48,982 nt of DNA from IMG/VR virus record IMGVR_UViG_3300042314_001108, positions 1-48,982 of that record. The stretch is one strand, 5' to 3'. Both the position numbers and the translations under genes were made by a program. Below are positions 1 to 48,982 of this stretch, in pieces (the stretch's first letter is position 1; every line of letters begins with the position of its first letter). Source of the stretch: a virus. The notes beneath the pieces are model-generated. The model worked only from the letters and a program-made list of their open reading frames with translations, did no database searches and was not told the DNA's origin.

Positions 1-1
1 T

Positions 2-124
2 TTCTTCTTTGGTGGAACTGAATATGATGAATGGTACTTTGATGGTATTGAAAACACTATTGAGATTTTAGAAGAAGCATTATATGATACGAGTGCTGAT
101 TACTATTATTCTTCATCTTGGTAA
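2..124 (+). CDS. C-terminal fragment of a hypothetical protein (5' truncated by window edge)
   Basis: An open frame enters from the left edge and ends at a TAA, giving 40 residues rich in acidic and aromatic amino acids and ending YYYSSSW. The next gene starts 1 base after the stop, the spacing typical of this window, which supports it being a real gene end. No family is recognisable from the fragment. Confidence 0.5.
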   Translation, partial: FFFGGTEYDEWYFDGIENTIEILEEALYDTSADYYYSSSW

Positions 125-125
125 T

Positions 126-392
126 ATGAAAAGGATACTAACATTCTATACGATTATCATAGTACTAGGTGCTATGATTTTCGGAGCTTGTATGAATGAA
201 CCAATGTCCAAAGAACGATTGGGTAAGGATGATGGATTTGAAGTAGAATACCTTTTTGATAAAGATGGTGTAAAGGTGTATCGTTTCTATGATAATGGAC
301 ACTACCATTATTTTACAACCAAAGGCGAAATCATTTCCGTACAAACACAAACTAAAAATCAAACTTACAACGAAAACATAAAATCTTATTAA
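126..392 (+). CDS. small predicted lipoprotein (DUF4884-like)
   Basis: An 88-residue protein starting MKRILTFY, then a hydrophobic stretch ending in the lipobox-like IFGAC, which predicts export and lipidation at the Cys. The mature part carries 'DGVKVYRFYDNGHYHYF', which resembles the small Bacteroidetes lipoprotein family DUF4884 (recalled, not searched). An upstream in-frame start at 84 would add 14 residues but would overlap the previous gene and spoil the signal peptide, so 126 is preferred. Function unknown; phage lipoproteins of this size sometimes act in superinfection exclusion, which is speculative here. Confidence 0.7.
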   Translation: MKRILTFYTIIIVLGAMIFGACMNEPMSKERLGKDDGFEVEYLFDKDGVKVYRFYDNGHYHYFTTKGEIISVQTQTKNQTYNENIKSY

Positions 393-393
393 T

Positions 394-558
394 ATGGAAC
401 TAACATTAGGAGATTTACAACAAATTGAATTGATTTGTGTAGAAGCATCTGCTTGGGGATTGCGAGATGAGGTAGTGGATGCAGCGGAAACGCTTATAAA
501 AGAAGGATACGAACCGGTGGTAGCGTATGAGATTGCATTTGAAGAATGGGTTAAATAA
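394..558 (+). CDS. hypothetical 54-aa protein
   Basis: A short ATG frame (MELTLGDLQQIELIC...) begins 1 base after the preceding stop and ends 11 bases before the next start, filling the gap exactly. It is predicted to be mostly helical (AAETLIKEGYEPVVAYEIAFEEW). Tight operon spacing and phage-like composition support coding. No known family recognised. Confidence 0.6.
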   Translation: MELTLGDLQQIELICVEASAWGLRDEVVDAAETLIKEGYEPVVAYEIAFEEWVK

Positions 559-569
559 AACAATAAACT

Positions 570-1133
570 ATGAGCAATTTACAAACTTACATAAAGTATT
601 ACGAAGATAACGTCCAATTAGCAGCATCATTTGCTAATAAAGGCGAGATGGGTATGGTACGTTCCACTATGAAAGAGGTGGTAGAAGGATTGTTGGATTT
701 GATTTGGAAAACTGAAATCGGTGGTGAATCAAAGAAGAACGATTTCATTGAATCGGTGAGTAAAAGTGGTTATACCTTAAAGTTTCAGGTAGATAGACAC
801 CTATACCATACCGATGGAACTATGCAAAAGATTGGTGAATGTAAAGCATATTTAGATAGATGTTTTATGGAAAGGGCTAGTTCAGATTTTGGTAGAATCC
901 TAAATGGTGTCCAATCAAAACCAACTACGTTTATACTAGCATTAGAGAATAGTGTAAGTGATAAGGCATATGAATACTATATGGATGAAGGAAACATTCA
1001 CAAAGTGTTTTATCTATGTGATGGCAAACGTTCATCTACAAAACCAATCTGGCGTAATCCACACTACAAACCAATCAACGAAACAAAGTTAAAAGATTTT
1101 GTTGATTTTATTAAAAATAATTTGGATAATTAA
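570..1133 (+). CDS. putative PD-(D/E)XK restriction endonuclease-like protein
   Basis: A 187-residue protein. After a helical N-terminus it has 'GYTLKFQVDRHLYH' and then 'IGECKAYLDRC', giving candidate catalytic residues D75, E90 and K92, the D...ExK layout of PD-(D/E)XK nucleases. Size and the 'ECKAYLDR' core suggest a type II restriction enzyme-like fold. No partner methyltransferase is visible. It is followed by a promoter and a DUF262-like gene that may form a defence or nuclease module with it. Alternative: a phage nuclease for host DNA breakdown. The motif is seen; the class is inferred. Confidence 0.5.
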   Translation: MSNLQTYIKYYEDNVQLAASFANKGEMGMVRSTMKEVVEGLLDLIWKTEIGGESKKNDFIESVSKSGYTLKFQVDRHLYHTDGTMQKIGECKAYLDRCFMERASSDFGRILNGVQSKPTTFILALENSVSDKAYEYYMDEGNIHKVFYLCDGKRSSTKPIWRNPHYKPINETKLKDFVDFIKNNLDN

Positions 1134-1152
1134 AATTTTATTTGTATCTTTG
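1122..1152 (+). promoter_or_regulatory. Bacteroidetes-type promoter (TTG-N20-TATCTTTG)
   Basis: TTG at 1122-1124 and TATCTTTG at 1145-1152, spaced by 20 nt, match the -33/-7 elements of the primary sigma factor of Bacteroidetes. It overlaps the 3' end of the preceding gene and lies 20 bases before the start at 1173. Confidence 0.75.
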
Positions 1153-1172
1153 TAAAATAAAATGGTTTGTAA

Positions 1173-2969
1173 ATGACGCCATTATTAAGTTCATTTAAAA
1201 AAATAAAAATTAGTATGACAAAGCAAGAAAAAAATGAGCAATTGACTCGTTTAATGGAGATGACTCCACCTGTATGGCTAACGCCCGAGAAGTATAAATT
1301 ATTTTTAGATAATAGAGATACTTTAAAACAAAAATTTAATTTTGTTCGCCACATTAATGAATTGTTTGGTGAATATGGAATTTCATATGAAGATGGGTAT
1401 TCCGATAAAGCTTGGAAAGCTTGGAATATATCAGTAGGTCCAAAATTTTTGATAGATAAATATTTAAAATCAGAAATAATATCAGACCCAACTTCAGGTC
1501 AAGACCCGAAGACTTTAACAAATGAAAACATAAAAACCGCTAGTATTCACGCCGGTAGACATTGGGGTTCTTTAAAAGAATTAAACAGCGATAGTTCTCC
1601 AAAAAATTCACCAGCCGAATGGATTAATTTTGGTACATTTAATCTTATTGTATTAGATGGAAAATTATGTATTACACCAATAAATGTAGAACATAGATTA
1701 TGGGCATTAATCGGGTTTCCTTTGAATTTGGTAAAATTGGAAAGCAAAAATGAATTATGGTACTACCATGAGGATTTACCAGAACAATATGATTCCTCAT
1801 TAAACAAAATGGTAAATGGTATTAAAGTAAATGGGTTATATCTATCCGAAATTGTTGAAAAATGTGAACAAAATGGTGTAATTCTTACCGAAGATGCAAT
1901 TCTTAAAAGATTTTATCAAAATCAATTTAAATTTCAATTTTTACCATTTTATTCACAATCCGAAACTGAAAAATATTTTCAAGAAATTAACAGTTCCTCA
2001 AGTAAATCGGAAGCTCAATTACTTCACGCAGAACCACATGAGCTTCAATATTGGATAAAAGAGTTTTCATCCGTAAAAGTTTCAAAGTTTACACCCGCTG
2101 AAAAATCATTACATCCTATTTTTCAGACTTTAAGTAATATCCAATTAATAAAATTGGAATCCTTTATGATTGCACACACAGTGTTACAAATGAATTTAAA
2201 TTCTTATAAATTCATTCCACATTCGGATAAAGCACTTGTTGGACTATTTCATAAGAATAAAAATAATGTAACAGAAAAGCATAAAGATGAAATTATTAAT
2301 GATTTGGATTGGCTATATTCGGTAATATCAAAATCGGATATTACGGTTGATATTACAAAAGCATTAGCTCAACATTTCTTAAAAATAAGATACTATTTAG
2401 ATGAATGTGGTAAGGTAATTGCGGATAAAACATTATTTATTAATTCTTGGAATGAATGGTTTTTTAAAAATCAAAAGGATGATGATGAAAAAATGACCAT
2501 ATTCGCCGGTCATTGGAGAAAATCAACGGCAGAGGAACACCAAAACGCATGGAAAATTATATTGAAAGATTTTTTATCAAAACATGAAGAAATTGGTATA
2601 ACATATAAATCAAATTTAGTACCTCGTTTATTTTCCGAATCTGTTATTTATGATTCATATATTCAAAATCAAAAAAAGGATGTTGATAATAATATATTAA
2701 CAACAAAGCCAGTTGGTGGACATATTATTTCAGATATGGAACTTATACGAATGACTAAAATTGAAAGAGATTTAGCATTTGAATTAGAAGGTATTGCTGA
2801 TAAATTTAATTTTGATAAAAATTGTAGAGCTATGAGTCATTATCACAATTTAAGAATGGGCGTTTTGCGATTAAGTGAGTATTTACCAATTATTGATAAC
2901 GAAAAAATGGTTAGAGAGGCTCGTATTAAAAAGTATAACGAACTAAAGAAAAAGGAAATATTAGTATAA
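1173..2969 (+). CDS. DUF262/ParB-like protein, possible GmrSD-related nuclease
   Basis: A 598-residue protein. 'NVEHRLWALIGF' (about 172-182) resembles the DGQxRL signature of DUF262 (GmrS/ParB-like NTP-binding domain). 'YFQEINSSSSKSEAQLL' (about 268-284) resembles its following 'iN.g..ls..e' segment, but the canonical D and Q are replaced by E and H. A C-terminal 'GGHIISD...MSHYHNLRMGVLR' could be an HNH-like remnant. The gene is clearly more AT-rich than its neighbours, has its own promoter, and is closed by a hairpin terminator at 2996, so it looks like an acquired moron. The start at 1215 (MTKQEKN) is an alternative; 1173 fits the usual promoter-to-start distance of about 20. Function inferred at low confidence. 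Confidence 0.55.
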   Translation: MTPLLSSFKKIKISMTKQEKNEQLTRLMEMTPPVWLTPEKYKLFLDNRDTLKQKFNFVRHINELFGEYGISYEDGYSDKAWKAWNISVGPKFLIDKYLKSEIISDPTSGQDPKTLTNENIKTASIHAGRHWGSLKELNSDSSPKNSPAEWINFGTFNLIVLDGKLCITPINVEHRLWALIGFPLNLVKLESKNELWYYHEDLPEQYDSSLNKMVNGIKVNGLYLSEIVEKCEQNGVILTEDAILKRFYQNQFKFQFLPFYSQSETEKYFQEINSSSSKSEAQLLHAEPHELQYWIKEFSSVKVSKFTPAEKSLHPIFQTLSNIQLIKLESFMIAHTVLQMNLNSYKFIPHSDKALVGLFHKNKNNVTEKHKDEIINDLDWLYSVISKSDITVDITKALAQHFLKIRYYLDECGKVIADKTLFINSWNEWFFKNQKDDDEKMTIFAGHWRKSTAEEHQNAWKIILKDFLSKHEEIGITYKSNLVPRLFSESVIYDSYIQNQKKDVDNNILTTKPVGGHIISDMELIRMTKIERDLAFELEGIADKFNFDKNCRAMSHYHNLRMGVLRLSEYLPIIDNEKMVREARIKKYNELKKKEILV

Positions 2970-2995
2970 TTAATTTTATTAAAAATAACATGAGA

Positions 2996-3022
2996 AACAC
3001 TTGGAATATCCAAGTGTTTTTT
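2996..3022 (+). terminator. intrinsic terminator
   Basis: A 9-bp perfect stem AACACTTGG / CCAAGTGTT with a 5-nt loop is followed directly by a T run (3017-3022). It lies 27 bases after the stop of the DUF262-like gene. The right side overlaps the next promoter. Confidence 0.8.
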
Positions 3023-3031
3023 GTATATTTG
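3001..3031 (+). promoter_or_regulatory. promoter embedded in the terminator hairpin
   Basis: TTG at 3001-3003, in the left arm of the terminator stem, and TATATTTG at 3024-3031 are separated by exactly 20 nt, the spacing used throughout this window. The start codon at 3049 is 18 bases downstream. Confidence 0.75.
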
Positions 3032-3048
3032 TACTTAAAGAAAATATT

Positions 3049-3918
3049 ATGGCTCGCGTATCCTATTCACGGTATTCAATGTACACCACCTGCCCGCAAC
3101 AATACAAGTTCAACTACATAGATAAGTTGGGTGTATATTCAGGCAGTATTCACACAATCTTTGGTACTGCATTCCACGAAACCTTACAACACTATTTAGA
3201 TATATTCTATAATCGCACAAAGAAAGAGGCAAATGAAATCAACTTACCACAACTTCTCAAAGAACGGCTTGTAGATACTTTTAAGAAGGAGCACGAAGGA
3301 TTCGAAGAAGGAAAATTCGTATGTAGTAAAGATGAACTAATGGAGTTCTACAATGATGGAGTTATTTGCTTGGAGTGGTTCAAAAAGCATGGTGATGATT
3401 TCTTCACAAAGAAAGGTTGGGAATTGGTAGGTATTGAGTTACCACTAAACGTTCAGTTAAAACCCAATGTAAGTATGTTGGGGTATTTGGATATAGTAAT
3501 ACGCCACAAAGAGTTCAATCTATTAAAGATTATTGACTTCAAAACATCTACTCGTGGGTGGACTAAAGAACAAAAGGCGGACAAAACTAAACTAAACCAA
3601 TTACTATTATACAAACATTATTATTCAGAGCAATACAATCATCCGATAGATAGAATACAGGTTGAGTTCCAAATCATTAAACGTAAGATTAGTGAGAATA
3701 CGGAATACACCATCCCACGTATTTCCAAATTAGTTCCCGCTAATGGTGGTCCATCGGTGGCTCGTGCAGTTAAAGATTTTATGAGGTTCGTAGATTCAGT
3801 ATTCAACGAAGATGGAACAGATAATTTAGATGCAGATTATACACCAAATCCTGGTGAGGGCAATAAGAATTGTAGATTCTGTGAATTTAAGGATAGATGC
3901 CCTGCTCGCCAAAAATAA
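3049..3918 (+). CDS. PD-(D/E)XK nuclease with Cas4/AddB-type Fe-S cluster
   Basis: A 289-residue RecB/Cas4-superfamily nuclease. Visible motifs in order: C15 (YTTCPQQYKF), H43 (FGTAFHE), GYLD then IIDFKTS (the D...DxK catalytic core), QLLLYKHYY (QxxxY motif), and C275/C278/C284 (CRFCEFKDRC). One N-terminal and three C-terminal Cys is the classic 4Fe-4S arrangement of Cas4 and AddB. No Cas1/Cas2 or CRISPR is present, so a phage recombination, replication or DNA-degradation exonuclease is more likely than a CRISPR role. ATG at 3049 is chosen over an upstream in-frame codon because it follows the promoter. Confidence 0.85.
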   Translation: MARVSYSRYSMYTTCPQQYKFNYIDKLGVYSGSIHTIFGTAFHETLQHYLDIFYNRTKKEANEINLPQLLKERLVDTFKKEHEGFEEGKFVCSKDELMEFYNDGVICLEWFKKHGDDFFTKKGWELVGIELPLNVQLKPNVSMLGYLDIVIRHKEFNLLKIIDFKTSTRGWTKEQKADKTKLNQLLLYKHYYSEQYNHPIDRIQVEFQIIKRKISENTEYTIPRISKLVPANGGPSVARAVKDFMRFVDSVFNEDGTDNLDADYTPNPGEGNKNCRFCEFKDRCPARQK

Positions 3919-3942
3919 TTCATTTATTTTCGTAATTTTTTG

Positions 3943-3973
3943 TATATATTTATATATTCTATATATTTATATA
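3943..3973 (+). promoter_or_regulatory. tandem 14-mer, candidate phage-specific promoter/operator
   Basis: TATATATTTATATA occurs twice (3943-3956 and 3960-3973), 17 nt apart, just before the ribbon-helix-helix gene at 3984. Close copies lie before 10522 and 33928. It could be a phage-specific promoter or the RHH protein's own operator. It does not match the TTG-N20-TAnnTTTG promoter pattern. Confidence 0.4.
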
Positions 3974-3983
3974 TATAAAATAA

Positions 3984-4193
3984 ATGATTATGAAAAAAGC
4001 AGAAACTAAACTGACTTCGGTAAAGATAATCTCTGATTTATATCAAACATTTAGGGTTGCATCGGTAAGTGAGCACGGAATAACTCTTCAAAAGTTGGTA
4101 AATCGTAGTATAAATCTTTATTTGAACGATGAGAATTACAAAAACAATTTAAACAATTATAATAAACTACAAATTAGCGGTTCAGCATTTTAA
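3984..4193 (+). CDS. ribbon-helix-helix DNA-binding protein
   Basis: A 69-residue protein. 'KLTSVKIISDLYQTFRVAS' (a beta strand with alternating polar residues, then a helix) followed by 'GITLQKLVNRSINLYLND' matches the Arc/CopG/MetJ RHH layout. Such proteins dimerise and bind DNA with paired beta strands, often repressing their own operon. It is the first gene of the glycosyltransferase run, downstream of a repeated 14-mer that could be its operator (inference). Start could be 3984 or 3990 (MIMKK/MKK). Confidence 0.65.
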   Translation: MIMKKAETKLTSVKIISDLYQTFRVASVSEHGITLQKLVNRSINLYLNDENYKNNLNNYNKLQISGSAF

Positions 4194-4199
4194 TAAGTT

Positions 4200-5594
4200 A
4201 TGGCAAAAAAGAAAATTCTATTACTCTCCGATGACCTACGAATGGCAAGTGGTATTGCTAATATGTCAAAGCAATTCGTATTAGGTACATTAAAAGATTT
4301 CGATTGGGTACAAATCGGTGCAGCGGTAAAACATCCAGAAGAAGGTAAGATTATGGATTTGTGTGATGATGTTCGTAAGAGAACGGGTATCGAAGACGCA
4401 TATGTAAAAATTTACCCATCATCAGGTTATGGTACTGCGGATTCATTACGTCAAATCATCAATATGGAAAACCCAGATGCAATCCTACACTTTACAGACC
4501 CGAGATATTGGATTTGGTTATACCAAATTGAGCACGAAATTCGTCAAAATATTCCAATCCTATTCTATCACATTTGGGATGATTTACCAGACCCACAATA
4601 CAACAGAGATTATTTAGAGAGTTGTGATTGGGTTGGTACTATATCAAGACAAACCTATGGTATTACTCGTAGAGTATGGGGTATGCATGCTAAATCACGT
4701 TGGAAGCAACCTGCGGATTGGCAAGTAAAGTATGTACCACATGGTATCAACGGAACTGATTACAAACCAGAAAAAGTTGATGATAAGTTCTACAAAGAGG
4801 TATTGGGTGATAAGAAATATGATTTCGTAGCATATTGGAACAACCGAAACATTCGTAGAAAGCAAGCAATTGATGTGATTGTTTCATTCAGAGATTTCGT
4901 AAATAATCTACCAGAAGAAAAGCGTGATAAATGTGCTCTATTGATGCACACACAAAAGGTAGATGAGAATGGAACTGATTTACCAAAGGTGGTAGCAGAT
5001 TTATGTCCGGGTATCAATGTGATATTTGATGATAGAAAGTGGAATGAGCAACAACTAAACCAACTATACAATATAGCAGATGTTACCCTAAACATTTCAT
5101 CAGCGGAAGGATTTGGATTGGCTAGTGCAGAAAGTATCGTAGCGGGAACACCTGTTATTGTAAATGTAACTGGTGGATTGCAAGACCAATGTGGTTTCCG
5201 TTGGAAAGATAGTGGAGTAGCATTAAACGAAGAAGATTATGTAGAGATTGGTTCTTTGCATGATTGGAGAAAGTATGAAGATAAAGTAACTTGGGGAGAT
5301 TGGGTAATTCCAATATGGAGTCGTTCTCGTTCTTATACAGGTTCACCTCCAACACCATACATTATGGAAGACCATGTGGATAACTTTGAAGTAGCATCGG
5401 CATTGCGTGAGTTATACAATATGGGTAGAGAAGAAAGAAAAGCATTAGGATTGAAAGGTAGAGAATGGGCATTAGGTGAAGGTGGGTTATCATTAGAGAA
5501 TATGTGTAAAACTATGACAGATGGTATCAACGATGCATTGACAAACTTTACACCGAGAAAAAAACACGAGATTTTTACATTAGATATTAAATAA
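4200..5594 (+). CDS. GT-B fold glycosyltransferase (GT4-like)
   Basis: A 464-residue protein. N-terminal Rossmann start KKILLLSDDLRMASGIANM (the glycine-rich acceptor-side loop), then a C-terminal domain with 'YVPHGINGTDY' and 'SSAEGFGLASAESIVAGTPVI', the E-x7-E donor-binding motif of GT4 retaining glycosyltransferases. It transfers a sugar from an activated donor to an unknown acceptor. It heads a cassette with another GT-B, three GT-A enzymes and FkbM, so they may build a glycan on DNA, virion proteins or the host surface. Starts 6 bases after the RHH gene. Confidence 0.85.
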   Translation: MAKKKILLLSDDLRMASGIANMSKQFVLGTLKDFDWVQIGAAVKHPEEGKIMDLCDDVRKRTGIEDAYVKIYPSSGYGTADSLRQIINMENPDAILHFTDPRYWIWLYQIEHEIRQNIPILFYHIWDDLPDPQYNRDYLESCDWVGTISRQTYGITRRVWGMHAKSRWKQPADWQVKYVPHGINGTDYKPEKVDDKFYKEVLGDKKYDFVAYWNNRNIRRKQAIDVIVSFRDFVNNLPEEKRDKCALLMHTQKVDENGTDLPKVVADLCPGINVIFDDRKWNEQQLNQLYNIADVTLNISSAEGFGLASAESIVAGTPVIVNVTGGLQDQCGFRWKDSGVALNEEDYVEIGSLHDWRKYEDKVTWGDWVIPIWSRSRSYTGSPPTPYIMEDHVDNFEVASALRELYNMGREERKALGLKGREWALGEGGLSLENMCKTMTDGINDALTNFTPRKKHEIFTLDIK

Positions 5595-5597
5595 GTT

Positions 5598-6863
5598 ATG
5601 GCAGAAGTTAAAAAACCTTTACTATTATTTCAAGGACCCGTATCTACAAGGAGTGGATATGGGGACCATGCACGAGATTTGGTTCGTTCCCTAATTCAAT
5701 TAGATAAATACGATGTTCGTATCATTTCAACTCGTTGGGGAGCAACTCCAATGACAGCACTAACTGCCGAAGATGGTGAAATCTTACAACGAATTGTTGT
5801 TGGTGTAGATAGAAAGCCAGATGTTTATATTCAGGTGACCGTACCAAATGAGTTCCAGCCTATGGGTACTTACAACATTGGTATTACGGCTGGTATTGAA
5901 ACTACGGCTTGTTCAGTTGATTTCATACAAGGATGTAATCGTATGGATTTAATTATTGTACCATCGGAGTTTTCGAAAGATGTGTTGGTTAAAACTATTT
6001 ATAGTGAAACCGATAGAAATACCCAAAAGGTAATCAAACAACATAAATTGGAAAAACCAATTGAGGTTTTGTTTGAGGGATACAATGAAAAGTTCTTTGG
6101 TAAGAAGTCTGAAATTAAAATGCCAGAATTGGATAAGATTAAAGAAGATTTTGCTTATCTATTTGTAGGACATTGGTTGAAAGGTGATTTAGGACACGAT
6201 AGAAAAGATGTAGGTATGATGATTAAATCATTCTGCCACGCATTTCGTGGACAAAAGAACCCACCTGCACTTATCTTAAAAACATCATCGGCAGGTTTCT
6301 CTGTAATGGATAGAGAAGCAACTATGGGTAAATTAGAAGAGGTTACGGAAGAGTTTGGTAAAAACATCCCACCAATCTATTTACTACATGGTGAGTTAAG
6401 TGATGAGGAAATGAATGCACTATACCAACATCCAAAAGTAAAAGCTATGGTTTCATTTACACATGGTGAAGGATTTGGTAGACCTCTATTAGAGTTCAGC
6501 TTAACAGGTAAGCCAGTTGTAGCATCTAATTGGAGTGGGCATTTAGATTTCTTAAAAAGTGGAGCAGTATTGTTAGATGGTGAGTTAAAAGATATACACC
6601 CATCAGCACAAGACCAATTTATTTTAGAAGGAACAAAGTGGTTCTATGTGAATTATACTGGAGCAATTAAAACATTAACTGATATTTATAAGGGATACGA
6701 TAAGTACAAAATTGCATCATCTCAATTAGGAAAACAAAACCAACAAAACTTTGGTTTGGAAAAAATGACTAAATTGTTTGATACCATTTTAACTAAATAT
6801 GTTCCAACAATAAAGCAGTTTATTCCATTAAACATTCCAAAGTTGACTAAAGTAGATGAATAA
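5598..6863 (+). CDS. GT-B fold glycosyltransferase (GT4-like)
   Basis: A 421-residue protein starting LLLFQGPVSTRSGYGDHAR (acceptor loop). It has 'IETTACSVDFIQGCNRMD' and 'VPSEFSKDVLVKT' in the middle, and 'FTHGEGFGRPLLEFSLTGKP' near residue 300, the E-x7-E motif. The architecture matches GT4-family retaining glycosyltransferases. It starts 3 bases after the previous glycosyltransferase and its end overlaps the next start by 8 bases, so the genes are co-transcribed. Acceptor unknown. Confidence 0.85.
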   Translation: MAEVKKPLLLFQGPVSTRSGYGDHARDLVRSLIQLDKYDVRIISTRWGATPMTALTAEDGEILQRIVVGVDRKPDVYIQVTVPNEFQPMGTYNIGITAGIETTACSVDFIQGCNRMDLIIVPSEFSKDVLVKTIYSETDRNTQKVIKQHKLEKPIEVLFEGYNEKFFGKKSEIKMPELDKIKEDFAYLFVGHWLKGDLGHDRKDVGMMIKSFCHAFRGQKNPPALILKTSSAGFSVMDREATMGKLEEVTEEFGKNIPPIYLLHGELSDEEMNALYQHPKVKAMVSFTHGEGFGRPLLEFSLTGKPVVASNWSGHLDFLKSGAVLLDGELKDIHPSAQDQFILEGTKWFYVNYTGAIKTLTDIYKGYDKYKIASSQLGKQNQQNFGLEKMTKLFDTILTKYVPTIKQFIPLNIPKLTKVDE

Positions 6864-7389
6864 CCTATACTATTATATTCCATACTTTTATTTAGAAAGA
6901 AATACTACAAAAACTCAAATAAAAAATGGTGGGTTTTATAGATTATATGGATATGATTATGTAGATGGAACAAAAAAAGCATATGGAGCTTCACAAACTC
7001 CACTCTTATTGGTATTGGGTTTTAACAGAGGTGATAAATTATTACATTGCATAAAGTTAAACTCAATACCTTTAAGAGTATTTAGTCAATTGATGAAAAA
7101 GATACAAGACCCATTGTATGTAGTTGCTTTGTTGAAAGATATACAAGATACAAACACAGAATTAAGTGAAAACTTACAATATAGTAAAGAAGGTAAAGCA
7201 ATAAAGATAGATAGAACGGGTTCTCAATTTTATCAAAAGCAAGTTAAAAATAATACACTACTTAAAAACTACGATTGTTATAGAACCTATAAAATACCTG
7301 GATTAAAACGATTGGGTGAAATATATTTCAACGTAGAAAAGTTGGGTAAGAAAATAGGTTTAACAATACAACCTGTTGGTAGACAATAA
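6856..7389 (+). CDS. hypothetical phage protein in glycosyltransferase cassette
   Basis: A 177-residue basic, Tyr-rich protein (MNNLYYYIPYFYLER...). It contains 'GASQTPLLLVLGFNRGDKL' followed by 'LHCIKLNSIPLRVFSQLM', vaguely like small conserved T4-type myovirus proteins with a 'P.l..lg...g..lh.i.l' core, but I cannot name the family. It overlaps the preceding glycosyltransferase by 8 bases and precedes a GT2 gene, so it is translated with the cassette. No signal peptide or membrane segment. Confidence 0.65.
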   Translation: MNNLYYYIPYFYLERNTTKTQIKNGGFYRLYGYDYVDGTKKAYGASQTPLLLVLGFNRGDKLLHCIKLNSIPLRVFSQLMKKIQDPLYVVALLKDIQDTNTELSENLQYSKEGKAIKIDRTGSQFYQKQVKNNTLLKNYDCYRTYKIPGLKRLGEIYFNVEKLGKKIGLTIQPVGRQ

Positions 7390-7397
7390 AATAGATT

Positions 7398-8024
7398 ATG
7401 AAAATAAGTTACGCAGTTACAGTATCCAATGAAATAATTGAGATACAAAATCTTATAGGGAGATTATCCGCTCACAAACGTGAGGAAGATGAAATCGTAG
7501 TTCAATTTGATTCACCCACCGCAACGATTCCAGTTGTTGAATATCTAAACAAATCGGTAATTGATGGTTCAATTCAACATTTAGTATCATTTCCATTAAA
7601 CGGCGATTTCGGACAGTTCAAACAACACTTAAATCAAAATTGTAATGGAGATTGGATTTTCCAATTAGATGCAGATGAGGATTTAGACCCACAACTTATA
7701 GAAAACCTACATACTATTTTAGAGGGAAATCCAGAGATAGATATGTTTTGGCTACCACGTATCAACATCGTAAATGGTTTAACACCCGAAGATATTACGA
7801 AGTGGGGATGGAATATGAGTGAGCAAGGTTGGGTAAATTATCCAGATGTACAAGGTAGATTGTACCGAAACAAACAAGGTATTTATTGGGCAGGTAAGGT
7901 ACATGAGAAAGTACAAGGATACGAAAGTTATTCTATTTTCCCACCAGAAGAAATATATTCAATCAAACACATCAAAGATATAGATAGACAACGTAAACAA
8001 AACGATTTCTATGAGCAACTATAA
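7398..8024 (+). CDS. GT2-like glycosyltransferase (GT-A fold)
   Basis: A 208-residue protein. N-terminus KISYAVTVSNE, 'EDEIVVQFDSPTA', then 'GDWIFQLDADEDLDPQLIE' with a DAD (DxD) metal/nucleotide-sugar motif near residue 92, and 'QGRLYRN..IYWAGKVHEKV' typical of small GT2 enzymes of the SunS/WaaE type. The last 14 bases overlap the next gene. Expected to transfer a sugar with divalent-metal help; acceptor unknown. Confidence 0.75.
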   Translation: MKISYAVTVSNEIIEIQNLIGRLSAHKREEDEIVVQFDSPTATIPVVEYLNKSVIDGSIQHLVSFPLNGDFGQFKQHLNQNCNGDWIFQLDADEDLDPQLIENLHTILEGNPEIDMFWLPRINIVNGLTPEDITKWGWNMSEQGWVNYPDVQGRLYRNKQGIYWAGKVHEKVQGYESYSIFPPEEIYSIKHIKDIDRQRKQNDFYEQL

Positions 8025-8679
8025 AGAAGTTTCAGTAGTTCTTACCGCATGTAATAGACCTGATTTGTTAGAGAAAACTTTGGATAGTTTCCATAAGTTT
8101 AACACGTATCCAATCAAAAAGTTTATAGTGATTGATGATAGTGGTGTCGTTGGATGTAATAACGATTTGATTAAAAAGTATCCACTAATAAAGTTTATAG
8201 ATAATCCACAAAATATAGGGCAAGTCCGTAGTATAGATAAAGCATACTCTATGATTACAACTCCTTATGTGTTCCATATGGAAGAAGATTGGGAGTTCTA
8301 TAAAGAAGGATTCATTGAGGCTTGCTTGGAGGTTATTGATTTGGATGAAAAAATTATATGTGTATGGACTAGAGACCAAAATGATATATTACATCCATTA
8401 TTATCAGATGTCTATCTGACCGAAAGTGGTAATAAAATACAAAGAGTTAGTTGGGGATTCGATGGGCATTGGCATGGGTTTACATTCAATCCATCATTAA
8501 AGAAAATGAAAGATTACCCAACGAATGGATACACTCCAATTGGTAGGGAATTAGAATTGAGTAAGTATTATTATTCATTGGGATACTTTGCTATGGCATT
8601 CAAAGAAGGATATTGTAAACACGCTGGTTGGGGTAGACATGTAACGGATGTTGGTGAGGATGGACAACATCAAAAATAA
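8011..8679 (+). CDS. GT2-like glycosyltransferase (GT-A fold)
   Basis: A 222-residue protein. 'EVSVVLTACNRPDLLEKTLDSF' is a classic GT2 N-terminus. 'KKFIVIDDSG' and 'IKFIDNPQNIGQVRSIDKAY' follow the nucleotide-binding half, and 'YVFHMEEDWEFYKEGFI' sits at the DxD position as EED. 'SWGFDGHWHGFTFNPSLKK' is near the acceptor side. It overlaps the upstream GT2 gene by 14 bases, suggesting translational coupling. Confidence 0.78.
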   Translation: MSNYKEVSVVLTACNRPDLLEKTLDSFHKFNTYPIKKFIVIDDSGVVGCNNDLIKKYPLIKFIDNPQNIGQVRSIDKAYSMITTPYVFHMEEDWEFYKEGFIEACLEVIDLDEKIICVWTRDQNDILHPLLSDVYLTESGNKIQRVSWGFDGHWHGFTFNPSLKKMKDYPTNGYTPIGRELELSKYYYSLGYFAMAFKEGYCKHAGWGRHVTDVGEDGQHQK

Positions 8680-8687
8680 TAAATAAA

Positions 8688-9323
8688 ATGACTATTGGGG
8701 AATGGGAAGATAAATTAAAAGAATCCATCGTAAAAAATGTAAAAACTATTATAGAACATTTAAACGATGGTGATACATTTGTTGATATTGGGGCAAATAC
8801 AGGCTTACTTACACAACTTGTAATTGATGGTATGAAATCAGATGGTAAACAACTGAAAAATGTTGTTATGTTTGAACCAATAGAAATGTACTACAACGAA
8901 TGTGTAAATAAATTTGGAGATAAACCAAACTTTATTATAGAAAACCTTGCATTAAGCGATGATGATACTGATAAAACAATTTATGCATCGCAAGAAAACT
9001 TTGGATACAATAAGATATACAAACAAGGAATGGAAGTGCAACCACATGATAAGTATATTATCAAATGTAAAACATTCAGTAATTGGATGTTAGATGGGAA
9101 AATTGATAAAATCAACTTTATAAAAATAGATGCAGAAGGACACGATATTGAAATTATATATGGTATGTTAGATTGGCTTCGAAGTAGTAATTTGAGACCT
9201 TATATTTTATTTGAACGTGGTTGGTATGAGGATAGAGAAACCGAATTGGCTAACATATTAAAAGATGATTTCAATTATATAGTAGAAGATTTAGGAACAG
9301 ATTGGTTATTAAAACAAAAATAG
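8688..9323 (+). CDS. FkbM-family SAM-dependent methyltransferase
   Basis: A 211-residue protein. 'GDTFVDIGANTGLLTQL' (residues 28-44) is the SAM-binding motif I, 'NVVMFEPIEMYYNEC' motif II with the ribose-binding acidic residue, and 'INFIKIDAEGHDIEIIYG' the hallmark FkbM 'KIDvEGhE' segment. FkbM enzymes O-methylate sugars and polyketides, which suits its place between glycosyltransferases: it may cap or decorate the glycan the cassette makes. Confidence 0.85.
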   Translation: MTIGEWEDKLKESIVKNVKTIIEHLNDGDTFVDIGANTGLLTQLVIDGMKSDGKQLKNVVMFEPIEMYYNECVNKFGDKPNFIIENLALSDDDTDKTIYASQENFGYNKIYKQGMEVQPHDKYIIKCKTFSNWMLDGKIDKINFIKIDAEGHDIEIIYGMLDWLRSSNLRPYILFERGWYEDRETELANILKDDFNYIVEDLGTDWLLKQK

Positions 9324-9326
9324 ATT

Positions 9327-10481
9327 ATGCTAACAATAGTTATACCAGCTTACAATAATGTTGATTATCTTAAACTTTGTTATGAAAGTATAAGAGAAAG
9401 TAGTAAAGATGTAGAGTTAATTATATTCAATGATGGTAGTTCAGATAGTACTACTGAATGGTTAAATGGATTAACAGATTCGCATTTACAATATGAAATA
9501 TTTGATGAAAGAATAGGTCATACCATACTATATGATAAAGGATTTCAGATGGCTAAAACCGAATATGTAGGAATACTACACGCGGATATGGTTGTTTCTA
9601 AAAATACCATACCATCAATCATAGATAATTTAGATAAAAACAAAATATTATCCCTTACTTGTATAGAACCACCAATACATCCTGCGGGAGTTGAAAAGAT
9701 TCAAATGGATTTTGGTATGTATCCACAAGATTTTAATATGGAATCATTCAATGATTTTTGTATTAATTTAGAAGCCCAATCAAAAGGTAAAACACATGAT
9801 TCATTGTTTGCACCCTGGTTTGTAAATAAAGAAGAATACTTAAATAGAATCGGTTCACATGATACTCTTTTTGCACCATATGGTTGGGAAGATTCTGATA
9901 TATTTGTTCGTATGGTTTTAGCCGGATTTGATATTGTTAGAATGCAAGATACATTCGTTTATCATTTTACACAAAGAGGGCATAAATGGAAAAACGGAAA
10001 AGTGGGAGAGTTTAATAATGATTATCAGCAACAGATGTTTAATATGCAACGTGAGTTCATCCGTAAATGGGGAACTGATATGTGTAGGGATAATGAGCAT
10101 AGACCAGTTAGTATAATTAAATACGATATTGGTTTGGTTATGGATAATGCAAGAGAAGATGTAATTGGTTATTTAGAACCATATTTCTCAAACATATATT
10201 GTGATACTGAAATAGCAGTTGATTATCTATCAAATGAACTACGTCTTACCAAATCAGATATAAACAAAAAGTTTAGACCAATTGGTACAAAGCCAGAAAA
10301 TGATGTGGTAGTAATGTGTAATTGTGATGATTTACTTGCAGACCAAACCCGATTTAATTTCCTAACTATGTTACCTATGGTGATGCAAGATAATAATGCA
10401 GAGGGCAATTTCAAATATGATGTGTTTGATATATCGGTAAATAAACTAACGCAGTATCAAAATTCATTAGTTAAACTTTAA
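9327..10481 (+). CDS. GT2 glycosyltransferase with C-terminal extension
   Basis: A 384-residue protein. 'MLTIVIPAYNNVDYLKLCYES', 'VELIIFNDGSSDSTTEWL' and 'YVGILHADMVVSKNTIPSI' (DxD as HADM) define a GT2 GT-A domain over about residues 1-230. The last ~120 residues ('IKYDIGLVMDNAREDVIGYLEP...') form a separate, unrecognised alpha/beta-looking domain. It is the final gene of the glycosyltransferase run; the virion-protein block starts 40 bases later behind its own promoter-like motif. Confidence 0.8.
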   Translation: MLTIVIPAYNNVDYLKLCYESIRESSKDVELIIFNDGSSDSTTEWLNGLTDSHLQYEIFDERIGHTILYDKGFQMAKTEYVGILHADMVVSKNTIPSIIDNLDKNKILSLTCIEPPIHPAGVEKIQMDFGMYPQDFNMESFNDFCINLEAQSKGKTHDSLFAPWFVNKEEYLNRIGSHDTLFAPYGWEDSDIFVRMVLAGFDIVRMQDTFVYHFTQRGHKWKNGKVGEFNNDYQQQMFNMQREFIRKWGTDMCRDNEHRPVSIIKYDIGLVMDNAREDVIGYLEPYFSNIYCDTEIAVDYLSNELRLTKSDINKKFRPIGTKPENDVVVMCNCDDLLADQTRFNFLTMLPMVMQDNNAEGNFKYDVFDISVNKLTQYQNSLVKL

Positions 10482-10484
10482 TTC

Positions 10485-10500
10485 TATATATTTATATTGG
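10485..10500 (+). promoter_or_regulatory. candidate phage-specific promoter motif
   Basis: TATATATTTATATTGG shares 13 bases with the motif repeated before 3984 and the copy before 33928. It lies 22 bases before the start of the DUF3008-like gene at 10522. Proposed as a phage-specific, possibly late, promoter; unproven. Confidence 0.4.
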
Positions 10501-10521
10501 TAAAACTATATATTAAAAGAT

Positions 10522-12291
10522 ATGCCATCAGTTAGTAAAGCACAACAAAAATTTATGGGAATGGTTCATGCCGCCCAAAAAGGTGATTTAGAGAACCCAT
10601 CTCCAGAAGTTGAGAAAGCAGCAGATTCAATGACTGATAAAGCAGCGAAGGATTTCGCATCTACAAAACACAAAGGATTACCTGCACACGTTAAGAAGGA
10701 AAACAAAATAGATTTGGAAGATGAAGATTTACCATCTGCAGTAGTACCGGGTGTTAGTGTTGAAAATACTATGAAAACATACGATGCAAGTTGTGGTTGT
10801 TTTAGAACTGAATCAATAAACGAACTAACTAATAACGAAAAGCAAATTAAAACCGGAAATCCTAATAATGTATTTTATGCATTTTATAAAGGGCAATTTG
10901 AAGCAGTTTATTGGGCAATGAATCCTAGTTCTTTAAGTGATATATATTGGGATAAATTCAAAGTAAGAAGACCAGCTGGTTCTAAATTCAAATTAAATCC
11001 AGAATTTATAATTGTCCCTAAAAAAGAGTATGATAAAAGTACATCAAATCGTTACGCAAAATTAAAACCATATGTAGATAAGTTTTGGGATAAATTACAA
11101 AACGAATCGGTAGGTGTAAACGAACAAATCGAAATAGTTCTAAACGAAAATTTAGACGAGGGAATTGTAAAGGATATGATACTAACTGCAATGATAGCGA
11201 TTAGTGCAATTGGTGGTACTGCCTATCTAGACAATTCAATACAAAGACAATTAAAAGCCGGTAATAGTGTTGAAGTATCAATGGGGCAACAAATATTCAA
11301 CGGAAATAAACTTAACAAAGATAAATACATTCTTACAGTTAATCCAAAACAAACGCAGTCTGTAAAAATAGATACATCAAAATCAACTATTACCCTAAAT
11401 ACATCCGACATTAGTAATAGCAAAATTAAAAGTGTAGTAAGAGACCAAATGAAAAAAATAGACCCATCGTTGGATAATCAAAAAATTGATAAAGGGTCAA
11501 AAGATGCAGCGGGTAAGATTAAATTTGGTTTTCATACGGGTGTATCAATCGGCCAAGGTGCTGATGGTAATTATGGTTTAAGAGGACCTGGTCATTTCGG
11601 ACTTGGGTACGATATAGGTGAATCAGCAGATGTAAATCAAAATGCAATAATAGCATCTATCGAAGATTTACCAAACAATAGAACTCAAAAGAATTTCCCA
11701 CTACCAACTAACAGAGTCCTTTGGAACGCAACTGGTAAAGTATGTGAAGGAAGACCTGTTGTTGAACGTATAAAAATGTATGAGAAGAAAGGTGGTGGCT
11801 GGAGAGAAGGTGTCAAAGGTGATGAGCAAGTATTCAATTCACTTAAAGAATTATACTACGAAAGAAAGCAAGTAGAAGAAATCAAAGAAAGTGTTAGGGC
11901 TATTTTAAAAAAAAAAGTTCAAACCGAATCTAAACTAAACGAAGATATATCGGATATTGTAATGAATGGATTACAAATGATTGGTATAGCAGCAAGTGGT
12001 TTCTTTTTAAGATTTTTATTCCGCTATATGATTGGTGAGTTCTTAAAAGCATCAAAGGATACAACAATGAATGGAATGAAGAGTATCATTCAGGGTGTTA
12101 AAAATGCTTGGAGTTCATTAAAGAATATGAGTAGAATACGCCAGCTAGAAAAAGAATTAGAAAATGATGAAGATATTCAACACGCAGTATCCCATCCAAG
12201 AACAGTAGATTTTGCAAAGGTTTTGAAGAAAAAGTTAGACCCAAAAGATTACGATTTAATTAGCAAGATAACAAGAAACAATTTTAGATAA
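10522..12291 (+). CDS. virion-associated protein with N-terminal DUF3008-like domain
   Basis: A 589-residue protein. Residues 1-60 ('PSVSKAQQKFMGMVHAAQKG', 'SMTDKAAKDFASTKHKGLP') match DUF3008, usually a small stand-alone protein of T4-like phages; here it is fused to a long body. Hydrophobic stretches near residues 217-236 ('MILTAMIAISAIGGTAYLD') and about 490-510 could insert in membrane. Repeated Leu/Ile-x-Glu tripeptides (such as VLNENLDE) resemble T4 prohead-protease sites. Likely an internal head or ejected protein (inference). Confidence 0.6.
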   Translation: MPSVSKAQQKFMGMVHAAQKGDLENPSPEVEKAADSMTDKAAKDFASTKHKGLPAHVKKENKIDLEDEDLPSAVVPGVSVENTMKTYDASCGCFRTESINELTNNEKQIKTGNPNNVFYAFYKGQFEAVYWAMNPSSLSDIYWDKFKVRRPAGSKFKLNPEFIIVPKKEYDKSTSNRYAKLKPYVDKFWDKLQNESVGVNEQIEIVLNENLDEGIVKDMILTAMIAISAIGGTAYLDNSIQRQLKAGNSVEVSMGQQIFNGNKLNKDKYILTVNPKQTQSVKIDTSKSTITLNTSDISNSKIKSVVRDQMKKIDPSLDNQKIDKGSKDAAGKIKFGFHTGVSIGQGADGNYGLRGPGHFGLGYDIGESADVNQNAIIASIEDLPNNRTQKNFPLPTNRVLWNATGKVCEGRPVVERIKMYEKKGGGWREGVKGDEQVFNSLKELYYERKQVEEIKESVRAILKKKVQTESKLNEDISDIVMNGLQMIGIAASGFFLRFLFRYMIGEFLKASKDTTMNGMKSIIQGVKNAWSSLKNMSRIRQLEKELENDEDIQHAVSHPRTVDFAKVLKKKLDPKDYDLISKITRNNFR

Positions 12292-12668
12292 TGGAAAATA
12301 AAGATTTACAACAATATATCGTAGATATTCAGCACTTTTCAAATGCAGTGAAGTTCTTTCATTGGCAAACTAAAATATATGCAAAACATAAATCATTAGG
12401 TAAATTGTTTGATAAAATAGTAGATAATGTAGATGCATTTGCAGAAACCGCAATGGGTAAGTATGGTAGAATAGATGTAGCTGGTTTATCATATGATTTT
12501 GTAAACATTAGTGATGCAAATGTAATTACGGCAATTGATGATATGATTGAAAAATCAATCAATCTTACAGATGTTTTGGATTCAAGAAAGGATACAGACC
12601 TATTAAACTTACGTGATGAGTTGATGGGTAATTGTAATAGAACAAAATACTTACTAACATTAAAATAG
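12291..12668 (+). CDS. DUF5856-like, possibly Dps-fold phage protein
   Basis: A 125-residue helical protein. 'AVKFFHWQTKIYAKHKSLGKL' and 'DNVDAFAETAMGKYGRI' resemble the phage family DUF5856 and, more distantly, the 'HW...H..l...d...D.iaE' pattern of Dps/ferritin-like helical bundles. Start overlaps the upstream stop by one base (TAATG). Sits among virion proteins in a T4-like arrangement. Iron or DNA binding is not shown. Confidence 0.6.
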   Translation: MENKDLQQYIVDIQHFSNAVKFFHWQTKIYAKHKSLGKLFDKIVDNVDAFAETAMGKYGRIDVAGLSYDFVNISDANVITAIDDMIEKSINLTDVLDSRKDTDLLNLRDELMGNCNRTKYLLTLK

Positions 12669-12671
12669 AAA

Positions 12672-14780
12672 ATGGCAAATATATCTTCACAATTTAAGAA
12701 AGCATCGGAGCTATACCAAAGAGCAGTTCAACAATACCAAGCAAAGCAAAAAGAGCAACGTTCTTTGATTGACCAATTTAAAGTTGGTGACTCACAAGCT
12801 AAAGCCAAACTAAAACCATATCTTATTGCTTTGCATAAAGAAATGCAATATCACCAAGAGTTGGTAGATAGAGCAGAAGCAGCATTTGAAAAAGCATTAG
12901 CAGGTGAGCCGGTTAATTTGGGTGAAGATACGATAGTAAAGAATAAAAAGACGGGTAATGTATATTCGGTAAAGAAGGCAAACCCAGCAATCCATACAAA
13001 ACCAACATCAAAGGATATAGCACAAGCCAAAGCATCCAATGGTGGAGATGTAAAAGCAGAACCCAAAGCAGATGGTATGGCAACCGTAAATGGTATTGCA
13101 TCCACAACTGGTTTAAGAGCACAAGCAGTAGCAGGTTGGGCAGATGAGAATGGTGTAAATCTATCAAAAGTAGCAGATGATTTGAAATCCAAAAAGTTAA
13201 AACCAATGGATTTTATGACTGCGGTAGTTGGTAATCCTGGTAACAAATATGCAAAGGATATAATATCAAAGTATTCTCAAAAAGCAGAACCAACCAAAGG
13301 ACCTGAATTAGATGTAGATAAGCAATCACACATCAAAGATATTCCACAAAAGTTCCGTAGCATGGTATCTATGAAAATAGACCAATTAGCAAAAGCAGCA
13401 GCAGAAGCTAAAGCTAAAGGTGAGAAAGCACCAAACTTCAATCTATGTGATATTACAATCCCTGGTACTAACTTATATTGTAAAGGAAACAAAGGTATTC
13501 CTCGTGAGGATATGCCACAATTCAAGGGATACGCAAAACCAGGTTCAATCGCAGATAAATTACCAAAAAACAATGATGGTGAGGTGGATACAGAATCACA
13601 ATTCAAAGTTTTATTAAAGAAGAATGGAGTAGCAGTATCAGAACCACAAGAAGTACCAGCAGACCAATTGAAAGCAACTCAAACTGAATTGGTTGGAGCA
13701 AAGGTAGCAGGTATGACAAAGGCATTGGAAACAGAACCAAATCATCCAAAGATTACCGCACCAATCTATGTATCAAACGATGGATATGTATTAGATGGTC
13801 ATCACAGATGGGCAGCAGTTACATCTTCAGCAGTAGCAAGTGGTAAACCTGCTATGATGAATGTTAGAGTGATTGATATGCCAATCAAAGATTTGGTTAA
13901 AATATCAAATGATTTCGCAGACCAAATTGGTATTCAACAAAAGAAAGCAGATGCAAATGCAGAAGCACCAAAGAAAGAAGTAACCGAAGTATCTGCAAAC
14001 GATTGGCACTACAAAGCAATCATGTCTCTTTGGGATAAAGGTGGTTCATTTACTCGTAAGAAGTTAGGAACTATTATTTGTAGAGACCCAAAAGCAAATA
14101 GAAGAGATATTGAGGATGAATTAAGAAACTCTGGATATGATGAAGTTACCGATGTTACTGATAGATTAAGAATTGAGGGTATTATCAAAGAAGAAAAAGT
14201 TTATATTGATTACCTAAATAAGCAAAAAGGATTCAAACAGGATAGGATTAAATTCAATTCATACGAAGAAGCCGTAAAATGGGCAAAAAAGAATTTTGAA
14301 AAGTTTAATCCAGATATGATTAAATATGAATCAGTAAACGAAGATACAGATACATCAAATATAATTAAAGATTTGGATAAAGTAAGACACGATTTAATTA
14401 AAAAAGTTGATGTTCTAATTACTAAAAAAAAGAAACTATATGCTAATGTAGATATTACAACACCAATGAGTGCAGATGAAAAGCAATTGGATAAAGATAT
14501 ACAAAGTATATTTTCACAGATACAAGGTATAATTCAACAAAAAAGAAAGATAAAGAACGAAAATGTTATCAAAGAAAATGAAGATACTGTGGCTGATGAG
14601 AGCAGAATGGCTAGAAGTGGTATCAAAACTGCAATAGAATCAGCAAACAATATACAACAAATATTCACCTCAAAAGGAGAAGAGTTTGATGTACCAGCTT
14701 GGGTTCAATCATATTTGGCATTAGCTAGTGATTACCTACATTCTATAAACGAATACTATAATGGTATTGAAAACAAATAG
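12672..14780 (+). CDS. large virion-associated protein with ParB-like domain
   Basis: A 702-residue, Ala/Lys-rich protein. Residues 1-100 look coiled-coil ('SELYQRAVQQYQAKQKEQRSL'). Near residue 370, 'PIYVSNDGYVLDGHHRWAAV' is a ParB/sulfiredoxin-type DGHHR motif. The C-terminus has helical segments with sites such as 'IKYESVNED' and 'VIKENED' resembling L/I-x-E prohead cleavage sites. Cyanophage and T4-like internal proteins have comparable ParB-like parts. Likely head-internal or ejected (inference), not a partition protein. Confidence 0.6.
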   Translation: MANISSQFKKASELYQRAVQQYQAKQKEQRSLIDQFKVGDSQAKAKLKPYLIALHKEMQYHQELVDRAEAAFEKALAGEPVNLGEDTIVKNKKTGNVYSVKKANPAIHTKPTSKDIAQAKASNGGDVKAEPKADGMATVNGIASTTGLRAQAVAGWADENGVNLSKVADDLKSKKLKPMDFMTAVVGNPGNKYAKDIISKYSQKAEPTKGPELDVDKQSHIKDIPQKFRSMVSMKIDQLAKAAAEAKAKGEKAPNFNLCDITIPGTNLYCKGNKGIPREDMPQFKGYAKPGSIADKLPKNNDGEVDTESQFKVLLKKNGVAVSEPQEVPADQLKATQTELVGAKVAGMTKALETEPNHPKITAPIYVSNDGYVLDGHHRWAAVTSSAVASGKPAMMNVRVIDMPIKDLVKISNDFADQIGIQQKKADANAEAPKKEVTEVSANDWHYKAIMSLWDKGGSFTRKKLGTIICRDPKANRRDIEDELRNSGYDEVTDVTDRLRIEGIIKEEKVYIDYLNKQKGFKQDRIKFNSYEEAVKWAKKNFEKFNPDMIKYESVNEDTDTSNIIKDLDKVRHDLIKKVDVLITKKKKLYANVDITTPMSADEKQLDKDIQSIFSQIQGIIQQKRKIKNENVIKENEDTVADESRMARSGIKTAIESANNIQQIFTSKGEEFDVPAWVQSYLALASDYLHSINEYYNGIENK

Positions 14781-14782
14781 TA

Positions 14783-15412
14783 ATGACTAATTTAGAATTA
14801 TTTGTAAGTATTCTTACGGCATTTATAGTATCTGCAATAGGTCCTACTGTTGTTGAGTGGGCAAAGTCAAAGTTTGCTAAACCAGCACCAATAACAGACC
14901 CTGTAAAGGAAGAGCTTGCAAAGAGTTGTGTTATAAATAAAGAATTAGAAACTATATTAGATACATTGGGTGCAGATAGAGTTTGGATTTCCCAATTCCA
15001 CAATGGTGGTAAGTTTTTACATTCACCAAAATCAATACAAAAGTTTTCTATATTTCACGAAGTAAATGCAAGTGGAGTATCACCGGTAGCACACACTTTT
15101 AGAAACATCCCATCTTCATTATACTCTAGAGCATTTGATGAATTATTAAAAAATGGTAGTATATTTATAGCAGATTTTAATGATGAAACAATAGCAACAT
15201 TTGGATTAAAGGGTGGTGCAGAAGCAGTTGGAACTAAAGCATCTTATGTATTTGGTTTGTTTAATTTGGGAACAAATGAGTTTATGGGAACATTGGGTAT
15301 AGATTGGGTGAAGAAACCAAAGCAATTAAAGCAAGAGCAGTTGATATATCTATCAGCAGAAGCAAATAGATTATCAGGATATATTTCAAATTTCCTACAA
15401 GACGAAAAATAA
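14783..15412 (+). CDS. membrane-anchored GAF-like domain protein
   Basis: A 209-residue protein. Residues 1-25 (LELFVSILTAFIVSAIGPTVV) form one transmembrane helix, followed by a Lys/Pro linker. The remainder ('ADRVWISQFHNGGKFL', 'VFGLFNLGTNEFMGTLGIDWV') resembles a GAF domain as found in phage membrane-anchored proteins that lie near lysis or head genes. Ligand unknown. It follows the ParB-like gene with 2 bases between. Confidence 0.55.
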   Translation: MTNLELFVSILTAFIVSAIGPTVVEWAKSKFAKPAPITDPVKEELAKSCVINKELETILDTLGADRVWISQFHNGGKFLHSPKSIQKFSIFHEVNASGVSPVAHTFRNIPSSLYSRAFDELLKNGSIFIADFNDETIATFGLKGGAEAVGTKASYVFGLFNLGTNEFMGTLGIDWVKKPKQLKQEQLIYLSAEANRLSGYISNFLQDEK

Positions 15413-15414
15413 AT

Positions 15415-16182
15415 ATGGAAGTTAGAGGATATTATCACCCATATAAAAGTTTTGCTACCATAGCAGAGTGGGAAGCCGTTGCAAAGGAGTTTTTATCTTT
15501 ACAAAAGCAAGGATTTGATACTCGTGGTGGTATGATTGATAATAGTCCAGAACTAATCCAATTAGTAAACAAATGGTTTGGATTTCAGTTATATGTAGAA
15601 ACACAAAGATTTGAGCAACTTACTCAAAAGATGGTTTTAGATTTTATAGAAGATTTTATAAATCATAGAGTGTGGGGTTTAGCTGATGAGTTTGCAGAGT
15701 ATATAGTAGATATTAAAGATGATAGGTTTTCATTCTTTTATAGTAGAGGTGCTATTGAACCATATATCCTTTTAGATGGTAGATTTACAACGGATACTTA
15801 TGGTAGTACCAAAGAAGAAGTTATATCACTACATTGGACAAGCGAAGAAGGATTAAAGAACTTACAAGATAGTATAGATAATAAATCACAATTCTCTATA
15901 TCCACATTCACTACCCAAGCCAAATCATTTTTCAGACCAGAGAGTAATATATTAGTAAAGGTTAAAGGTAATTTAGTAGCAGCATTCCAATCAGATGTTA
16001 AATCATTGGTAGTAGATAATGGTGATAGAGCAGCAAACCTATTTCGTTTCTCATATCCCGATAATGAAAACAACCTATGTAGAGATTGGGAAAAGTGTAA
16101 AGAAAACAAAACTGCACTTTGGAATGAAATAATAATGAAACCAATTGAGATATTAGATTATAAAAAAGTAGAAAAATATTAA
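15415..16182 (+). CDS. hypothetical protein, possibly ADP-ribosyltransferase-like
   Basis: A 255-residue protein with no signal peptide. 'SLHWTSEEGLKNLQDSI' followed by 'QFSISTFTTQAKSFFRPESNILVKVKG' is loosely like the 'sT.s...A..F......v' core of phage ADP-ribosyltransferases, but I cannot place the catalytic Arg and Glu with confidence. It closes the block of putative virion proteins before a promoter. Treat as unknown. Confidence 0.5.
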   Translation: MEVRGYYHPYKSFATIAEWEAVAKEFLSLQKQGFDTRGGMIDNSPELIQLVNKWFGFQLYVETQRFEQLTQKMVLDFIEDFINHRVWGLADEFAEYIVDIKDDRFSFFYSRGAIEPYILLDGRFTTDTYGSTKEEVISLHWTSEEGLKNLQDSIDNKSQFSISTFTTQAKSFFRPESNILVKVKGNLVAAFQSDVKSLVVDNGDRAANLFRFSYPDNENNLCRDWEKCKENKTALWNEIIMKPIEILDYKKVEKY

Positions 16183-16190
16183 TAAAAGAC

Positions 16191-16221
16191 TAGGAAATAT
16201 CAAATAATATACTTATCTTTG
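16191..16221 (+). promoter_or_regulatory. Bacteroidetes-type promoter, weak -33
   Basis: TATCTTTG at 16214-16221 is a perfect -7 element, 20 bases before the start at 16242. The -33 position carries TAG instead of TTG. Confidence 0.6.
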
Positions 16222-16241
16222 TAAGTACAAAACAATATATT

Positions 16242-17015
16242 ATGATAAAGTTAAAGGATTTATTGAATGAAGGAAAGACTGGAAATGATTTTATTGATTT
16301 CCTACTTCTAAAAATTCAACCTACAATTAACGATATTATAACCCTACGAAAGCAAAAAGCTGAAAAAGAGGGTGAAAGATTTAGTGCGTTTGAAGAACAT
16401 CTTACTGAATTAACTTTAAAGTATGATTTACTAAAAGCATTGGGTATCTACACTAAATCAGGTGATAAAATGATTGATGGTAAAGTATCTAATTCTGGCA
16501 AAGGAGCATTAACAATTCATGCAATAATTGATAGAGATGGAGAAAGATTTCATCTTAACACCGATGTAATTTACGCAGGTGGATATAACATTCAAAAACT
16601 ACACTTCCGTTACCTAACCAAAACCAACTTACCAAGAGCATCTTCTAATCCTGAAGCAGATAAACTTAAAGCGGAATTGACTAAATTATCCAAAGGTGAT
16701 GCATTAAAAAAAGAAATTGAGCAATTTGATGGATGGATAAAAACGAATACGGAGAAAGCAGAACAGAACTCTAAAGTTAGTGATAAAGAAATTCTAAAAG
16801 GTGCTTTAATTTATACTTGGGATGATGTTGTTAAAAATGGGGCTGCTAAAAATTATAATAATTCTAAAGAACAATTTGAAAAAGAAAATAAACAGTATTT
16901 AAATAATTTTATTTCCAATTGGAAAAGCATGAACATAAAATCACCATTGGATTATGCTAAAACTCTCAAAGTAGCAAAAGTAAAATTGGAAAAGAAATTA
17001 GATGCATTAGTATGA
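16242..17015 (+). CDS. hypothetical protein with capsid-targeting-like N-terminus
   Basis: A 257-residue, lysine-rich, largely helical protein of unknown function. It begins MIKLKDLLNEG, whose first eight residues are identical to those of the next gene. An amphipathic decapeptide ending L-x-E resembles the T4 capsid-targeting sequence (for example of internal protein III) removed by the prohead protease after Glu. This suggests packaging inside the head (inference). The TGA overlaps the next ATG by 4 bases. Confidence 0.6.
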   Translation: MIKLKDLLNEGKTGNDFIDFLLLKIQPTINDIITLRKQKAEKEGERFSAFEEHLTELTLKYDLLKALGIYTKSGDKMIDGKVSNSGKGALTIHAIIDRDGERFHLNTDVIYAGGYNIQKLHFRYLTKTNLPRASSNPEADKLKAELTKLSKGDALKKEIEQFDGWIKTNTEKAEQNSKVSDKEILKGALIYTWDDVVKNGAAKNYNNSKEQFEKENKQYLNNFISNWKSMNIKSPLDYAKTLKVAKVKLEKKLDALV

Positions 17016-17542
17016 TAAAGTTAAAGGATTTATTGGTAGAGAAAAGACTACGAGTTTTAGATTTTGATGATACACTTGTCAAAACAAAATCCTTTATATA
17101 CATTACACACAAAGATGGCTCTAAATCTAAACTAACTCCAGGTGAGTACGCAGTATATGATGAAAAACCAGGTGATGTATTTAATTTTACAGATTTCGAA
17201 AAGGTAAATAAACCAAAGCAAATTCGTCCATTTACAAAGTATCTTAAAAAGATTATCAACGATGAAGGTATAGCTAGAGTAACTATACTTACTGCAAGAG
17301 CAGCATACGAACCCGTAAAGAAATACCTAAAAGATATTGGTATGGGTGATGTTTACATTGTAACACTTGCATCTAATGACCCACAAAAGAAAGCAGATTG
17401 GATTGAATCACAAATAGAAAAGGGATATGATGATATATTCTTTTTAGATGATTCTAGAAAGAATGTGGAAGCAGTAAAGAAACTACAAAAGAAATATCCA
17501 AAAATACGAATAAACGTACAACAAGCTAAAGAAACATTTTAA
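17012..17542 (+). CDS. HAD-superfamily phosphatase with capsid-targeting-like N-terminus
   Basis: A 176-residue protein. After MIKLKDLLVEK comes 'LRVLDFDDTLVKTKS', the HAD motif I with D17 as nucleophile and D19 as acid/base. 'ARVTILTARAAYEPV' is motif II and 'DIFFLDDSRKNVEAV' motif IV. No kinase domain, so it resembles the phosphatase half of T4-type polynucleotide kinase/phosphatase or nucleotidases. The shared N-terminal decapeptide, ending L-V-E, suggests delivery into the capsid and removal there (inference). A terminator follows directly. Confidence 0.8.
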   Translation: MIKLKDLLVEKRLRVLDFDDTLVKTKSFIYITHKDGSKSKLTPGEYAVYDEKPGDVFNFTDFEKVNKPKQIRPFTKYLKKIINDEGIARVTILTARAAYEPVKKYLKDIGMGDVYIVTLASNDPQKKADWIESQIEKGYDDIFFLDDSRKNVEAVKKLQKKYPKIRINVQQAKETF

Positions 17543-17563
17543 GGGGAAGATTTCCCCTTTTTT
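17541..17563 (+). terminator. intrinsic terminator
   Basis: A perfect 8-bp stem AAGGGGAA / TTCCCCTT with a 3-nt loop and a T run at 17558-17563, overlapping the HAD gene stop codon. A promoter starts 3 bases later. Confidence 0.9.
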
Positions 17564-17565
17564 AT

Positions 17566-17596
17566 TTGGTAAAATCCACAAAAAGTGGTATATTTG
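17566..17596 (+). promoter_or_regulatory. Bacteroidetes-type promoter (TTG-N20-TATATTTG)
   Basis: TTG at 17566-17568 and TATATTTG at 17589-17596, 20 nt apart, directly after the terminator. The leader to the ATG at 17620 is A-rich without a Shine-Dalgarno sequence. Confidence 0.85.
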
Positions 17597-17619
17597 TAAA
17601 ACATTTAAAATCTAAAATT

Positions 17620-18009
17620 ATGAATACGAACACAACATTAAAAATTACATTAGGTACAATACTAATAGTTGGAATTATAGCGGTGGCAATAGTATCAATA
17701 GGATTTAGTATGAATAACAAAGATAAACCGGTTGTTGAAAAAGTAAATACTAATGAATTATTAGTAGAAAACCAAAAATTAAAAAGTGAAAACGATTCTT
17801 TAAGTGCAGAATTACAATCGCAAGCACAAAGGACGGATTTTAAAGAAAAAAAATATAAAGAAATCCTATTTGAATATGAATTGGGAATTGATAGAATCAA
17901 AAACTATCACCCAAAAGCATATGAAGATTTTCATAGGATATTGGCATATAGAGAAGATTATAGTAGAGAAGCGGAATATGAAAATAAAAAAAGATTAAAG
18001 AATTATTAA
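17620..18009 (+). CDS. single-pass membrane protein with coiled coil
   Basis: A 129-residue protein. Residues 8-30 (ITLGTILIVGIIAVAIVSIGF) form a transmembrane helix, followed by a heptad-like stretch 'NELLVENQKLKSENDSLSAEL' that predicts a coiled coil, then a charged tail. The layout is like phage spanin or signal-anchor proteins, but no lysis role is shown. ATG at 17620 is preferred over an upstream in-frame TTG that lies within the promoter. Confidence 0.7.
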   Translation: MNTNTTLKITLGTILIVGIIAVAIVSIGFSMNNKDKPVVEKVNTNELLVENQKLKSENDSLSAELQSQAQRTDFKEKKYKEILFEYELGIDRIKNYHPKAYEDFHRILAYREDYSREAEYENKKRLKNY

Positions 18010-18019
18010 ACTCACCCAC

Positions 18020-18631
18020 ATGCAAATCACTAGTAATTCTAAACAATACTTAATTGTAGATGATTTCTTCAATGAGAGTGAACTAAAATCTCTTTGGGAA
18101 GAATTGGATACATTACAGAGTAAAGATGTGTTACAACCACCAAACATTACTGCAGGAGCAAAGGGTGAAGATGGTACAATTATTAAGAAAAACTCTGGTA
18201 TATTTTTGGATGATTACTATGAAAATAGAGAAGACTCATCAATACTGAATATGTATGATAAGTTCATTTGTCCTGAAATATATGAGAGATTTTCAACAAT
18301 GAGTGCAGAGTTTAAGTACGCATTTTATGTGAACTTTGATAGAACTCTGTTGAATTATTATGAGAATAATGACCACTATAAACCACACACAGATGCCGCA
18401 ATCTTAACTTGCTTATATTGGTGTTACAAAGAACCAAAATCGTTTGAGGGTGGTGATTTAACCTTACATCAAATTGGTGAGGTTATTGGTATAAAGAACA
18501 ATAGATTGGTTATATTCCCATCACATAATGTACATTCAGTTTCACCAATATCTATGGAAGAAGTTGGGCAAGGTAAAGGTAGATATTGTATCTCAAAATT
18601 TTTATTTGTATATCCATCGGTAGGAAAATAA
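18020..18631 (+). CDS. 2OG-Fe(II) oxygenase
   Basis: A 203-residue protein with the double-stranded beta-helix signature: H123-x-D125 (YKPHTDAA), 'FEGGDLTL', distal H172 (HNVHSVSPI) and R188 (GRYCISKF) for 2-oxoglutarate. These enzymes hydroxylate protein, nucleic acid or small molecules using Fe(II), O2 and 2OG. It is a close paralogue of the next gene, so a tandem duplication is likely. Substrate unknown; phage members could modify thymidine-derived bases, virion proteins or host proteins. Confidence 0.85.
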   Translation: MQITSNSKQYLIVDDFFNESELKSLWEELDTLQSKDVLQPPNITAGAKGEDGTIIKKNSGIFLDDYYENREDSSILNMYDKFICPEIYERFSTMSAEFKYAFYVNFDRTLLNYYENNDHYKPHTDAAILTCLYWCYKEPKSFEGGDLTLHQIGEVIGIKNNRLVIFPSHNVHSVSPISMEEVGQGKGRYCISKFLFVYPSVGK

Positions 18632-18632
18632 T

Positions 18633-19241
18633 ATGAAAGTAACAAGTGAGTCAAATGATTTTTTGGTTATAGATGATTTCTATACAGATAAAGAGCAAAT
18701 AGATATTTGGAAAGAATTGGATTTTCTAACGTATGATAGAAAACTAATGCCACCTGAAGAAACTGGTACGGCACACGATTTGGATACTGGTAAACCATTG
18801 AAGCAAAACTCTGCTATATTTTTGGATGGTATTTATGCTAGACGTGAATTATCAAACATACTGACTATAAATAGAAAACTATTTTCAAAAAAAATTGTAG
18901 ATGAATTTGTTGGTATGGATAATTGTTTTAGGTATATAGACCATACCAACTACGATGCAACCTTAATAAGTTATTATGAAGAAAAGGATTATTACAAAGC
19001 ACATACAGATTCATCAATCCTAACTTACTTATATTGGTGTCATAAAGAACCTAAAAAGTTTGAAGGTGGTGATTTGATATTGCCAGAATTAGATGAAGGT
19101 ATAACATACAAAAATAATAGATTGGTTATATTCCCATCGTGGAGATTACACGAAGTAACACCAATTAAAATGATTGAAGAAGTAGAGCCATATAGTGGGT
19201 ATGGTAGATATTGTATAACCAATTTTGTATATATTAGATAA
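18633..19241 (+). CDS. 2OG-Fe(II) oxygenase (tandem paralogue)
   Basis: A 202-residue paralogue of the upstream gene: H124-x-D126 (YKAHTDSS), 'FEGGDLIL', H173 (RLHEVTPI) and R192 (GRYCITNF). N-termini also align (FLVIDDFYT and YLIVDDFFN). Starts 1 base after its neighbour's stop. The two differ mainly in residues 35-60, the lid region likely to set substrate choice. Its TAATG overlaps the start of thyA. Confidence 0.85.
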   Translation: MKVTSESNDFLVIDDFYTDKEQIDIWKELDFLTYDRKLMPPEETGTAHDLDTGKPLKQNSAIFLDGIYARRELSNILTINRKLFSKKIVDEFVGMDNCFRYIDHTNYDATLISYYEEKDYYKAHTDSSILTYLYWCHKEPKKFEGGDLILPELDEGITYKNNRLVIFPSWRLHEVTPIKMIEEVEPYSGYGRYCITNFVYIR

Positions 19242-20332
19242 TGAACACAATAGATAGTAAATACCAAGCATTATTAGAAGATATTTTAGACAATGGAGTT
19301 GAAAAGCAGGATAGAACCGGTACAGGTACTATTTCGGTATTTGGTAGACAAATCCGTCATAAGATGTCACAAGGATTTCCATTACTAACCACAAAGAAAA
19401 TGGCGTGGAATGTTATGGTTACAGAACTCCTATGGTTTTTAAGAGGAGATACTAACATCAAATTCCTATTAGATTATGATTGTCACATTTGGGATGGTGA
19501 TGCATATAAGAATTACCTTACCAAAGGTGCTAAATTAAATGAAGAATTGGGTGGAGTTCCTGATTATTATTCAAAAGAAGAGTTCATTAAACAAATAAAA
19601 ACCGATGAAGCATTTGCTAAACAATGGGGAGATTTAGGACCAATCTATGGTAAGCAGTGGAGACAGTGGCAAGGTTGGATGGATATGAATGGTAATGAGA
19701 AAGGTTCATTGTGGTATGACCAAATCCTACAATTAGTTCATTCCCTTAAAACAAATCCCGATAGTAGAAGATTAATGGTATCTGCTTGGAATGTAGCAGA
19801 GTTAGACCAAATGGTTTTACCACCTTGTCATTACGGATTTCAAGTTTATACAAGGGAGTTAAGTGAAGATGAGAGATATAATTTATGTGCAGCACAAAAA
19901 AGCAAAATGACTGCAATATCAGAAGAAGATTATGTCAAATATAATATTCCAACCAGAGCAATCTCTTTAATGTGGAATCAACGTTCAGTAGATACATTTT
20001 TAGGATTACCATTTAACATAGCATCTTACGCATTACTATTAGAGATTATTGCAAAGGAAGTTAATATGGTTCCCGAAGATTTGATTGGTAATTTGGGTGA
20101 TGTACATTTATATAAAAACCACATCGAACAAGCCAAAGAGCAAATTGAAAGAGAACCTTATAGTTTACCAACAATTCAAATCACCGAAAGGAATTGGTAT
20201 CAGCACGAAAAAGTAAAAGAACAATTAGGACCAAAAACATTTAGAGATATAATACTATCTTACAGACCAGATTGCTTTGAACTAATAGGTTACGAATCAC
20301 ATCCAAAAATTAAAGCACCTTTAAGTAATTAA
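19241..20332 (+). CDS. thyA: thymidylate synthase
   Basis: A 363-residue ThyA that converts dUMP and methylene-tetrahydrofolate to dTMP. 'DRTGTGTISVFGRQIRHKM', 'GPIYGKQWRQWQ', 'DSRRLMVSAWN', catalytic C196 in 'LPPCHYGFQVY', 'MWNQRSVDTFLGLPFNIASYA' and 'NLGDVHLYKNH' are all present. It is longer than the 264-residue bacterial enzyme because of an insert around residues 90-125. With the dUTPase further on it secures dTTP for phage DNA. Start overlaps the upstream stop by 1 base. Confidence 0.97.
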   Translation: MNTIDSKYQALLEDILDNGVEKQDRTGTGTISVFGRQIRHKMSQGFPLLTTKKMAWNVMVTELLWFLRGDTNIKFLLDYDCHIWDGDAYKNYLTKGAKLNEELGGVPDYYSKEEFIKQIKTDEAFAKQWGDLGPIYGKQWRQWQGWMDMNGNEKGSLWYDQILQLVHSLKTNPDSRRLMVSAWNVAELDQMVLPPCHYGFQVYTRELSEDERYNLCAAQKSKMTAISEEDYVKYNIPTRAISLMWNQRSVDTFLGLPFNIASYALLLEIIAKEVNMVPEDLIGNLGDVHLYKNHIEQAKEQIEREPYSLPTIQITERNWYQHEKVKEQLGPKTFRDIILSYRPDCFELIGYESHPKIKAPLSN

Positions 20333-20335
20333 ACT

Positions 20336-20851
20336 ATGGTACATTATTTAGAAAATATAATTCCATTAGAAGATTGTGAAAAGATAACACAAAGAACTAT
20401 GGATTTAATGTGTAACAGACCAGATATGGTTGAGTATAGTGCATATTCAGCACCAAAATCAACTGGTGTATGGACAAGTGATATTCCCGAATGTTATATT
20501 TGGTTACATACTTTAAAAGAAAAGATAGAAGAATTGGTTGGTTTTGAAGTAGAAACTGTAAATACCTATTGTAGAGAGTATGTAAATGGCTCATCACTAC
20601 CAATACACATTGATAGAGAAGATATTGGAGTAACTCTTACGATTTGTATAGAAAATCCAACAAACATAGAGTGGCCGATTTGTTCCAAAGATTATGATGA
20701 TTCAGTAACTTGTAAAGATATAAAAGTAGGAGATGGGTTGTTGATTTACAACTCACATGAATTGGAACATTGGAGAGATGAATTGGTTTGTGGTGAAGAT
20801 GAATACATTTTTATGATGTTTTTACATTGGATTAAAAAAGAAAATAAATAA
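20336..20851 (+). CDS. 2OG-Fe(II) oxygenase-like protein
   Basis: A 171-residue protein, unlike the two above in sequence. It has H91-x-D93 in 'LPIHIDREDIGVTLTICI', 'VGDGLLIYNSHELEHWRDEL' with distal H145 and R147, and a final strand 'YIFMMFLHWI'. The iron ligands fit a 2OG-Fe(II) oxygenase of the small phage type with an 'HIDRE' core. Substrate unknown. It starts 3 bases after thyA; a role with thymidine-derived bases is possible but untested. Confidence 0.65.
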   Translation: MVHYLENIIPLEDCEKITQRTMDLMCNRPDMVEYSAYSAPKSTGVWTSDIPECYIWLHTLKEKIEELVGFEVETVNTYCREYVNGSSLPIHIDREDIGVTLTICIENPTNIEWPICSKDYDDSVTCKDIKVGDGLLIYNSHELEHWRDELVCGEDEYIFMMFLHWIKKENK

Positions 20852-20859
20852 CAAACAAA

Positions 20860-21195
20860 ATGATAAACTCACTTATTTTTATTTCATTCATTGGAATCTT
20901 ATTTGGATTAATTGGATACCAAAAGATTTGGGACATACTTAAAATGTTTAGTAAGAAATCCTATTGGACAGATTACAATACCATAGAATTTTGTGCTTGG
21001 ATGGCAAAGGCACTTATCATACTACCGGGATTATTATATGGTATAGAGATTTGGCAATTACACTTTCTAACATTGGCAACATCATCCTCACTAATTTGGG
21101 CAAGTATGAGAAAATCTTTACCAACACTAATAACATTTAATACAATTTGGATATTTATATCTTTAACAATTGTAGTACGAAACTTAATTAAATGA
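20860..21195 (+). CDS. polytopic membrane protein
   Basis: A 111-residue protein with about four hydrophobic segments (LIFISFIGILFGLIGY, ALIILPGLLYGIEIW, FLTLATSSSLIWASM, TIWIFISLTIVVRNL). No family recognised. Its size and four-helix layout could suit a holin or host membrane modifier, but nothing else supports that. Ends with ATGA overlap to the next gene. Confidence 0.65.
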   Translation: MINSLIFISFIGILFGLIGYQKIWDILKMFSKKSYWTDYNTIEFCAWMAKALIILPGLLYGIEIWQLHFLTLATSSSLIWASMRKSLPTLITFNTIWIFISLTIVVRNLIK

Positions 21196-21428
21196 TACTA
21201 ATAATATCACCAAACGAATTAGAAGAAGAGTTTATAGATAGTTGGAAAATGGGGCATATCATACACCCACATTTAGATTTCGCAACAAATTGTATTCATG
21301 CCACGTTTGAAAATAAAGATGTAATACTATATAAGTTTATAAAATACGGATATGTAGTATCAAACAAAAGCGGAACACATACATTATCAGCAGGAGATGC
21401 TGGTATTATGATTCACTTTCACCAATAA
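21192..21428 (+). CDS. hypothetical 78-aa protein
   Basis: Overlaps the upstream membrane gene by 4 bases (ATGA). 'WKMGHIIHPHLDFATNCIHATF' is His-rich, and 'NKSGTHTLSAGDAGIMIHFHQ' ends the protein. Predicted beta-rich and soluble. No family recognised. Confidence 0.6.
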   Translation: MILIISPNELEEEFIDSWKMGHIIHPHLDFATNCIHATFENKDVILYKFIKYGYVVSNKSGTHTLSAGDAGIMIHFHQ

Positions 21429-21433
21429 GAAAT

Positions 21434-21841
21434 ATGTACCCACAATCAGTACAAGAAGCAACAGATAAATACTTAAAAGTAACCGATAGGTTATTTGGTA
21501 TGAAATTGGAAGGAGAAATCCGTACCGATGTAAATGAGTTTATTAATGATTACTTTTTCCAAAAGTTTATCAAAGGTGATGAAGTTGCATTGGAAGATAG
21601 TAATGAGATAAAATACTTACAATCATATATAGTGTCTAAAATGGTTGTATATGAATTAACAGAAAAAGGATTTATGGGGACGTATAAAGAAGATGATACA
21701 AAGCCAGGTGAAGAGATAATTTATTTAACAGATGCAGGAAAACAATACTTAAACGAATATTTTAATGAAGATGATTATGAAGAACACACAAATATGGAAG
21801 AATTGGCTGAATACATTAGCGGTAGTACTTTTAGTAGCTAG
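21434..21841 (+). CDS. hypothetical protein, possible winged-helix C-terminus
   Basis: A 135-residue acidic protein. 'YIVSKMVVYELTEKGFMGTYKED' and 'IIYLTDAGKQYLNEYF' read like the recognition helix and wing of small winged-helix proteins, but this is weak. The last 65 bases overlap the secreted nuclease gene in another frame, a long overlap for this window, so the nuclease signal peptide is encoded inside this gene. Confidence 0.6.
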   Translation: MYPQSVQEATDKYLKVTDRLFGMKLEGEIRTDVNEFINDYFFQKFIKGDEVALEDSNEIKYLQSYIVSKMVVYELTEKGFMGTYKEDDTKPGEEIIYLTDAGKQYLNEYFNEDDYEEHTNMEELAEYISGSTFSS

Positions 21842-22427
21842 TGGATTAGTAGCACAAGATGTAGTAGTAATTAAACACACAAACTACACAACACATTTCA
21901 GTAAATCAAAAAGATACCCAGTATTAGTACAATGGGAAACAACAAAAGCAATGGTAGGTTGTCCAACTCCATTGAAAAGAAAAGACAACTTTAAGCCAGA
22001 CCCACAATTAGTAGATGAAACTAATATTGCATTTTATTACCTAAAAAGTGGATACGATAGAGGACACGTAATGCCAGCAGCTGATAACCTTTGTCAAACA
22101 CAAGCGGTGCAGGATGAATGTTTCTACTTTTCAAATATGGTAGCACAAACACATAGATTGAATGCAGGGGATTGGAAATCATTAGAAACCGCAACCCGAA
22201 ATTGGGCAATGATTAGTGAAAAGGTAAGAGTATGGAGTGGTTCAGTTGGTGAATCAAAGAAAATAGGGTTAGTATCAGTTCCCACTCAATGTTGGAAAGT
22301 AGTTCAAATAGCAGGTAAATGGCACGCATACTTATTCAACAATGATTTATCACCGGCAGATGGATTTCAAAATAACGAAGTACCAATAGCACAGATAGAG
22401 AAACTAACGGGTTACACCTTTAAGTAG
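21777..22427 (+). CDS. secreted DNA/RNA non-specific endonuclease (NUC1 family)
   Basis: A 216-residue Serratia-nuclease relative. It has the 'GYDRGHVMPAADN' box with catalytic H97, 'FYFSNMVAQTHRLNAGDWKSLE' with the Mg-ligand N120, and 'VRVWSGSVG'. These enzymes cut single- and double-stranded DNA and RNA. Residues 1-27 form a signal peptide (LAVVLLVASGLVAQ), so the product should act in the periplasm or outside. ATG at 21777 is preferred; 21765 and 21771 are in frame but lie deeper inside the preceding gene. A GC-rich repeat follows the stop. Confidence 0.85.
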   Translation: MKNTQIWKNWLNTLAVVLLVASGLVAQDVVVIKHTNYTTHFSKSKRYPVLVQWETTKAMVGCPTPLKRKDNFKPDPQLVDETNIAFYYLKSGYDRGHVMPAADNLCQTQAVQDECFYFSNMVAQTHRLNAGDWKSLETATRNWAMISEKVRVWSGSVGESKKIGLVSVPTQCWKVVQIAGKWHAYLFNNDLSPADGFQNNEVPIAQIEKLTGYTFK

Positions 22428-22500
22428 CGCGGGGAGGGGCGGGGGAGTAAAAGGTGTCGAACCTAAAAATTTTGATAGTGCCTTGACCTCCCCCATCTCC
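22428..22500 (+). repeat. GC-rich element, copy 1
   Basis: Begins right after a stop codon with three G runs (about 22429-22445), then GTCGAACCTAA and TTTTGATAGT. Copy 2 is at 46169-46226 with the same order of parts. Here GGGGGAG (22441-22447) can pair with CTCCCCC (22488-22494). Very unlike the AT-rich surroundings. Function unknown. Confidence 0.7.
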
Positions 22501-22520
22501 AATAAAAATCTAAATATTAT

Positions 22521-22551
22521 TTGGATATATAAAGATAATTTCGTATCTTTG
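22521..22551 (+). promoter_or_regulatory. Bacteroidetes-type promoter (TTG-N20-TATCTTTG)
   Basis: TTG at 22521-22523 and TATCTTTG at 22544-22551, 20 nt apart. It drives the small genes starting at 22570. Confidence 0.85.
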
Positions 22552-22569
22552 TTCCTATAAAAAATAGTT

Positions 22570-22725
22570 ATGAATAAACGAGATAATACATTGGTATGGG
22601 TGTGCTTTTCTCTATTGATTTGTATAACAATTCAATTGGTTGGAACACTTCGTTTGAAGAGCCAAATTAGAGACTTGGAATCACAAGTCCTACAACTTAA
22701 AAAGAAGAATGAAGTTGGCAAATAA
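22570..22725 (+). CDS. small membrane protein with short coiled coil (51 aa)
   Basis: MNKRDNTLVWVCFSLLICI... : one hydrophobic helix (residues 8-26) followed by 'LKSQIRDLESQVLQLKKKN', a heptad-patterned charged helix. It starts 18 bases after a clear promoter, which supports its being real. The end overlaps the next small gene by 17 bases. Function unknown. Confidence 0.7.
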   Translation: MNKRDNTLVWVCFSLLICITIQLVGTLRLKSQIRDLESQVLQLKKKNEVGK

Positions 22726-22822
22726 AATCTTACGATTTTTGTTCCGTATAGAGTTATGTACAATCTATGATAATTATACCGGCAACATCGTTGGGTATGG
22801 AATTAGAAAACATCTGAAATGA
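22709..22822 (+). CDS. hypothetical 37-aa protein
   Basis: A short ATG frame (MKLANKILRFLFRIEL...) bridges the two neighbouring genes: it overlaps the previous stop and shares ATGA with the next start at 22819. The arrangement suggests translational coupling. Basic, with no recognised family; could be spurious. Confidence 0.45.
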   Translation: MKLANKILRFLFRIELCTIYDNYTGNIVGYGIRKHLK

Positions 22823-23022
22823 TAACACCAGAAGAAAAAGGAGAAGAGTTGATTGAGTTCTTTATGAATGTAGAACCACCAAAGATGAGTGATTATAGCA
22901 GGTTATATCGTCCTACGGCAATTCTATTTGCTAAAAAGGTATGCGATGAGGTAATGAGTGATATGGGTGCTGATAGGGGATACGAGTTTTGGAGTAATGT
23001 AAAACAATATTTAGATAAATAA
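22819..23022 (+). CDS. hypothetical 67-aa protein
   Basis: Acidic N-terminus, then 'YRPTAILFAKKVCDEVMSDMGADRGYEFWSNVKQYLDK', predicted helical. Co-transcribed in a tight run of small genes. No family recognised. Confidence 0.65.
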   Translation: MITPEEKGEELIEFFMNVEPPKMSDYSRLYRPTAILFAKKVCDEVMSDMGADRGYEFWSNVKQYLDK

Positions 23023-23026
23023 GATT

Positions 23027-23431
23027 ATGACATCAAAAGAATTTGTAGTTTGGATGCAAGGTTTTGTAGAGGCTTGCAATGAGTATGCTCCCACACCAAA
23101 GCAGTGGGATACATTAAAGGATAAGTTAGCGGAAGTTAAGGATGAACCAACACCATCTTTACCATTTGGAGTTCCAAATACTGGAACAATACAAACACTA
23201 CCATTTATCCAACCATACCCATCAGACCCGTATAATCCATATAAGATAACTTCTGGTCAAAGTGGTGTAATACTTACAACAACACCTAATAGTGGTGGAA
23301 CTGTTACATATAATCCATCTACAACGACATTGTGGAATCCAAGTGGGTCTAATTGGAGTTATACATCTACATTACCACAACAACCAACGACAGGAAGTAA
23401 TCAATTAGAATTAGATTTTGAAAAAAAATAG
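23027..23431 (+). CDS. conserved phage protein with Pro/Ser/Thr-rich tail
   Basis: A 134-residue protein. Residues 5-36 ('EFVVWMQGFVEACNEYAPT', 'WDTLKDKLAEV') follow the 'F..WlqGF.e......t..qw..i...L..V' pattern of a small domain common in phage genomes. The rest is low complexity with many P, S, T, N and G, likely disordered, and a charged end 'LELDFEKK'. Function unknown. Confidence 0.65.
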   Translation: MTSKEFVVWMQGFVEACNEYAPTPKQWDTLKDKLAEVKDEPTPSLPFGVPNTGTIQTLPFIQPYPSDPYNPYKITSGQSGVILTTTPNSGGTVTYNPSTTTLWNPSGSNWSYTSTLPQQPTTGSNQLELDFEKK

Positions 23432-23433
23432 AT

Positions 23434-23802
23434 ATGAGTTATATTAGTAAAGGTCCACAACCTACAAAAATTACGGGAGAACAATGGGGTAGAAAGGTTG
23501 GTATTGAACTACCCAATTCGGATACAGATATTCACGAGTTATTGGATATTTTTAAAGGAATTACAATCGGATTAGGTTATTCTGAATCTGGTTGGAATAA
23601 TGGTATTAAAGAAATGGCAGAATCTATTTACGAAGATGAAAATACGGATTTAAAATATAAGTTGAGTGAGTGGAGTGATGATGAATTAGGTGAAGCAATT
23701 GCACAACATAACGCACATGAAGAAGGTTATGATATTGATGATTATGTAGAAGGTAATACTGAAGATAATTATGATGAAGGAGGGAGGCCGATTAAGATAT
23801 GA
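23434..23802 (+). CDS. hypothetical acidic protein
   Basis: A 122-residue, strongly acidic protein; the last third ('YDIDDYVEGNTEDNYDEGG') is likely disordered. Overlaps the ClpP start by 4 bases (ATGA). No family recognised; translational coupling with the protease is likely. Confidence 0.65.
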   Translation: MSYISKGPQPTKITGEQWGRKVGIELPNSDTDIHELLDIFKGITIGLGYSESGWNNGIKEMAESIYEDENTDLKYKLSEWSDDELGEAIAQHNAHEEGYDIDDYVEGNTEDNYDEGGRPIKI

Positions 23803-24359
23803 GTGGATTATTACTACCAAAAAATAGAACCCTACACTTTGCCAAACAGGTAGACCAAGCTACTATATTAGAATTAACAAAGGGGATTATAGATATAGTT
23901 GAGGATGATGAATACTTAAAAAAATTGTATTCTATACATGGTTTAACATACGAACCTCAACCAATTAAGATATATATAGATAGTTATGGTGGACAAGTAT
24001 ATCAATGTATGGGCTTGTTAGGGGTTATGGAACGTTCAACGACACCGATACACACCATCGTTACAGGTGTTGCTATGAGTTGTGGTTTCTTAATTACATT
24101 AGGAGGTCATAAAAGATTCGCATACCCAACATCAACCTTACTATACCACCAAGTTTCCTCTGTATCAGCAGGAACATTGAAGGATATAGATGATGATGTA
24201 ATTGAGATGAAACGATTGCAGAAATGGATTGAAGATTTAACTGTCCGTAGAACCCATATTAAGAAGGCTAGGTTGAAGGAAGTATATAAAGAAAAGATTG
24301 ATTGGTATATCCCAGCTGAAGAAGCATTGGAGTTAGGTATAATTGATGAGATATTATAA
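23799..24359 (+). CDS. ClpP-like serine protease (S14)
   Basis: A 186-residue protein with the ClpP fold motifs: 'IKIYIDSYGGQVYQCMGLLGVM', nucleophile S94 in 'GVAMSCGFLIT', H117 in 'STLLYHQVSS', and D168 in 'KIDWYIPAEEALELGIIDEIL'. Shorter than host ClpP (about 195-205) and without a clear N-terminal axial loop. In phages ClpP-like proteins can serve as prohead proteases or act with host Clp ATPases; it is not next to capsid genes here, so its role is open. Its TAATG overlaps the next start. Confidence 0.9.
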   Translation: MSGLLLPKNRTLHFAKQVDQATILELTKGIIDIVEDDEYLKKLYSIHGLTYEPQPIKIYIDSYGGQVYQCMGLLGVMERSTTPIHTIVTGVAMSCGFLITLGGHKRFAYPTSTLLYHQVSSVSAGTLKDIDDDVIEMKRLQKWIEDLTVRRTHIKKARLKEVYKEKIDWYIPAEEALELGIIDEIL

Positions 24360-24622
24360 TGGATAAGATAATTTTGGTTCACTACATTAATGTAGATGGA
24401 GTACCCAATAGTAATTTCGGAGAAATGATGGAAATGGTTAAGGAATCATTGGCAAAAGATGCTGATATTATTTCTTATATAATTCCCGTTAGAGATGAGC
24501 CAACTCGTATTGAGTGTGTAAATCCAAAGCTATTAAAAGAGAATGATGATGCGTGGGATAATGTTAAACGAATATTGGATAGAAACCAAAAGGCAGTTGA
24601 TAAATTTATAAAGGAGCAATAA
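24359..24622 (+). CDS. hypothetical 87-aa protein
   Basis: Linked by one-base overlaps on both sides (TAATG). 'KIILVHYINVDGVP' then 'ISYIIPVRDEPTRIECVNP' suggests a small alpha/beta protein. No family recognised. Sits between ClpP and an oxygenase, so it is co-translated with them. Confidence 0.65.
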   Translation: MDKIILVHYINVDGVPNSNFGEMMEMVKESLAKDADIISYIIPVRDEPTRIECVNPKLLKENDDAWDNVKRILDRNQKAVDKFIKEQ

Positions 24623-25230
24623 TGGAATTTATACACAGAATACCAAATTTGTTATCATTAGAGTTTTGTAAAGACCTTATAGATTTATTTGAAAAATCAA
24701 ATTTAAAGAAGAAGGGTTCATCATATGTGGTAAATGATAGTGGAGTTTTCAGATTGAATGAAAATACTACCAAAAAATCAACAGATATTTCCATAAATGC
24801 TGGATTTATTGAAGATGCGGTAGAATGTGGTGAACCTGAATGGTTTGAGTATGTACAATATATAAATTCTAAATTAGAAAAGGGATTAGATTCTTATATA
24901 TTAGAACATCCACAATTAGATAAGATACAAAAGTTTGATTTGGAAGGATATAATATACAACGATATTTACCAGGTGAAGGATTTTTTAATTGGCATTGTG
25001 AAAATTCAGGATATCCGGGCGGGAATGATAGAGTATTGGCTTGGATGATATATCTAAATGATGTAGAAGCAGGTGGAACGCAATTTAAATCACAAAATCA
25101 TACAGAAACAGCAGAAGCTGGTAAATTTGTTATATGGCCTGCGTTTTGGACTCATTTTCATAAAGGTCAAATTAGTGAAACCCAAACCAAGTATATTATA
25201 ACTGGATGGTATAAACATATAAATACTTAA
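24622..25230 (+). CDS. 2OG-Fe(II) oxygenase (prolyl-4-hydroxylase-like)
   Basis: A 202-residue protein. 'YNIQRYLPGEGFFNWHCENSG' carries H125-x-E127 (Glu in place of Asp), 'AWMIYLNDVEAGGTQF', 'AGKFVIWPAFWTHFHKGQI' carries the distal His, and 'TKYIITGWY' supplies K190 where Arg usually binds 2OG. This is the P4H-alpha/PHD-type arrangement. Substrate unknown, and distinct from the paralogous pair at 18-19 kb. Confidence 0.85.
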   Translation: MEFIHRIPNLLSLEFCKDLIDLFEKSNLKKKGSSYVVNDSGVFRLNENTTKKSTDISINAGFIEDAVECGEPEWFEYVQYINSKLEKGLDSYILEHPQLDKIQKFDLEGYNIQRYLPGEGFFNWHCENSGYPGGNDRVLAWMIYLNDVEAGGTQFKSQNHTETAEAGKFVIWPAFWTHFHKGQISETQTKYIITGWYKHINT

Positions 25231-25231
25231 T

Positions 25232-25480
25232 ATGGAAAACGATGAAAGAAAAGTAAAATGGGATGGTTTTGATGGTGCAATCATAGGAAATTGTTATTAC
25301 ACCAATAGATACATCTACGATACTGATTTGATGATTACTACTTTAATGAGTAGGGATAATATGACCTATCAAGATGCTTGGGAGTATTTAGAGTTTAATG
25401 TATTAAACCAACATCTAACGGATGATGGTGATGAAAGTATAACACCTATACATTTGGTGAAGGAGTACAATATAGATTAA
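25232..25480 (+). CDS. small conserved phage protein
   Basis: An 82-residue protein. 'VKWDGFDGAIIG', then 'YIYDTDLMITTLMSRDNMTYQDAWEYLEFNV' and 'TPIHLV', matches a small protein common in phages ('..L...D.mt.eeA.eyfefNv...y.ge.TPif'), for which no function is established as far as I know. Confidence 0.75.
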   Translation: MENDERKVKWDGFDGAIIGNCYYTNRYIYDTDLMITTLMSRDNMTYQDAWEYLEFNVLNQHLTDDGDESITPIHLVKEYNID

Positions 25481-25481
25481 T

Positions 25482-26189
25482 ATGTCAAAAGAAGAAAGGT
25501 TTTTTGCTAATTGGGGAGAAGAGGGTGAAGATAAGTGGGAAGATGTAGATGAACCCAAAGAAGAAAAACTTACCACCGAAGAACGTATCGAAAAGATAAA
25601 GGATACGATGGTAAAGAAAAAATGGTCTACCGGAGCATATCCTCGTGGTGCAGGCTTTCGTCCTATATTGGAAACCGATATTAGAGATGCACAATCTAAA
25701 TCTAAATCTGCATTTGAAGCAGCAAGAACATTAGGTGTATCGTATAATACCTATAAGAAGTGGGCTAAAACCTATGGTATATTCGAAAACTTACTGAATC
25801 CAGCTGGTATTGGTATAATTCGTGCTAACCAAGTTCATAGCGGTGAGAATGCATTGGATAAGATATTAGCAGGAGAAGGTAAGCCAGATTATCCAATTGC
25901 AAGATTAAAACGTAGATTAATTACATCGGGTTACTTTGCAGAAGAATGTACATGTTGTGGGTTTGATGAGAAAAGAGCAACCGATGGTAAAGTTCCTTTA
26001 TTATTGGATTTTTTAGATAATGATTGGCAGAATCACAAATTAGAAAATTTACGATTCCTATGCTATAATTGTTTCTTTTTGTTAGTAGGTAAAAGAAAGA
26101 TACCAAAACGTGGTACTATTATTACACAGGGTGTGGTGGATGATGGTGATGAAGATGAAGCAACCGAAGATGAAACTACAATTGAATAA
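25482..26189 (+). CDS. degenerate HNH/zinc-ribbon protein with HTH
   Basis: A 235-residue protein. Residues 75-102 ('AFEAARTLGVSYNTYKKWAKTYGI') read as a helix-turn-helix. The C-terminal part has C156/C159 and C194/C197 zinc pairs around 'VPLLLDFLDNDWQNHKLENLRFLCYNC', the HNH scaffold, but the catalytic His position of the 'l.lhHidgd' strand is occupied by D/F. It probably binds DNA without the usual HNH cleavage, perhaps as a regulator. The acidic C-terminus is likely disordered. Confidence 0.7.
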   Translation: MSKEERFFANWGEEGEDKWEDVDEPKEEKLTTEERIEKIKDTMVKKKWSTGAYPRGAGFRPILETDIRDAQSKSKSAFEAARTLGVSYNTYKKWAKTYGIFENLLNPAGIGIIRANQVHSGENALDKILAGEGKPDYPIARLKRRLITSGYFAEECTCCGFDEKRATDGKVPLLLDFLDNDWQNHKLENLRFLCYNCFFLLVGKRKIPKRGTIITQGVVDDGDEDEATEDETTIE

Positions 26190-26191
26190 TT

Positions 26192-26692
26192 ATGATAGAA
26201 AGGTATTTTGATTTCTTAACACAAGAAAAGTATAATCAACTTATAAAAATCGTTGAAAAGCTAAAATGGAGCTATGAGGGGTTTAGTACAGCTGATAAAA
26301 ACTCAAATAGATTTTGGTATTCCGAATTGATGGAACATCCATTCTTTATAGAGTGGCTTTTGGAAATAGAAAGATTATCCAATAAAAAGTTTAAAATTGA
26401 TAGGTTGTATGCCAATGGACAAACATTAGGACAAGATGGCGGTTGGCATGTTGATTCACAACTTGATAGTGGTTATACATTTTTATATTACCTCAATGAT
26501 TATGATGATGTATCTTTGATTGGTGAAACTTATTTTATGGTAGATGGTGAGCCCGTTGCTATAACACCAATACCAAATTCAGCAGTATTATTTCATCACC
26601 AATACAAACACAAAGGAATGGCACCGAGAAAAGGATATAACGATTTACGTGTTACTATTGCATTTAAACTAACGGAAATACTAACTACTTAA
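26192..26692 (+). CDS. 2OG-Fe(II) oxygenase
   Basis: A 166-residue protein. 'GGWHVDSQLDSGYTFLYYLND' gives H86-x-D88, 'PNSAVLFHHQYKHKGMAP' the distal H140, and 'NDLRVTIAFKL' R153 for 2OG. The size and layout suit the small phage PHD-type oxygenases. Last gene before a promoter. Substrate unknown. Confidence 0.85.
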   Translation: MIERYFDFLTQEKYNQLIKIVEKLKWSYEGFSTADKNSNRFWYSELMEHPFFIEWLLEIERLSNKKFKIDRLYANGQTLGQDGGWHVDSQLDSGYTFLYYLNDYDDVSLIGETYFMVDGEPVAITPIPNSAVLFHHQYKHKGMAPRKGYNDLRVTIAFKLTEILTT

Positions 26693-26709
26693 AAAAACCT
26701 TAAAATAAT

Positions 26710-26740
26710 TTGGATATATGGTAGATTATTCGTATCTTTG
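26710..26740 (+). promoter_or_regulatory. Bacteroidetes-type promoter (TTG-N20-TATCTTTG)
   Basis: TTG at 26710-26712 and TATCTTTG at 26733-26740, 20 nt apart, followed by a 41-nt A-rich leader to the ATG at 26782. Confidence 0.85.
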
Positions 26741-26781
26741 TACAACTTAAAAATTAAAACAAATAAATAAACAAAAAAACT

Positions 26782-26991
26782 ATGGCGAAGTACTTTCAAG
26801 TAGCAGTAGAGTTACACACAGACAATGGTAAAGGTGGAACTAAAAAAGTAACAGAACAATATTTAGTGGATGCTCAATCGGTGACCGAAGCAGAAGCAAG
26901 AGTTGTTAAGGAATTTGAAGCATCTAACATTCAGTTAGAGTATAACATCAAAGGAGCGGCTCAATCAAAAATCGTAGAGGTATTTGAATAA
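26782..26991 (+). CDS. DUF4494-like small protein
   Basis: A 69-residue protein. 'KKVTEQYLVDAQSVTEAEARVVKEF' matches the 'VTE.YLVDA.sfTEAEARi' core of DUF4494, found in Bacteroidetes genomes and their phages. Function not known. The stop overlaps the next ATG by one base. Confidence 0.8.
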   Translation: MAKYFQVAVELHTDNGKGGTKKVTEQYLVDAQSVTEAEARVVKEFEASNIQLEYNIKGAAQSKIVEVFE

Positions 26992-27257
26992 TGGAAAAGG
27001 AAACTAAAGAAGAACGTAGGGTTATTTTTAATAGATTTCCACCTGGAGATAGATGGAAAGCTGCTAAAGAGGGTAAAGGTCTGACAATAGGTGTTGGACA
27101 AACTTATGGTTCTCTTACAGATGCTTTGGAAGCATGGTTTCAATCGTATGGTAGCACTCAATTCTATATTGATGCGAGGCAAGGAACTATTGAATTAGTT
27201 TCAACAGTAGAAGTGGAAGTACCACAGAAAAGATTTTCGCTATATGGCGAAGATTGA
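26991..27257 (+). CDS. hypothetical 88-aa protein
   Basis: Starts at the TAATG overlap with the DUF4494-like gene. 'RVIFNRFPPGDRWKAAKEGKGL' is basic, and 'GSLTDALEAWFQSYGSTQFYIDARQG' follows. Likely a small alpha/beta protein co-expressed with its neighbour. No family recognised. Confidence 0.65.
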   Translation: MEKETKEERRVIFNRFPPGDRWKAAKEGKGLTIGVGQTYGSLTDALEAWFQSYGSTQFYIDARQGTIELVSTVEVEVPQKRFSLYGED

Positions 27258-27290
27258 TATTTATAATAGTAACCAAATAAATAAAAATAA

Positions 27291-27611
27291 ATGAATACAA
27301 TTCTAATCATTCTCGCATTAGCAGCAGTAGCAGTTGGTGTGGTCTATTTCCTTACCAAAAGTGGTAAAATTAAGGACTCGGATGGGGATTTAATCCCAGA
27401 TGTAGTAGAGGAATCTATTGCAGAAGTAAACAAAACCTTTACAGAAACAAAGGTAAAGATTGAAAAAGTTAAGGAGCAAGTTGAAGATGTTACTAAAGCA
27501 GTTAAGAAAGTAGCCAAAGAAATGGGCGAAGTAGCTGATGTAGTACAAGGTAAAGAAGTTCCAGTAAAGAAAAAAAGACGTTATTATAAACCAAAAACAA
27601 GTAAACAATAA
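27291..27611 (+). CDS. membrane-anchored coiled-coil (YtxH-like) protein
   Basis: A 106-residue protein. One transmembrane helix (ILIILALAAVAVGVVYFLT), then 'DSDGDLIPD', an Asp-rich Ca-binding-like loop, then a long amphipathic helix (KVKIEKVKEQVEDVTKAVKKV) and a strongly basic tail 'KKKRRYYKP'. The helical part resembles YtxH-type stress proteins by composition only. Function unknown. Confidence 0.65.
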   Translation: MNTILIILALAAVAVGVVYFLTKSGKIKDSDGDLIPDVVEESIAEVNKTFTETKVKIEKVKEQVEDVTKAVKKVAKEMGEVADVVQGKEVPVKKKRRYYKPKTSKQ

Positions 27612-27621
27612 AACAAAAAGT

Positions 27622-27786
27622 ATGAAAAATTTATTATTCGTAGCGTTTATCGCATCAGGATTATTTTTAGCATCATGTGGTGAGAAAAACACAGAAGCAG
27701 CAGCAGATTCAGTATCAGTAGATACAGTAGCAGCAGATTCAGTAGTATCTGATTCAGCGGCAGTAGATACGGCAGTAGTTCAATGA
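27622..27786 (+). CDS. small lipoprotein with Ala/Asp/Ser/Val-repeat tail (54 aa)
   Basis: MKNLLFVAFIASGLFLASCG is a textbook lipoprotein signal with lipobox LASC. The mature part is a low-complexity series of 'AADSV', 'SVDTV' and 'SDSAAVDT' units, likely disordered in the periplasm. Starts 10 bases after the preceding stop and is followed by a strong terminator. Comparable acidic repeat lipoproteins are common in Bacteroidetes. Confidence 0.75.
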   Translation: MKNLLFVAFIASGLFLASCGEKNTEAAADSVSVDTVAADSVVSDSAAVDTAVVQ

Positions 27787-27810
27787 GAAACCCTACTACT
27801 ATGTAAGAAG

Positions 27811-27834
27811 ACCTCCCAAATGGGAGGTTTTTTT
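27811..27834 (+). terminator. intrinsic terminator
   Basis: ACCTCCC / GGGAGGT, a perfect 7-bp stem with loop AAAT, followed by seven T. It ends the 26.8-27.8 kb operon. Confidence 0.95.
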
Positions 27835-27861
27835 ATGTCTAAAATATATTTTAGAAAAGAC

Positions 27862-27892
27862 TTGACATTATCATTTATTTTACCTATCTTTA
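27862..27892 (+). promoter_or_regulatory. promoter of the TTGACATT subclass
   Basis: TTGACATT at 27862-27869, then TATCTTTA at 27885-27892, with 20 nt between TTG and the -7. Upstream of the second promoter for the VWA gene. Confidence 0.65.
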
Positions 27893-27930
27893 TAGGGTAA
27901 TGAGAGTTAGATATAAAATAAAATCAACAT

Positions 27931-27962
27931 TGGGTAAAATAACACCAAAAGTGGGTAAAATA
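27931..27962 (+). promoter_or_regulatory. candidate operator: two TGGGTAAAATA direct repeats
   Basis: TGGGTAAAATA occurs at 27931-27941 and 27952-27962. They are 21 nt apart, two helical turns, and end 4 bases before the -33 of the next promoter. Fits a dimeric regulator bound to one DNA face; regulator unknown. Confidence 0.4.
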
Positions 27963-27966
27963 CCAT

Positions 27967-27997
27967 TTGACATTCTCAATTATTTTCACTATATTTG
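27967..27997 (+). promoter_or_regulatory. promoter of the VWA gene (TTGACATT-N-TATATTTG)
   Basis: TTG at 27967-27969, part of TTGACATT, and TATATTTG at 27990-27997, 20 nt apart. The start codon is 24 bases downstream. Confidence 0.85.
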
Positions 27998-28021
27998 TAT
28001 ATACATTAAAAGATAGATACT

Positions 28022-30193
28022 ATGTTAAACAACTTCTTCAAAGGTAAAACTGCTACGAAATCGGCCACTTCATTTTGGGCTAACGATTATGATTTAGATT
28101 ATGGTTGGGATGATGATGGTGATGTTGATGTTCCTACAAGAACCGCTACTGAAAACTCTACCCTACACTATCTAAAGTTAAATGCTCACCGAAGAGCTAT
28201 TTCCAACTTTGTAAACATCCTTACTAACAGAAACATCCCCGTTCGTTTCACCATCAAAGGTGATTCCTATACGGATGGTAAATCTGTTACTATCTCTTCC
28301 GATTTGAAGCCAGATAAGTTTGATTCTACGGTTGGTTTGGCATTGCACGAAGCATCTCACATTGTTCTTACTGATTTTGATACCTTTGTTAATTACAAAG
28401 CAAATCCCACATTGGTTGATAAGTATTTAGATGTTGTTGAGAATGTAGATAAAACCAACACATCCCACCAAAGTTGGGCTAAACAACGGATTTGGGATTT
28501 GGTTAAGAACTTAACCAACTATGTAGAAGATAAACGTATTGACAATCACGTTTACACTACCTGTCCTGGTTATCGTGATTACTATCGTTCTTTATACGAT
28601 ACATATTTCAATGATGCTTCTATTGATAAGGGATTACTTTCAAATGAATATACTACGGAAACTATTGATTCTTATTTGTTCCGTATTATCAATATCACCA
28701 ACCCTAACACTAACTTATCAAAGTTGCGTGGTTTGGGTAAGGTTTCTAAATTGTTAAACTTAAACAATATCCAACGTATCACATCTACCCAACAGGCAGT
28801 TGATATTGCTGAAGGTATTGTTGAAATCATTCTTCAATCCATCGCTGATGAAATGGAAGATGAAAAGAATGGTAATGGTAAGCAAGGTGCAGAAGATGGA
28901 CCAAAAAGTGAAGGTGAAGGTTCTGGCAACGGACAGGGTGGCGATGGTGAAGGTGATGAAGAAAGTGATGATGATTTAGAGGTTGAGCTTGATGATTCGG
29001 AAGATGAAGAGAGTGGTTCAGATTCAGGTCCATCTGCTTCCCTAAACCAACCACTTAAAGGTAAGGTTAAAGTTAAAGAATCCGAAGGTAAAGGTGGTGA
29101 TAAAGGAGCTAGTTTAAGTGAAGCTAATAAGAAGAAATTGGAGAAAGCAATTAAGAAACAACAAGATTTCTTAAAAGGTGAAACTAAAAAGAAAGCAATC
29201 ACTAACAAAGATGATAAAGCATTAGAACAAATTGCTAAATCGGGTACTGAATTAGTAACGGTTGCCGGTGAAACCATCGAAGGTGTTGGTAAAGTTCCAC
29301 AAACGCAGGTAGTTGTGGTTAAGAAATTGACAGAAGAACTAATGAAATCCGAAGCATTCCCTTTAGCTAGACAAGATTGGAGAACTAAAGAGTTGGTAGT
29401 TGATGAGAATACCTTACAAAAAGGATTAGCATTAGGAACTATGTTGGGTAAGAGATTGCAGGTTCGTAGTGAGGAGCGTGACACGGTTTACAACCGCCAA
29501 TTGAATGGACGGATTGACCGTAGATTGGTTTCCGCATTAGGTTATGATTACCAAAATGTGTTCTACACAAAAGAGGTTGATAAGTTTAAGAAAATCATTC
29601 TTCACATATCATTAGATGCATCTGGCTCAATGTCCGGTGACCGATGGAGACAGGCAATGACCACTACAATCGCTATTTGTAAAGCGGCTACGATGGTAAA
29701 CAATTTGGATGTACAACTTTCAGTTCGTTCAACAATTGATGGTGGCAGCTGGAACAATAACAAACCTTATATGGTGATTGCATACGATTCTCGTACTGAT
29801 AAGTTTACAAAAGTTAAGCAATTAGTTGCGGCATTAGAACCCAATGGAACTACACCCGAAGGTTTGTGTTTTGAAGCAATTATGAAACACTTTACTGAAT
29901 CAACAAACGATTTAGAATCTTATTTCTTAAATATATCAGATGGTGAGCCAAACTTTGGTAATGATTCAATTAACTACTCTCGTCAGGTAGCAAGTAAGCA
30001 CACCGCTGAAATGGTTAAGAGAATCAAACAACGTGGTATTGGGGTGTTGAGTTACTTTGTATCTGATTCCACACCATACGAAAGTTCAAAGAAAGTGTTT
30101 TCTGAAATGTATGGTAAGGATGCTAAATTTATTGATGTAAATGGTTTAGTTCCAATCACCAAAACTTTGAACGAATTATTTCTTAAAAAATAA
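28022..30193 (+). CDS. zincin-like plus von Willebrand A domain protein (CobT-like)
   Basis: A 723-residue protein. N-terminal HEASH (109-113) with a following 'NYVEDKRID' forms a metallopeptidase-like HExxH...E site. A long acidic, Gly/Glu/Asp-rich linker spans about 280-360. The C-terminal VWA domain has the MIDAS residues D532-x-S-x-S ('DASGSMSG'), 'NGTTPEG' and 'ISDGEPNFG'. The architecture matches VWA partners of MoxR-type AAA+ ATPases (DUF2201/CobT-like), and such a gene follows. The pair probably forms an ATP-driven remodelling complex. Own promoters upstream. Confidence 0.85.
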   Translation: MLNNFFKGKTATKSATSFWANDYDLDYGWDDDGDVDVPTRTATENSTLHYLKLNAHRRAISNFVNILTNRNIPVRFTIKGDSYTDGKSVTISSDLKPDKFDSTVGLALHEASHIVLTDFDTFVNYKANPTLVDKYLDVVENVDKTNTSHQSWAKQRIWDLVKNLTNYVEDKRIDNHVYTTCPGYRDYYRSLYDTYFNDASIDKGLLSNEYTTETIDSYLFRIINITNPNTNLSKLRGLGKVSKLLNLNNIQRITSTQQAVDIAEGIVEIILQSIADEMEDEKNGNGKQGAEDGPKSEGEGSGNGQGGDGEGDEESDDDLEVELDDSEDEESGSDSGPSASLNQPLKGKVKVKESEGKGGDKGASLSEANKKKLEKAIKKQQDFLKGETKKKAITNKDDKALEQIAKSGTELVTVAGETIEGVGKVPQTQVVVVKKLTEELMKSEAFPLARQDWRTKELVVDENTLQKGLALGTMLGKRLQVRSEERDTVYNRQLNGRIDRRLVSALGYDYQNVFYTKEVDKFKKIILHISLDASGSMSGDRWRQAMTTTIAICKAATMVNNLDVQLSVRSTIDGGSWNNNKPYMVIAYDSRTDKFTKVKQLVAALEPNGTTPEGLCFEAIMKHFTESTNDLESYFLNISDGEPNFGNDSINYSRQVASKHTAEMVKRIKQRGIGVLSYFVSDSTPYESSKKVFSEMYGKDAKFIDVNGLVPITKTLNELFLKK

Positions 30194-30226
30194 TGAAAAA
30201 AAGTTCAAAAATATTTGGTCAAATGC

Positions 30227-30257
30227 TTGACATTCTCATATATTTTGCGTATCTTTA
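30227..30257 (+). promoter_or_regulatory. promoter of the AAA+ gene (TTGACATT subclass)
   Basis: TTGACATT at 30227-30234 and TATCTTTA at 30250-30257, 20 nt apart. Its first half matches the promoter at 27967. Confidence 0.8.
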
Positions 30258-30310
30258 TTAAACATTGAGAGAGTTACTAATTTTAAACATAAAACTTAAA
30301 TAAAATCCTT

Positions 30311-31531
30311 ATGAAAAAGTTACAAAATTCAGAGTTCGGTTACACTAATGAGATTTACAAATTAGAGAAATTATCTAATGGTAGAATCCAAATGTTGAAC
30401 ACACAAGGTGATGTTACAACCGGCGTTAAATTAAATCAAATCACCCGTTCTAAAGCACTTCGAACTAACAAAGCAGTGCGAGGACACATTAACAAATTAG
30501 GTAATAAAACCTACCGATTAGTAGATATGAAAGAGTATGAAAAGTTGGTTAAACCACTAAACACTACCAGCGCAGAACCTGCGAATGAGATTCCAAAAGA
30601 ACACAATGCGATTGTGGACTTTATCCAAAATGGTTCGGTGGCATTGAAACCGAAATCTTTAATTATGACCGATTTGAAATGGAAATTCTTAATCCGTTCA
30701 GCAGTTAGGGCTCGTAACATTATGATGACGGGACCAGCTGGTTCTGGTAAAACGATGGCGGCTAAAGCATTGGTTGAAGCATTGGGAAGACCTTTCCACT
30801 ACTTTAACTTGGGAGCAACGCAGGACCCGAGAGCAGCATTGATTGGTAATACTCACTTTGATAAAACAAAGGGTACTTTCTTCTCCGATTCAGCATTCGT
30901 TACGGCAATCAAAACTCCTAACGCAGTTATCCTATTAGATGAGTTAAGTAGAGCACATCCAGAAGCATGGAACATCTTAATGAGCGTGTTAGACCAGGGA
31001 CAACGTTACTTACGTTTGGATGAAGCAGAAGGTTCACCAATCGTTCCTGTTGCAGAAGGAGTTACATTCATCGCTACGGCTAACATCGGTAATGAATATA
31101 CATCTACGCGTGTTCTTGACCGGGCTATTATGGACCGATTCACTACCATTGAGGTTGATGTTCTTAACAAAGAGCAAGAGTTAGAGTTACTAACGATGTT
31201 GTATCCAGGTGTTGATTCTTATGACTTGAACGCTGTGGCTGAAATCGCCGCTCACACCAGAGACCAAATTCGTAACGAAGCAGGTAAGTTGAGTACGGCA
31301 GTATCTACGAGAGCTAGTGTTGAGTTAGCTGGATTGTTGTATGATGGTTTCAATTTGGTTGAAGCATCTGAAATCTCTATCTTTCCATTCTATTCTACGG
31401 ATGGTGGGATTGATTCGGAACGTACTTACATCAAACAATTGGTTCAAAAGTATCTACGTGATACTAATGAAGATAAACCATTGTTCGAAGAAAAAGTTGA
31501 GCAGAACGATGAAGAAAACATTGTTTGGTAA
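30311..31531 (+). CDS. MoxR-type AAA+ ATPase
   Basis: A 406-residue protein. Walker A 'GPAGSGKT' at 141-148, Walker B 'AVILLDEL' with D210/E211, sensor 1 'FIATANIG', and arginine-finger/box VII region 'RVLDRAIMDRF'. The N-terminal 120 residues are a separate basic domain that may bind substrate or partner. MoxR ATPases pair with VWA proteins, and the VWA gene lies just upstream with its own promoter. Possible role in metallochelation, virion maturation or protein remodelling; phage-specific role unknown. Confidence 0.88.
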   Translation: MKKLQNSEFGYTNEIYKLEKLSNGRIQMLNTQGDVTTGVKLNQITRSKALRTNKAVRGHINKLGNKTYRLVDMKEYEKLVKPLNTTSAEPANEIPKEHNAIVDFIQNGSVALKPKSLIMTDLKWKFLIRSAVRARNIMMTGPAGSGKTMAAKALVEALGRPFHYFNLGATQDPRAALIGNTHFDKTKGTFFSDSAFVTAIKTPNAVILLDELSRAHPEAWNILMSVLDQGQRYLRLDEAEGSPIVPVAEGVTFIATANIGNEYTSTRVLDRAIMDRFTTIEVDVLNKEQELELLTMLYPGVDSYDLNAVAEIAAHTRDQIRNEAGKLSTAVSTRASVELAGLLYDGFNLVEASEISIFPFYSTDGGIDSERTYIKQLVQKYLRDTNEDKPLFEEKVEQNDEENIVW

Positions 31532-31541
31532 TAATCACTAC

Positions 31542-31565
31542 GGCTGGGTGTGAAAGCATCCAGCC
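31542..31565 (+). other. hairpin after the AAA+ gene, possible weak terminator
   Basis: GGCTGGGTG / CATCCAGCC, a 9-bp stem with one G-T wobble and loop TGAAAG, starts 10 bases after the stop codon. No T run follows, so it may stabilise mRNA ends rather than terminate. Confidence 0.5.
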
Positions 31566-31581
31566 ATTATCTTATACTAAT

Positions 31582-31914
31582 ATGAAATACAATCCTAATA
31601 GTGAACTAACACAAAACGAATTAAATTGTTTGGATGAAGCAGATTTCTTTGAGTATTTAGATTCAAAGGCCAAATATCTAAAACAATTCACTCGTCCTTT
31701 AGATACCTATCACGCCAAAACATTCGCAGCATTGAGTAATGGTGGTGATTTATCAACCGAAGAATTAAAAACAGCAAAGGAAATTGGTAAAATTGGTGAT
31801 GAATTTCGTTCAAAAGAAATATCAGAAGCAGCTGAACGATTGGGTGGTGACCCAAAGTATAAAGACCCTCAAATTAAAAATATAAAAACAAACCGCTCAC
31901 AATGGTTTGATTAA
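31582..31914 (+). CDS. hypothetical 110-aa protein
   Basis: Starts MKYNPNSELTQNELN; predicted helical and charged, with 'LSTEELKTAKEIGKIGDEFRS' and a basic end 'KNIKTNRSQWFD'. An upstream in-frame start lies within the hairpin after the AAA+ gene, so the ATG at 31582 is preferred. Family unknown. Confidence 0.65.
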   Translation: MKYNPNSELTQNELNCLDEADFFEYLDSKAKYLKQFTRPLDTYHAKTFAALSNGGDLSTEELKTAKEIGKIGDEFRSKEISEAAERLGGDPKYKDPQIKNIKTNRSQWFD

Positions 31915-31925
31915 AACTTAAAATT

Positions 31926-32162
31926 ATGAATCAAGACAAAATAAATTTAGTAGTTGGTATATTGTTTATAGGATTATCCTCACTAATTGTGATGGGAGCA
32001 CCTTTAATGTATTTATGGAATTGGGTAGTACCATCAATCTTTGGATTACGTTATATTACATTTTGGGAAGCAATTGGGTTGAATATGATAGCACATATTA
32101 TATTTGGTCAAACACTTTCACCAATCAAATTAATCACATTAGTTAAATCTAAATCCGCCTAA
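31926..32162 (+). CDS. small two-helix membrane protein
   Basis: A 78-residue protein. Helix 1 'LVVGILFIGLSSLIVMGAPLM' and a second around 'AIGLNMIAHIIFG', with 'LWNWVVPSIFGLRYITFWEAIGL' between, a motif also seen in small proteins of Bacteroidetes and their phages. Function unknown. Confidence 0.7.
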   Translation: MNQDKINLVVGILFIGLSSLIVMGAPLMYLWNWVVPSIFGLRYITFWEAIGLNMIAHIIFGQTLSPIKLITLVKSKSA

Positions 32163-32166
32163 TAAT

Positions 32167-32496
32167 ATGAACGTATCACTAACAATTGAACAAACCAAAT
32201 GGTTTATTGATTCCAAAAACTTCAATGAGGCAATGGAATTAGCACAACAAAGTATCACCTATTTAGCTAACCATAGTAGGGAGCATGGTGGAGAGTATAT
32301 AGTTCCCGCGTACTTACCTATATTTGGTGAATGGATTATGACATCCAAAGGTAAGCAGAAACGTGTTCTACGATATGACAAAAAAGAAACCAAATCCGTA
32401 GATTATTGGAAGGAAAGGTTTTGGGAGTTATATTTATCAGCAGAGAAAAAGTACAAAAGACAACAAAATAAACTTAAAAAACAGGAGTTAGTATGA
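32167..32496 (+). CDS. hypothetical 109-aa protein
   Basis: Predicted helical N-terminus ('FNEAMELAQQSITYLANHS') and a long basic C-terminal helix 'AEKKYKRQQNKLKKQELV', suggesting nucleic-acid or protein contact. Overlaps the next gene by 4 bases (ATGA). No family recognised. Confidence 0.65.
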   Translation: MNVSLTIEQTKWFIDSKNFNEAMELAQQSITYLANHSREHGGEYIVPAYLPIFGEWIMTSKGKQKRVLRYDKKETKSVDYWKERFWELYLSAEKKYKRQQNKLKKQELV

Positions 32497-32774
32497 ATTT
32501 AATGGACAAAGTTATTATTAAAGATGGGGATACATTTGTAGAAAATATATTCTATCTACGAAACAATTTTTTAGATTCCAAACACATATTTACATCGGAA
32601 GATAATTTGGTGTATGATGAAAGTTTGGCAGTAATATGGGAAGGTTCGGTTGGCTCAAAGGCAATCCGGCCATTGAAAGGTGATTTACCATATACACAAA
32701 TTGATGAAACTACATATGAGTTAGATATTGCACCATATAAAAATGGTCCTTTAACTATGGCAGATTTATTTTAA
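32493..32774 (+). CDS. hypothetical 93-aa protein
   Basis: Predicted beta-rich and acidic ('EDNLVYDESLAVIWEGSVGS'). Coupled to the upstream gene by ATGA. No family recognised. Followed by a promoter. Confidence 0.65.
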   Translation: MNLMDKVIIKDGDTFVENIFYLRNNFLDSKHIFTSEDNLVYDESLAVIWEGSVGSKAIRPLKGDLPYTQIDETTYELDIAPYKNGPLTMADLF

Positions 32775-32781
32775 TAAATGC

Positions 32782-32812
32782 TTGGAATTGTAAAATATTT
32801 TGCGTATATTTA
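32782..32812 (+). promoter_or_regulatory. Bacteroidetes-type promoter (TTG-N20-TATATTTA)
   Basis: TTG at 32782-32784 and TATATTTA at 32805-32812, 20 nt apart, 24 bases before the start at 32836. Confidence 0.75.
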
Positions 32813-32835
32813 CTTTATAATCAAAAATAAAAGTT

Positions 32836-33030
32836 ATGAGCAGAACAAAAGAGTATTACTTGGAAACATTGGGTGTAGATACATCTGCGATGTATGATGA
32901 TGTGGAGTACAACAACCCACCATTAGATTTGTTTTTTGATGGGGAAATTGAATGCAACTTAACGGAGCAGGATATTTACGAAGCAGAATTGTTTGGTGAT
33001 TATCTACGGGATGTAAATCGTATTGGGTAA
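32836..33030 (+). CDS. hypothetical 64-aa acidic protein
   Basis: First gene after a promoter. 'YLETLGVDTSAMYDDVEYNN' and 'LTEQDIYEAELFGDYLRDV' are acidic. Its TAATG overlaps the next start. No family recognised. Confidence 0.65.
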   Translation: MSRTKEYYLETLGVDTSAMYDDVEYNNPPLDLFFDGEIECNLTEQDIYEAELFGDYLRDVNRIG

Positions 33031-33521
33031 TGGGGTATAACAAATTCAGATGGTTCACAAAAGGTAGACCCAAAAAACCTCTAAAAGAGGATGCTCCATT
33101 ACTACTCAAAATTCGTAACGGAGATTATGATTATTCATATATGTTCAATGAAGCAGTGGGTGTGAGAGCAGAAGCACAAAATGTGTATGATTTGACCTAT
33201 AAGAACTACAAAGGTAAGGATGAAAGTAATCGTATCTACGAAGCAATGGAAGCCGGTAGAATGAAGAGAATTAAAGCAATCAAATTAGAGATGGAAGCAT
33301 TCTCTAATGAGAACAAAATCCTATGGAAACTACAAAACGATTTAAAGAAAGAGTTTGATAAAGACCTATGGGATAAAGCTATGGATATTAAACGAGCTTT
33401 TAAATCATTAGAAGATTTGTATTGGTGGTATAAGAAGCAGGTAAAAGAAGTAACAACTAAATCCGAAATGGATATTCAGTTGAAAAGAGCAAACACCAAA
33501 GGATTACAGCGATTGTTCTAA
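33030..33521 (+). CDS. hypothetical basic helical protein
   Basis: A 163-residue protein with a basic N-terminus (NKFRWFTKGRPKKP) and long charged helices ('RIKAIKLEMEAFSNENKILWKLQNDLKKEF') that predict a coiled coil. Coupled by a one-base overlap with the preceding gene. Function unknown; nucleic-acid binding is possible. Confidence 0.65.
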   Translation: MGYNKFRWFTKGRPKKPLKEDAPLLLKIRNGDYDYSYMFNEAVGVRAEAQNVYDLTYKNYKGKDESNRIYEAMEAGRMKRIKAIKLEMEAFSNENKILWKLQNDLKKEFDKDLWDKAMDIKRAFKSLEDLYWWYKKQVKEVTTKSEMDIQLKRANTKGLQRLF

Positions 33522-33539
33522 AACTTTACCTTTAATTAT

Positions 33540-33570
33540 TTGTAAAATTCATTTTAATTAGTTATATTTG
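33540..33570 (+). promoter_or_regulatory. Bacteroidetes-type promoter (TTG-N20-TATATTTG)
   Basis: TTG at 33540-33542 and TATATTTG at 33563-33570, 20 nt apart. The following A-rich leader closely matches the one after the 17566 promoter. Confidence 0.85.
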
Positions 33571-33592
33571 TAAAACTTAAAATCTAAAAGTT

Positions 33593-33877
33593 ATGAAAAC
33601 ATTTTATTACTACGAAAACTCACGCAAACGCTATCGTGCATCACATTCAGCATCCGGCTACATTGGTTATGCAATGGAGTACAAAGTTAAATCTGTAAAT
33701 GTGTTGGGACGTAAATTTTACAATTGGGTGTGTGTAGTAGAAATGGTATCTAAATTGAAATTCAAAGAGGTAAAACCTTTAATTGATAAAAAGGCAATGG
33801 TAGATAGAGAAGTTAAATCTAGCACAAGAGTTATCAACACTAATCCATTTTTGGAATATATGTCTGAACTTGAGTAG
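33593..33877 (+). CDS. hypothetical 94-aa basic protein
   Basis: A Tyr/Arg-rich N-terminus (MKTFYYYENSRKRYRAS) and 'YNWVCVVEMVSKLKFKEVKPLID'. Own promoter upstream. No family recognised. Confidence 0.65.
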   Translation: MKTFYYYENSRKRYRASHSASGYIGYAMEYKVKSVNVLGRKFYNWVCVVEMVSKLKFKEVKPLIDKKAMVDREVKSSTRVINTNPFLEYMSELE

Positions 33878-33896
33878 ATTTGTTTTTCTAAAAAAC

Positions 33897-33910
33897 TATA
33901 TATTTATATG
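33897..33910 (+). promoter_or_regulatory. candidate phage-specific promoter motif
   Basis: TATATATTTATATG shares 13 bases with the motifs before 3984 and 10522, and lies 18 bases before the start at 33928. Confidence 0.4.
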
Positions 33911-33927
33911 GGAACAAAAAACAGATT

Positions 33928-34383
33928 ATGAAAAAATTATTATTATTATCGGCTATCGTATTCGGAATGAGTACTGCCGCAAACGCACAAGAGTGGTTGT
34001 TTTCTGCAACTAGAAAGGGTGGTCCATCGGATGGATACATTACTGCAGGATACATCAAAAAAGGATGGGGAATCTATGCAGGATTACCATATACAGAAAT
34101 CCAAGCTGCACAGGCAAATGGAAATGTATCAATTCCTGCAATCAACACACAAACAGGTACCATTTCAAGCCAAATGAAATATGGTGTTCTTCGTCAAGTA
34201 GTTGAAGGTAAGTGGATGTTTGGTGCTGGTATTCAGCCAACAGCAAATGGAACTAAACCAAATGTATTCTTAATGTACAATCCATTAAAAGCTAGTGGTA
34301 ATTTGAAATTATGGACAGTTGGTAACTTGGTAGGTTCTGATTTTACATTAGGATTAGGTTTATCTCTTAAAATGGGTAAATAG
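33928..34383 (+). CDS. exported beta-rich protein
   Basis: A 151-residue protein. Signal peptide MKKLLLLSAIVFGMSTAANA with AxA-type cleavage before QEW. The mature part is glycine- and aromatic-rich with alternating strands ('GWGIYAGLPY', 'WTVGNLVGSDFTLGLGLSLKM') and could be a small outer-membrane-like or periplasmic beta protein. Its TAG overlaps the next GTG start. Role unknown; host-surface alteration is possible. Confidence 0.7.
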   Translation: MKKLLLLSAIVFGMSTAANAQEWLFSATRKGGPSDGYITAGYIKKGWGIYAGLPYTEIQAAQANGNVSIPAINTQTGTISSQMKYGVLRQVVEGKWMFGAGIQPTANGTKPNVFLMYNPLKASGNLKLWTVGNLVGSDFTLGLGLSLKMGK

Positions 34384-34589
34384 TGCCGAACAAAAAGGGT
34401 TACAGAGATAGAAATATCATAAATAGACTTAAAAAAGAATACGAATATAAGCTGGCCTTTGTATATTCCTGTGAAAATCATTTAGAAAAAACAGGTAATT
34501 TATCAAAAGACCAGCTTATTATTTTATATAAAATGATTCAGGATAATACTTATATCCAAAAATCAACAAAAAATGATGTGGGAAACTAA
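34383..34589 (+). CDS. hypothetical 68-aa basic protein (GTG start)
   Basis: The only in-frame start is GTG, overlapping the preceding TAG by one base (TAGTG). 'RDRNIINRLKKEYEYKLAFVYSC' is a basic helix. It overlaps the next gene by 17 bases. No family recognised. Confidence 0.55.
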   Translation: MPNKKGYRDRNIINRLKKEYEYKLAFVYSCENHLEKTGNLSKDQLIILYKMIQDNTYIQKSTKNDVGN

Positions 34590-34770
34590 ACTATACGGAA
34601 CATCCTTTTTAAGTCTTAAAGATTCAAAGGGAGTTAGTTCAAAATATATTAAGGTAGAAGATGCTACCAAAATCGCTGAATCCGCCTGGAATGAAGCGTT
34701 GGATAAAGTAAAAGATATTTACGCTAATGAGCATGATATTGTGCAAGAGTGTAAAGACCTAAAAATCTAA
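34573..34770 (+). CDS. hypothetical 65-aa protein
   Basis: Starts MMWETKLYGTSF; the second half is a helix 'ATKIAESAWNEALDKVKDIYA'. Directly upstream of the metallophosphoesterase by 4 bases. No family recognised. Confidence 0.6.
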   Translation: MMWETKLYGTSFLSLKDSKGVSSKYIKVEDATKIAESAWNEALDKVKDIYANEHDIVQECKDLKI

Positions 34771-34774
34771 TCAA

Positions 34775-35455
34775 ATGGAATTTGTATTTATATCAGATAC
34801 TCATGGGTTACATCGTGAGGTGGAAAAACTATATCAGTTTCCGGAGGGTGATTGTATCATTCACGCGGGTGATGTTAGTAATGTGGGTAAGCCTAATGAG
34901 CTTAAAGATTTCGTTGAGTGGTTTAGTGAATTACCATATAAACATAAAATCTTTATAGCAGGTAATCATGACTTTGGATTAGAAGACCAAGAACTTACAC
35001 AGGAACTCTTAAAAGACAAGGATATAACATATCTTAACGATAGTGGAATTGAATTGAATGGATGGAAGATATGGGGTTCTCCGTGGACTCCTTTGTTTGG
35101 TAATTGGGCATTTATGAAACCACGTGGTGGCATCATTGGTACAAAGGTAAATTTAATACCAGATGATACTGATATTCTTATTACACATGGACCACCATTT
35201 GGTAGATTTGATTTTACCAAATACACACATACATCTTGTGGGTGTGAAATGTTAAAACAGAAAGTTCAGACCGTAAAACCTATGATACACGTCTTTGGTC
35301 ACATTCACGAGGATGGTGGTAAGATATATGATGAGGCATTTAGTACCAGGTCAATCAACGCATCTTTGTTAGATGAAAATTATAAGATAAAAAATCCGAT
35401 AATTTGTTGGGATAGTGATACGGATACTTTCTATAATACAAATCCTACACTTTAG
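34775..35455 (+). CDS. calcineurin-like metallophosphoesterase
   Basis: A 226-residue protein with all five motifs in order: D-x-H 'FISDTHGLH', 'IIHAGDVSNVG', 'FIAGNHDFGL', 'ILITHGPPFG' and 'HVFGHIHEDGG'. Most like the MPPED/UPF0046-type phosphoesterases. It hydrolyses phosphomono- or diesters with two metals; in a phage it could process nucleotides or cyclic signalling nucleotides (speculative). A terminator hairpin overlaps the stop codon. Confidence 0.92.
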   Translation: MEFVFISDTHGLHREVEKLYQFPEGDCIIHAGDVSNVGKPNELKDFVEWFSELPYKHKIFIAGNHDFGLEDQELTQELLKDKDITYLNDSGIELNGWKIWGSPWTPLFGNWAFMKPRGGIIGTKVNLIPDDTDILITHGPPFGRFDFTKYTHTSCGCEMLKQKVQTVKPMIHVFGHIHEDGGKIYDEAFSTRSINASLLDENYKIKNPIICWDSDTDTFYNTNPTL

Positions 35456-35468
35456 GGTGTAGGTTTTT
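35444..35468 (+). terminator. intrinsic terminator overlapping the stop codon
   Basis: CCTACAC / GTGTAGG, a 7-bp stem with a short loop that includes the TAG stop, followed by five T. Confidence 0.85.
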
Positions 35469-35521
35469 GTGTTTTTTGTTATACTTATTATTATACGGGT
35501 CAAACCATCCCCCGATAAAAA

Positions 35522-35538
35522 ACCAAAAATCTTTTGGT
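35522..35538 (+). promoter_or_regulatory. palindrome over promoter -33, candidate operator
   Basis: ACCAAAA ATC TTTTGGT is a 7-bp perfect inverted repeat, and its right arm contains the -33 TTG of the next promoter. Position and symmetry fit a repressor site; the regulator is unknown. Confidence 0.45.
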
Positions 35539-35564
35539 AAAGTAGTAAAAAATTGTTATATTTG
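35534..35564 (+). promoter_or_regulatory. Bacteroidetes-type promoter (TTG-N20-TATATTTG)
   Basis: TTG at 35534-35536 and TATATTTG at 35557-35564, 20 nt apart, 16 bases before the start at 35581. Confidence 0.85.
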
Positions 35565-35580
35565 TAAAATCTTAAATCAA

Positions 35581-35751
35581 ATGAAATTTTTTAATTGGTT
35601 CAAGCAGTTATTCAAAAAAGATGATGAAATACATAGTTTCATCGTAACACATGCAGATGGCTCTGAAGAGTTGCGTGTATATAAAAACGGAAAGAGAGTA
35701 GACAAGAATGAAATCATCCGTAATTCTATCACCAAACAAAGGAAAATATGA
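35581..35751 (+). CDS. hypothetical 56-aa protein
   Basis: ATG at 35581 fits the promoter; a longer in-frame reading from 35467 would start before it. 'KFFNWFKQLFKKDDEIH' is an amphipathic basic helix, and 'HADGSEELRVYKNGKRVD' follows. Overlaps the hydrolase by 4 bases (ATGA), so it may be linked to lysis. Confidence 0.65.
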   Translation: MKFFNWFKQLFKKDDEIHSFIVTHADGSEELRVYKNGKRVDKNEIIRNSITKQRKI

Positions 35752-36167
35752 GATTATTGATATGTTTAATTTTAATAGTAAATACAGCGTTAGCAAAACC
35801 AATCGTTATAAAATCTAAAATCGAAAAAGAAGTAGTATTAAAGTACATGGATAGTTTAGGTGTTCAATATCCAGAAATAGTATGGGCACAAGCCGTTTGG
35901 GAAACCGGACATTTTAGTTCAAAGTTATTCCGATACAATAACAATATGTTCGGAATGAGAGTTGCGAGAAGCCGTTACACAACGGCAGTTGGTAAGCAGT
36001 TTGGATACGCAAGATACCTATCTTGGCAAGAAAGTGTAATTGATTACAAATACTTTCAGGATAGATTTATAGGTAAAATTCGTAGCAAAAAAGATTACTT
36101 TAAATACTTGGACAAGTATTATAGTGGTAGTAGAAGATACTCAAAATCTATTAAAAAATTATTGTAA
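35748..36167 (+). CDS. exported glucosaminidase-like peptidoglycan hydrolase
   Basis: A 139-residue protein with a signal peptide (LLICLILIVNTALAKP). The LYZ2/FlgJ-type glucosaminidase core is clear: 'IVWAQAVWETGHFSSKLF' with catalytic E52 and 'NNNMFGMR'. It cleaves the glycan chains of peptidoglycan, so a role in lysis (a secreted endolysin) is likely. Shorter than bacterial counterparts, as only the catalytic core remains. Confidence 0.88.
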   Translation: MRLLICLILIVNTALAKPIVIKSKIEKEVVLKYMDSLGVQYPEIVWAQAVWETGHFSSKLFRYNNNMFGMRVARSRYTTAVGKQFGYARYLSWQESVIDYKYFQDRFIGKIRSKKDYFKYLDKYYSGSRRYSKSIKKLL

Positions 36168-36205
36168 AAGTGTATATTTATTGGTGAATTTAACCAACCA
36201 TTTAC

Positions 36206-36469
36206 ATGAAAACATTTCTAACAAAAGTTACACAATTTTTTATAGATAATAATACACAGATATTCTTATCTTCTATTCTTTTATTTATAGCATCTGTAAG
36301 TTATACTCGCTATACTGAAAAGCAAACCATAAAAGAAAACAAATACTCTGAAATGAAATTCAAATTGGATTCGGTTTCTTATGAGTATTATAGAATACAG
36401 AATGAACTAACAAACGATGTGATTCAAAGAGATAGTGCTTGGGTTGCAGAACGTAAACTAGAAGAATAA
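36206..36469 (+). CDS. single-pass membrane protein, spanin-like layout
   Basis: An 87-residue protein. Transmembrane helix 'IFLSSILLFIASVSYTRY' after a short N-terminus, then a charged helix 'EMKFKLDSVSYEYYRIQNEL'. Placed just after the peptidoglycan hydrolase, this resembles an inner-membrane spanin (Rz-like), but evidence is layout only. A TATATTTATTGG motif lies 25 bases before the start. Confidence 0.55.
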   Translation: MKTFLTKVTQFFIDNNTQIFLSSILLFIASVSYTRYTEKQTIKENKYSEMKFKLDSVSYEYYRIQNELTNDVIQRDSAWVAERKLEE

Positions 36470-36472
36470 GTT

Positions 36473-36700
36473 ATGAAATGGCAAGATGTTACAAAACTAC
36501 AAAGGAGAGAGCTAATAATCAAAGCAGTTAGTGATTTATACGATTCCGTTGAAGACGATGGGGTTAGTACAATCACGCTCAATTTGAACTTTAATCCTTA
36601 TAATTGGGGACACAAACTAGATGTAGATTATCAAATCGGTTATCCAAAAGAAAATGACAAAGAACCCCTTCCGGAAAGATTTTATGAAATATCAAGATAA
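36473..36700 (+). CDS. hypothetical 75-aa protein
   Basis: 'KAVSDLYDSVEDDGVSTITLNLNF' then 'LDVDYQIGYPKENDKEPLPERF'. The end overlaps the next gene by 17 bases. No family recognised. Confidence 0.6.
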   Translation: MKWQDVTKLQRRELIIKAVSDLYDSVEDDGVSTITLNLNFNPYNWGHKLDVDYQIGYPKENDKEPLPERFYEISR

Positions 36701-36857
36701 TCTGTATATTATCCATGCAATATATCCTGCTGAAAAGGTTAAGGACCACAATGGTATAAAAGATAGATTGGGTTGTAATTTGGTATTGAGACAACAAAAT
36801 CAAATGTATTTTTTAGAGCAGATACAAGATGTAGTTTTTGAAGAAACAATTGTATAA
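36684..36857 (+). CDS. hypothetical 57-aa protein
   Basis: ATG at 36684 (MKYQDNLYII) is preferred over 36654 because it shortens the overlap with the preceding gene to 17 bases. Predicted beta-rich ('CNLVLRQQNQMYFLEQIQDVVF'). No family recognised. Confidence 0.55.
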   Translation: MKYQDNLYIIHAIYPAEKVKDHNGIKDRLGCNLVLRQQNQMYFLEQIQDVVFEETIV

Positions 36858-36861
36858 TTAT

Positions 36862-37152
36862 ATGGAAGAAAAGAACGAACCGATTGACGAACAAGCAAAG
36901 TTAGCAGCAAAGTTGACAGATATGGTGAATGAATATATTCAAACATTTGGTACAGATGTAACACATACCGATGATGTTATAGTCAATTTAGAACATAAGA
37001 TATTTTATTTGTTACATTCTCGTGAAAGAATAGAAGAACATACTTTCAAAGGAAACGATGCAAAAGAATGGGTAGCAAAATACGGACCGGAAGCAAATGT
37101 GTTTAAGGAAAGTGAGGTTTTGAATTTTATTAAAAAACACAAAATCAAATAA
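36862..37152 (+). CDS. hypothetical 96-aa acidic protein
   Basis: Starts MEEKNEPIDEQAKLAAKL. Mostly helical, with 'HTDDVIVNLEHKIFYLLHSRERIEEH'. Starts 4 bases after the preceding stop; a longer reading from 36838 overlaps the neighbour. No family recognised. Confidence 0.6.
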   Translation: MEEKNEPIDEQAKLAAKLTDMVNEYIQTFGTDVTHTDDVIVNLEHKIFYLLHSRERIEEHTFKGNDAKEWVAKYGPEANVFKESEVLNFIKKHKIK

Positions 37153-37154
37153 CT

Positions 37155-37358
37155 ATGGAAAACTTAAATGAAAGTAAAGCAAATGTAGGTCAACCAATTG
37201 ATAGAAAGGTAAACCTAAAACTTATTGGTGATGTATTACTTGCTAACAAAACAAAAGCAGGTGCAGGTAAGGGTAATGCAAAATCTACTATGAATAAGAA
37301 CGCATCATTCAAAGCAAAAGTAAGTAACACAAAAATGAATATCCGTAAAGCACAATAA
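37155..37358 (+). CDS. hypothetical 67-aa basic protein
   Basis: The C-terminal half is Lys/Asn/Ala-rich (KTKAGAGKGNAKSTMNKNASF) and probably disordered and nucleic-acid binding. Two bases after the preceding gene. No family recognised. Confidence 0.6.
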   Translation: MENLNESKANVGQPIDRKVNLKLIGDVLLANKTKAGAGKGNAKSTMNKNASFKAKVSNTKMNIRKAQ

Positions 37359-37359
37359 A

Positions 37360-37638
37360 ATGAATATTACAGAAGAATTATTATTATCATTGGGGTTTGT
37401 GAAAAACCCAGTAACAGAAGAGGAATCTGGTGGAGATGAGTATTACTACTACTCATTAGATTTACTACAAGATGAAGGTAAGTACGCTGCGATTTGTTTA
37501 TTATCATGTGCGGATGATGAGGTAGAAGAAAATGGTGGCTGGGTAGTTGAACTATTAGATAATGGACACCACAAGATTAAAGATGCAGCTTTACTTACCA
37601 CATTTATAATGGTATGTAGAGATATAGAAAAACAATAA
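37360..37638 (+). CDS. hypothetical 92-aa acidic protein
   Basis: 'EELLLSLGFVKNPVTEEESGGDEYYYYSLDL' and 'GGWVVELLDNGHHKIKDAALL' suggest a small alpha/beta protein. Begins 1 base after the preceding stop. No family recognised. Confidence 0.65.
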   Translation: MNITEELLLSLGFVKNPVTEEESGGDEYYYYSLDLLQDEGKYAAICLLSCADDEVEENGGWVVELLDNGHHKIKDAALLTTFIMVCRDIEKQ

Positions 37639-37641
37639 GTT

Positions 37642-37932
37642 ATGGAATATCATTATCACATAAGTCAATTCCAATGGAATAGGGATTTAAATACATTCTT
37701 TGCATATGCTTGGGAGTTGGATTGCATAATGCCAGATGGAGACATACATCCCGAAGCATTTCCTAACCAAAAACAACAATTCTTTATTGATAATCCAACT
37801 ACGGGTGGATTTCGTAGATTTAGATTTGTTAAAGAGTATGATGTCCAATCGGCTGAAAATGATTACGTTTCAACTTATTGGTTATTTGAGAGTGAAGATG
37901 GTATAGAGTGTAGTATATGTATAGCTCTATAA
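37642..37932 (+). CDS. hypothetical 96-aa protein
   Basis: Aromatic-rich ('FQWNRDLNTFFAYAWELDCIM', 'GGFRRFRFVKEYDV'), soluble and predicted beta-rich. Three bases after its neighbour. No family recognised. Confidence 0.65.
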   Translation: MEYHYHISQFQWNRDLNTFFAYAWELDCIMPDGDIHPEAFPNQKQQFFIDNPTTGGFRRFRFVKEYDVQSAENDYVSTYWLFESEDGIECSICIAL

Positions 37933-37935
37933 TGT

Positions 37936-38142
37936 ATGGAAAAGGTAATTATATTAAACGATATAGAATACATAGTAGAAAGTGGTGTGAAAGTAAAAAC
38001 CTACACCGATGCTATGTATGAAATAGAGGATAATGGAAAGACATACTACAAAGTATGTAGGTGGGTAGATATAATGGATAAGAAAGTAAAGCAAGTATAT
38101 TATATTAAAGAAATAAACAATACAAGAAGTTCAGGTATATGA
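37936..38142 (+). CDS. hypothetical 68-aa protein
   Basis: Short beta-strand-rich protein ('VIILNDIEYIVESGVKVKTYTD', 'KTYYKVCRWVDIMDK'). The end overlaps the dUTPase start by 4 bases (ATGA), so the two are probably coupled. Confidence 0.65.
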   Translation: MEKVIILNDIEYIVESGVKVKTYTDAMYEIEDNGKTYYKVCRWVDIMDKKVKQVYYIKEINNTRSSGI

Positions 38143-38573
38143 AAGTAAAGATTAAAAAGTTACATCCGAATGCAGTTAAACCAAAGTACGCAAAAGAGAG
38201 TGATGCGGGAATGGATTTAGTTGCAACTGAAATCATTAGTGAAACACCATCACAAATAACATATGGAATAGGATTGGCAATTGAAATACCAGATGGTATG
38301 GTTGGATTAATATTCCCACGTTCATCAATCCGTAATACTGGCTTAACTCTATCCAATTCAGTTGGTGTGATTGATGCTGGATATAGGGGTGAGTTGCAAG
38401 CTACATTCAACAAAACTAGAACAACAATTGAAAATCAAAAAAATGATTACAAAGTAGGTGATAGAATTTGCCAAATTATAATCGTACCACATCCAATTAT
38501 TCAAATAGTAGAGGTGGATGAGTTGAGTGAAAGTAGTAGAGGCATTGGAGGATTTGGTAGTACTGGTAAGTAA
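38139..38573 (+). CDS. dut: dUTPase
   Basis: A 144-residue trimeric-type dUTP pyrophosphatase, with all five motifs: D22AGMDL, P60RSS, 'GVIDAGYRGE' (76-85), 'GDRICQ' (107-112) and the C-terminal glycine-rich 'RGIGGFGSTG' (134-143). It removes dUTP and makes dUMP, the substrate of the ThyA encoded upstream, keeping uracil out of phage DNA. Normal length. Confidence 0.97.
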   Translation: MKVKIKKLHPNAVKPKYAKESDAGMDLVATEIISETPSQITYGIGLAIEIPDGMVGLIFPRSSIRNTGLTLSNSVGVIDAGYRGELQATFNKTRTTIENQKNDYKVGDRICQIIIVPHPIIQIVEVDELSESSRGIGGFGSTGK

Positions 38574-38682
38574 TTAAAATATGTTAAAGTCTATATAAAT
38601 CCTATATACGTCTCAATATTTTATCAGTTTAATACAATAGAAAGTTCATATAATAGTTATAGATAAACAAACCAAAAGCAAT

Positions 38683-39003
38683 ATGAAAAAGTTTAAATTT
38701 ATTTTAATGTTAGTAGGATTACTACCATTATTGGGTTATTCACAAACGATTGACACATCAAACAAAAATCGTTTTTTTCCACAAACATTACAACACCAAA
38801 AATTGTATTATTCTCATCCACCCCGCGATAAGTTTGGGTTTGATAATCAACAAAGAGGACCACAAAATTTTAATCGAATACTTGGACAACAAGTAATACC
38901 AGATAGTATTTATATGAAAAGTGGTAAGGTTGTTATGATATTCGATGAAAGAAAAATCAAACAATTCATTCAAAATAGAAAACGTAAATGGATGAACTTA
39001 TAG
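38683..39003 (+). CDS. exported hypothetical protein
   Basis: A 106-residue protein with a signal peptide (KFKFILMLVGLLPLLGYSQ). The mature part is basic with 'NRFFPQTLQHQKLYYSHPPRD' and no recognised domain. Its last 16 bases overlap the next small gene. The preceding 109-bp gap holds no obvious promoter. Confidence 0.65.
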   Translation: MKKFKFILMLVGLLPLLGYSQTIDTSNKNRFFPQTLQHQKLYYSHPPRDKFGFDNQQRGPQNFNRILGQQVIPDSIYMKSGKVVMIFDERKIKQFIQNRKRKWMNL

Positions 39004-39080
39004 CAGGTGCCGGTATAGCTTTATTTGGCATTACCATCGTTATTTTTCTGATAGATTACACAAAAGGTACTAAAAAATAG
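38988..39080 (+). CDS. 30-aa single-helix membrane peptide
   Basis: MDELIAGAGIALFGITIVIFLIDY... has one transmembrane helix and a basic tail. It overlaps the preceding gene by 16 bases and runs into a strong terminator. The hydrophobicity is clear, though such a short ORF could be chance. Confidence 0.5.
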   Translation: MDELIAGAGIALFGITIVIFLIDYTKGTKK

Positions 39081-39090
39081 TACCTTTTTT
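39062..39090 (+). terminator. intrinsic terminator overlapping the stop codon
   Basis: AAAAGGTACT / AGTACCTTTT, a perfect 10-bp stem with a 7-nt A-rich loop, followed by T. The stop of the small membrane gene lies in the right arm. Confidence 0.9.
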
Positions 39091-39092
39091 AT

Positions 39093-39123
39093 TTGGATTT
39101 GTGAAATAAATTTTGTATATTTG
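39093..39123 (+). promoter_or_regulatory. promoter giving a very short leader (TTG-N20-TATATTTG)
   Basis: TTG at 39093-39095 and TATATTTG at 39116-39123, 20 nt apart. The next ATG is only 4 bases later, so the transcript is probably leaderless. Confidence 0.8.
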
Positions 39124-39127
39124 TTCT

Positions 39128-39334
39128 ATGGCAAAGATAACTAACGAACCAATAGCACCAAGAAAGTTTGAGCAGGTGTATGAAGATGAACGCGAGATAA
39201 TGATATGGAAATATGATTATTCAAAGTTTACCAATGGACCAGTATCGGTTGAAATCAAATCAAAATACCAGCCGTTTGAACCAAAGAAGAAGAAACCTAA
39301 AAAAGAAAAAGAACGATTTAATAGATTTTTTTAA
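39128..39334 (+). CDS. hypothetical 68-aa protein, probably leaderless mRNA
   Basis: MAKITNEPIAPRKFEQVYED... ending in a very basic tail 'PKKKKPKKEKERFNRFF' (phrased from two parts). The ATG sits about where transcription should begin after the promoter at 39116. An upstream in-frame TTG at 39113 lies inside the promoter and is rejected. Confidence 0.65.
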   Translation: MAKITNEPIAPRKFEQVYEDEREIMIWKYDYSKFTNGPVSVEIKSKYQPFEPKKKKPKKEKERFNRFF

Positions 39335-39335
39335 T

Positions 39336-39476
39336 ATGATAAACGCACTTATATTATTTGGAATTGTTTTGGTGATATTTGCACCAATTTGTTGGTTATG
39401 GGTAAGGGGTTTGGATGATATGAAAAAGAATCATCCAGATTACAAAGGTAATGATTTGTTTGGTGAAAATGAATAA
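39336..39476 (+). CDS. 46-aa single-helix membrane protein
   Basis: MINALILFGIVLVIFAPICWLW is one transmembrane helix with a charged tail 'RGLDDMKKNHPDYKG'. ATG at 39336 is 1 base after the previous stop; a longer in-frame reading from 39213 would overlap that gene almost entirely. One of four small membrane proteins in a row. Confidence 0.6.
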   Translation: MINALILFGIVLVIFAPICWLWVRGLDDMKKNHPDYKGNDLFGENE

Positions 39477-39492
39477 ATGATATTTATGTAGG

Positions 39493-39585
39493 ATGATAAA
39501 TCCTATTTATATAACATTTGGAACAATAATTGTAATTTTAATAATATTAGTTAGGATAATGTTCTGGCTATTTGATGATATGTAA
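39493..39585 (+). CDS. 30-aa single-helix membrane peptide
   Basis: MINPIYITFGTIIVILIILVRI... is almost entirely a membrane helix. It starts 16 bases after the preceding gene and its stop is 1 base before the next start. The TGATATTTATG motif upstream may be a promoter element; weak. Confidence 0.5.
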   Translation: MINPIYITFGTIIVILIILVRIMFWLFDDM

Positions 39586-39586
39586 T

Positions 39587-39742
39587 ATGGAAATTATAGT
39601 AGATTTATTTTGGTTTGTTGTTTCTGCGGGTTTAATATATCTGTATGTTAGAAACACAAATAGAGTAGTTAAGGAGTTAATAAATGAGTTAGAACATAAA
39701 AAAAAGTTATATGAGCAAAAAACTAACAATCCCAAAAATTGA
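39587..39742 (+). CDS. 51-aa single-helix membrane protein
   Basis: MEIIVDLFWFVVSAGLIYLYVR is a membrane helix, followed by a charged helix 'RVVKELINELEHKKKLYEQK'. The last 32 bases overlap the next gene in a different frame. Helix-plus-coil layout resembles the 22570 gene. Confidence 0.6.
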   Translation: MEIIVDLFWFVVSAGLIYLYVRNTNRVVKELINELEHKKKLYEQKTNNPKN

Positions 39743-40028
39743 AACCATAATAGGTAGAAAAACAGAAATGGGTTCTGTTATTACGCATGCATTAGTGTTG
39801 GATGGTGTATATAAGATTATGTTCAACCACAAAAAGAAAAGTGGTAATGTAATGATATATAGAAATCAATATAGTAATTTGTATGAGGCACATTTTACTT
39901 ATGGTAAATATACAGATAAAGCACAATTCATACCCACACATCTACAAACGCCAAATGATATTTGCTTTGTAGTTGGTGCATTTATGGATTTATTTGAAAA
40001 TTATTATGATAAAAAGAATAGAAATTGA
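39711..40028 (+). CDS. hypothetical 105-aa protein
   Basis: 'ALVLDGVYKIMFNHKKKSGNV' and 'LYEAHFTYGKYTDKAQF' predict beta structure. Overlaps the small membrane gene upstream by 32 bases and the oxygenase downstream by 23. No family recognised. Confidence 0.6.
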   Translation: MSKKLTIPKIETIIGRKTEMGSVITHALVLDGVYKIMFNHKKKSGNVMIYRNQYSNLYEAHFTYGKYTDKAQFIPTHLQTPNDICFVVGAFMDLFENYYDKKNRN

Positions 40029-40605
40029 TAAAGAATACGCTGAAGTTTTAGCAGAATTAATACTTGCTTCGGAGTTTGATTGGTATTGGAATCCAGCAAC
40101 AATATTTGAATATAAAGTTGGTGCAGTAATTGATGCAAAAACAAAAGATACACCTCAATTTACTCACACTATTTTTGATAACTTTTCTAAAAAATCAATA
40201 TATTATCATTATTTTTCAGAAATGATTCAACATATTGAACCATATATTGGTAAGGTTAAACAACTGATTCGAATTAAAGCAAATCTTATAATTGGCGATG
40301 CAACATATCCACAGGATTTTTATAATGGAGCACATGCTGATTATTATGGCGATAATATGCTTACATTTTTATATTATGTAAATGATTCGGATGGTGATAC
40401 TATATTGTTTGATGGTGAATTAGATGGTAAAGAACATAATATAACTGAATTAAAAGAAATACATAGGGAAACACCAAAGGCAGGAACAGGAATTGTATTT
40501 AATTCACAACAAATACACACGTCATCTACACCTAGATTTACCGATAGACGAGTAGTAATAAATTATGTTTTTGAAATGTATGAGACTAACGATACAAAAT
40601 TTTAA
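40006..40605 (+). CDS. 2OG-Fe(II) oxygenase
   Basis: A 199-residue protein. H110-x-D112 in 'NGAHADYYGDNMLTFLYYVND', 'GDTILFDGELDG', distal H171 in 'FNSQQIHTSSTPRFTDRRVVIN' and R181/R182 for 2OG. A start at 40006 (MIKRIEIDKEYAE) is preferred over 39973, which lies deeper in the preceding gene. Overlaps the next gene by 26 bases. Substrate unknown. Confidence 0.85.
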   Translation: MIKRIEIDKEYAEVLAELILASEFDWYWNPATIFEYKVGAVIDAKTKDTPQFTHTIFDNFSKKSIYYHYFSEMIQHIEPYIGKVKQLIRIKANLIIGDATYPQDFYNGAHADYYGDNMLTFLYYVNDSDGDTILFDGELDGKEHNITELKEIHRETPKAGTGIVFNSQQIHTSSTPRFTDRRVVINYVFEMYETNDTKF

Positions 40606-40918
40606 TAAAGCATGTGACCCCTTAAATATTCAACTATTTGATTTTGGCGATTGGTTTATTGATGATGCAGATATACTTGAAGATGTATATTTTATTCTTT
40701 TTCAAAATAAACAAAAATCAATACCATATATAGAAGTATCACTTAATAGGAATAAAGTTGATGGATATGGGTATCATTTAGAAACAAAATTGTGGTATTC
40801 TGGAAACAATTGGGAATCCGTTGAAGAATTATTTTTAGAACCATCGGATTTAAAAACTGAATCGGATTTCTTAAAATTAATTCATGGTATTATATCATTA
40901 CATTGTATAAAATGCTAA
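40580..40918 (+). CDS. LNRxK-family small protein (member 1)
   Basis: A 112-residue protein. It starts 'MRLTIQNFNKACDPL' and has 'IPYIEVSLNRNKV' (LNRNK 55-59), the two features shared with proteins at 40912, 45564, 46343, 46745 and 47573. ATG at 40580 is within the oxygenase gene (26-base overlap). Function unknown; no recognised domain. Confidence 0.6.
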   Translation: MRLTIQNFNKACDPLNIQLFDFGDWFIDDADILEDVYFILFQNKQKSIPYIEVSLNRNKVDGYGYHLETKLWYSGNNWESVEELFLEPSDLKTESDFLKLIHGIISLHCIKC

Positions 40919-41268
40919 CCATAAATAACTTTGAAAAGCTAGATGGATACCAAGATGATGAACTACGAATAAGTGGTGTGTTTGAGTATGCTGATGTATA
41001 TAAAATATTTGTAGATTATGCTATACCATTTGAAAATATAAGTATCTATATTACTATAAATAGAAATAAAAGAACCGATATAGACCCAAAGTTCCCACTT
41101 GATAAAACGCCGGTATATAATACAATGATTGAACAAAGACTCGTAAAGGGTGTAAATGGTGGTGTTAAACGAAAGGATTTGGGTATAAAAAAGAAAGCAT
41201 TAGAGAGTAGTGATAATATAATAAAAGCAATAAAGGAAATGCTAGATGATTTTGTAAATGAACGATGA
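40912..41268 (+). CDS. LNRxK-family small protein (member 2)
   Basis: A 118-residue protein. 'MLTINNFEKLDGYQ' and 'NISIYITINRNKRTD' (INRNK 49-53) match member 1 and the later copies. The C-terminal part is a basic helix 'VKRKDLGIKKKALESS'. An in-frame TTG at 40903 is rejected. Overlaps the lipoprotein gene by 4 bases (ATGA). Function unknown. Confidence 0.6.
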   Translation: MLTINNFEKLDGYQDDELRISGVFEYADVYKIFVDYAIPFENISIYITINRNKRTDIDPKFPLDKTPVYNTMIEQRLVKGVNGGVKRKDLGIKKKALESSDNIIKAIKEMLDDFVNER

Positions 41269-41876
41269 AAAAGTTACTGATATTTTTACCTATATTACTA
41301 TTGGCTTGTATGAAAGAGCCAGAGTATATAGTACCTGCTCCACCACCGTATAATTTTACATTCCAATTAGATTCTGCTTTAAATGGTAGTGGTACTCGTG
41401 CTTTGTCTAAAGATAAGGCAGGGTATTATCATTTAAAATTATCTGAAAATTCGTTTCAAACATTCAGTCGTATTACTGGTACTTTTTTATGGAATGGAAA
41501 GCCAAATCCAAGACTATCACCGGTTGGTTGTTGGGTAGAATGGAAAAGTTCCCATTATTGGTTATTAAAAAATAATTCATCTTTATTCGTAGTATATAAA
41601 ACATATTTTAATCAATTTACCGGAAAATTGGTTACTACTGAATTGGGAACAATAAAAGCACAAAGTAGTGCATTAGTACCAACAATAAATGGTATGTCTT
41701 ATCCATCTTCAGATGGTAGTGTAAATACAATTGTTGCTCCTATTTATCCAATACGTGGGGACACTATGACAATAACTGCAATATGCCATATAAGTAAAGA
41801 AATACCAACATCTCAACTATTTGTTAGAATCGAAAGGGATTCGATAGAAAGAAAGATGAGAATTATTTGTGAATGA
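41265..41876 (+). CDS. predicted lipoprotein
   Basis: A 203-residue protein: signal peptide KKLLIFLPILLLAC with lipobox LLAC, then a Pro-rich linker (EYIVPAPPPYNF) and a beta-rich body (GTFLWNGKPNPRLSPVGCWVEW). Its end overlaps the NlpC/P60 gene start, so it may assist lysis or envelope entry; no evidence beyond position. Looks like a host-type envelope lipoprotein fold. Confidence 0.7.
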   Translation: MKKLLIFLPILLLACMKEPEYIVPAPPPYNFTFQLDSALNGSGTRALSKDKAGYYHLKLSENSFQTFSRITGTFLWNGKPNPRLSPVGCWVEWKSSHYWLLKNNSSLFVVYKTYFNQFTGKLVTTELGTIKAQSSALVPTINGMSYPSSDGSVNTIVAPIYPIRGDTMTITAICHISKEIPTSQLFVRIERDSIERKMRIICE

Positions 41877-42319
41877 TGAAAAAAATTAGTATATTTGTAT
41901 TATTAAGTTTACCTACCTTTGCACAAACAACCGATTCTACAATGAATGGGTTTATATGGCATTGGGTGGGTAAACCATATAGATTGGGTGGTAGTACCGA
42001 AAGAGGTATCGATTGCTCACAATTTAACAAACGTCTATACAAAGAGGTGTATGAGATTAAGTTAGGTAATAACTGCCAAACTCAATGGATACAAACCGAT
42101 AGAGTTGATAAGGATAGTTTGGAGTTGGGTGATTTAGTATTCTTTAAGAGTAGAGAATCCCCATCAGGTTGGCATTGTGGTACATATATAGGTAATAAAC
42201 AAATAGTACACTCTGCAAACAGAGCAGAAGGTGTGAAGATTAGTAGTTTAGATGAACCCAGATACACCAAAGGGTATAAAGGTGCAGGAAGGATTAAAAG
42301 AAAATACATAACAATATAG
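41873..42319 (+). CDS. exported NlpC/P60 endopeptidase
   Basis: A 148-residue protein with a signal peptide (KKISIFVLLSLPTFAQ). 'WVGKPYRLGGSTERGIDCSQFN' carries catalytic C48, and 'SGWHCGTYIGNKQIVHSAN' H101. It cuts the peptide side chains of peptidoglycan. With the glucosaminidase at 35748 it gives two exported wall hydrolases. Start ATG overlaps the upstream TGA by 4 bases. Confidence 0.9.
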   Translation: MMKKISIFVLLSLPTFAQTTDSTMNGFIWHWVGKPYRLGGSTERGIDCSQFNKRLYKEVYEIKLGNNCQTQWIQTDRVDKDSLELGDLVFFKSRESPSGWHCGTYIGNKQIVHSANRAEGVKISSLDEPRYTKGYKGAGRIKRKYITI

Positions 42320-42322
42320 AAA

Positions 42323-42640
42323 ATGGAAGTTAAATACGCAACGATTGCAACCAAAGACCAGGAAGATGGTAGAGTATTAGTAAAGCACATATGTGTTTGG
42401 GAAAGTGCACCCGGAGAAGATGATGTTAAAGGTTTAGTTAAGGAACTATGGGAAAGACCTGATTGGGGTATGGTTGGTGATGATGATTTTGATTTGGTTA
42501 ATTTAGAAAGAAGTGAAGAGAACGAACATATATTTGAGCAACTGAATATACCAAAGGAAATTACAGAACAAGTTGAGGTAGACGAGCCTGCGATTAAACC
42601 AATTAAGAAAACAACAACAAAGAAAAAAACAAAGAAGTAA
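42323..42640 (+). CDS. hypothetical acidic protein with Lys-rich tail
   Basis: A 105-residue protein. 'VLVKHICVWESAPGEDDVKG' and 'DWGMVGDDDFDLVNLERSEENE' are acidic, and the tail 'IKKTTTKKKTKK' is strongly basic. No family recognised. Three bases after the NlpC/P60 gene. Confidence 0.6.
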   Translation: MEVKYATIATKDQEDGRVLVKHICVWESAPGEDDVKGLVKELWERPDWGMVGDDDFDLVNLERSEENEHIFEQLNIPKEITEQVEVDEPAIKPIKKTTTKKKTKK

Positions 42641-42641
42641 T

Positions 42642-42908
42642 ATGGAAGCTAAAAAGAAATATACATTTAAGCAATTCATAGCTGCATTAAGTAGTAGAGA
42701 TTTTAATAAGTTGGACCCGAATGCGATTGAGGTTACTAAATCTTATTTTCAAAAATTAAATGATTTAGATTTTGTACATACGGAAAACAATATCAAAGAT
42801 AAAACAATAAATGGGTGTGATTTATGTAAATTACAAAACTATTTGGAAGAGTATAGGTTGTATTATTTCGATGAGGCATATTACAGAAAAGAGTATTTAG
42901 GTGAATAA
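42642..42908 (+). CDS. hypothetical 88-aa protein
   Basis: A helical protein with 'INGCDLCKLQNYLEEY' containing a CxxC pair and a Tyr-rich end. One base after the preceding stop. No family recognised. Confidence 0.6.
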   Translation: MEAKKKYTFKQFIAALSSRDFNKLDPNAIEVTKSYFQKLNDLDFVHTENNIKDKTINGCDLCKLQNYLEEYRLYYFDEAYYRKEYLGE

Positions 42909-42910
42909 CT

Positions 42911-43420
42911 ATGGAGCTTGATTTGGAAGATATAAACAAACGATTGGATGAGTTTGATAAGGAACACAAACCTTTCAAACAATTCCAAACAATTGGTGAT
43001 GAAGATTATGTAGTAGAGTTCCCAAAAGGACCTACCAAAAGCTATTATTGTACCCCAAAAACAAAACTGAAATATAGTTTGTTTATAGGTAGGTGGCAGA
43101 ATTGGCACTATGGTCACAAATGGTTAATTGACCAGCAATTCCAAATTGGTAACAATGTATGGGTAGCTATTAGAGATGTAGAAAAAGATGAGAATAATCC
43201 GTATTCAGCCGAAGAGGTAAAATCTAATCTAAACACACAGTTAAAAGATTACATAAAGACGGGTAGATTATATATTTCAATTATACCTGATATTGAGTCT
43301 GTAAACTATGGTAGAGATGTGGGATACGATGTAATCTATCACGAACCACCAGAGGGTATAGCAAAAATTAGTGGTACAAAAATTAGAAATAATGCAACAG
43401 ATAAGAGCACTACAATGTGA
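42911..43420 (+). CDS. HxGH nucleotidyltransferase (cytidylyltransferase/NMNAT-like)
   Basis: A 169-residue protein. 'LKYSLFIGRWQNWHYGHKWLID' carries the H66YGH69 nucleotide-binding motif. 'GNNVWVAIRDVEKDENNPY' and the C-terminal 'KISGTKIRNNATD' match the 'iSaTkiR' end of NMN/phosphopantetheine adenylyltransferases. Likely an adenylyl- or cytidylyltransferase, possibly in NAD metabolism, which phages often supplement; the exact substrate is not decided. Overlaps the next gene by 29 bases. Confidence 0.8.
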   Translation: MELDLEDINKRLDEFDKEHKPFKQFQTIGDEDYVVEFPKGPTKSYYCTPKTKLKYSLFIGRWQNWHYGHKWLIDQQFQIGNNVWVAIRDVEKDENNPYSAEEVKSNLNTQLKDYIKTGRLYISIIPDIESVNYGRDVGYDVIYHEPPEGIAKISGTKIRNNATDKSTTM

Positions 43421-43955
43421 TAATTTTTTTGAGAACCCAAATTTGATTAGGGAATGTGCTCTTGCTCAAACATATAGAACGCCGGATGAGGATGAGAGTT
43501 GGTTGGGGTTAAGAACGGAAGAATTGGATATTGAAATAGGTGGATTAAATGTAGAGAAACATATAAAGGATAAAGTAAAACAATGGTTACCTGATATACC
43601 TGATTTTGATTTAACTTTAGTATTTCATTTATTACCAGAAAGTGTGAGGGGGGATATGGGTGATAGGTTTGATTACTTACAATCACATACCGATAGTGGA
43701 GTAGTACATTTTGCAGGTGTTGTTTATCTAACACCTGAAGCACCTCTTAATAGTGGTACATCATTTTTTGCAGATATAAACACCAAATTGGGTAGTGTGG
43801 AAAATGTATATAATAGATTTGTATTTTATCCTGCTGATATAATACATTCACCAACAAACCCATTTGGTGAGACCAATGAGGATAGTAGATTAGCATTAAC
43901 ATTCTTTGCATCAATAAAAGATAAAAATATCATTGGAAACAATAAGAATACATAA
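43392..43955 (+). CDS. 2OG-Fe(II) oxygenase-like protein (DUF6445-type), first of a pair
   Basis: A 187-residue protein. 'CDNFFENPNLIRECALAQTY' (N-terminal 'DNFF.nP..iR'), H99-x-D101 in 'LQSHTDSGVVHFAGVVYLTP', 'GTSFFAD', then 'FYPADIIHSPTNPFGE' with H152 and 'DSRLALTFF' with R166. It looks like the DUF6445 branch of 2OG-like folds. ATG at 43392 is preferred over 43371. The following gene is a clear paralogue. Confidence 0.75.
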   Translation: MQQIRALQCDNFFENPNLIRECALAQTYRTPDEDESWLGLRTEELDIEIGGLNVEKHIKDKVKQWLPDIPDFDLTLVFHLLPESVRGDMGDRFDYLQSHTDSGVVHFAGVVYLTPEAPLNSGTSFFADINTKLGSVENVYNRFVFYPADIIHSPTNPFGETNEDSRLALTFFASIKDKNIIGNNKNT

Positions 43956-44478
43956 GATAGATAATTTCTTTGATAATCCAGACGAGATACGTGAGTGTGC
44001 TTTAAATATGGATTTTGATGGACCATCACCAACGCAAGGTTGGCGTGGTATAAGAGTTAATCCCACAAACAGAGTGGTTGCTGGGGTTGATTTGGAACAA
44101 ATGATAGTTGAGGAAGTTGCATTTAGAATACCTAATTTTAAATATGGTGAAATGGAATTGTATTTCCATATAACATCGGAGGAGGTAAGGGAGAATTTTA
44201 CTACTGAAACCTTTGAGGAAGCATCAAAGCACTATGATAGTAATGATTCTAGGATAGTAGGTTTGGTATATTTAACCCCTAACCCACCAAAAAATTGTGG
44301 AACATCATTTTTCGATGACGATGGTAATAAGATTGGTGAAGCAGAAAATGTATATAATACTATGGTAATATACCCAGCTGATATACTGCATGGACCAACA
44401 AATCCATTTGGGGATACAAAAGAAAATAGTAGATTAACATTAGTATTTTTCTTAAAGAAATATGACAACAATAGATAA
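43933..44478 (+). CDS. 2OG-Fe(II) oxygenase-like protein (DUF6445-type), second of a pair
   Basis: A 181-residue paralogue of the preceding gene: 'IDNFFDNPDEIRECALNMDF', H100-x-D102 in 'SKHYDSNDSRIVGLVYLTP', 'CGTSFFDDDG', H153 in 'YPADILHGPTNPFGD' and R167. The start is probably TTG at 43933 (overlapping 23 bases), since no in-frame ATG precedes the conserved motif. Tandem duplication is likely. Confidence 0.75.
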   Translation: METIRIHKIDNFFDNPDEIRECALNMDFDGPSPTQGWRGIRVNPTNRVVAGVDLEQMIVEEVAFRIPNFKYGEMELYFHITSEEVRENFTTETFEEASKHYDSNDSRIVGLVYLTPNPPKNCGTSFFDDDGNKIGEAENVYNTMVIYPADILHGPTNPFGDTKENSRLTLVFFLKKYDNNR

Positions 44479-44686
44479 ATTTAATCAGTTCTATGAGCAT
44501 GGTGGCTATGACTCATATATGAAAATGATTCAGAAATCAAAGAACAACAATATAGATAGACAGAGTGAGATGACCAAATACCTTGCTGAAATCTATATGG
44601 ATTTTGTAAGAGCACAAGGTAGAGTTGATGAGGATATAATGCGAGTGTTCATCGCAGTAACCGCACAATTTTTCGGAGAGATATAA
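44462..44686 (+). CDS. hypothetical 74-aa helical protein
   Basis: Starts MTTIDKFNQFYEHGG. Helical, with 'MTKYLAEIYMDFVRAQGRVDEDIM'. Overlaps the oxygenase by 17 bases and ends before a promoter. No family recognised. Confidence 0.6.
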   Translation: MTTIDKFNQFYEHGGYDSYMKMIQKSKNNNIDRQSEMTKYLAEIYMDFVRAQGRVDEDIMRVFIAVTAQFFGEI

Positions 44687-44718
44687 ATCCCATCCGTTAA
44701 AAATTTCCATAAAATCAC

Positions 44719-44749
44719 TTGGAAATACCACAAATAATTCGTATATTGT
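44719..44749 (+). promoter_or_regulatory. Bacteroidetes-type promoter with variant -7 (TATATTGT)
   Basis: TTG at 44719-44721, a 20-nt spacer and TATATTGT at 44742-44749. The -7 differs from TATATTTG in its last two bases. Confidence 0.6.
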
Positions 44750-44768
44750 GGGTATAAAACTTAAAAAT

Positions 44769-45095
44769 ATGAATAAAAATCAAAAAAATTGGTTGAAAGC
44801 AACCCGTCTTACTATCGGAGTGTTGGGTGGTATGGGATTGTTTGTAGTGGGATTAGCAATGTTCTATTTGAATTACCCACAATACTTTATACACACCTTT
44901 GTTATTATATTGGGTGGGGTGGTGTTGTTTGGTCTAATCAAAATCATCAAAGACCATTTGGATGATGATGATGCATGGGATGAGTATTATGAAAAAACAT
45001 ATCCAACTCAAGCAAGAAAAGAAAAGGAAACACACAAAGAGTTTATGGAGAGGTTGGATGATGCTTGGGAAAGAGACTTTGGTAAAAAACAATAA
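44769..45095 (+). CDS. two-helix membrane protein
   Basis: A 108-residue protein: two transmembrane helices (TIGVLGGMGLFVVGLAMFYL and HTFVIILGGVVLFGLIKII) with 'NYPQY' between them, then an acidic cytoplasmic tail. Related in sequence around 'YPQY' and the second helix to the gene at 45260. Start at 44769; 44748 would lie inside the promoter. Function unknown. Confidence 0.7.
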   Translation: MNKNQKNWLKATRLTIGVLGGMGLFVVGLAMFYLNYPQYFIHTFVIILGGVVLFGLIKIIKDHLDDDDAWDEYYEKTYPTQARKEKETHKEFMERLDDAWERDFGKKQ

Positions 45096-45096
45096 G

Positions 45097-45255
45097 ATGA
45101 TAAAGTGGTTCAAAAGTAGATGGAGTATGAAACCTACGGGTAAGAGCTTCTATGATAGTATAGGTGGTGAAGAGGTGAAGTATTGGGTAGATTGCTATGG
45201 TACGGAGTGGATGGGAGTATCTCGTTGGGGATTTAGAGTAGAAACAAAAGAATAA
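45097..45255 (+). CDS. hypothetical 52-aa protein
   Basis: Starts MIKWFKSRWSMKPTG; basic with many Trp, and 'KYWVDCYGTEWMGVSRWGFRV'. One base after the previous stop. A longer reading starting at 44962 overlaps the upstream gene and is rejected. Between two paralogous membrane genes. Confidence 0.55.
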   Translation: MIKWFKSRWSMKPTGKSFYDSIGGEEVKYWVDCYGTEWMGVSRWGFRVETKE

Positions 45256-45259
45256 AGAT

Positions 45260-45562
45260 ATGAAGAGTAAAAATGATGTATTAGCAGCCCTATACACAAT
45301 AGGTATTATAGGGTTATTTACGTTGGTGATATATTCAATTAAGGAGTATCCGCAATATATGGGATACCTATTTACATTATTAGGGGTTTTTGGGGTATTT
45401 TTGGTGTTCATTCATCCAATGTGGGATACGATTAGGTATGAGTTGGATGTAAGGGATAAAAAGAAGAGAGAGGAGAGATTGAAAGAAATGATGAAAAAGG
45501 ATGAGGAGTTGAGATTGTATGATTTGGAGTTGGATGAGAACGATAAAGCTCAAATAGGATAG
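45260..45562 (+). CDS. two-helix membrane protein (paralogue of 44769)
   Basis: A 100-residue protein. Helices 'ALYTIGIIGLFTLVIYSI' and 'GYLFTLLGVFGVFLVFIH' with 'EYPQYMG' between, then a charged tail 'KKKREERLKEMMKKDEELR'. The shared YPQY and helix layout suggest duplication with 44769. Function unknown. Confidence 0.65.
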   Translation: MKSKNDVLAALYTIGIIGLFTLVIYSIKEYPQYMGYLFTLLGVFGVFLVFIHPMWDTIRYELDVRDKKKREERLKEMMKKDEELRLYDLELDENDKAQIG

Positions 45563-45563
45563 G

Positions 45564-46163
45564 ATGAGTCTAATGGATGCGTGGAAGAGGTGGGAGTTGG
45601 AAATGGAGAAAAAGAGAATAGAGGCTCACTATGAAACCCAACAAAAAATGTTAGAGGTACAAAAATCAATGTGGGATAAGCATAATAATAAAAATCAGAT
45701 GGAAGAGAAGCAAACGAAGTTAAACATCCAAAACATCCAAAAGTTGGAAAATCAACCTTTGGTAGATGGTAAATACTATCCTAGAATAGAGAGTATAGAA
45801 GAGAGGGATAATGAATACCGCTTTTGGATATTGGTAGATAGTGGGGTGAATTTGAAAAATGTTAGAAAGGTAATATGCTTGGAGAGGAATAAGAATTTGA
45901 CATCGGATAGTGGTGTAAATTTCTATAAACTATGGGCAGCTGCCCGATGGATAGGGGACGAAAATTTCGATAGTGTGAGTTCAATGTGTATATCAAATTT
46001 GGAGTCTTTCAAAGAAAAGTTATTGGATATGGTTGGTATGGATAGTTTGAGTATGAGTGGTGGTCCTACACACTCAATAGCTTATTTTACGGATACAAAT
46101 TCGGTAAGTGGTGGTGATTCAGAAAAGCTACAAACATTGAGTGATTTCTTTAATAGTTTATAA
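45564..46163 (+). CDS. LNRxK-family protein with N-terminal helix (member 3)
   Basis: A 199-residue protein. Residues 1-50 are a charged coiled-coil-like helix. Then the family core starts at 'KLNIQNIQKLENQPL' (52-66), with 'RDNEYRFWILVD' and 'KVICLERNKNL' (LERNK 106-110), and 'ISNLESFKEKLLDMV'. It is the only family member with an added N-terminal helix. Its stop is followed by GC-rich element copy 2. Function unknown. Confidence 0.6.
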   Translation: MSLMDAWKRWELEMEKKRIEAHYETQQKMLEVQKSMWDKHNNKNQMEEKQTKLNIQNIQKLENQPLVDGKYYPRIESIEERDNEYRFWILVDSGVNLKNVRKVICLERNKNLTSDSGVNFYKLWAAARWIGDENFDSVSSMCISNLESFKEKLLDMVGMDSLSMSGGPTHSIAYFTDTNSVSGGDSEKLQTLSDFFNSL

Positions 46164-46168
46164 GTAAA

Positions 46169-46226
46169 TCGCGGGGGAGGGGCGGGGGTAGGAAACGCAG
46201 TCGAAACCTAATTTTTTTGATAGTAT
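46169..46226 (+). repeat. GC-rich element, copy 2
   Basis: Starts 5 bases after a stop codon: CGC, then three G runs (46173-46188), GTCGAAACCTAA, and TTTTTTTGATAGT. Same order and spacing as 22428-22500. Between 46227 and 46342 a further G-rich stretch (about 46271-46298) and no ORF are visible. Confidence 0.7.
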
Positions 46227-46342
46227 AGAAACCAAATCAGAAGCGCTTTTAACTGTCCGTTTGAGTGTGATTTGGGTTTGGGGGATTTGGATTTGGTGAG
46301 TAAAACGAATGTGGGACAAACAAGATAAAAATATTTCAGCAA

Positions 46343-46714
46343 ATGCTAAACATAAGAAACATAGATAAGATAGTAGGAAAGACACTACATATATCGAATA
46401 CTAAAATGTATAGACTAGCAATAGGGAGAATAGATGATGTAATTGAGTATTCAGATAATAGATATGAGTTTACAATAAAGGTAGAAACACCCGATGGTAG
46501 AAGCAATTGGTATTTTTTATACTTAAATAGAAAGAAAAAAACCTATATAAGCTATTCAAAATCAATGAGAACATATAGTTGTTGGGAGTTATCCTATGAA
46601 GATATACAAAAACCAAATCAATTCATAGTAGAATCTATACAAACGAGTGAGTTAATGGATATGAGAGAGGTAGAAAGAAAAATATCTATTTTAATGGATA
46701 AAATTTTAACATAG
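46343..46714 (+). CDS. LNRxK-family small protein (member 4)
   Basis: A 123-residue protein. 'MLNIRNIDKIVGKTL', 'DNRYEFTIKVE', 'WYFLYLNRKKKTYIS' (LNRKK 61-65), 'CWELSYED' and a C-terminal helix 'MREVERKISILMDKIL'. Most similar to the next gene, sharing the Trp-Glu-Leu-Ser motif. Function unknown. Confidence 0.65.
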   Translation: MLNIRNIDKIVGKTLHISNTKMYRLAIGRIDDVIEYSDNRYEFTIKVETPDGRSNWYFLYLNRKKKTYISYSKSMRTYSCWELSYEDIQKPNQFIVESIQTSELMDMREVERKISILMDKILT

Positions 46715-46744
46715 ATTCATTACATTCAAATCGAAATAGATAAG

Positions 46745-47098
46745 ATGCTAACCATAGAAAACATACATAAGATAGTACATAAGAAAATAATTATACCACA
46801 TCACCCAAATTGGATAGGTACAGTAAAAGATGTGTATTATATGATTGATAACACCTATGTATTCCAAATACAATTGAATGCTCTAAACTATGTGAATAAT
46901 AAAGAAATAAAGATTGTATTGAATAGAAAAAGACCGGTAGGTATTTACCCTACACAAAATTGCTGGGAGTTAAGTTATGAGATAGGTAAAGGTTCAAACC
47001 GATATGAAGTTCAATTAGTAGAGAATGGGGATGTAAAGGATATGAATCGATTTGAAATAGCATTGGGTAGTTTTACGAATAGAATCTTAAATAGATAA
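46745..47098 (+). CDS. LNRxK-family small protein (member 5)
   Basis: A 117-residue protein. 'MLTIENIHKIVHKKI', 'DNTYVFQIQL', 'KIVLNRKRPVG' (LNRKR 59-63) and 'CWELSYEIG' followed by 'MNRFEIALGSFTNRIL'. Clearly paralogous to the preceding gene. Function unknown. Confidence 0.65.
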   Translation: MLTIENIHKIVHKKIIIPHHPNWIGTVKDVYYMIDNTYVFQIQLNALNYVNNKEIKIVLNRKRPVGIYPTQNCWELSYEIGKGSNRYEVQLVENGDVKDMNRFEIALGSFTNRILNR

Positions 47099-47099
47099 A

Positions 47100-47195
47100 A
47101 TGGGAATTATAATAGTTTTGCCGGTAGTAATTGTAGCAATGTATTTTGGATATTGTATTTGGTTTATTGAAACACATAACAAAGGTAAACAATAG
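47100..47195 (+). CDS. 31-aa single-helix membrane peptide
   Basis: MGIIIVLPVVIVAMYFGYCIWF is one membrane helix with a polar tail. It starts 1 base after the preceding stop. Similar in kind to the small peptides at 38988 and 39493. Could be chance given its size. Confidence 0.45.
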   Translation: MGIIIVLPVVIVAMYFGYCIWFIETHNKGKQ

Positions 47196-47213
47196 AATCT
47201 TAAATAAATAATT

Positions 47214-47570
47214 ATGAAGTTAAATATAGAATCACCTACAAAGCTATGTGATTATGCCAATAAGGTAGTAACGAGCTGGAAATTAACCTATATAGGACAA
47301 GGTACTCAATATGGGATATATCACTATACCCTAACCAATAAAGAGAATAATTTTGTAGAAATAGGGGTAGAGATACATAATGAAACCCAACAATTATATA
47401 ATCCGGAATCATTCCAACTATTGGATAACGAATATGTGAAAATTTTTTGTAAGGATTTAAACGTACCCCAAAAGAGAGGTGTAACTAAATTTATAAGAGT
47501 AGAAGAATTTAAGGAGGTAAAGAGGGTATTCAACACCCTACACAATGCTGGAAGACAGTTAATACAATAG
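47214..47570 (+). CDS. small protein, distant LNRxK-family member (member 6)
   Basis: A 118-residue protein beginning 'MKLNIESPTKLCDYANKVV', similar to 47573 only at the N-terminus. The 'LNR' core is replaced by 'FVEIGVEIHNETQ'. The rest is beta-rich with a C-terminal helix 'EEFKEVKRVFNTL'. Grouped with the family tentatively. Confidence 0.5.
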   Translation: MKLNIESPTKLCDYANKVVTSWKLTYIGQGTQYGIYHYTLTNKENNFVEIGVEIHNETQQLYNPESFQLLDNEYVKIFCKDLNVPQKRGVTKFIRVEEFKEVKRVFNTLHNAGRQLIQ

Positions 47571-47572
47571 GT

Positions 47573-47896
47573 ATGAAGTTAAACATAGAGAATATAGACA
47601 AACTGAAAGGAGTGAAGTTAAAACCTAGTATAGCTTACATAGAAGAGTGTATAGATGTAGGAGATGATGAGTATAGGTTTAAAATCATAGATGGAAATTG
47701 GTTTTGGGCTACCGCTATCCTATCACGAAAATCTAAATTTATATCTAGAGGTATGAGTTACTATACCCTATACTCTTCTAATACAACCCATAAGGAGAGT
47801 ATAAGTAAAGAAGATATAGAAGATATAGAGAAGTTTAAAACCTTTTTATTCCAAATAATTAGAGTTGATGATTTTCATCCTATGGTCTATAACTAA
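47573..47896 (+). CDS. LNRxK-family small protein (member 7)
   Basis: A 107-residue protein. 'MKLNIENIDKLKGVKLKPS', 'DDEYRFKIIDG', 'WATAILSRKSKFIS' (LSRKS 50-54) and 'IEDIEKFKTFLFQII'. Last gene before the 650-bp noncoding region. Function unknown. Confidence 0.65.
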   Translation: MKLNIENIDKLKGVKLKPSIAYIEECIDVGDDEYRFKIIDGNWFWATAILSRKSKFISRGMSYYTLYSSNTTHKESISKEDIEDIEKFKTFLFQIIRVDDFHPMVYN

Positions 47897-48016
47897 TAAC
47901 TAACGTAGTACACTTAAATCTATTACTTTGCTCGTCTATAAGGTGTTAAAACCAACATACCTATATAATCACATACGAGAGGTGTATAAAAGAGGGATAT
48001 GACGAGGTATGGATAT

Positions 48017-48048
48017 TTAGTTAAATAACTAATTAGTTAAACAACTAA
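48017..48048 (+). repeat. tandem hairpin repeats, order A-B
   Basis: TTAGTTAAATAACTAA (A, 48017-48032) followed directly by TTAGTTAAACAACTAA (B, 48033-48048). Each is a 6-bp stem TTAGTT/AACTAA with a 4-nt loop. Iteron-like. Confidence 0.75.
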
Positions 48049-48193
48049 TTAACACAATAGGATTTAGCAAAAGAAAGAGGTAGACCCCATAACGGGTACA
48101 AAGCAGTGAGAAGACGCCAAGTACATATACATTTGTGAGCAAAAAACCAAGGATTTCTGAATTTATTTTACACAGTCTCACACATTTAGATAG

Positions 48194-48225
48194 TTAGTTA
48201 AACAACTAATTAGTTAAATAACTAA
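48194..48225 (+). repeat. tandem hairpin repeats, order B-A
   Basis: The same two 16-mers, now TTAGTTAAACAACTAA (B, 48194-48209) then TTAGTTAAATAACTAA (A, 48210-48225): the reverse order of the pair at 48017, start-to-start 177 bases. Confidence 0.75.
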
Positions 48226-48457
48226 ATACGGAATAATCCTATGCCCCAAATCCGCACGTGTTTTATTCGTGCGTACGAGAAATCCTCTCAAAACTCACCA
48301 TTCACACGCGTGTTGTTTACATATGTAAATCGGTTTATAAGAATAATACAATTTTTTTAGGAGATATATTTTTACATTCAGACGATACTACGTGTGAATG
48401 CGGTTAATATACCCACGATATTTTTTTAATTTATTTTAAAAATATTTTACAAAAGAC

Positions 48458-48488
48458 TTGACATTGTGAAATAAATTGCGTACCTTTA
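48458..48488 (+). promoter_or_regulatory. promoter of the TTGACATT subclass (TACCTTTA)
   Basis: TTGACATT from 48458 and TACCTTTA at 48481-48488, TTG-to--7 spacing 20 nt. Its -33 half matches the promoters at 27862, 27967 and 30227. Confidence 0.75.
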
Positions 48489-48545
48489 GTAAACAATGGG
48501 GGAAAAGGTCCTCTGTTATTAAAGTTAAACATAAACAACACTACT

Positions 48546-48791
48546 ATGAATTACGAACCAATTATCTACAAAAACATTTCTGCTAACGTTGGACGAGTTA
48601 TTAAGGCTGGAACGCCAATTATTTGTTTTGAACGTTTTCGTCTTCCTTACCGAAACGCTTTACAACGCCAGGCGATTAGAGAGTTCATTAATCTTTACAA
48701 ACAATCAGCTGGAATCATTGAGGAGGCGTTGAGAGTTGGTAGAGGTAATGAGGCTGGTATCCCTTCTTATGTATTAAAATTTATTTCTTAA
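48546..48791 (+). CDS. hypothetical 81-aa basic protein
   Basis: First gene after the noncoding region, behind a strong promoter and a 57-base leader. 'GTPIICFERFRLPYRNALQRQAIREFINLYKQ' is basic and helical. Uses more CGT and TTC codons than the small genes to its left, like the VWA and AAA+ genes. No family recognised. Confidence 0.7.
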   Translation: MNYEPIIYKNISANVGRVIKAGTPIICFERFRLPYRNALQRQAIREFINLYKQSAGIIEEALRVGRGNEAGIPSYVLKFIS

Positions 48792-48812
48792 TCTTTTAAA
48801 CCCCACATCACT

Positions 48813-48982
48813 ATGAATAATGAGAACATTGGTAAATTAAGTTTGAGTGGTTACATTGAGTTAATCACAGCTATGGCTGAACTAAATGGTTCAACACCTG
48901 AAAGGGTTAATTATGATTACTGCTTTTGGTGGGATGTGGTGAGTGTAGAACGTTTCGAAGAAGCGAAGCTCGCTTTGGGTAT
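48813..48982 (+). CDS. hypothetical protein, 3' end cut by window edge
   Basis: Begins MNNENIGKLSLSGYIEL and remains open to the edge (56 codons). 'VNYDYCFWWDVVSVERFEEAKLALG' follows. Same promoter unit as the 48546 gene. Family not recognised. Confidence 0.6.
   Translation, partial: MNNENIGKLSLSGYIELITAMAELNGSTPERVNYDYCFWWDVVSVERFEEAKLALG

Follow-up and report, generated by a model that had tools for sequence, protein, structure and literature searches.

The DNA analyzed here (the window: 48,982 nucleotides, IMG/VR virus record IMGVR_UViG_3300042314_001108) carries a set of small ORFs, seven of which had been singled out in a sequence-only reading as paralogues with shared motifs. All seven were found in place on the + strand. 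Using leave-one-out HMMs, in which the tested protein and its orthologues were excluded from the profile, we scanned the 305 ORFs of the window and recovered six of the seven named proteins, every remaining ORF having an E-value of 0.08 or worse. Because of this separation, the shared motifs are, by profile comparison, not chance resemblances, and the homology proposed for these paralogues holds for the six. The corresponding features are collected in Table 1.

Table 1. Family ORFs and copies of a promoter-like element in the window.
Feature	Position	Strand	Length (aa)	Remarks
Family member, absent from the earlier list	39711..40028	+	105	MSKKLTIPKIE...; leave-one-out E 0.12 (borderline)
Family member	40580..40918	+	112	leave-one-out E 1.8e-4
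Family member	40912..41268	+	118	leave-one-out E 7e-7
Family member, ~50-aa N-terminal extension and conserved C-terminal tail	45564..46163	+	199	leave-one-out E 1e-4
Family member, CWELSYE subgroup	46343..46714	+	123	leave-one-out E 3e-7
Family member, CWELSYE subgroup	46745..47098	+	117	leave-one-out E 1e-6; AlphaFold model
Divergent family member	47214..47570	+	118	window-only profile E 3; linked via L159:5091-5435
Family member	47573..47896	+	107	leave-one-out E 7e-11
Promoter element copy	27836..27916	+		nhmmer 3.5e-16
Promoter element copy	30201..30279	+		nhmmer 2.2e-17
Promoter element copy, closest upstream of the family genes	32755..32831	+		nhmmer 1.6e-9
Promoter element copy, just past the array	48432..48510	+		nhmmer 2e-17

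Two further ORFs count as members, on alignment evidence, only via relatives. ORF 47214 had been described as sharing only the start of the others, and the in-window profile does miss it; its relative L159:5091-5435, however, aligns with it along its whole length (blastp, 5e-7) and with the family profile at 5e-16, and 47214 itself scores E 0.045 against the final profile, lower than all reversed-sequence controls. By these comparisons it is a divergent full-length member, the connection being an orthologue from a related phage. ORF 39711 reaches 8e-14 once relatives are added, with a profile that contains 39711 and its orthologues (76% identity in contig G002, 27% in G001). Orthologues of 40912 occur in the same contigs (95% in G001, 67% in G002) and one of 45564 at L016:16389, and 46343 is 50% identical to the relative L159:4690. 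Two finer points of the sequence-only reading were also confirmed: the string CWELSYE occurs in both 46343 and 46745, and the copy with an extra N-terminus, 45564, has many charged residues among those added.

Dispersal and age of the family

Relatives in other IMG/VR contigs bring the family to 215 ORFs, 190 of them distinct. In control searches 230 forward and 0 reversed sequences matched at E < 0.1, and none of the 215 antisense frames matched the family profile. Individual contigs contain from 1 to 22 copies, many of those in arrays being nearly consecutive genes, with intergenic gaps in the L187 array of mostly -7 to +11 nt. Sister phages differ in the number and composition of these copies, while most of their other genes are 80-97% identical.

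The best match lies in another phage for 188 members and in the same contig for 10, so that the copies are mostly old subfamilies common to the phage lineage, and recent tandem duplication is ruled out as their main source. The repeated duplication in a phage that was first suggested must be amended accordingly, the copies being mostly not fresh duplicates. The repertoire thus appears old, its copies having presumably been gained, lost and diverged, and usually closer to those of other phages than to their neighbours. One subfamily, A10, has orthologues across 21 contigs. In T-even phages, anti-defence loci are amplified by SegB-driven segmental amplification, which yields recent repeats (PMC13096335). 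With that system the arrays share variation in the number of accessory gene copies among T4-like phages and the proximity of homing-type endonucleases, an HNH ORF and a T5orf172-like ORF lying inside or adjoining the arrays of G002; in contrast, the copies described here are old and have diverged strongly, and the surroundings of the window's copies revealed no such endonuclease.

Searches of isolate phages with four members (tblastn) gave no match with E < 0.03, and the family profile found none in Microcystis phage Mel-JY01, Flavobacterium phage immuto, Rhodothermus phage RM378 or a 484-kb uncultured phage. The family was likewise absent from 84,980 bacterial and archaeal genomes when these were scanned with short peptide patterns, a procedure of low sensitivity. 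An alignment of 10 members was too diverged to yield a scan pattern. The best portal matches of the carriers were with Mel-JY01 (47%) and immuto (48%). Judged from these comparisons, the carriers represent an uncultured lineage of large T4-like phages to which the family is restricted, and their hosts are probably Bacteroidota.

Predicted fold and sequence variation

Interrogation of Pfam, PHROGs, NCBIfam and PADLOC revealed nothing above curated cut-offs and no consistent weak match across members. Matches to Imm9 (E 0.0067), PH_9 (E 0.028), a bleomycin-resistance domain (E 0.011-0.017), DUF2027 (E 0.048) and PD-T4-2_B (E 0.013) were rejected because each was confined to a single member; weak matches in general involved no more than one or two members each. 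Best E-values against the PDB were 0.51 and 1.2 for sequences (hmmsearch) and 0.2 and 0.8 for structures (Foldseek with models), the latter noise only. Among viral models (BFVD), 46745 showed partial fold likeness to A0A6J5M6C1 of an uncultured Caudovirales phage (Foldseek probability 1.00, TM 0.51, E only 0.036) and to A0A7T3KF72 of Campylobacter phage F358 (probability 0.99, TM 0.43, E only 0.029), leads too weak to use. No account of such a family was found in the literature, within the partial coverage searched. The initial view of an undescribed family without known domain is therefore upheld by the sequence libraries and by Foldseek, and, regardless of what these proteins bind, at least 190 distinct members outside all tested libraries, with no recognisable PDB fold, merit a database entry and a structure.

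AlphaFold models of 46745 (pLDDT 91.6) and of a compact relative (pLDDT 94.4), built from overlapping alignments, agree in a five-strand meander followed by a C-terminal helix, with the same order of elements. The structural comparison proposed with the sequence-only reading thus covers two members, one of them from the window. In the family alignment the first 6 residues show strong conservation and the core positions hardly vary (I4, 97%; N6, 94%; Y32, 96%; R51, 89%), whereas 56 of the 88 columns have at least 3.3 bits, approaching random. The alignment contains no conserved polar set of catalytic appearance and no conserved basic surface set, and member pI ranges from about 4.7 to 9.5, with deciles running from 5.5 to 9.5. 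This combination of a near-fixed core with an almost unconstrained surface, the latter assigned from alternation along strands and not from coordinates, suggests a repertoire of binders for different host targets; relaxed constraint is also compatible with near-random surfaces.

Median identity of family genes versus other genes was 60% versus 84% between the window and G002, 39% versus 81% between G001 and G002, and 44% versus 91% between L152 and L163; for several further pairs of closely related phages, divergence of the family did not differ significantly from that of other genes. Some members have a raised dN/dS (0.80, 0.53 and 0.50, versus 0.05-0.30 in neighbours), including 46745 (0.80) and 40580 (0.50) when compared with G002. 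Diversifying specificity, as earlier proposed, is thus favoured by the core and surface pattern, by fast divergence in the window's clade and by these ratios, but dN/dS was below 1 in every tested pair and two members were ordinary in this respect (0.19-0.21).

Genomic setting and candidate roles

A conserved element resembling a host-sigma-type promoter (A/T tract, TTGACA, about 19 nt, TA[CT]CTTTA) was found, on the coding strand, in the window as well as in G001, in G002 and in five further contigs. Around the arrays of G002 and the five further contigs it also lies on the coding strand, matches in relatives numbering 15 coding versus 2 antisense; in the window the closest upstream copy is about 7 kb from the family genes, with none directly upstream. 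Near the arrays of L185-L188, the most array-rich and more distant contigs, no copy of the element was detected. T4-type late promoters (TATAAATA) showed no enrichment on the coding strand, and Rfam gave no match in the noncoding stretch past the window's array. In G002 the arrays are distant from portal and baseplate genes, inside a promoter-rich non-structural region.

From sequences and models we tentatively favour, at somewhat less than an even chance, a family of early-expressed binders of host proteins, acting in takeover or counter-defence. The family would comprise one set of single-domain scaffolds of ~100 residues, with a five-strand antiparallel meander, a C-terminal helix and an N-terminal LTIxN segment, whose copies the T4-like lineage may keep as a repertoire. 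Each copy would most likely bind a different partner, because the core is constant while exposed positions vary almost freely; early production is probable because in several relatives the genes are found in a non-structural region amid host-sigma-type promoters, and we infer that the products bind host proteins, which would serve takeover or counter-defence inhibition. Extra modules on some copies, namely N-terminal extensions, a possible zinc ribbon and a C-terminal PF tip, would add a second contact. Neither a target, nor a defence link, nor a homologue of a known anti-defence inhibitor was found for the family. A rather doubtful extension is that one small scaffold of new fold serves as a combinatorial repertoire, with a fixed core, free surfaces and up to ~22 copies, old and exchangeable, each of which would have its own host or defence protein as partner, somewhat like a genomic binder library. 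If each copy does bind a different host protein, the arrays would amount to a natural catalogue of inhibitors that phages make against their (probably Bacteroidota) hosts, and to a rare phage case of a multigene family in which the scaffold is fixed and the surface free.

Members might instead bind each other or phage proteins, as hetero-oligomers or adaptors whose variation reflects co-evolution within the phage. The many tightly spaced, probably co-transcribed members per array and the N-terminal extensions would accord with this, yet the shifts in copy number and composition between otherwise similar sister phages make it unlikely. Virion-associated or ejected proteins, that is, small packaged or decoration proteins varying among relatives, are as unlikely. 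T4 internal proteins (IPI-IPIII and relatives) are small, polymorphic accessory proteins presumed to affect the host at an early stage of infection; the carriers are T4-like, and the strongly conserved first residues resemble a leader. However, LTIxN is preceded by 50 or more residues in 45564 and other members, which argues that it belongs to the domain and is no removable packaging leader; no sequence link to the T4 proteins was found, and the arrays are far larger and, in G002, away from structural genes. Near-neutral baggage of the lineage, a foldable domain duplicating and diverging under weak constraint without repertoire function, would account for near-maximal entropy at most positions, the highest dN/dS and the variable copy number, but is very doubtful given the core conserved over 190 distinct open frames and ratios below 1 throughout; moreover, compact phage genomes seldom retain 20 useless genes.

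A C-terminal PF occurs in 8 of 89 family ORFs versus 3 of 692 others (Fisher p 2.6e-6). These tips include DLPF, EIPF and ELPF, resembling the C-terminal tip of E. coli SSB, DDDIPF (PMC5872125), and would fit nucleic-acid-binding or replisome-associated proteins, a role least probable of all since the tip is confined to a minority and absent from every window member, the predicted fold differs from that of SSB, members have in common no match to SSB or another DNA-binding family, and neither pI nor surface shows a conserved basic character. As for the three non-family ORFs ending in PF, one has an E-value of 0.026 with the final profile, and on visual inspection the others look similar to members.

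Kinship and distribution of the family

All seven ORFs named in the sequence-only reading were confirmed at their positions on the + strand. Each protein and its orthologues were dropped in turn, and an HMM built from the remainder was used to interrogate the 305 window ORFs (six frames, 50 codons or longer). The proposed kinship of six proteins was borne out, each outranking all non-members: 40580 (E 1.8e-4), 40912 (7e-7), 45564 (1e-4), 46343 (3e-7), 46745 (1e-6) and 47573 (7e-11), the top non-member ORF scoring between 0.08 and 0.6 according to profile. An ORF absent from the original list, 39711, ranked first behind the members when left out (E 0.12) and scored 8e-14 against a profile with relatives that included it and its orthologues. 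The in-window search missed 47214 (E 3 among the 305 ORFs). This protein had been said to share only the start; the start is indeed shared, but the restriction fails, since 47214 aligns from end to end (21% identity, blastp 5e-7) with L159:5091-5435, a relative's ORF directly following a homologue of 46343 and matching the family profile at 5e-16. Given this link, and a final-profile score of 0.045, lower than any reversed-sequence score, we count 47214 as a divergent member; with 39711 added, membership in the window comes to eight. The window record (48,982 bp) is probably a fragment.

Two related contigs, G001 (55 kb; IMGVR_UViG_3300042549_005307) and G002 (148 kb; IMGVR_UViG_3300042566_000678), were compared with the window. 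G002 carries orthologues of 39711, 40580, 40912, 46745 and 47214, an additional tandem run of small ORFs starting ML[TK]IxN, and a T4-type DNA polymerase, portal and baseplate protein, which make the lineage T4-like. Further contigs were gathered via the AAA ATPase at 30311 and via a conserved subfamily (alignment A10). Iterative searches within the stretches fetched retrieved 215 family ORFs (190 distinct), with no match antisense to its own array; at a threshold of <0.1, 230 forward and no reversed-sequence matches were obtained. Copies per whole contig (E 0.001) numbered 22 in G062 (48 kb), 21 in G063, 17 in G060, 14 in G061, 12 in G002, 10 in G055 and seven in the window. In L187 the family genes are consecutive, most of them spaced by -7 to +11 nt. 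UvdE-type UV endonuclease genes adjoin arrays (L180:8307-9194, L187:6485-7360), a cluster seen in five examined contigs, and HNH-type and T5orf172-like ORFs of G002 (L118:8567-9013 and L118:2634-3107), both under the Pfam cut-off, lie beside or within arrays as possible homing endonucleases.

The family occurred in 15 of the 37 contigs tested first, the negative ones mostly being short or having a less similar AAA protein. No member turned up in 17 additional distant contigs, in the nearest isolates (Microcystis phage Mel-JY01 and Flavobacterium phage immuto), or in Rhodothermus phage RM378 and a 484-kb uncultured phage; two bacterial-genome scans of low sensitivity gave no match. Flavobacterium is the host of one of these nearest isolates.

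Predicted fold and added modules

AlphaFold models of 46745 (40-row alignment, pLDDT 91.6, pTM 0.84) and of a compact relative (73 rows, pLDDT 94.4, pTM 0.83) predict an identical order of elements: a short helix, five main strands, a short helix and a C-terminal helix. For neither model did Foldseek give a convincing match in the PDB, and its viral leads were weak. In an alignment of 187 distinct members, conservation is strong (entropy <=2.1 bits) at 17 of 88 columns, and 56 others are variable (>=3.3 bits, of a possible 4.32). Hydrophobic residues dominate the conserved columns, which alternate along strands in a core-like pattern, exposed residues being assigned from this alternation rather than from coordinates. 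They include no catalytic-looking residue set; among polar positions only N6 and R51 show strong conservation, K9 occurring in 63% and E27 in 54% of aligned members.

N-terminal extensions occur in 45564, L118:9768, L152:7682 and L161:6817. In L172:6368, L179:6609, L180:6609 and L154:6393 a CxxC...H..C segment, possibly a zinc ribbon, precedes a family-like domain; as these ORFs score only 0.01-0.15, this fusion is tentative. A C-terminal ...PF ends eight of 89 family ORFs and three of 692 others (p 2.6e-6, some being orthologous and the events therefore fewer); of those three, L162:8681 scores 0.026 and two appear member-like by eye. The DLPF, EIPF and ELPF tips of some members resemble the SSB tip (PMC5872125); window members lack the ...PF tip.

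Divergence, promoter-like elements and possible role

For most genes, window and G002 share 80-97% identity, whereas family members show 76, 48, 67, 32, 53 and 50% identity, two lacking a counterpart. Over reciprocal best pairs, median identities of family versus other genes were 60% and 84% for window/G002 (p 0.04), 39% and 81% for G001/G002 (p 0.02) and 44% and 91% for L152/L163 (p 0.03); in the remaining close pairs the gap was small and not significant. The dN/dS ratios were 0.80 (46745), 0.53 (45564), 0.50 (40580), 0.34 (47214), 0.21 (40912) and 0.19 (39711), those of neighbour genes being 0.05-0.30. Ratios and identities point to fast evolution and are no proof of positive selection. The best match lay in another contig for 188 of 215 members and in the same contig for 10, so copies are mostly old types common to different phages.

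A promoter-like element (A/T tract, TTGACA, then TA[CT]CTTTA about 19 nt on), found 3' of the window array, recurs around non-structural genes of the lineage. At E 0.002 or better its profile matches four sites in the window, the same number in G001 and about eleven in G002. Every one of these is on the coding strand, and those of G002 all lie outside the structural genes. Other relatives gave 15 coding-strand versus two antisense matches (E 0.01), the former in five of the closer contigs. Window copies lie 7 kb upstream of the family genes and just after them. The element resembles a Bacteroidota-type host promoter (TTG / TAnnTTTG), a likeness from which we infer early expression of the family. 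The ~650 bp after the array (47897-48545) are noncoding, without Rfam match, and have repeats centred on 48017-48225, where the 16-bp palindrome-like TTAGTTAAA[TC]AACTAA occurs as two pairs, 177 bp apart; none of 100 shuffles reached four copies. The G002 counterpart is 84% identical and has two exact copies at the same 177-bp spacing.

The constant core, the freely varying surface, the many copies, the rapid turnover within the clade of the window and the gene neighbourhood of early type are best fitted, though tentatively, by a repertoire of host-protein binders serving takeover or counter-defence, for which we infer target, timing and function alike. Among known kinds, the rapidly evolving clusters of accessory genes in T4-like phages come nearest; unlike those, one unrecognised domain is here repeated up to 22 times, and it could belong to a hidden known superfamily.

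Elsewhere in the window (table), a single phage fragment carries four predicted 2OG-Fe(II) oxygenase or DUF6445 proteins, and the pair 18020/18633 may be related; 8688 and 9327, within the glycosyltransferase run, diverge far more than their neighbours between sister phages.

Features of the window other than family genes
Feature	Position	Strand	Basis or remark
Promoter-like element	27836, 30201, 32755, 48432	+	element profile
Predicted 2OG-Fe(II) oxygenase or DUF6445 proteins	24622-25230, 39973-40605, 43371-43955, 43933-44478		
Small protein with hydrophobic stretches, possibly membrane	44748-45095		weak SdpI-family match; directly before 45564
Small protein with hydrophobic stretches, possibly membrane	45260-45562		directly before 45564
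598-aa protein	1173-2969		no Pfam match; no counterpart in G001 or G002; flanking genes 92-98% identical
Gene run with several glycosyltransferases	4200-10481
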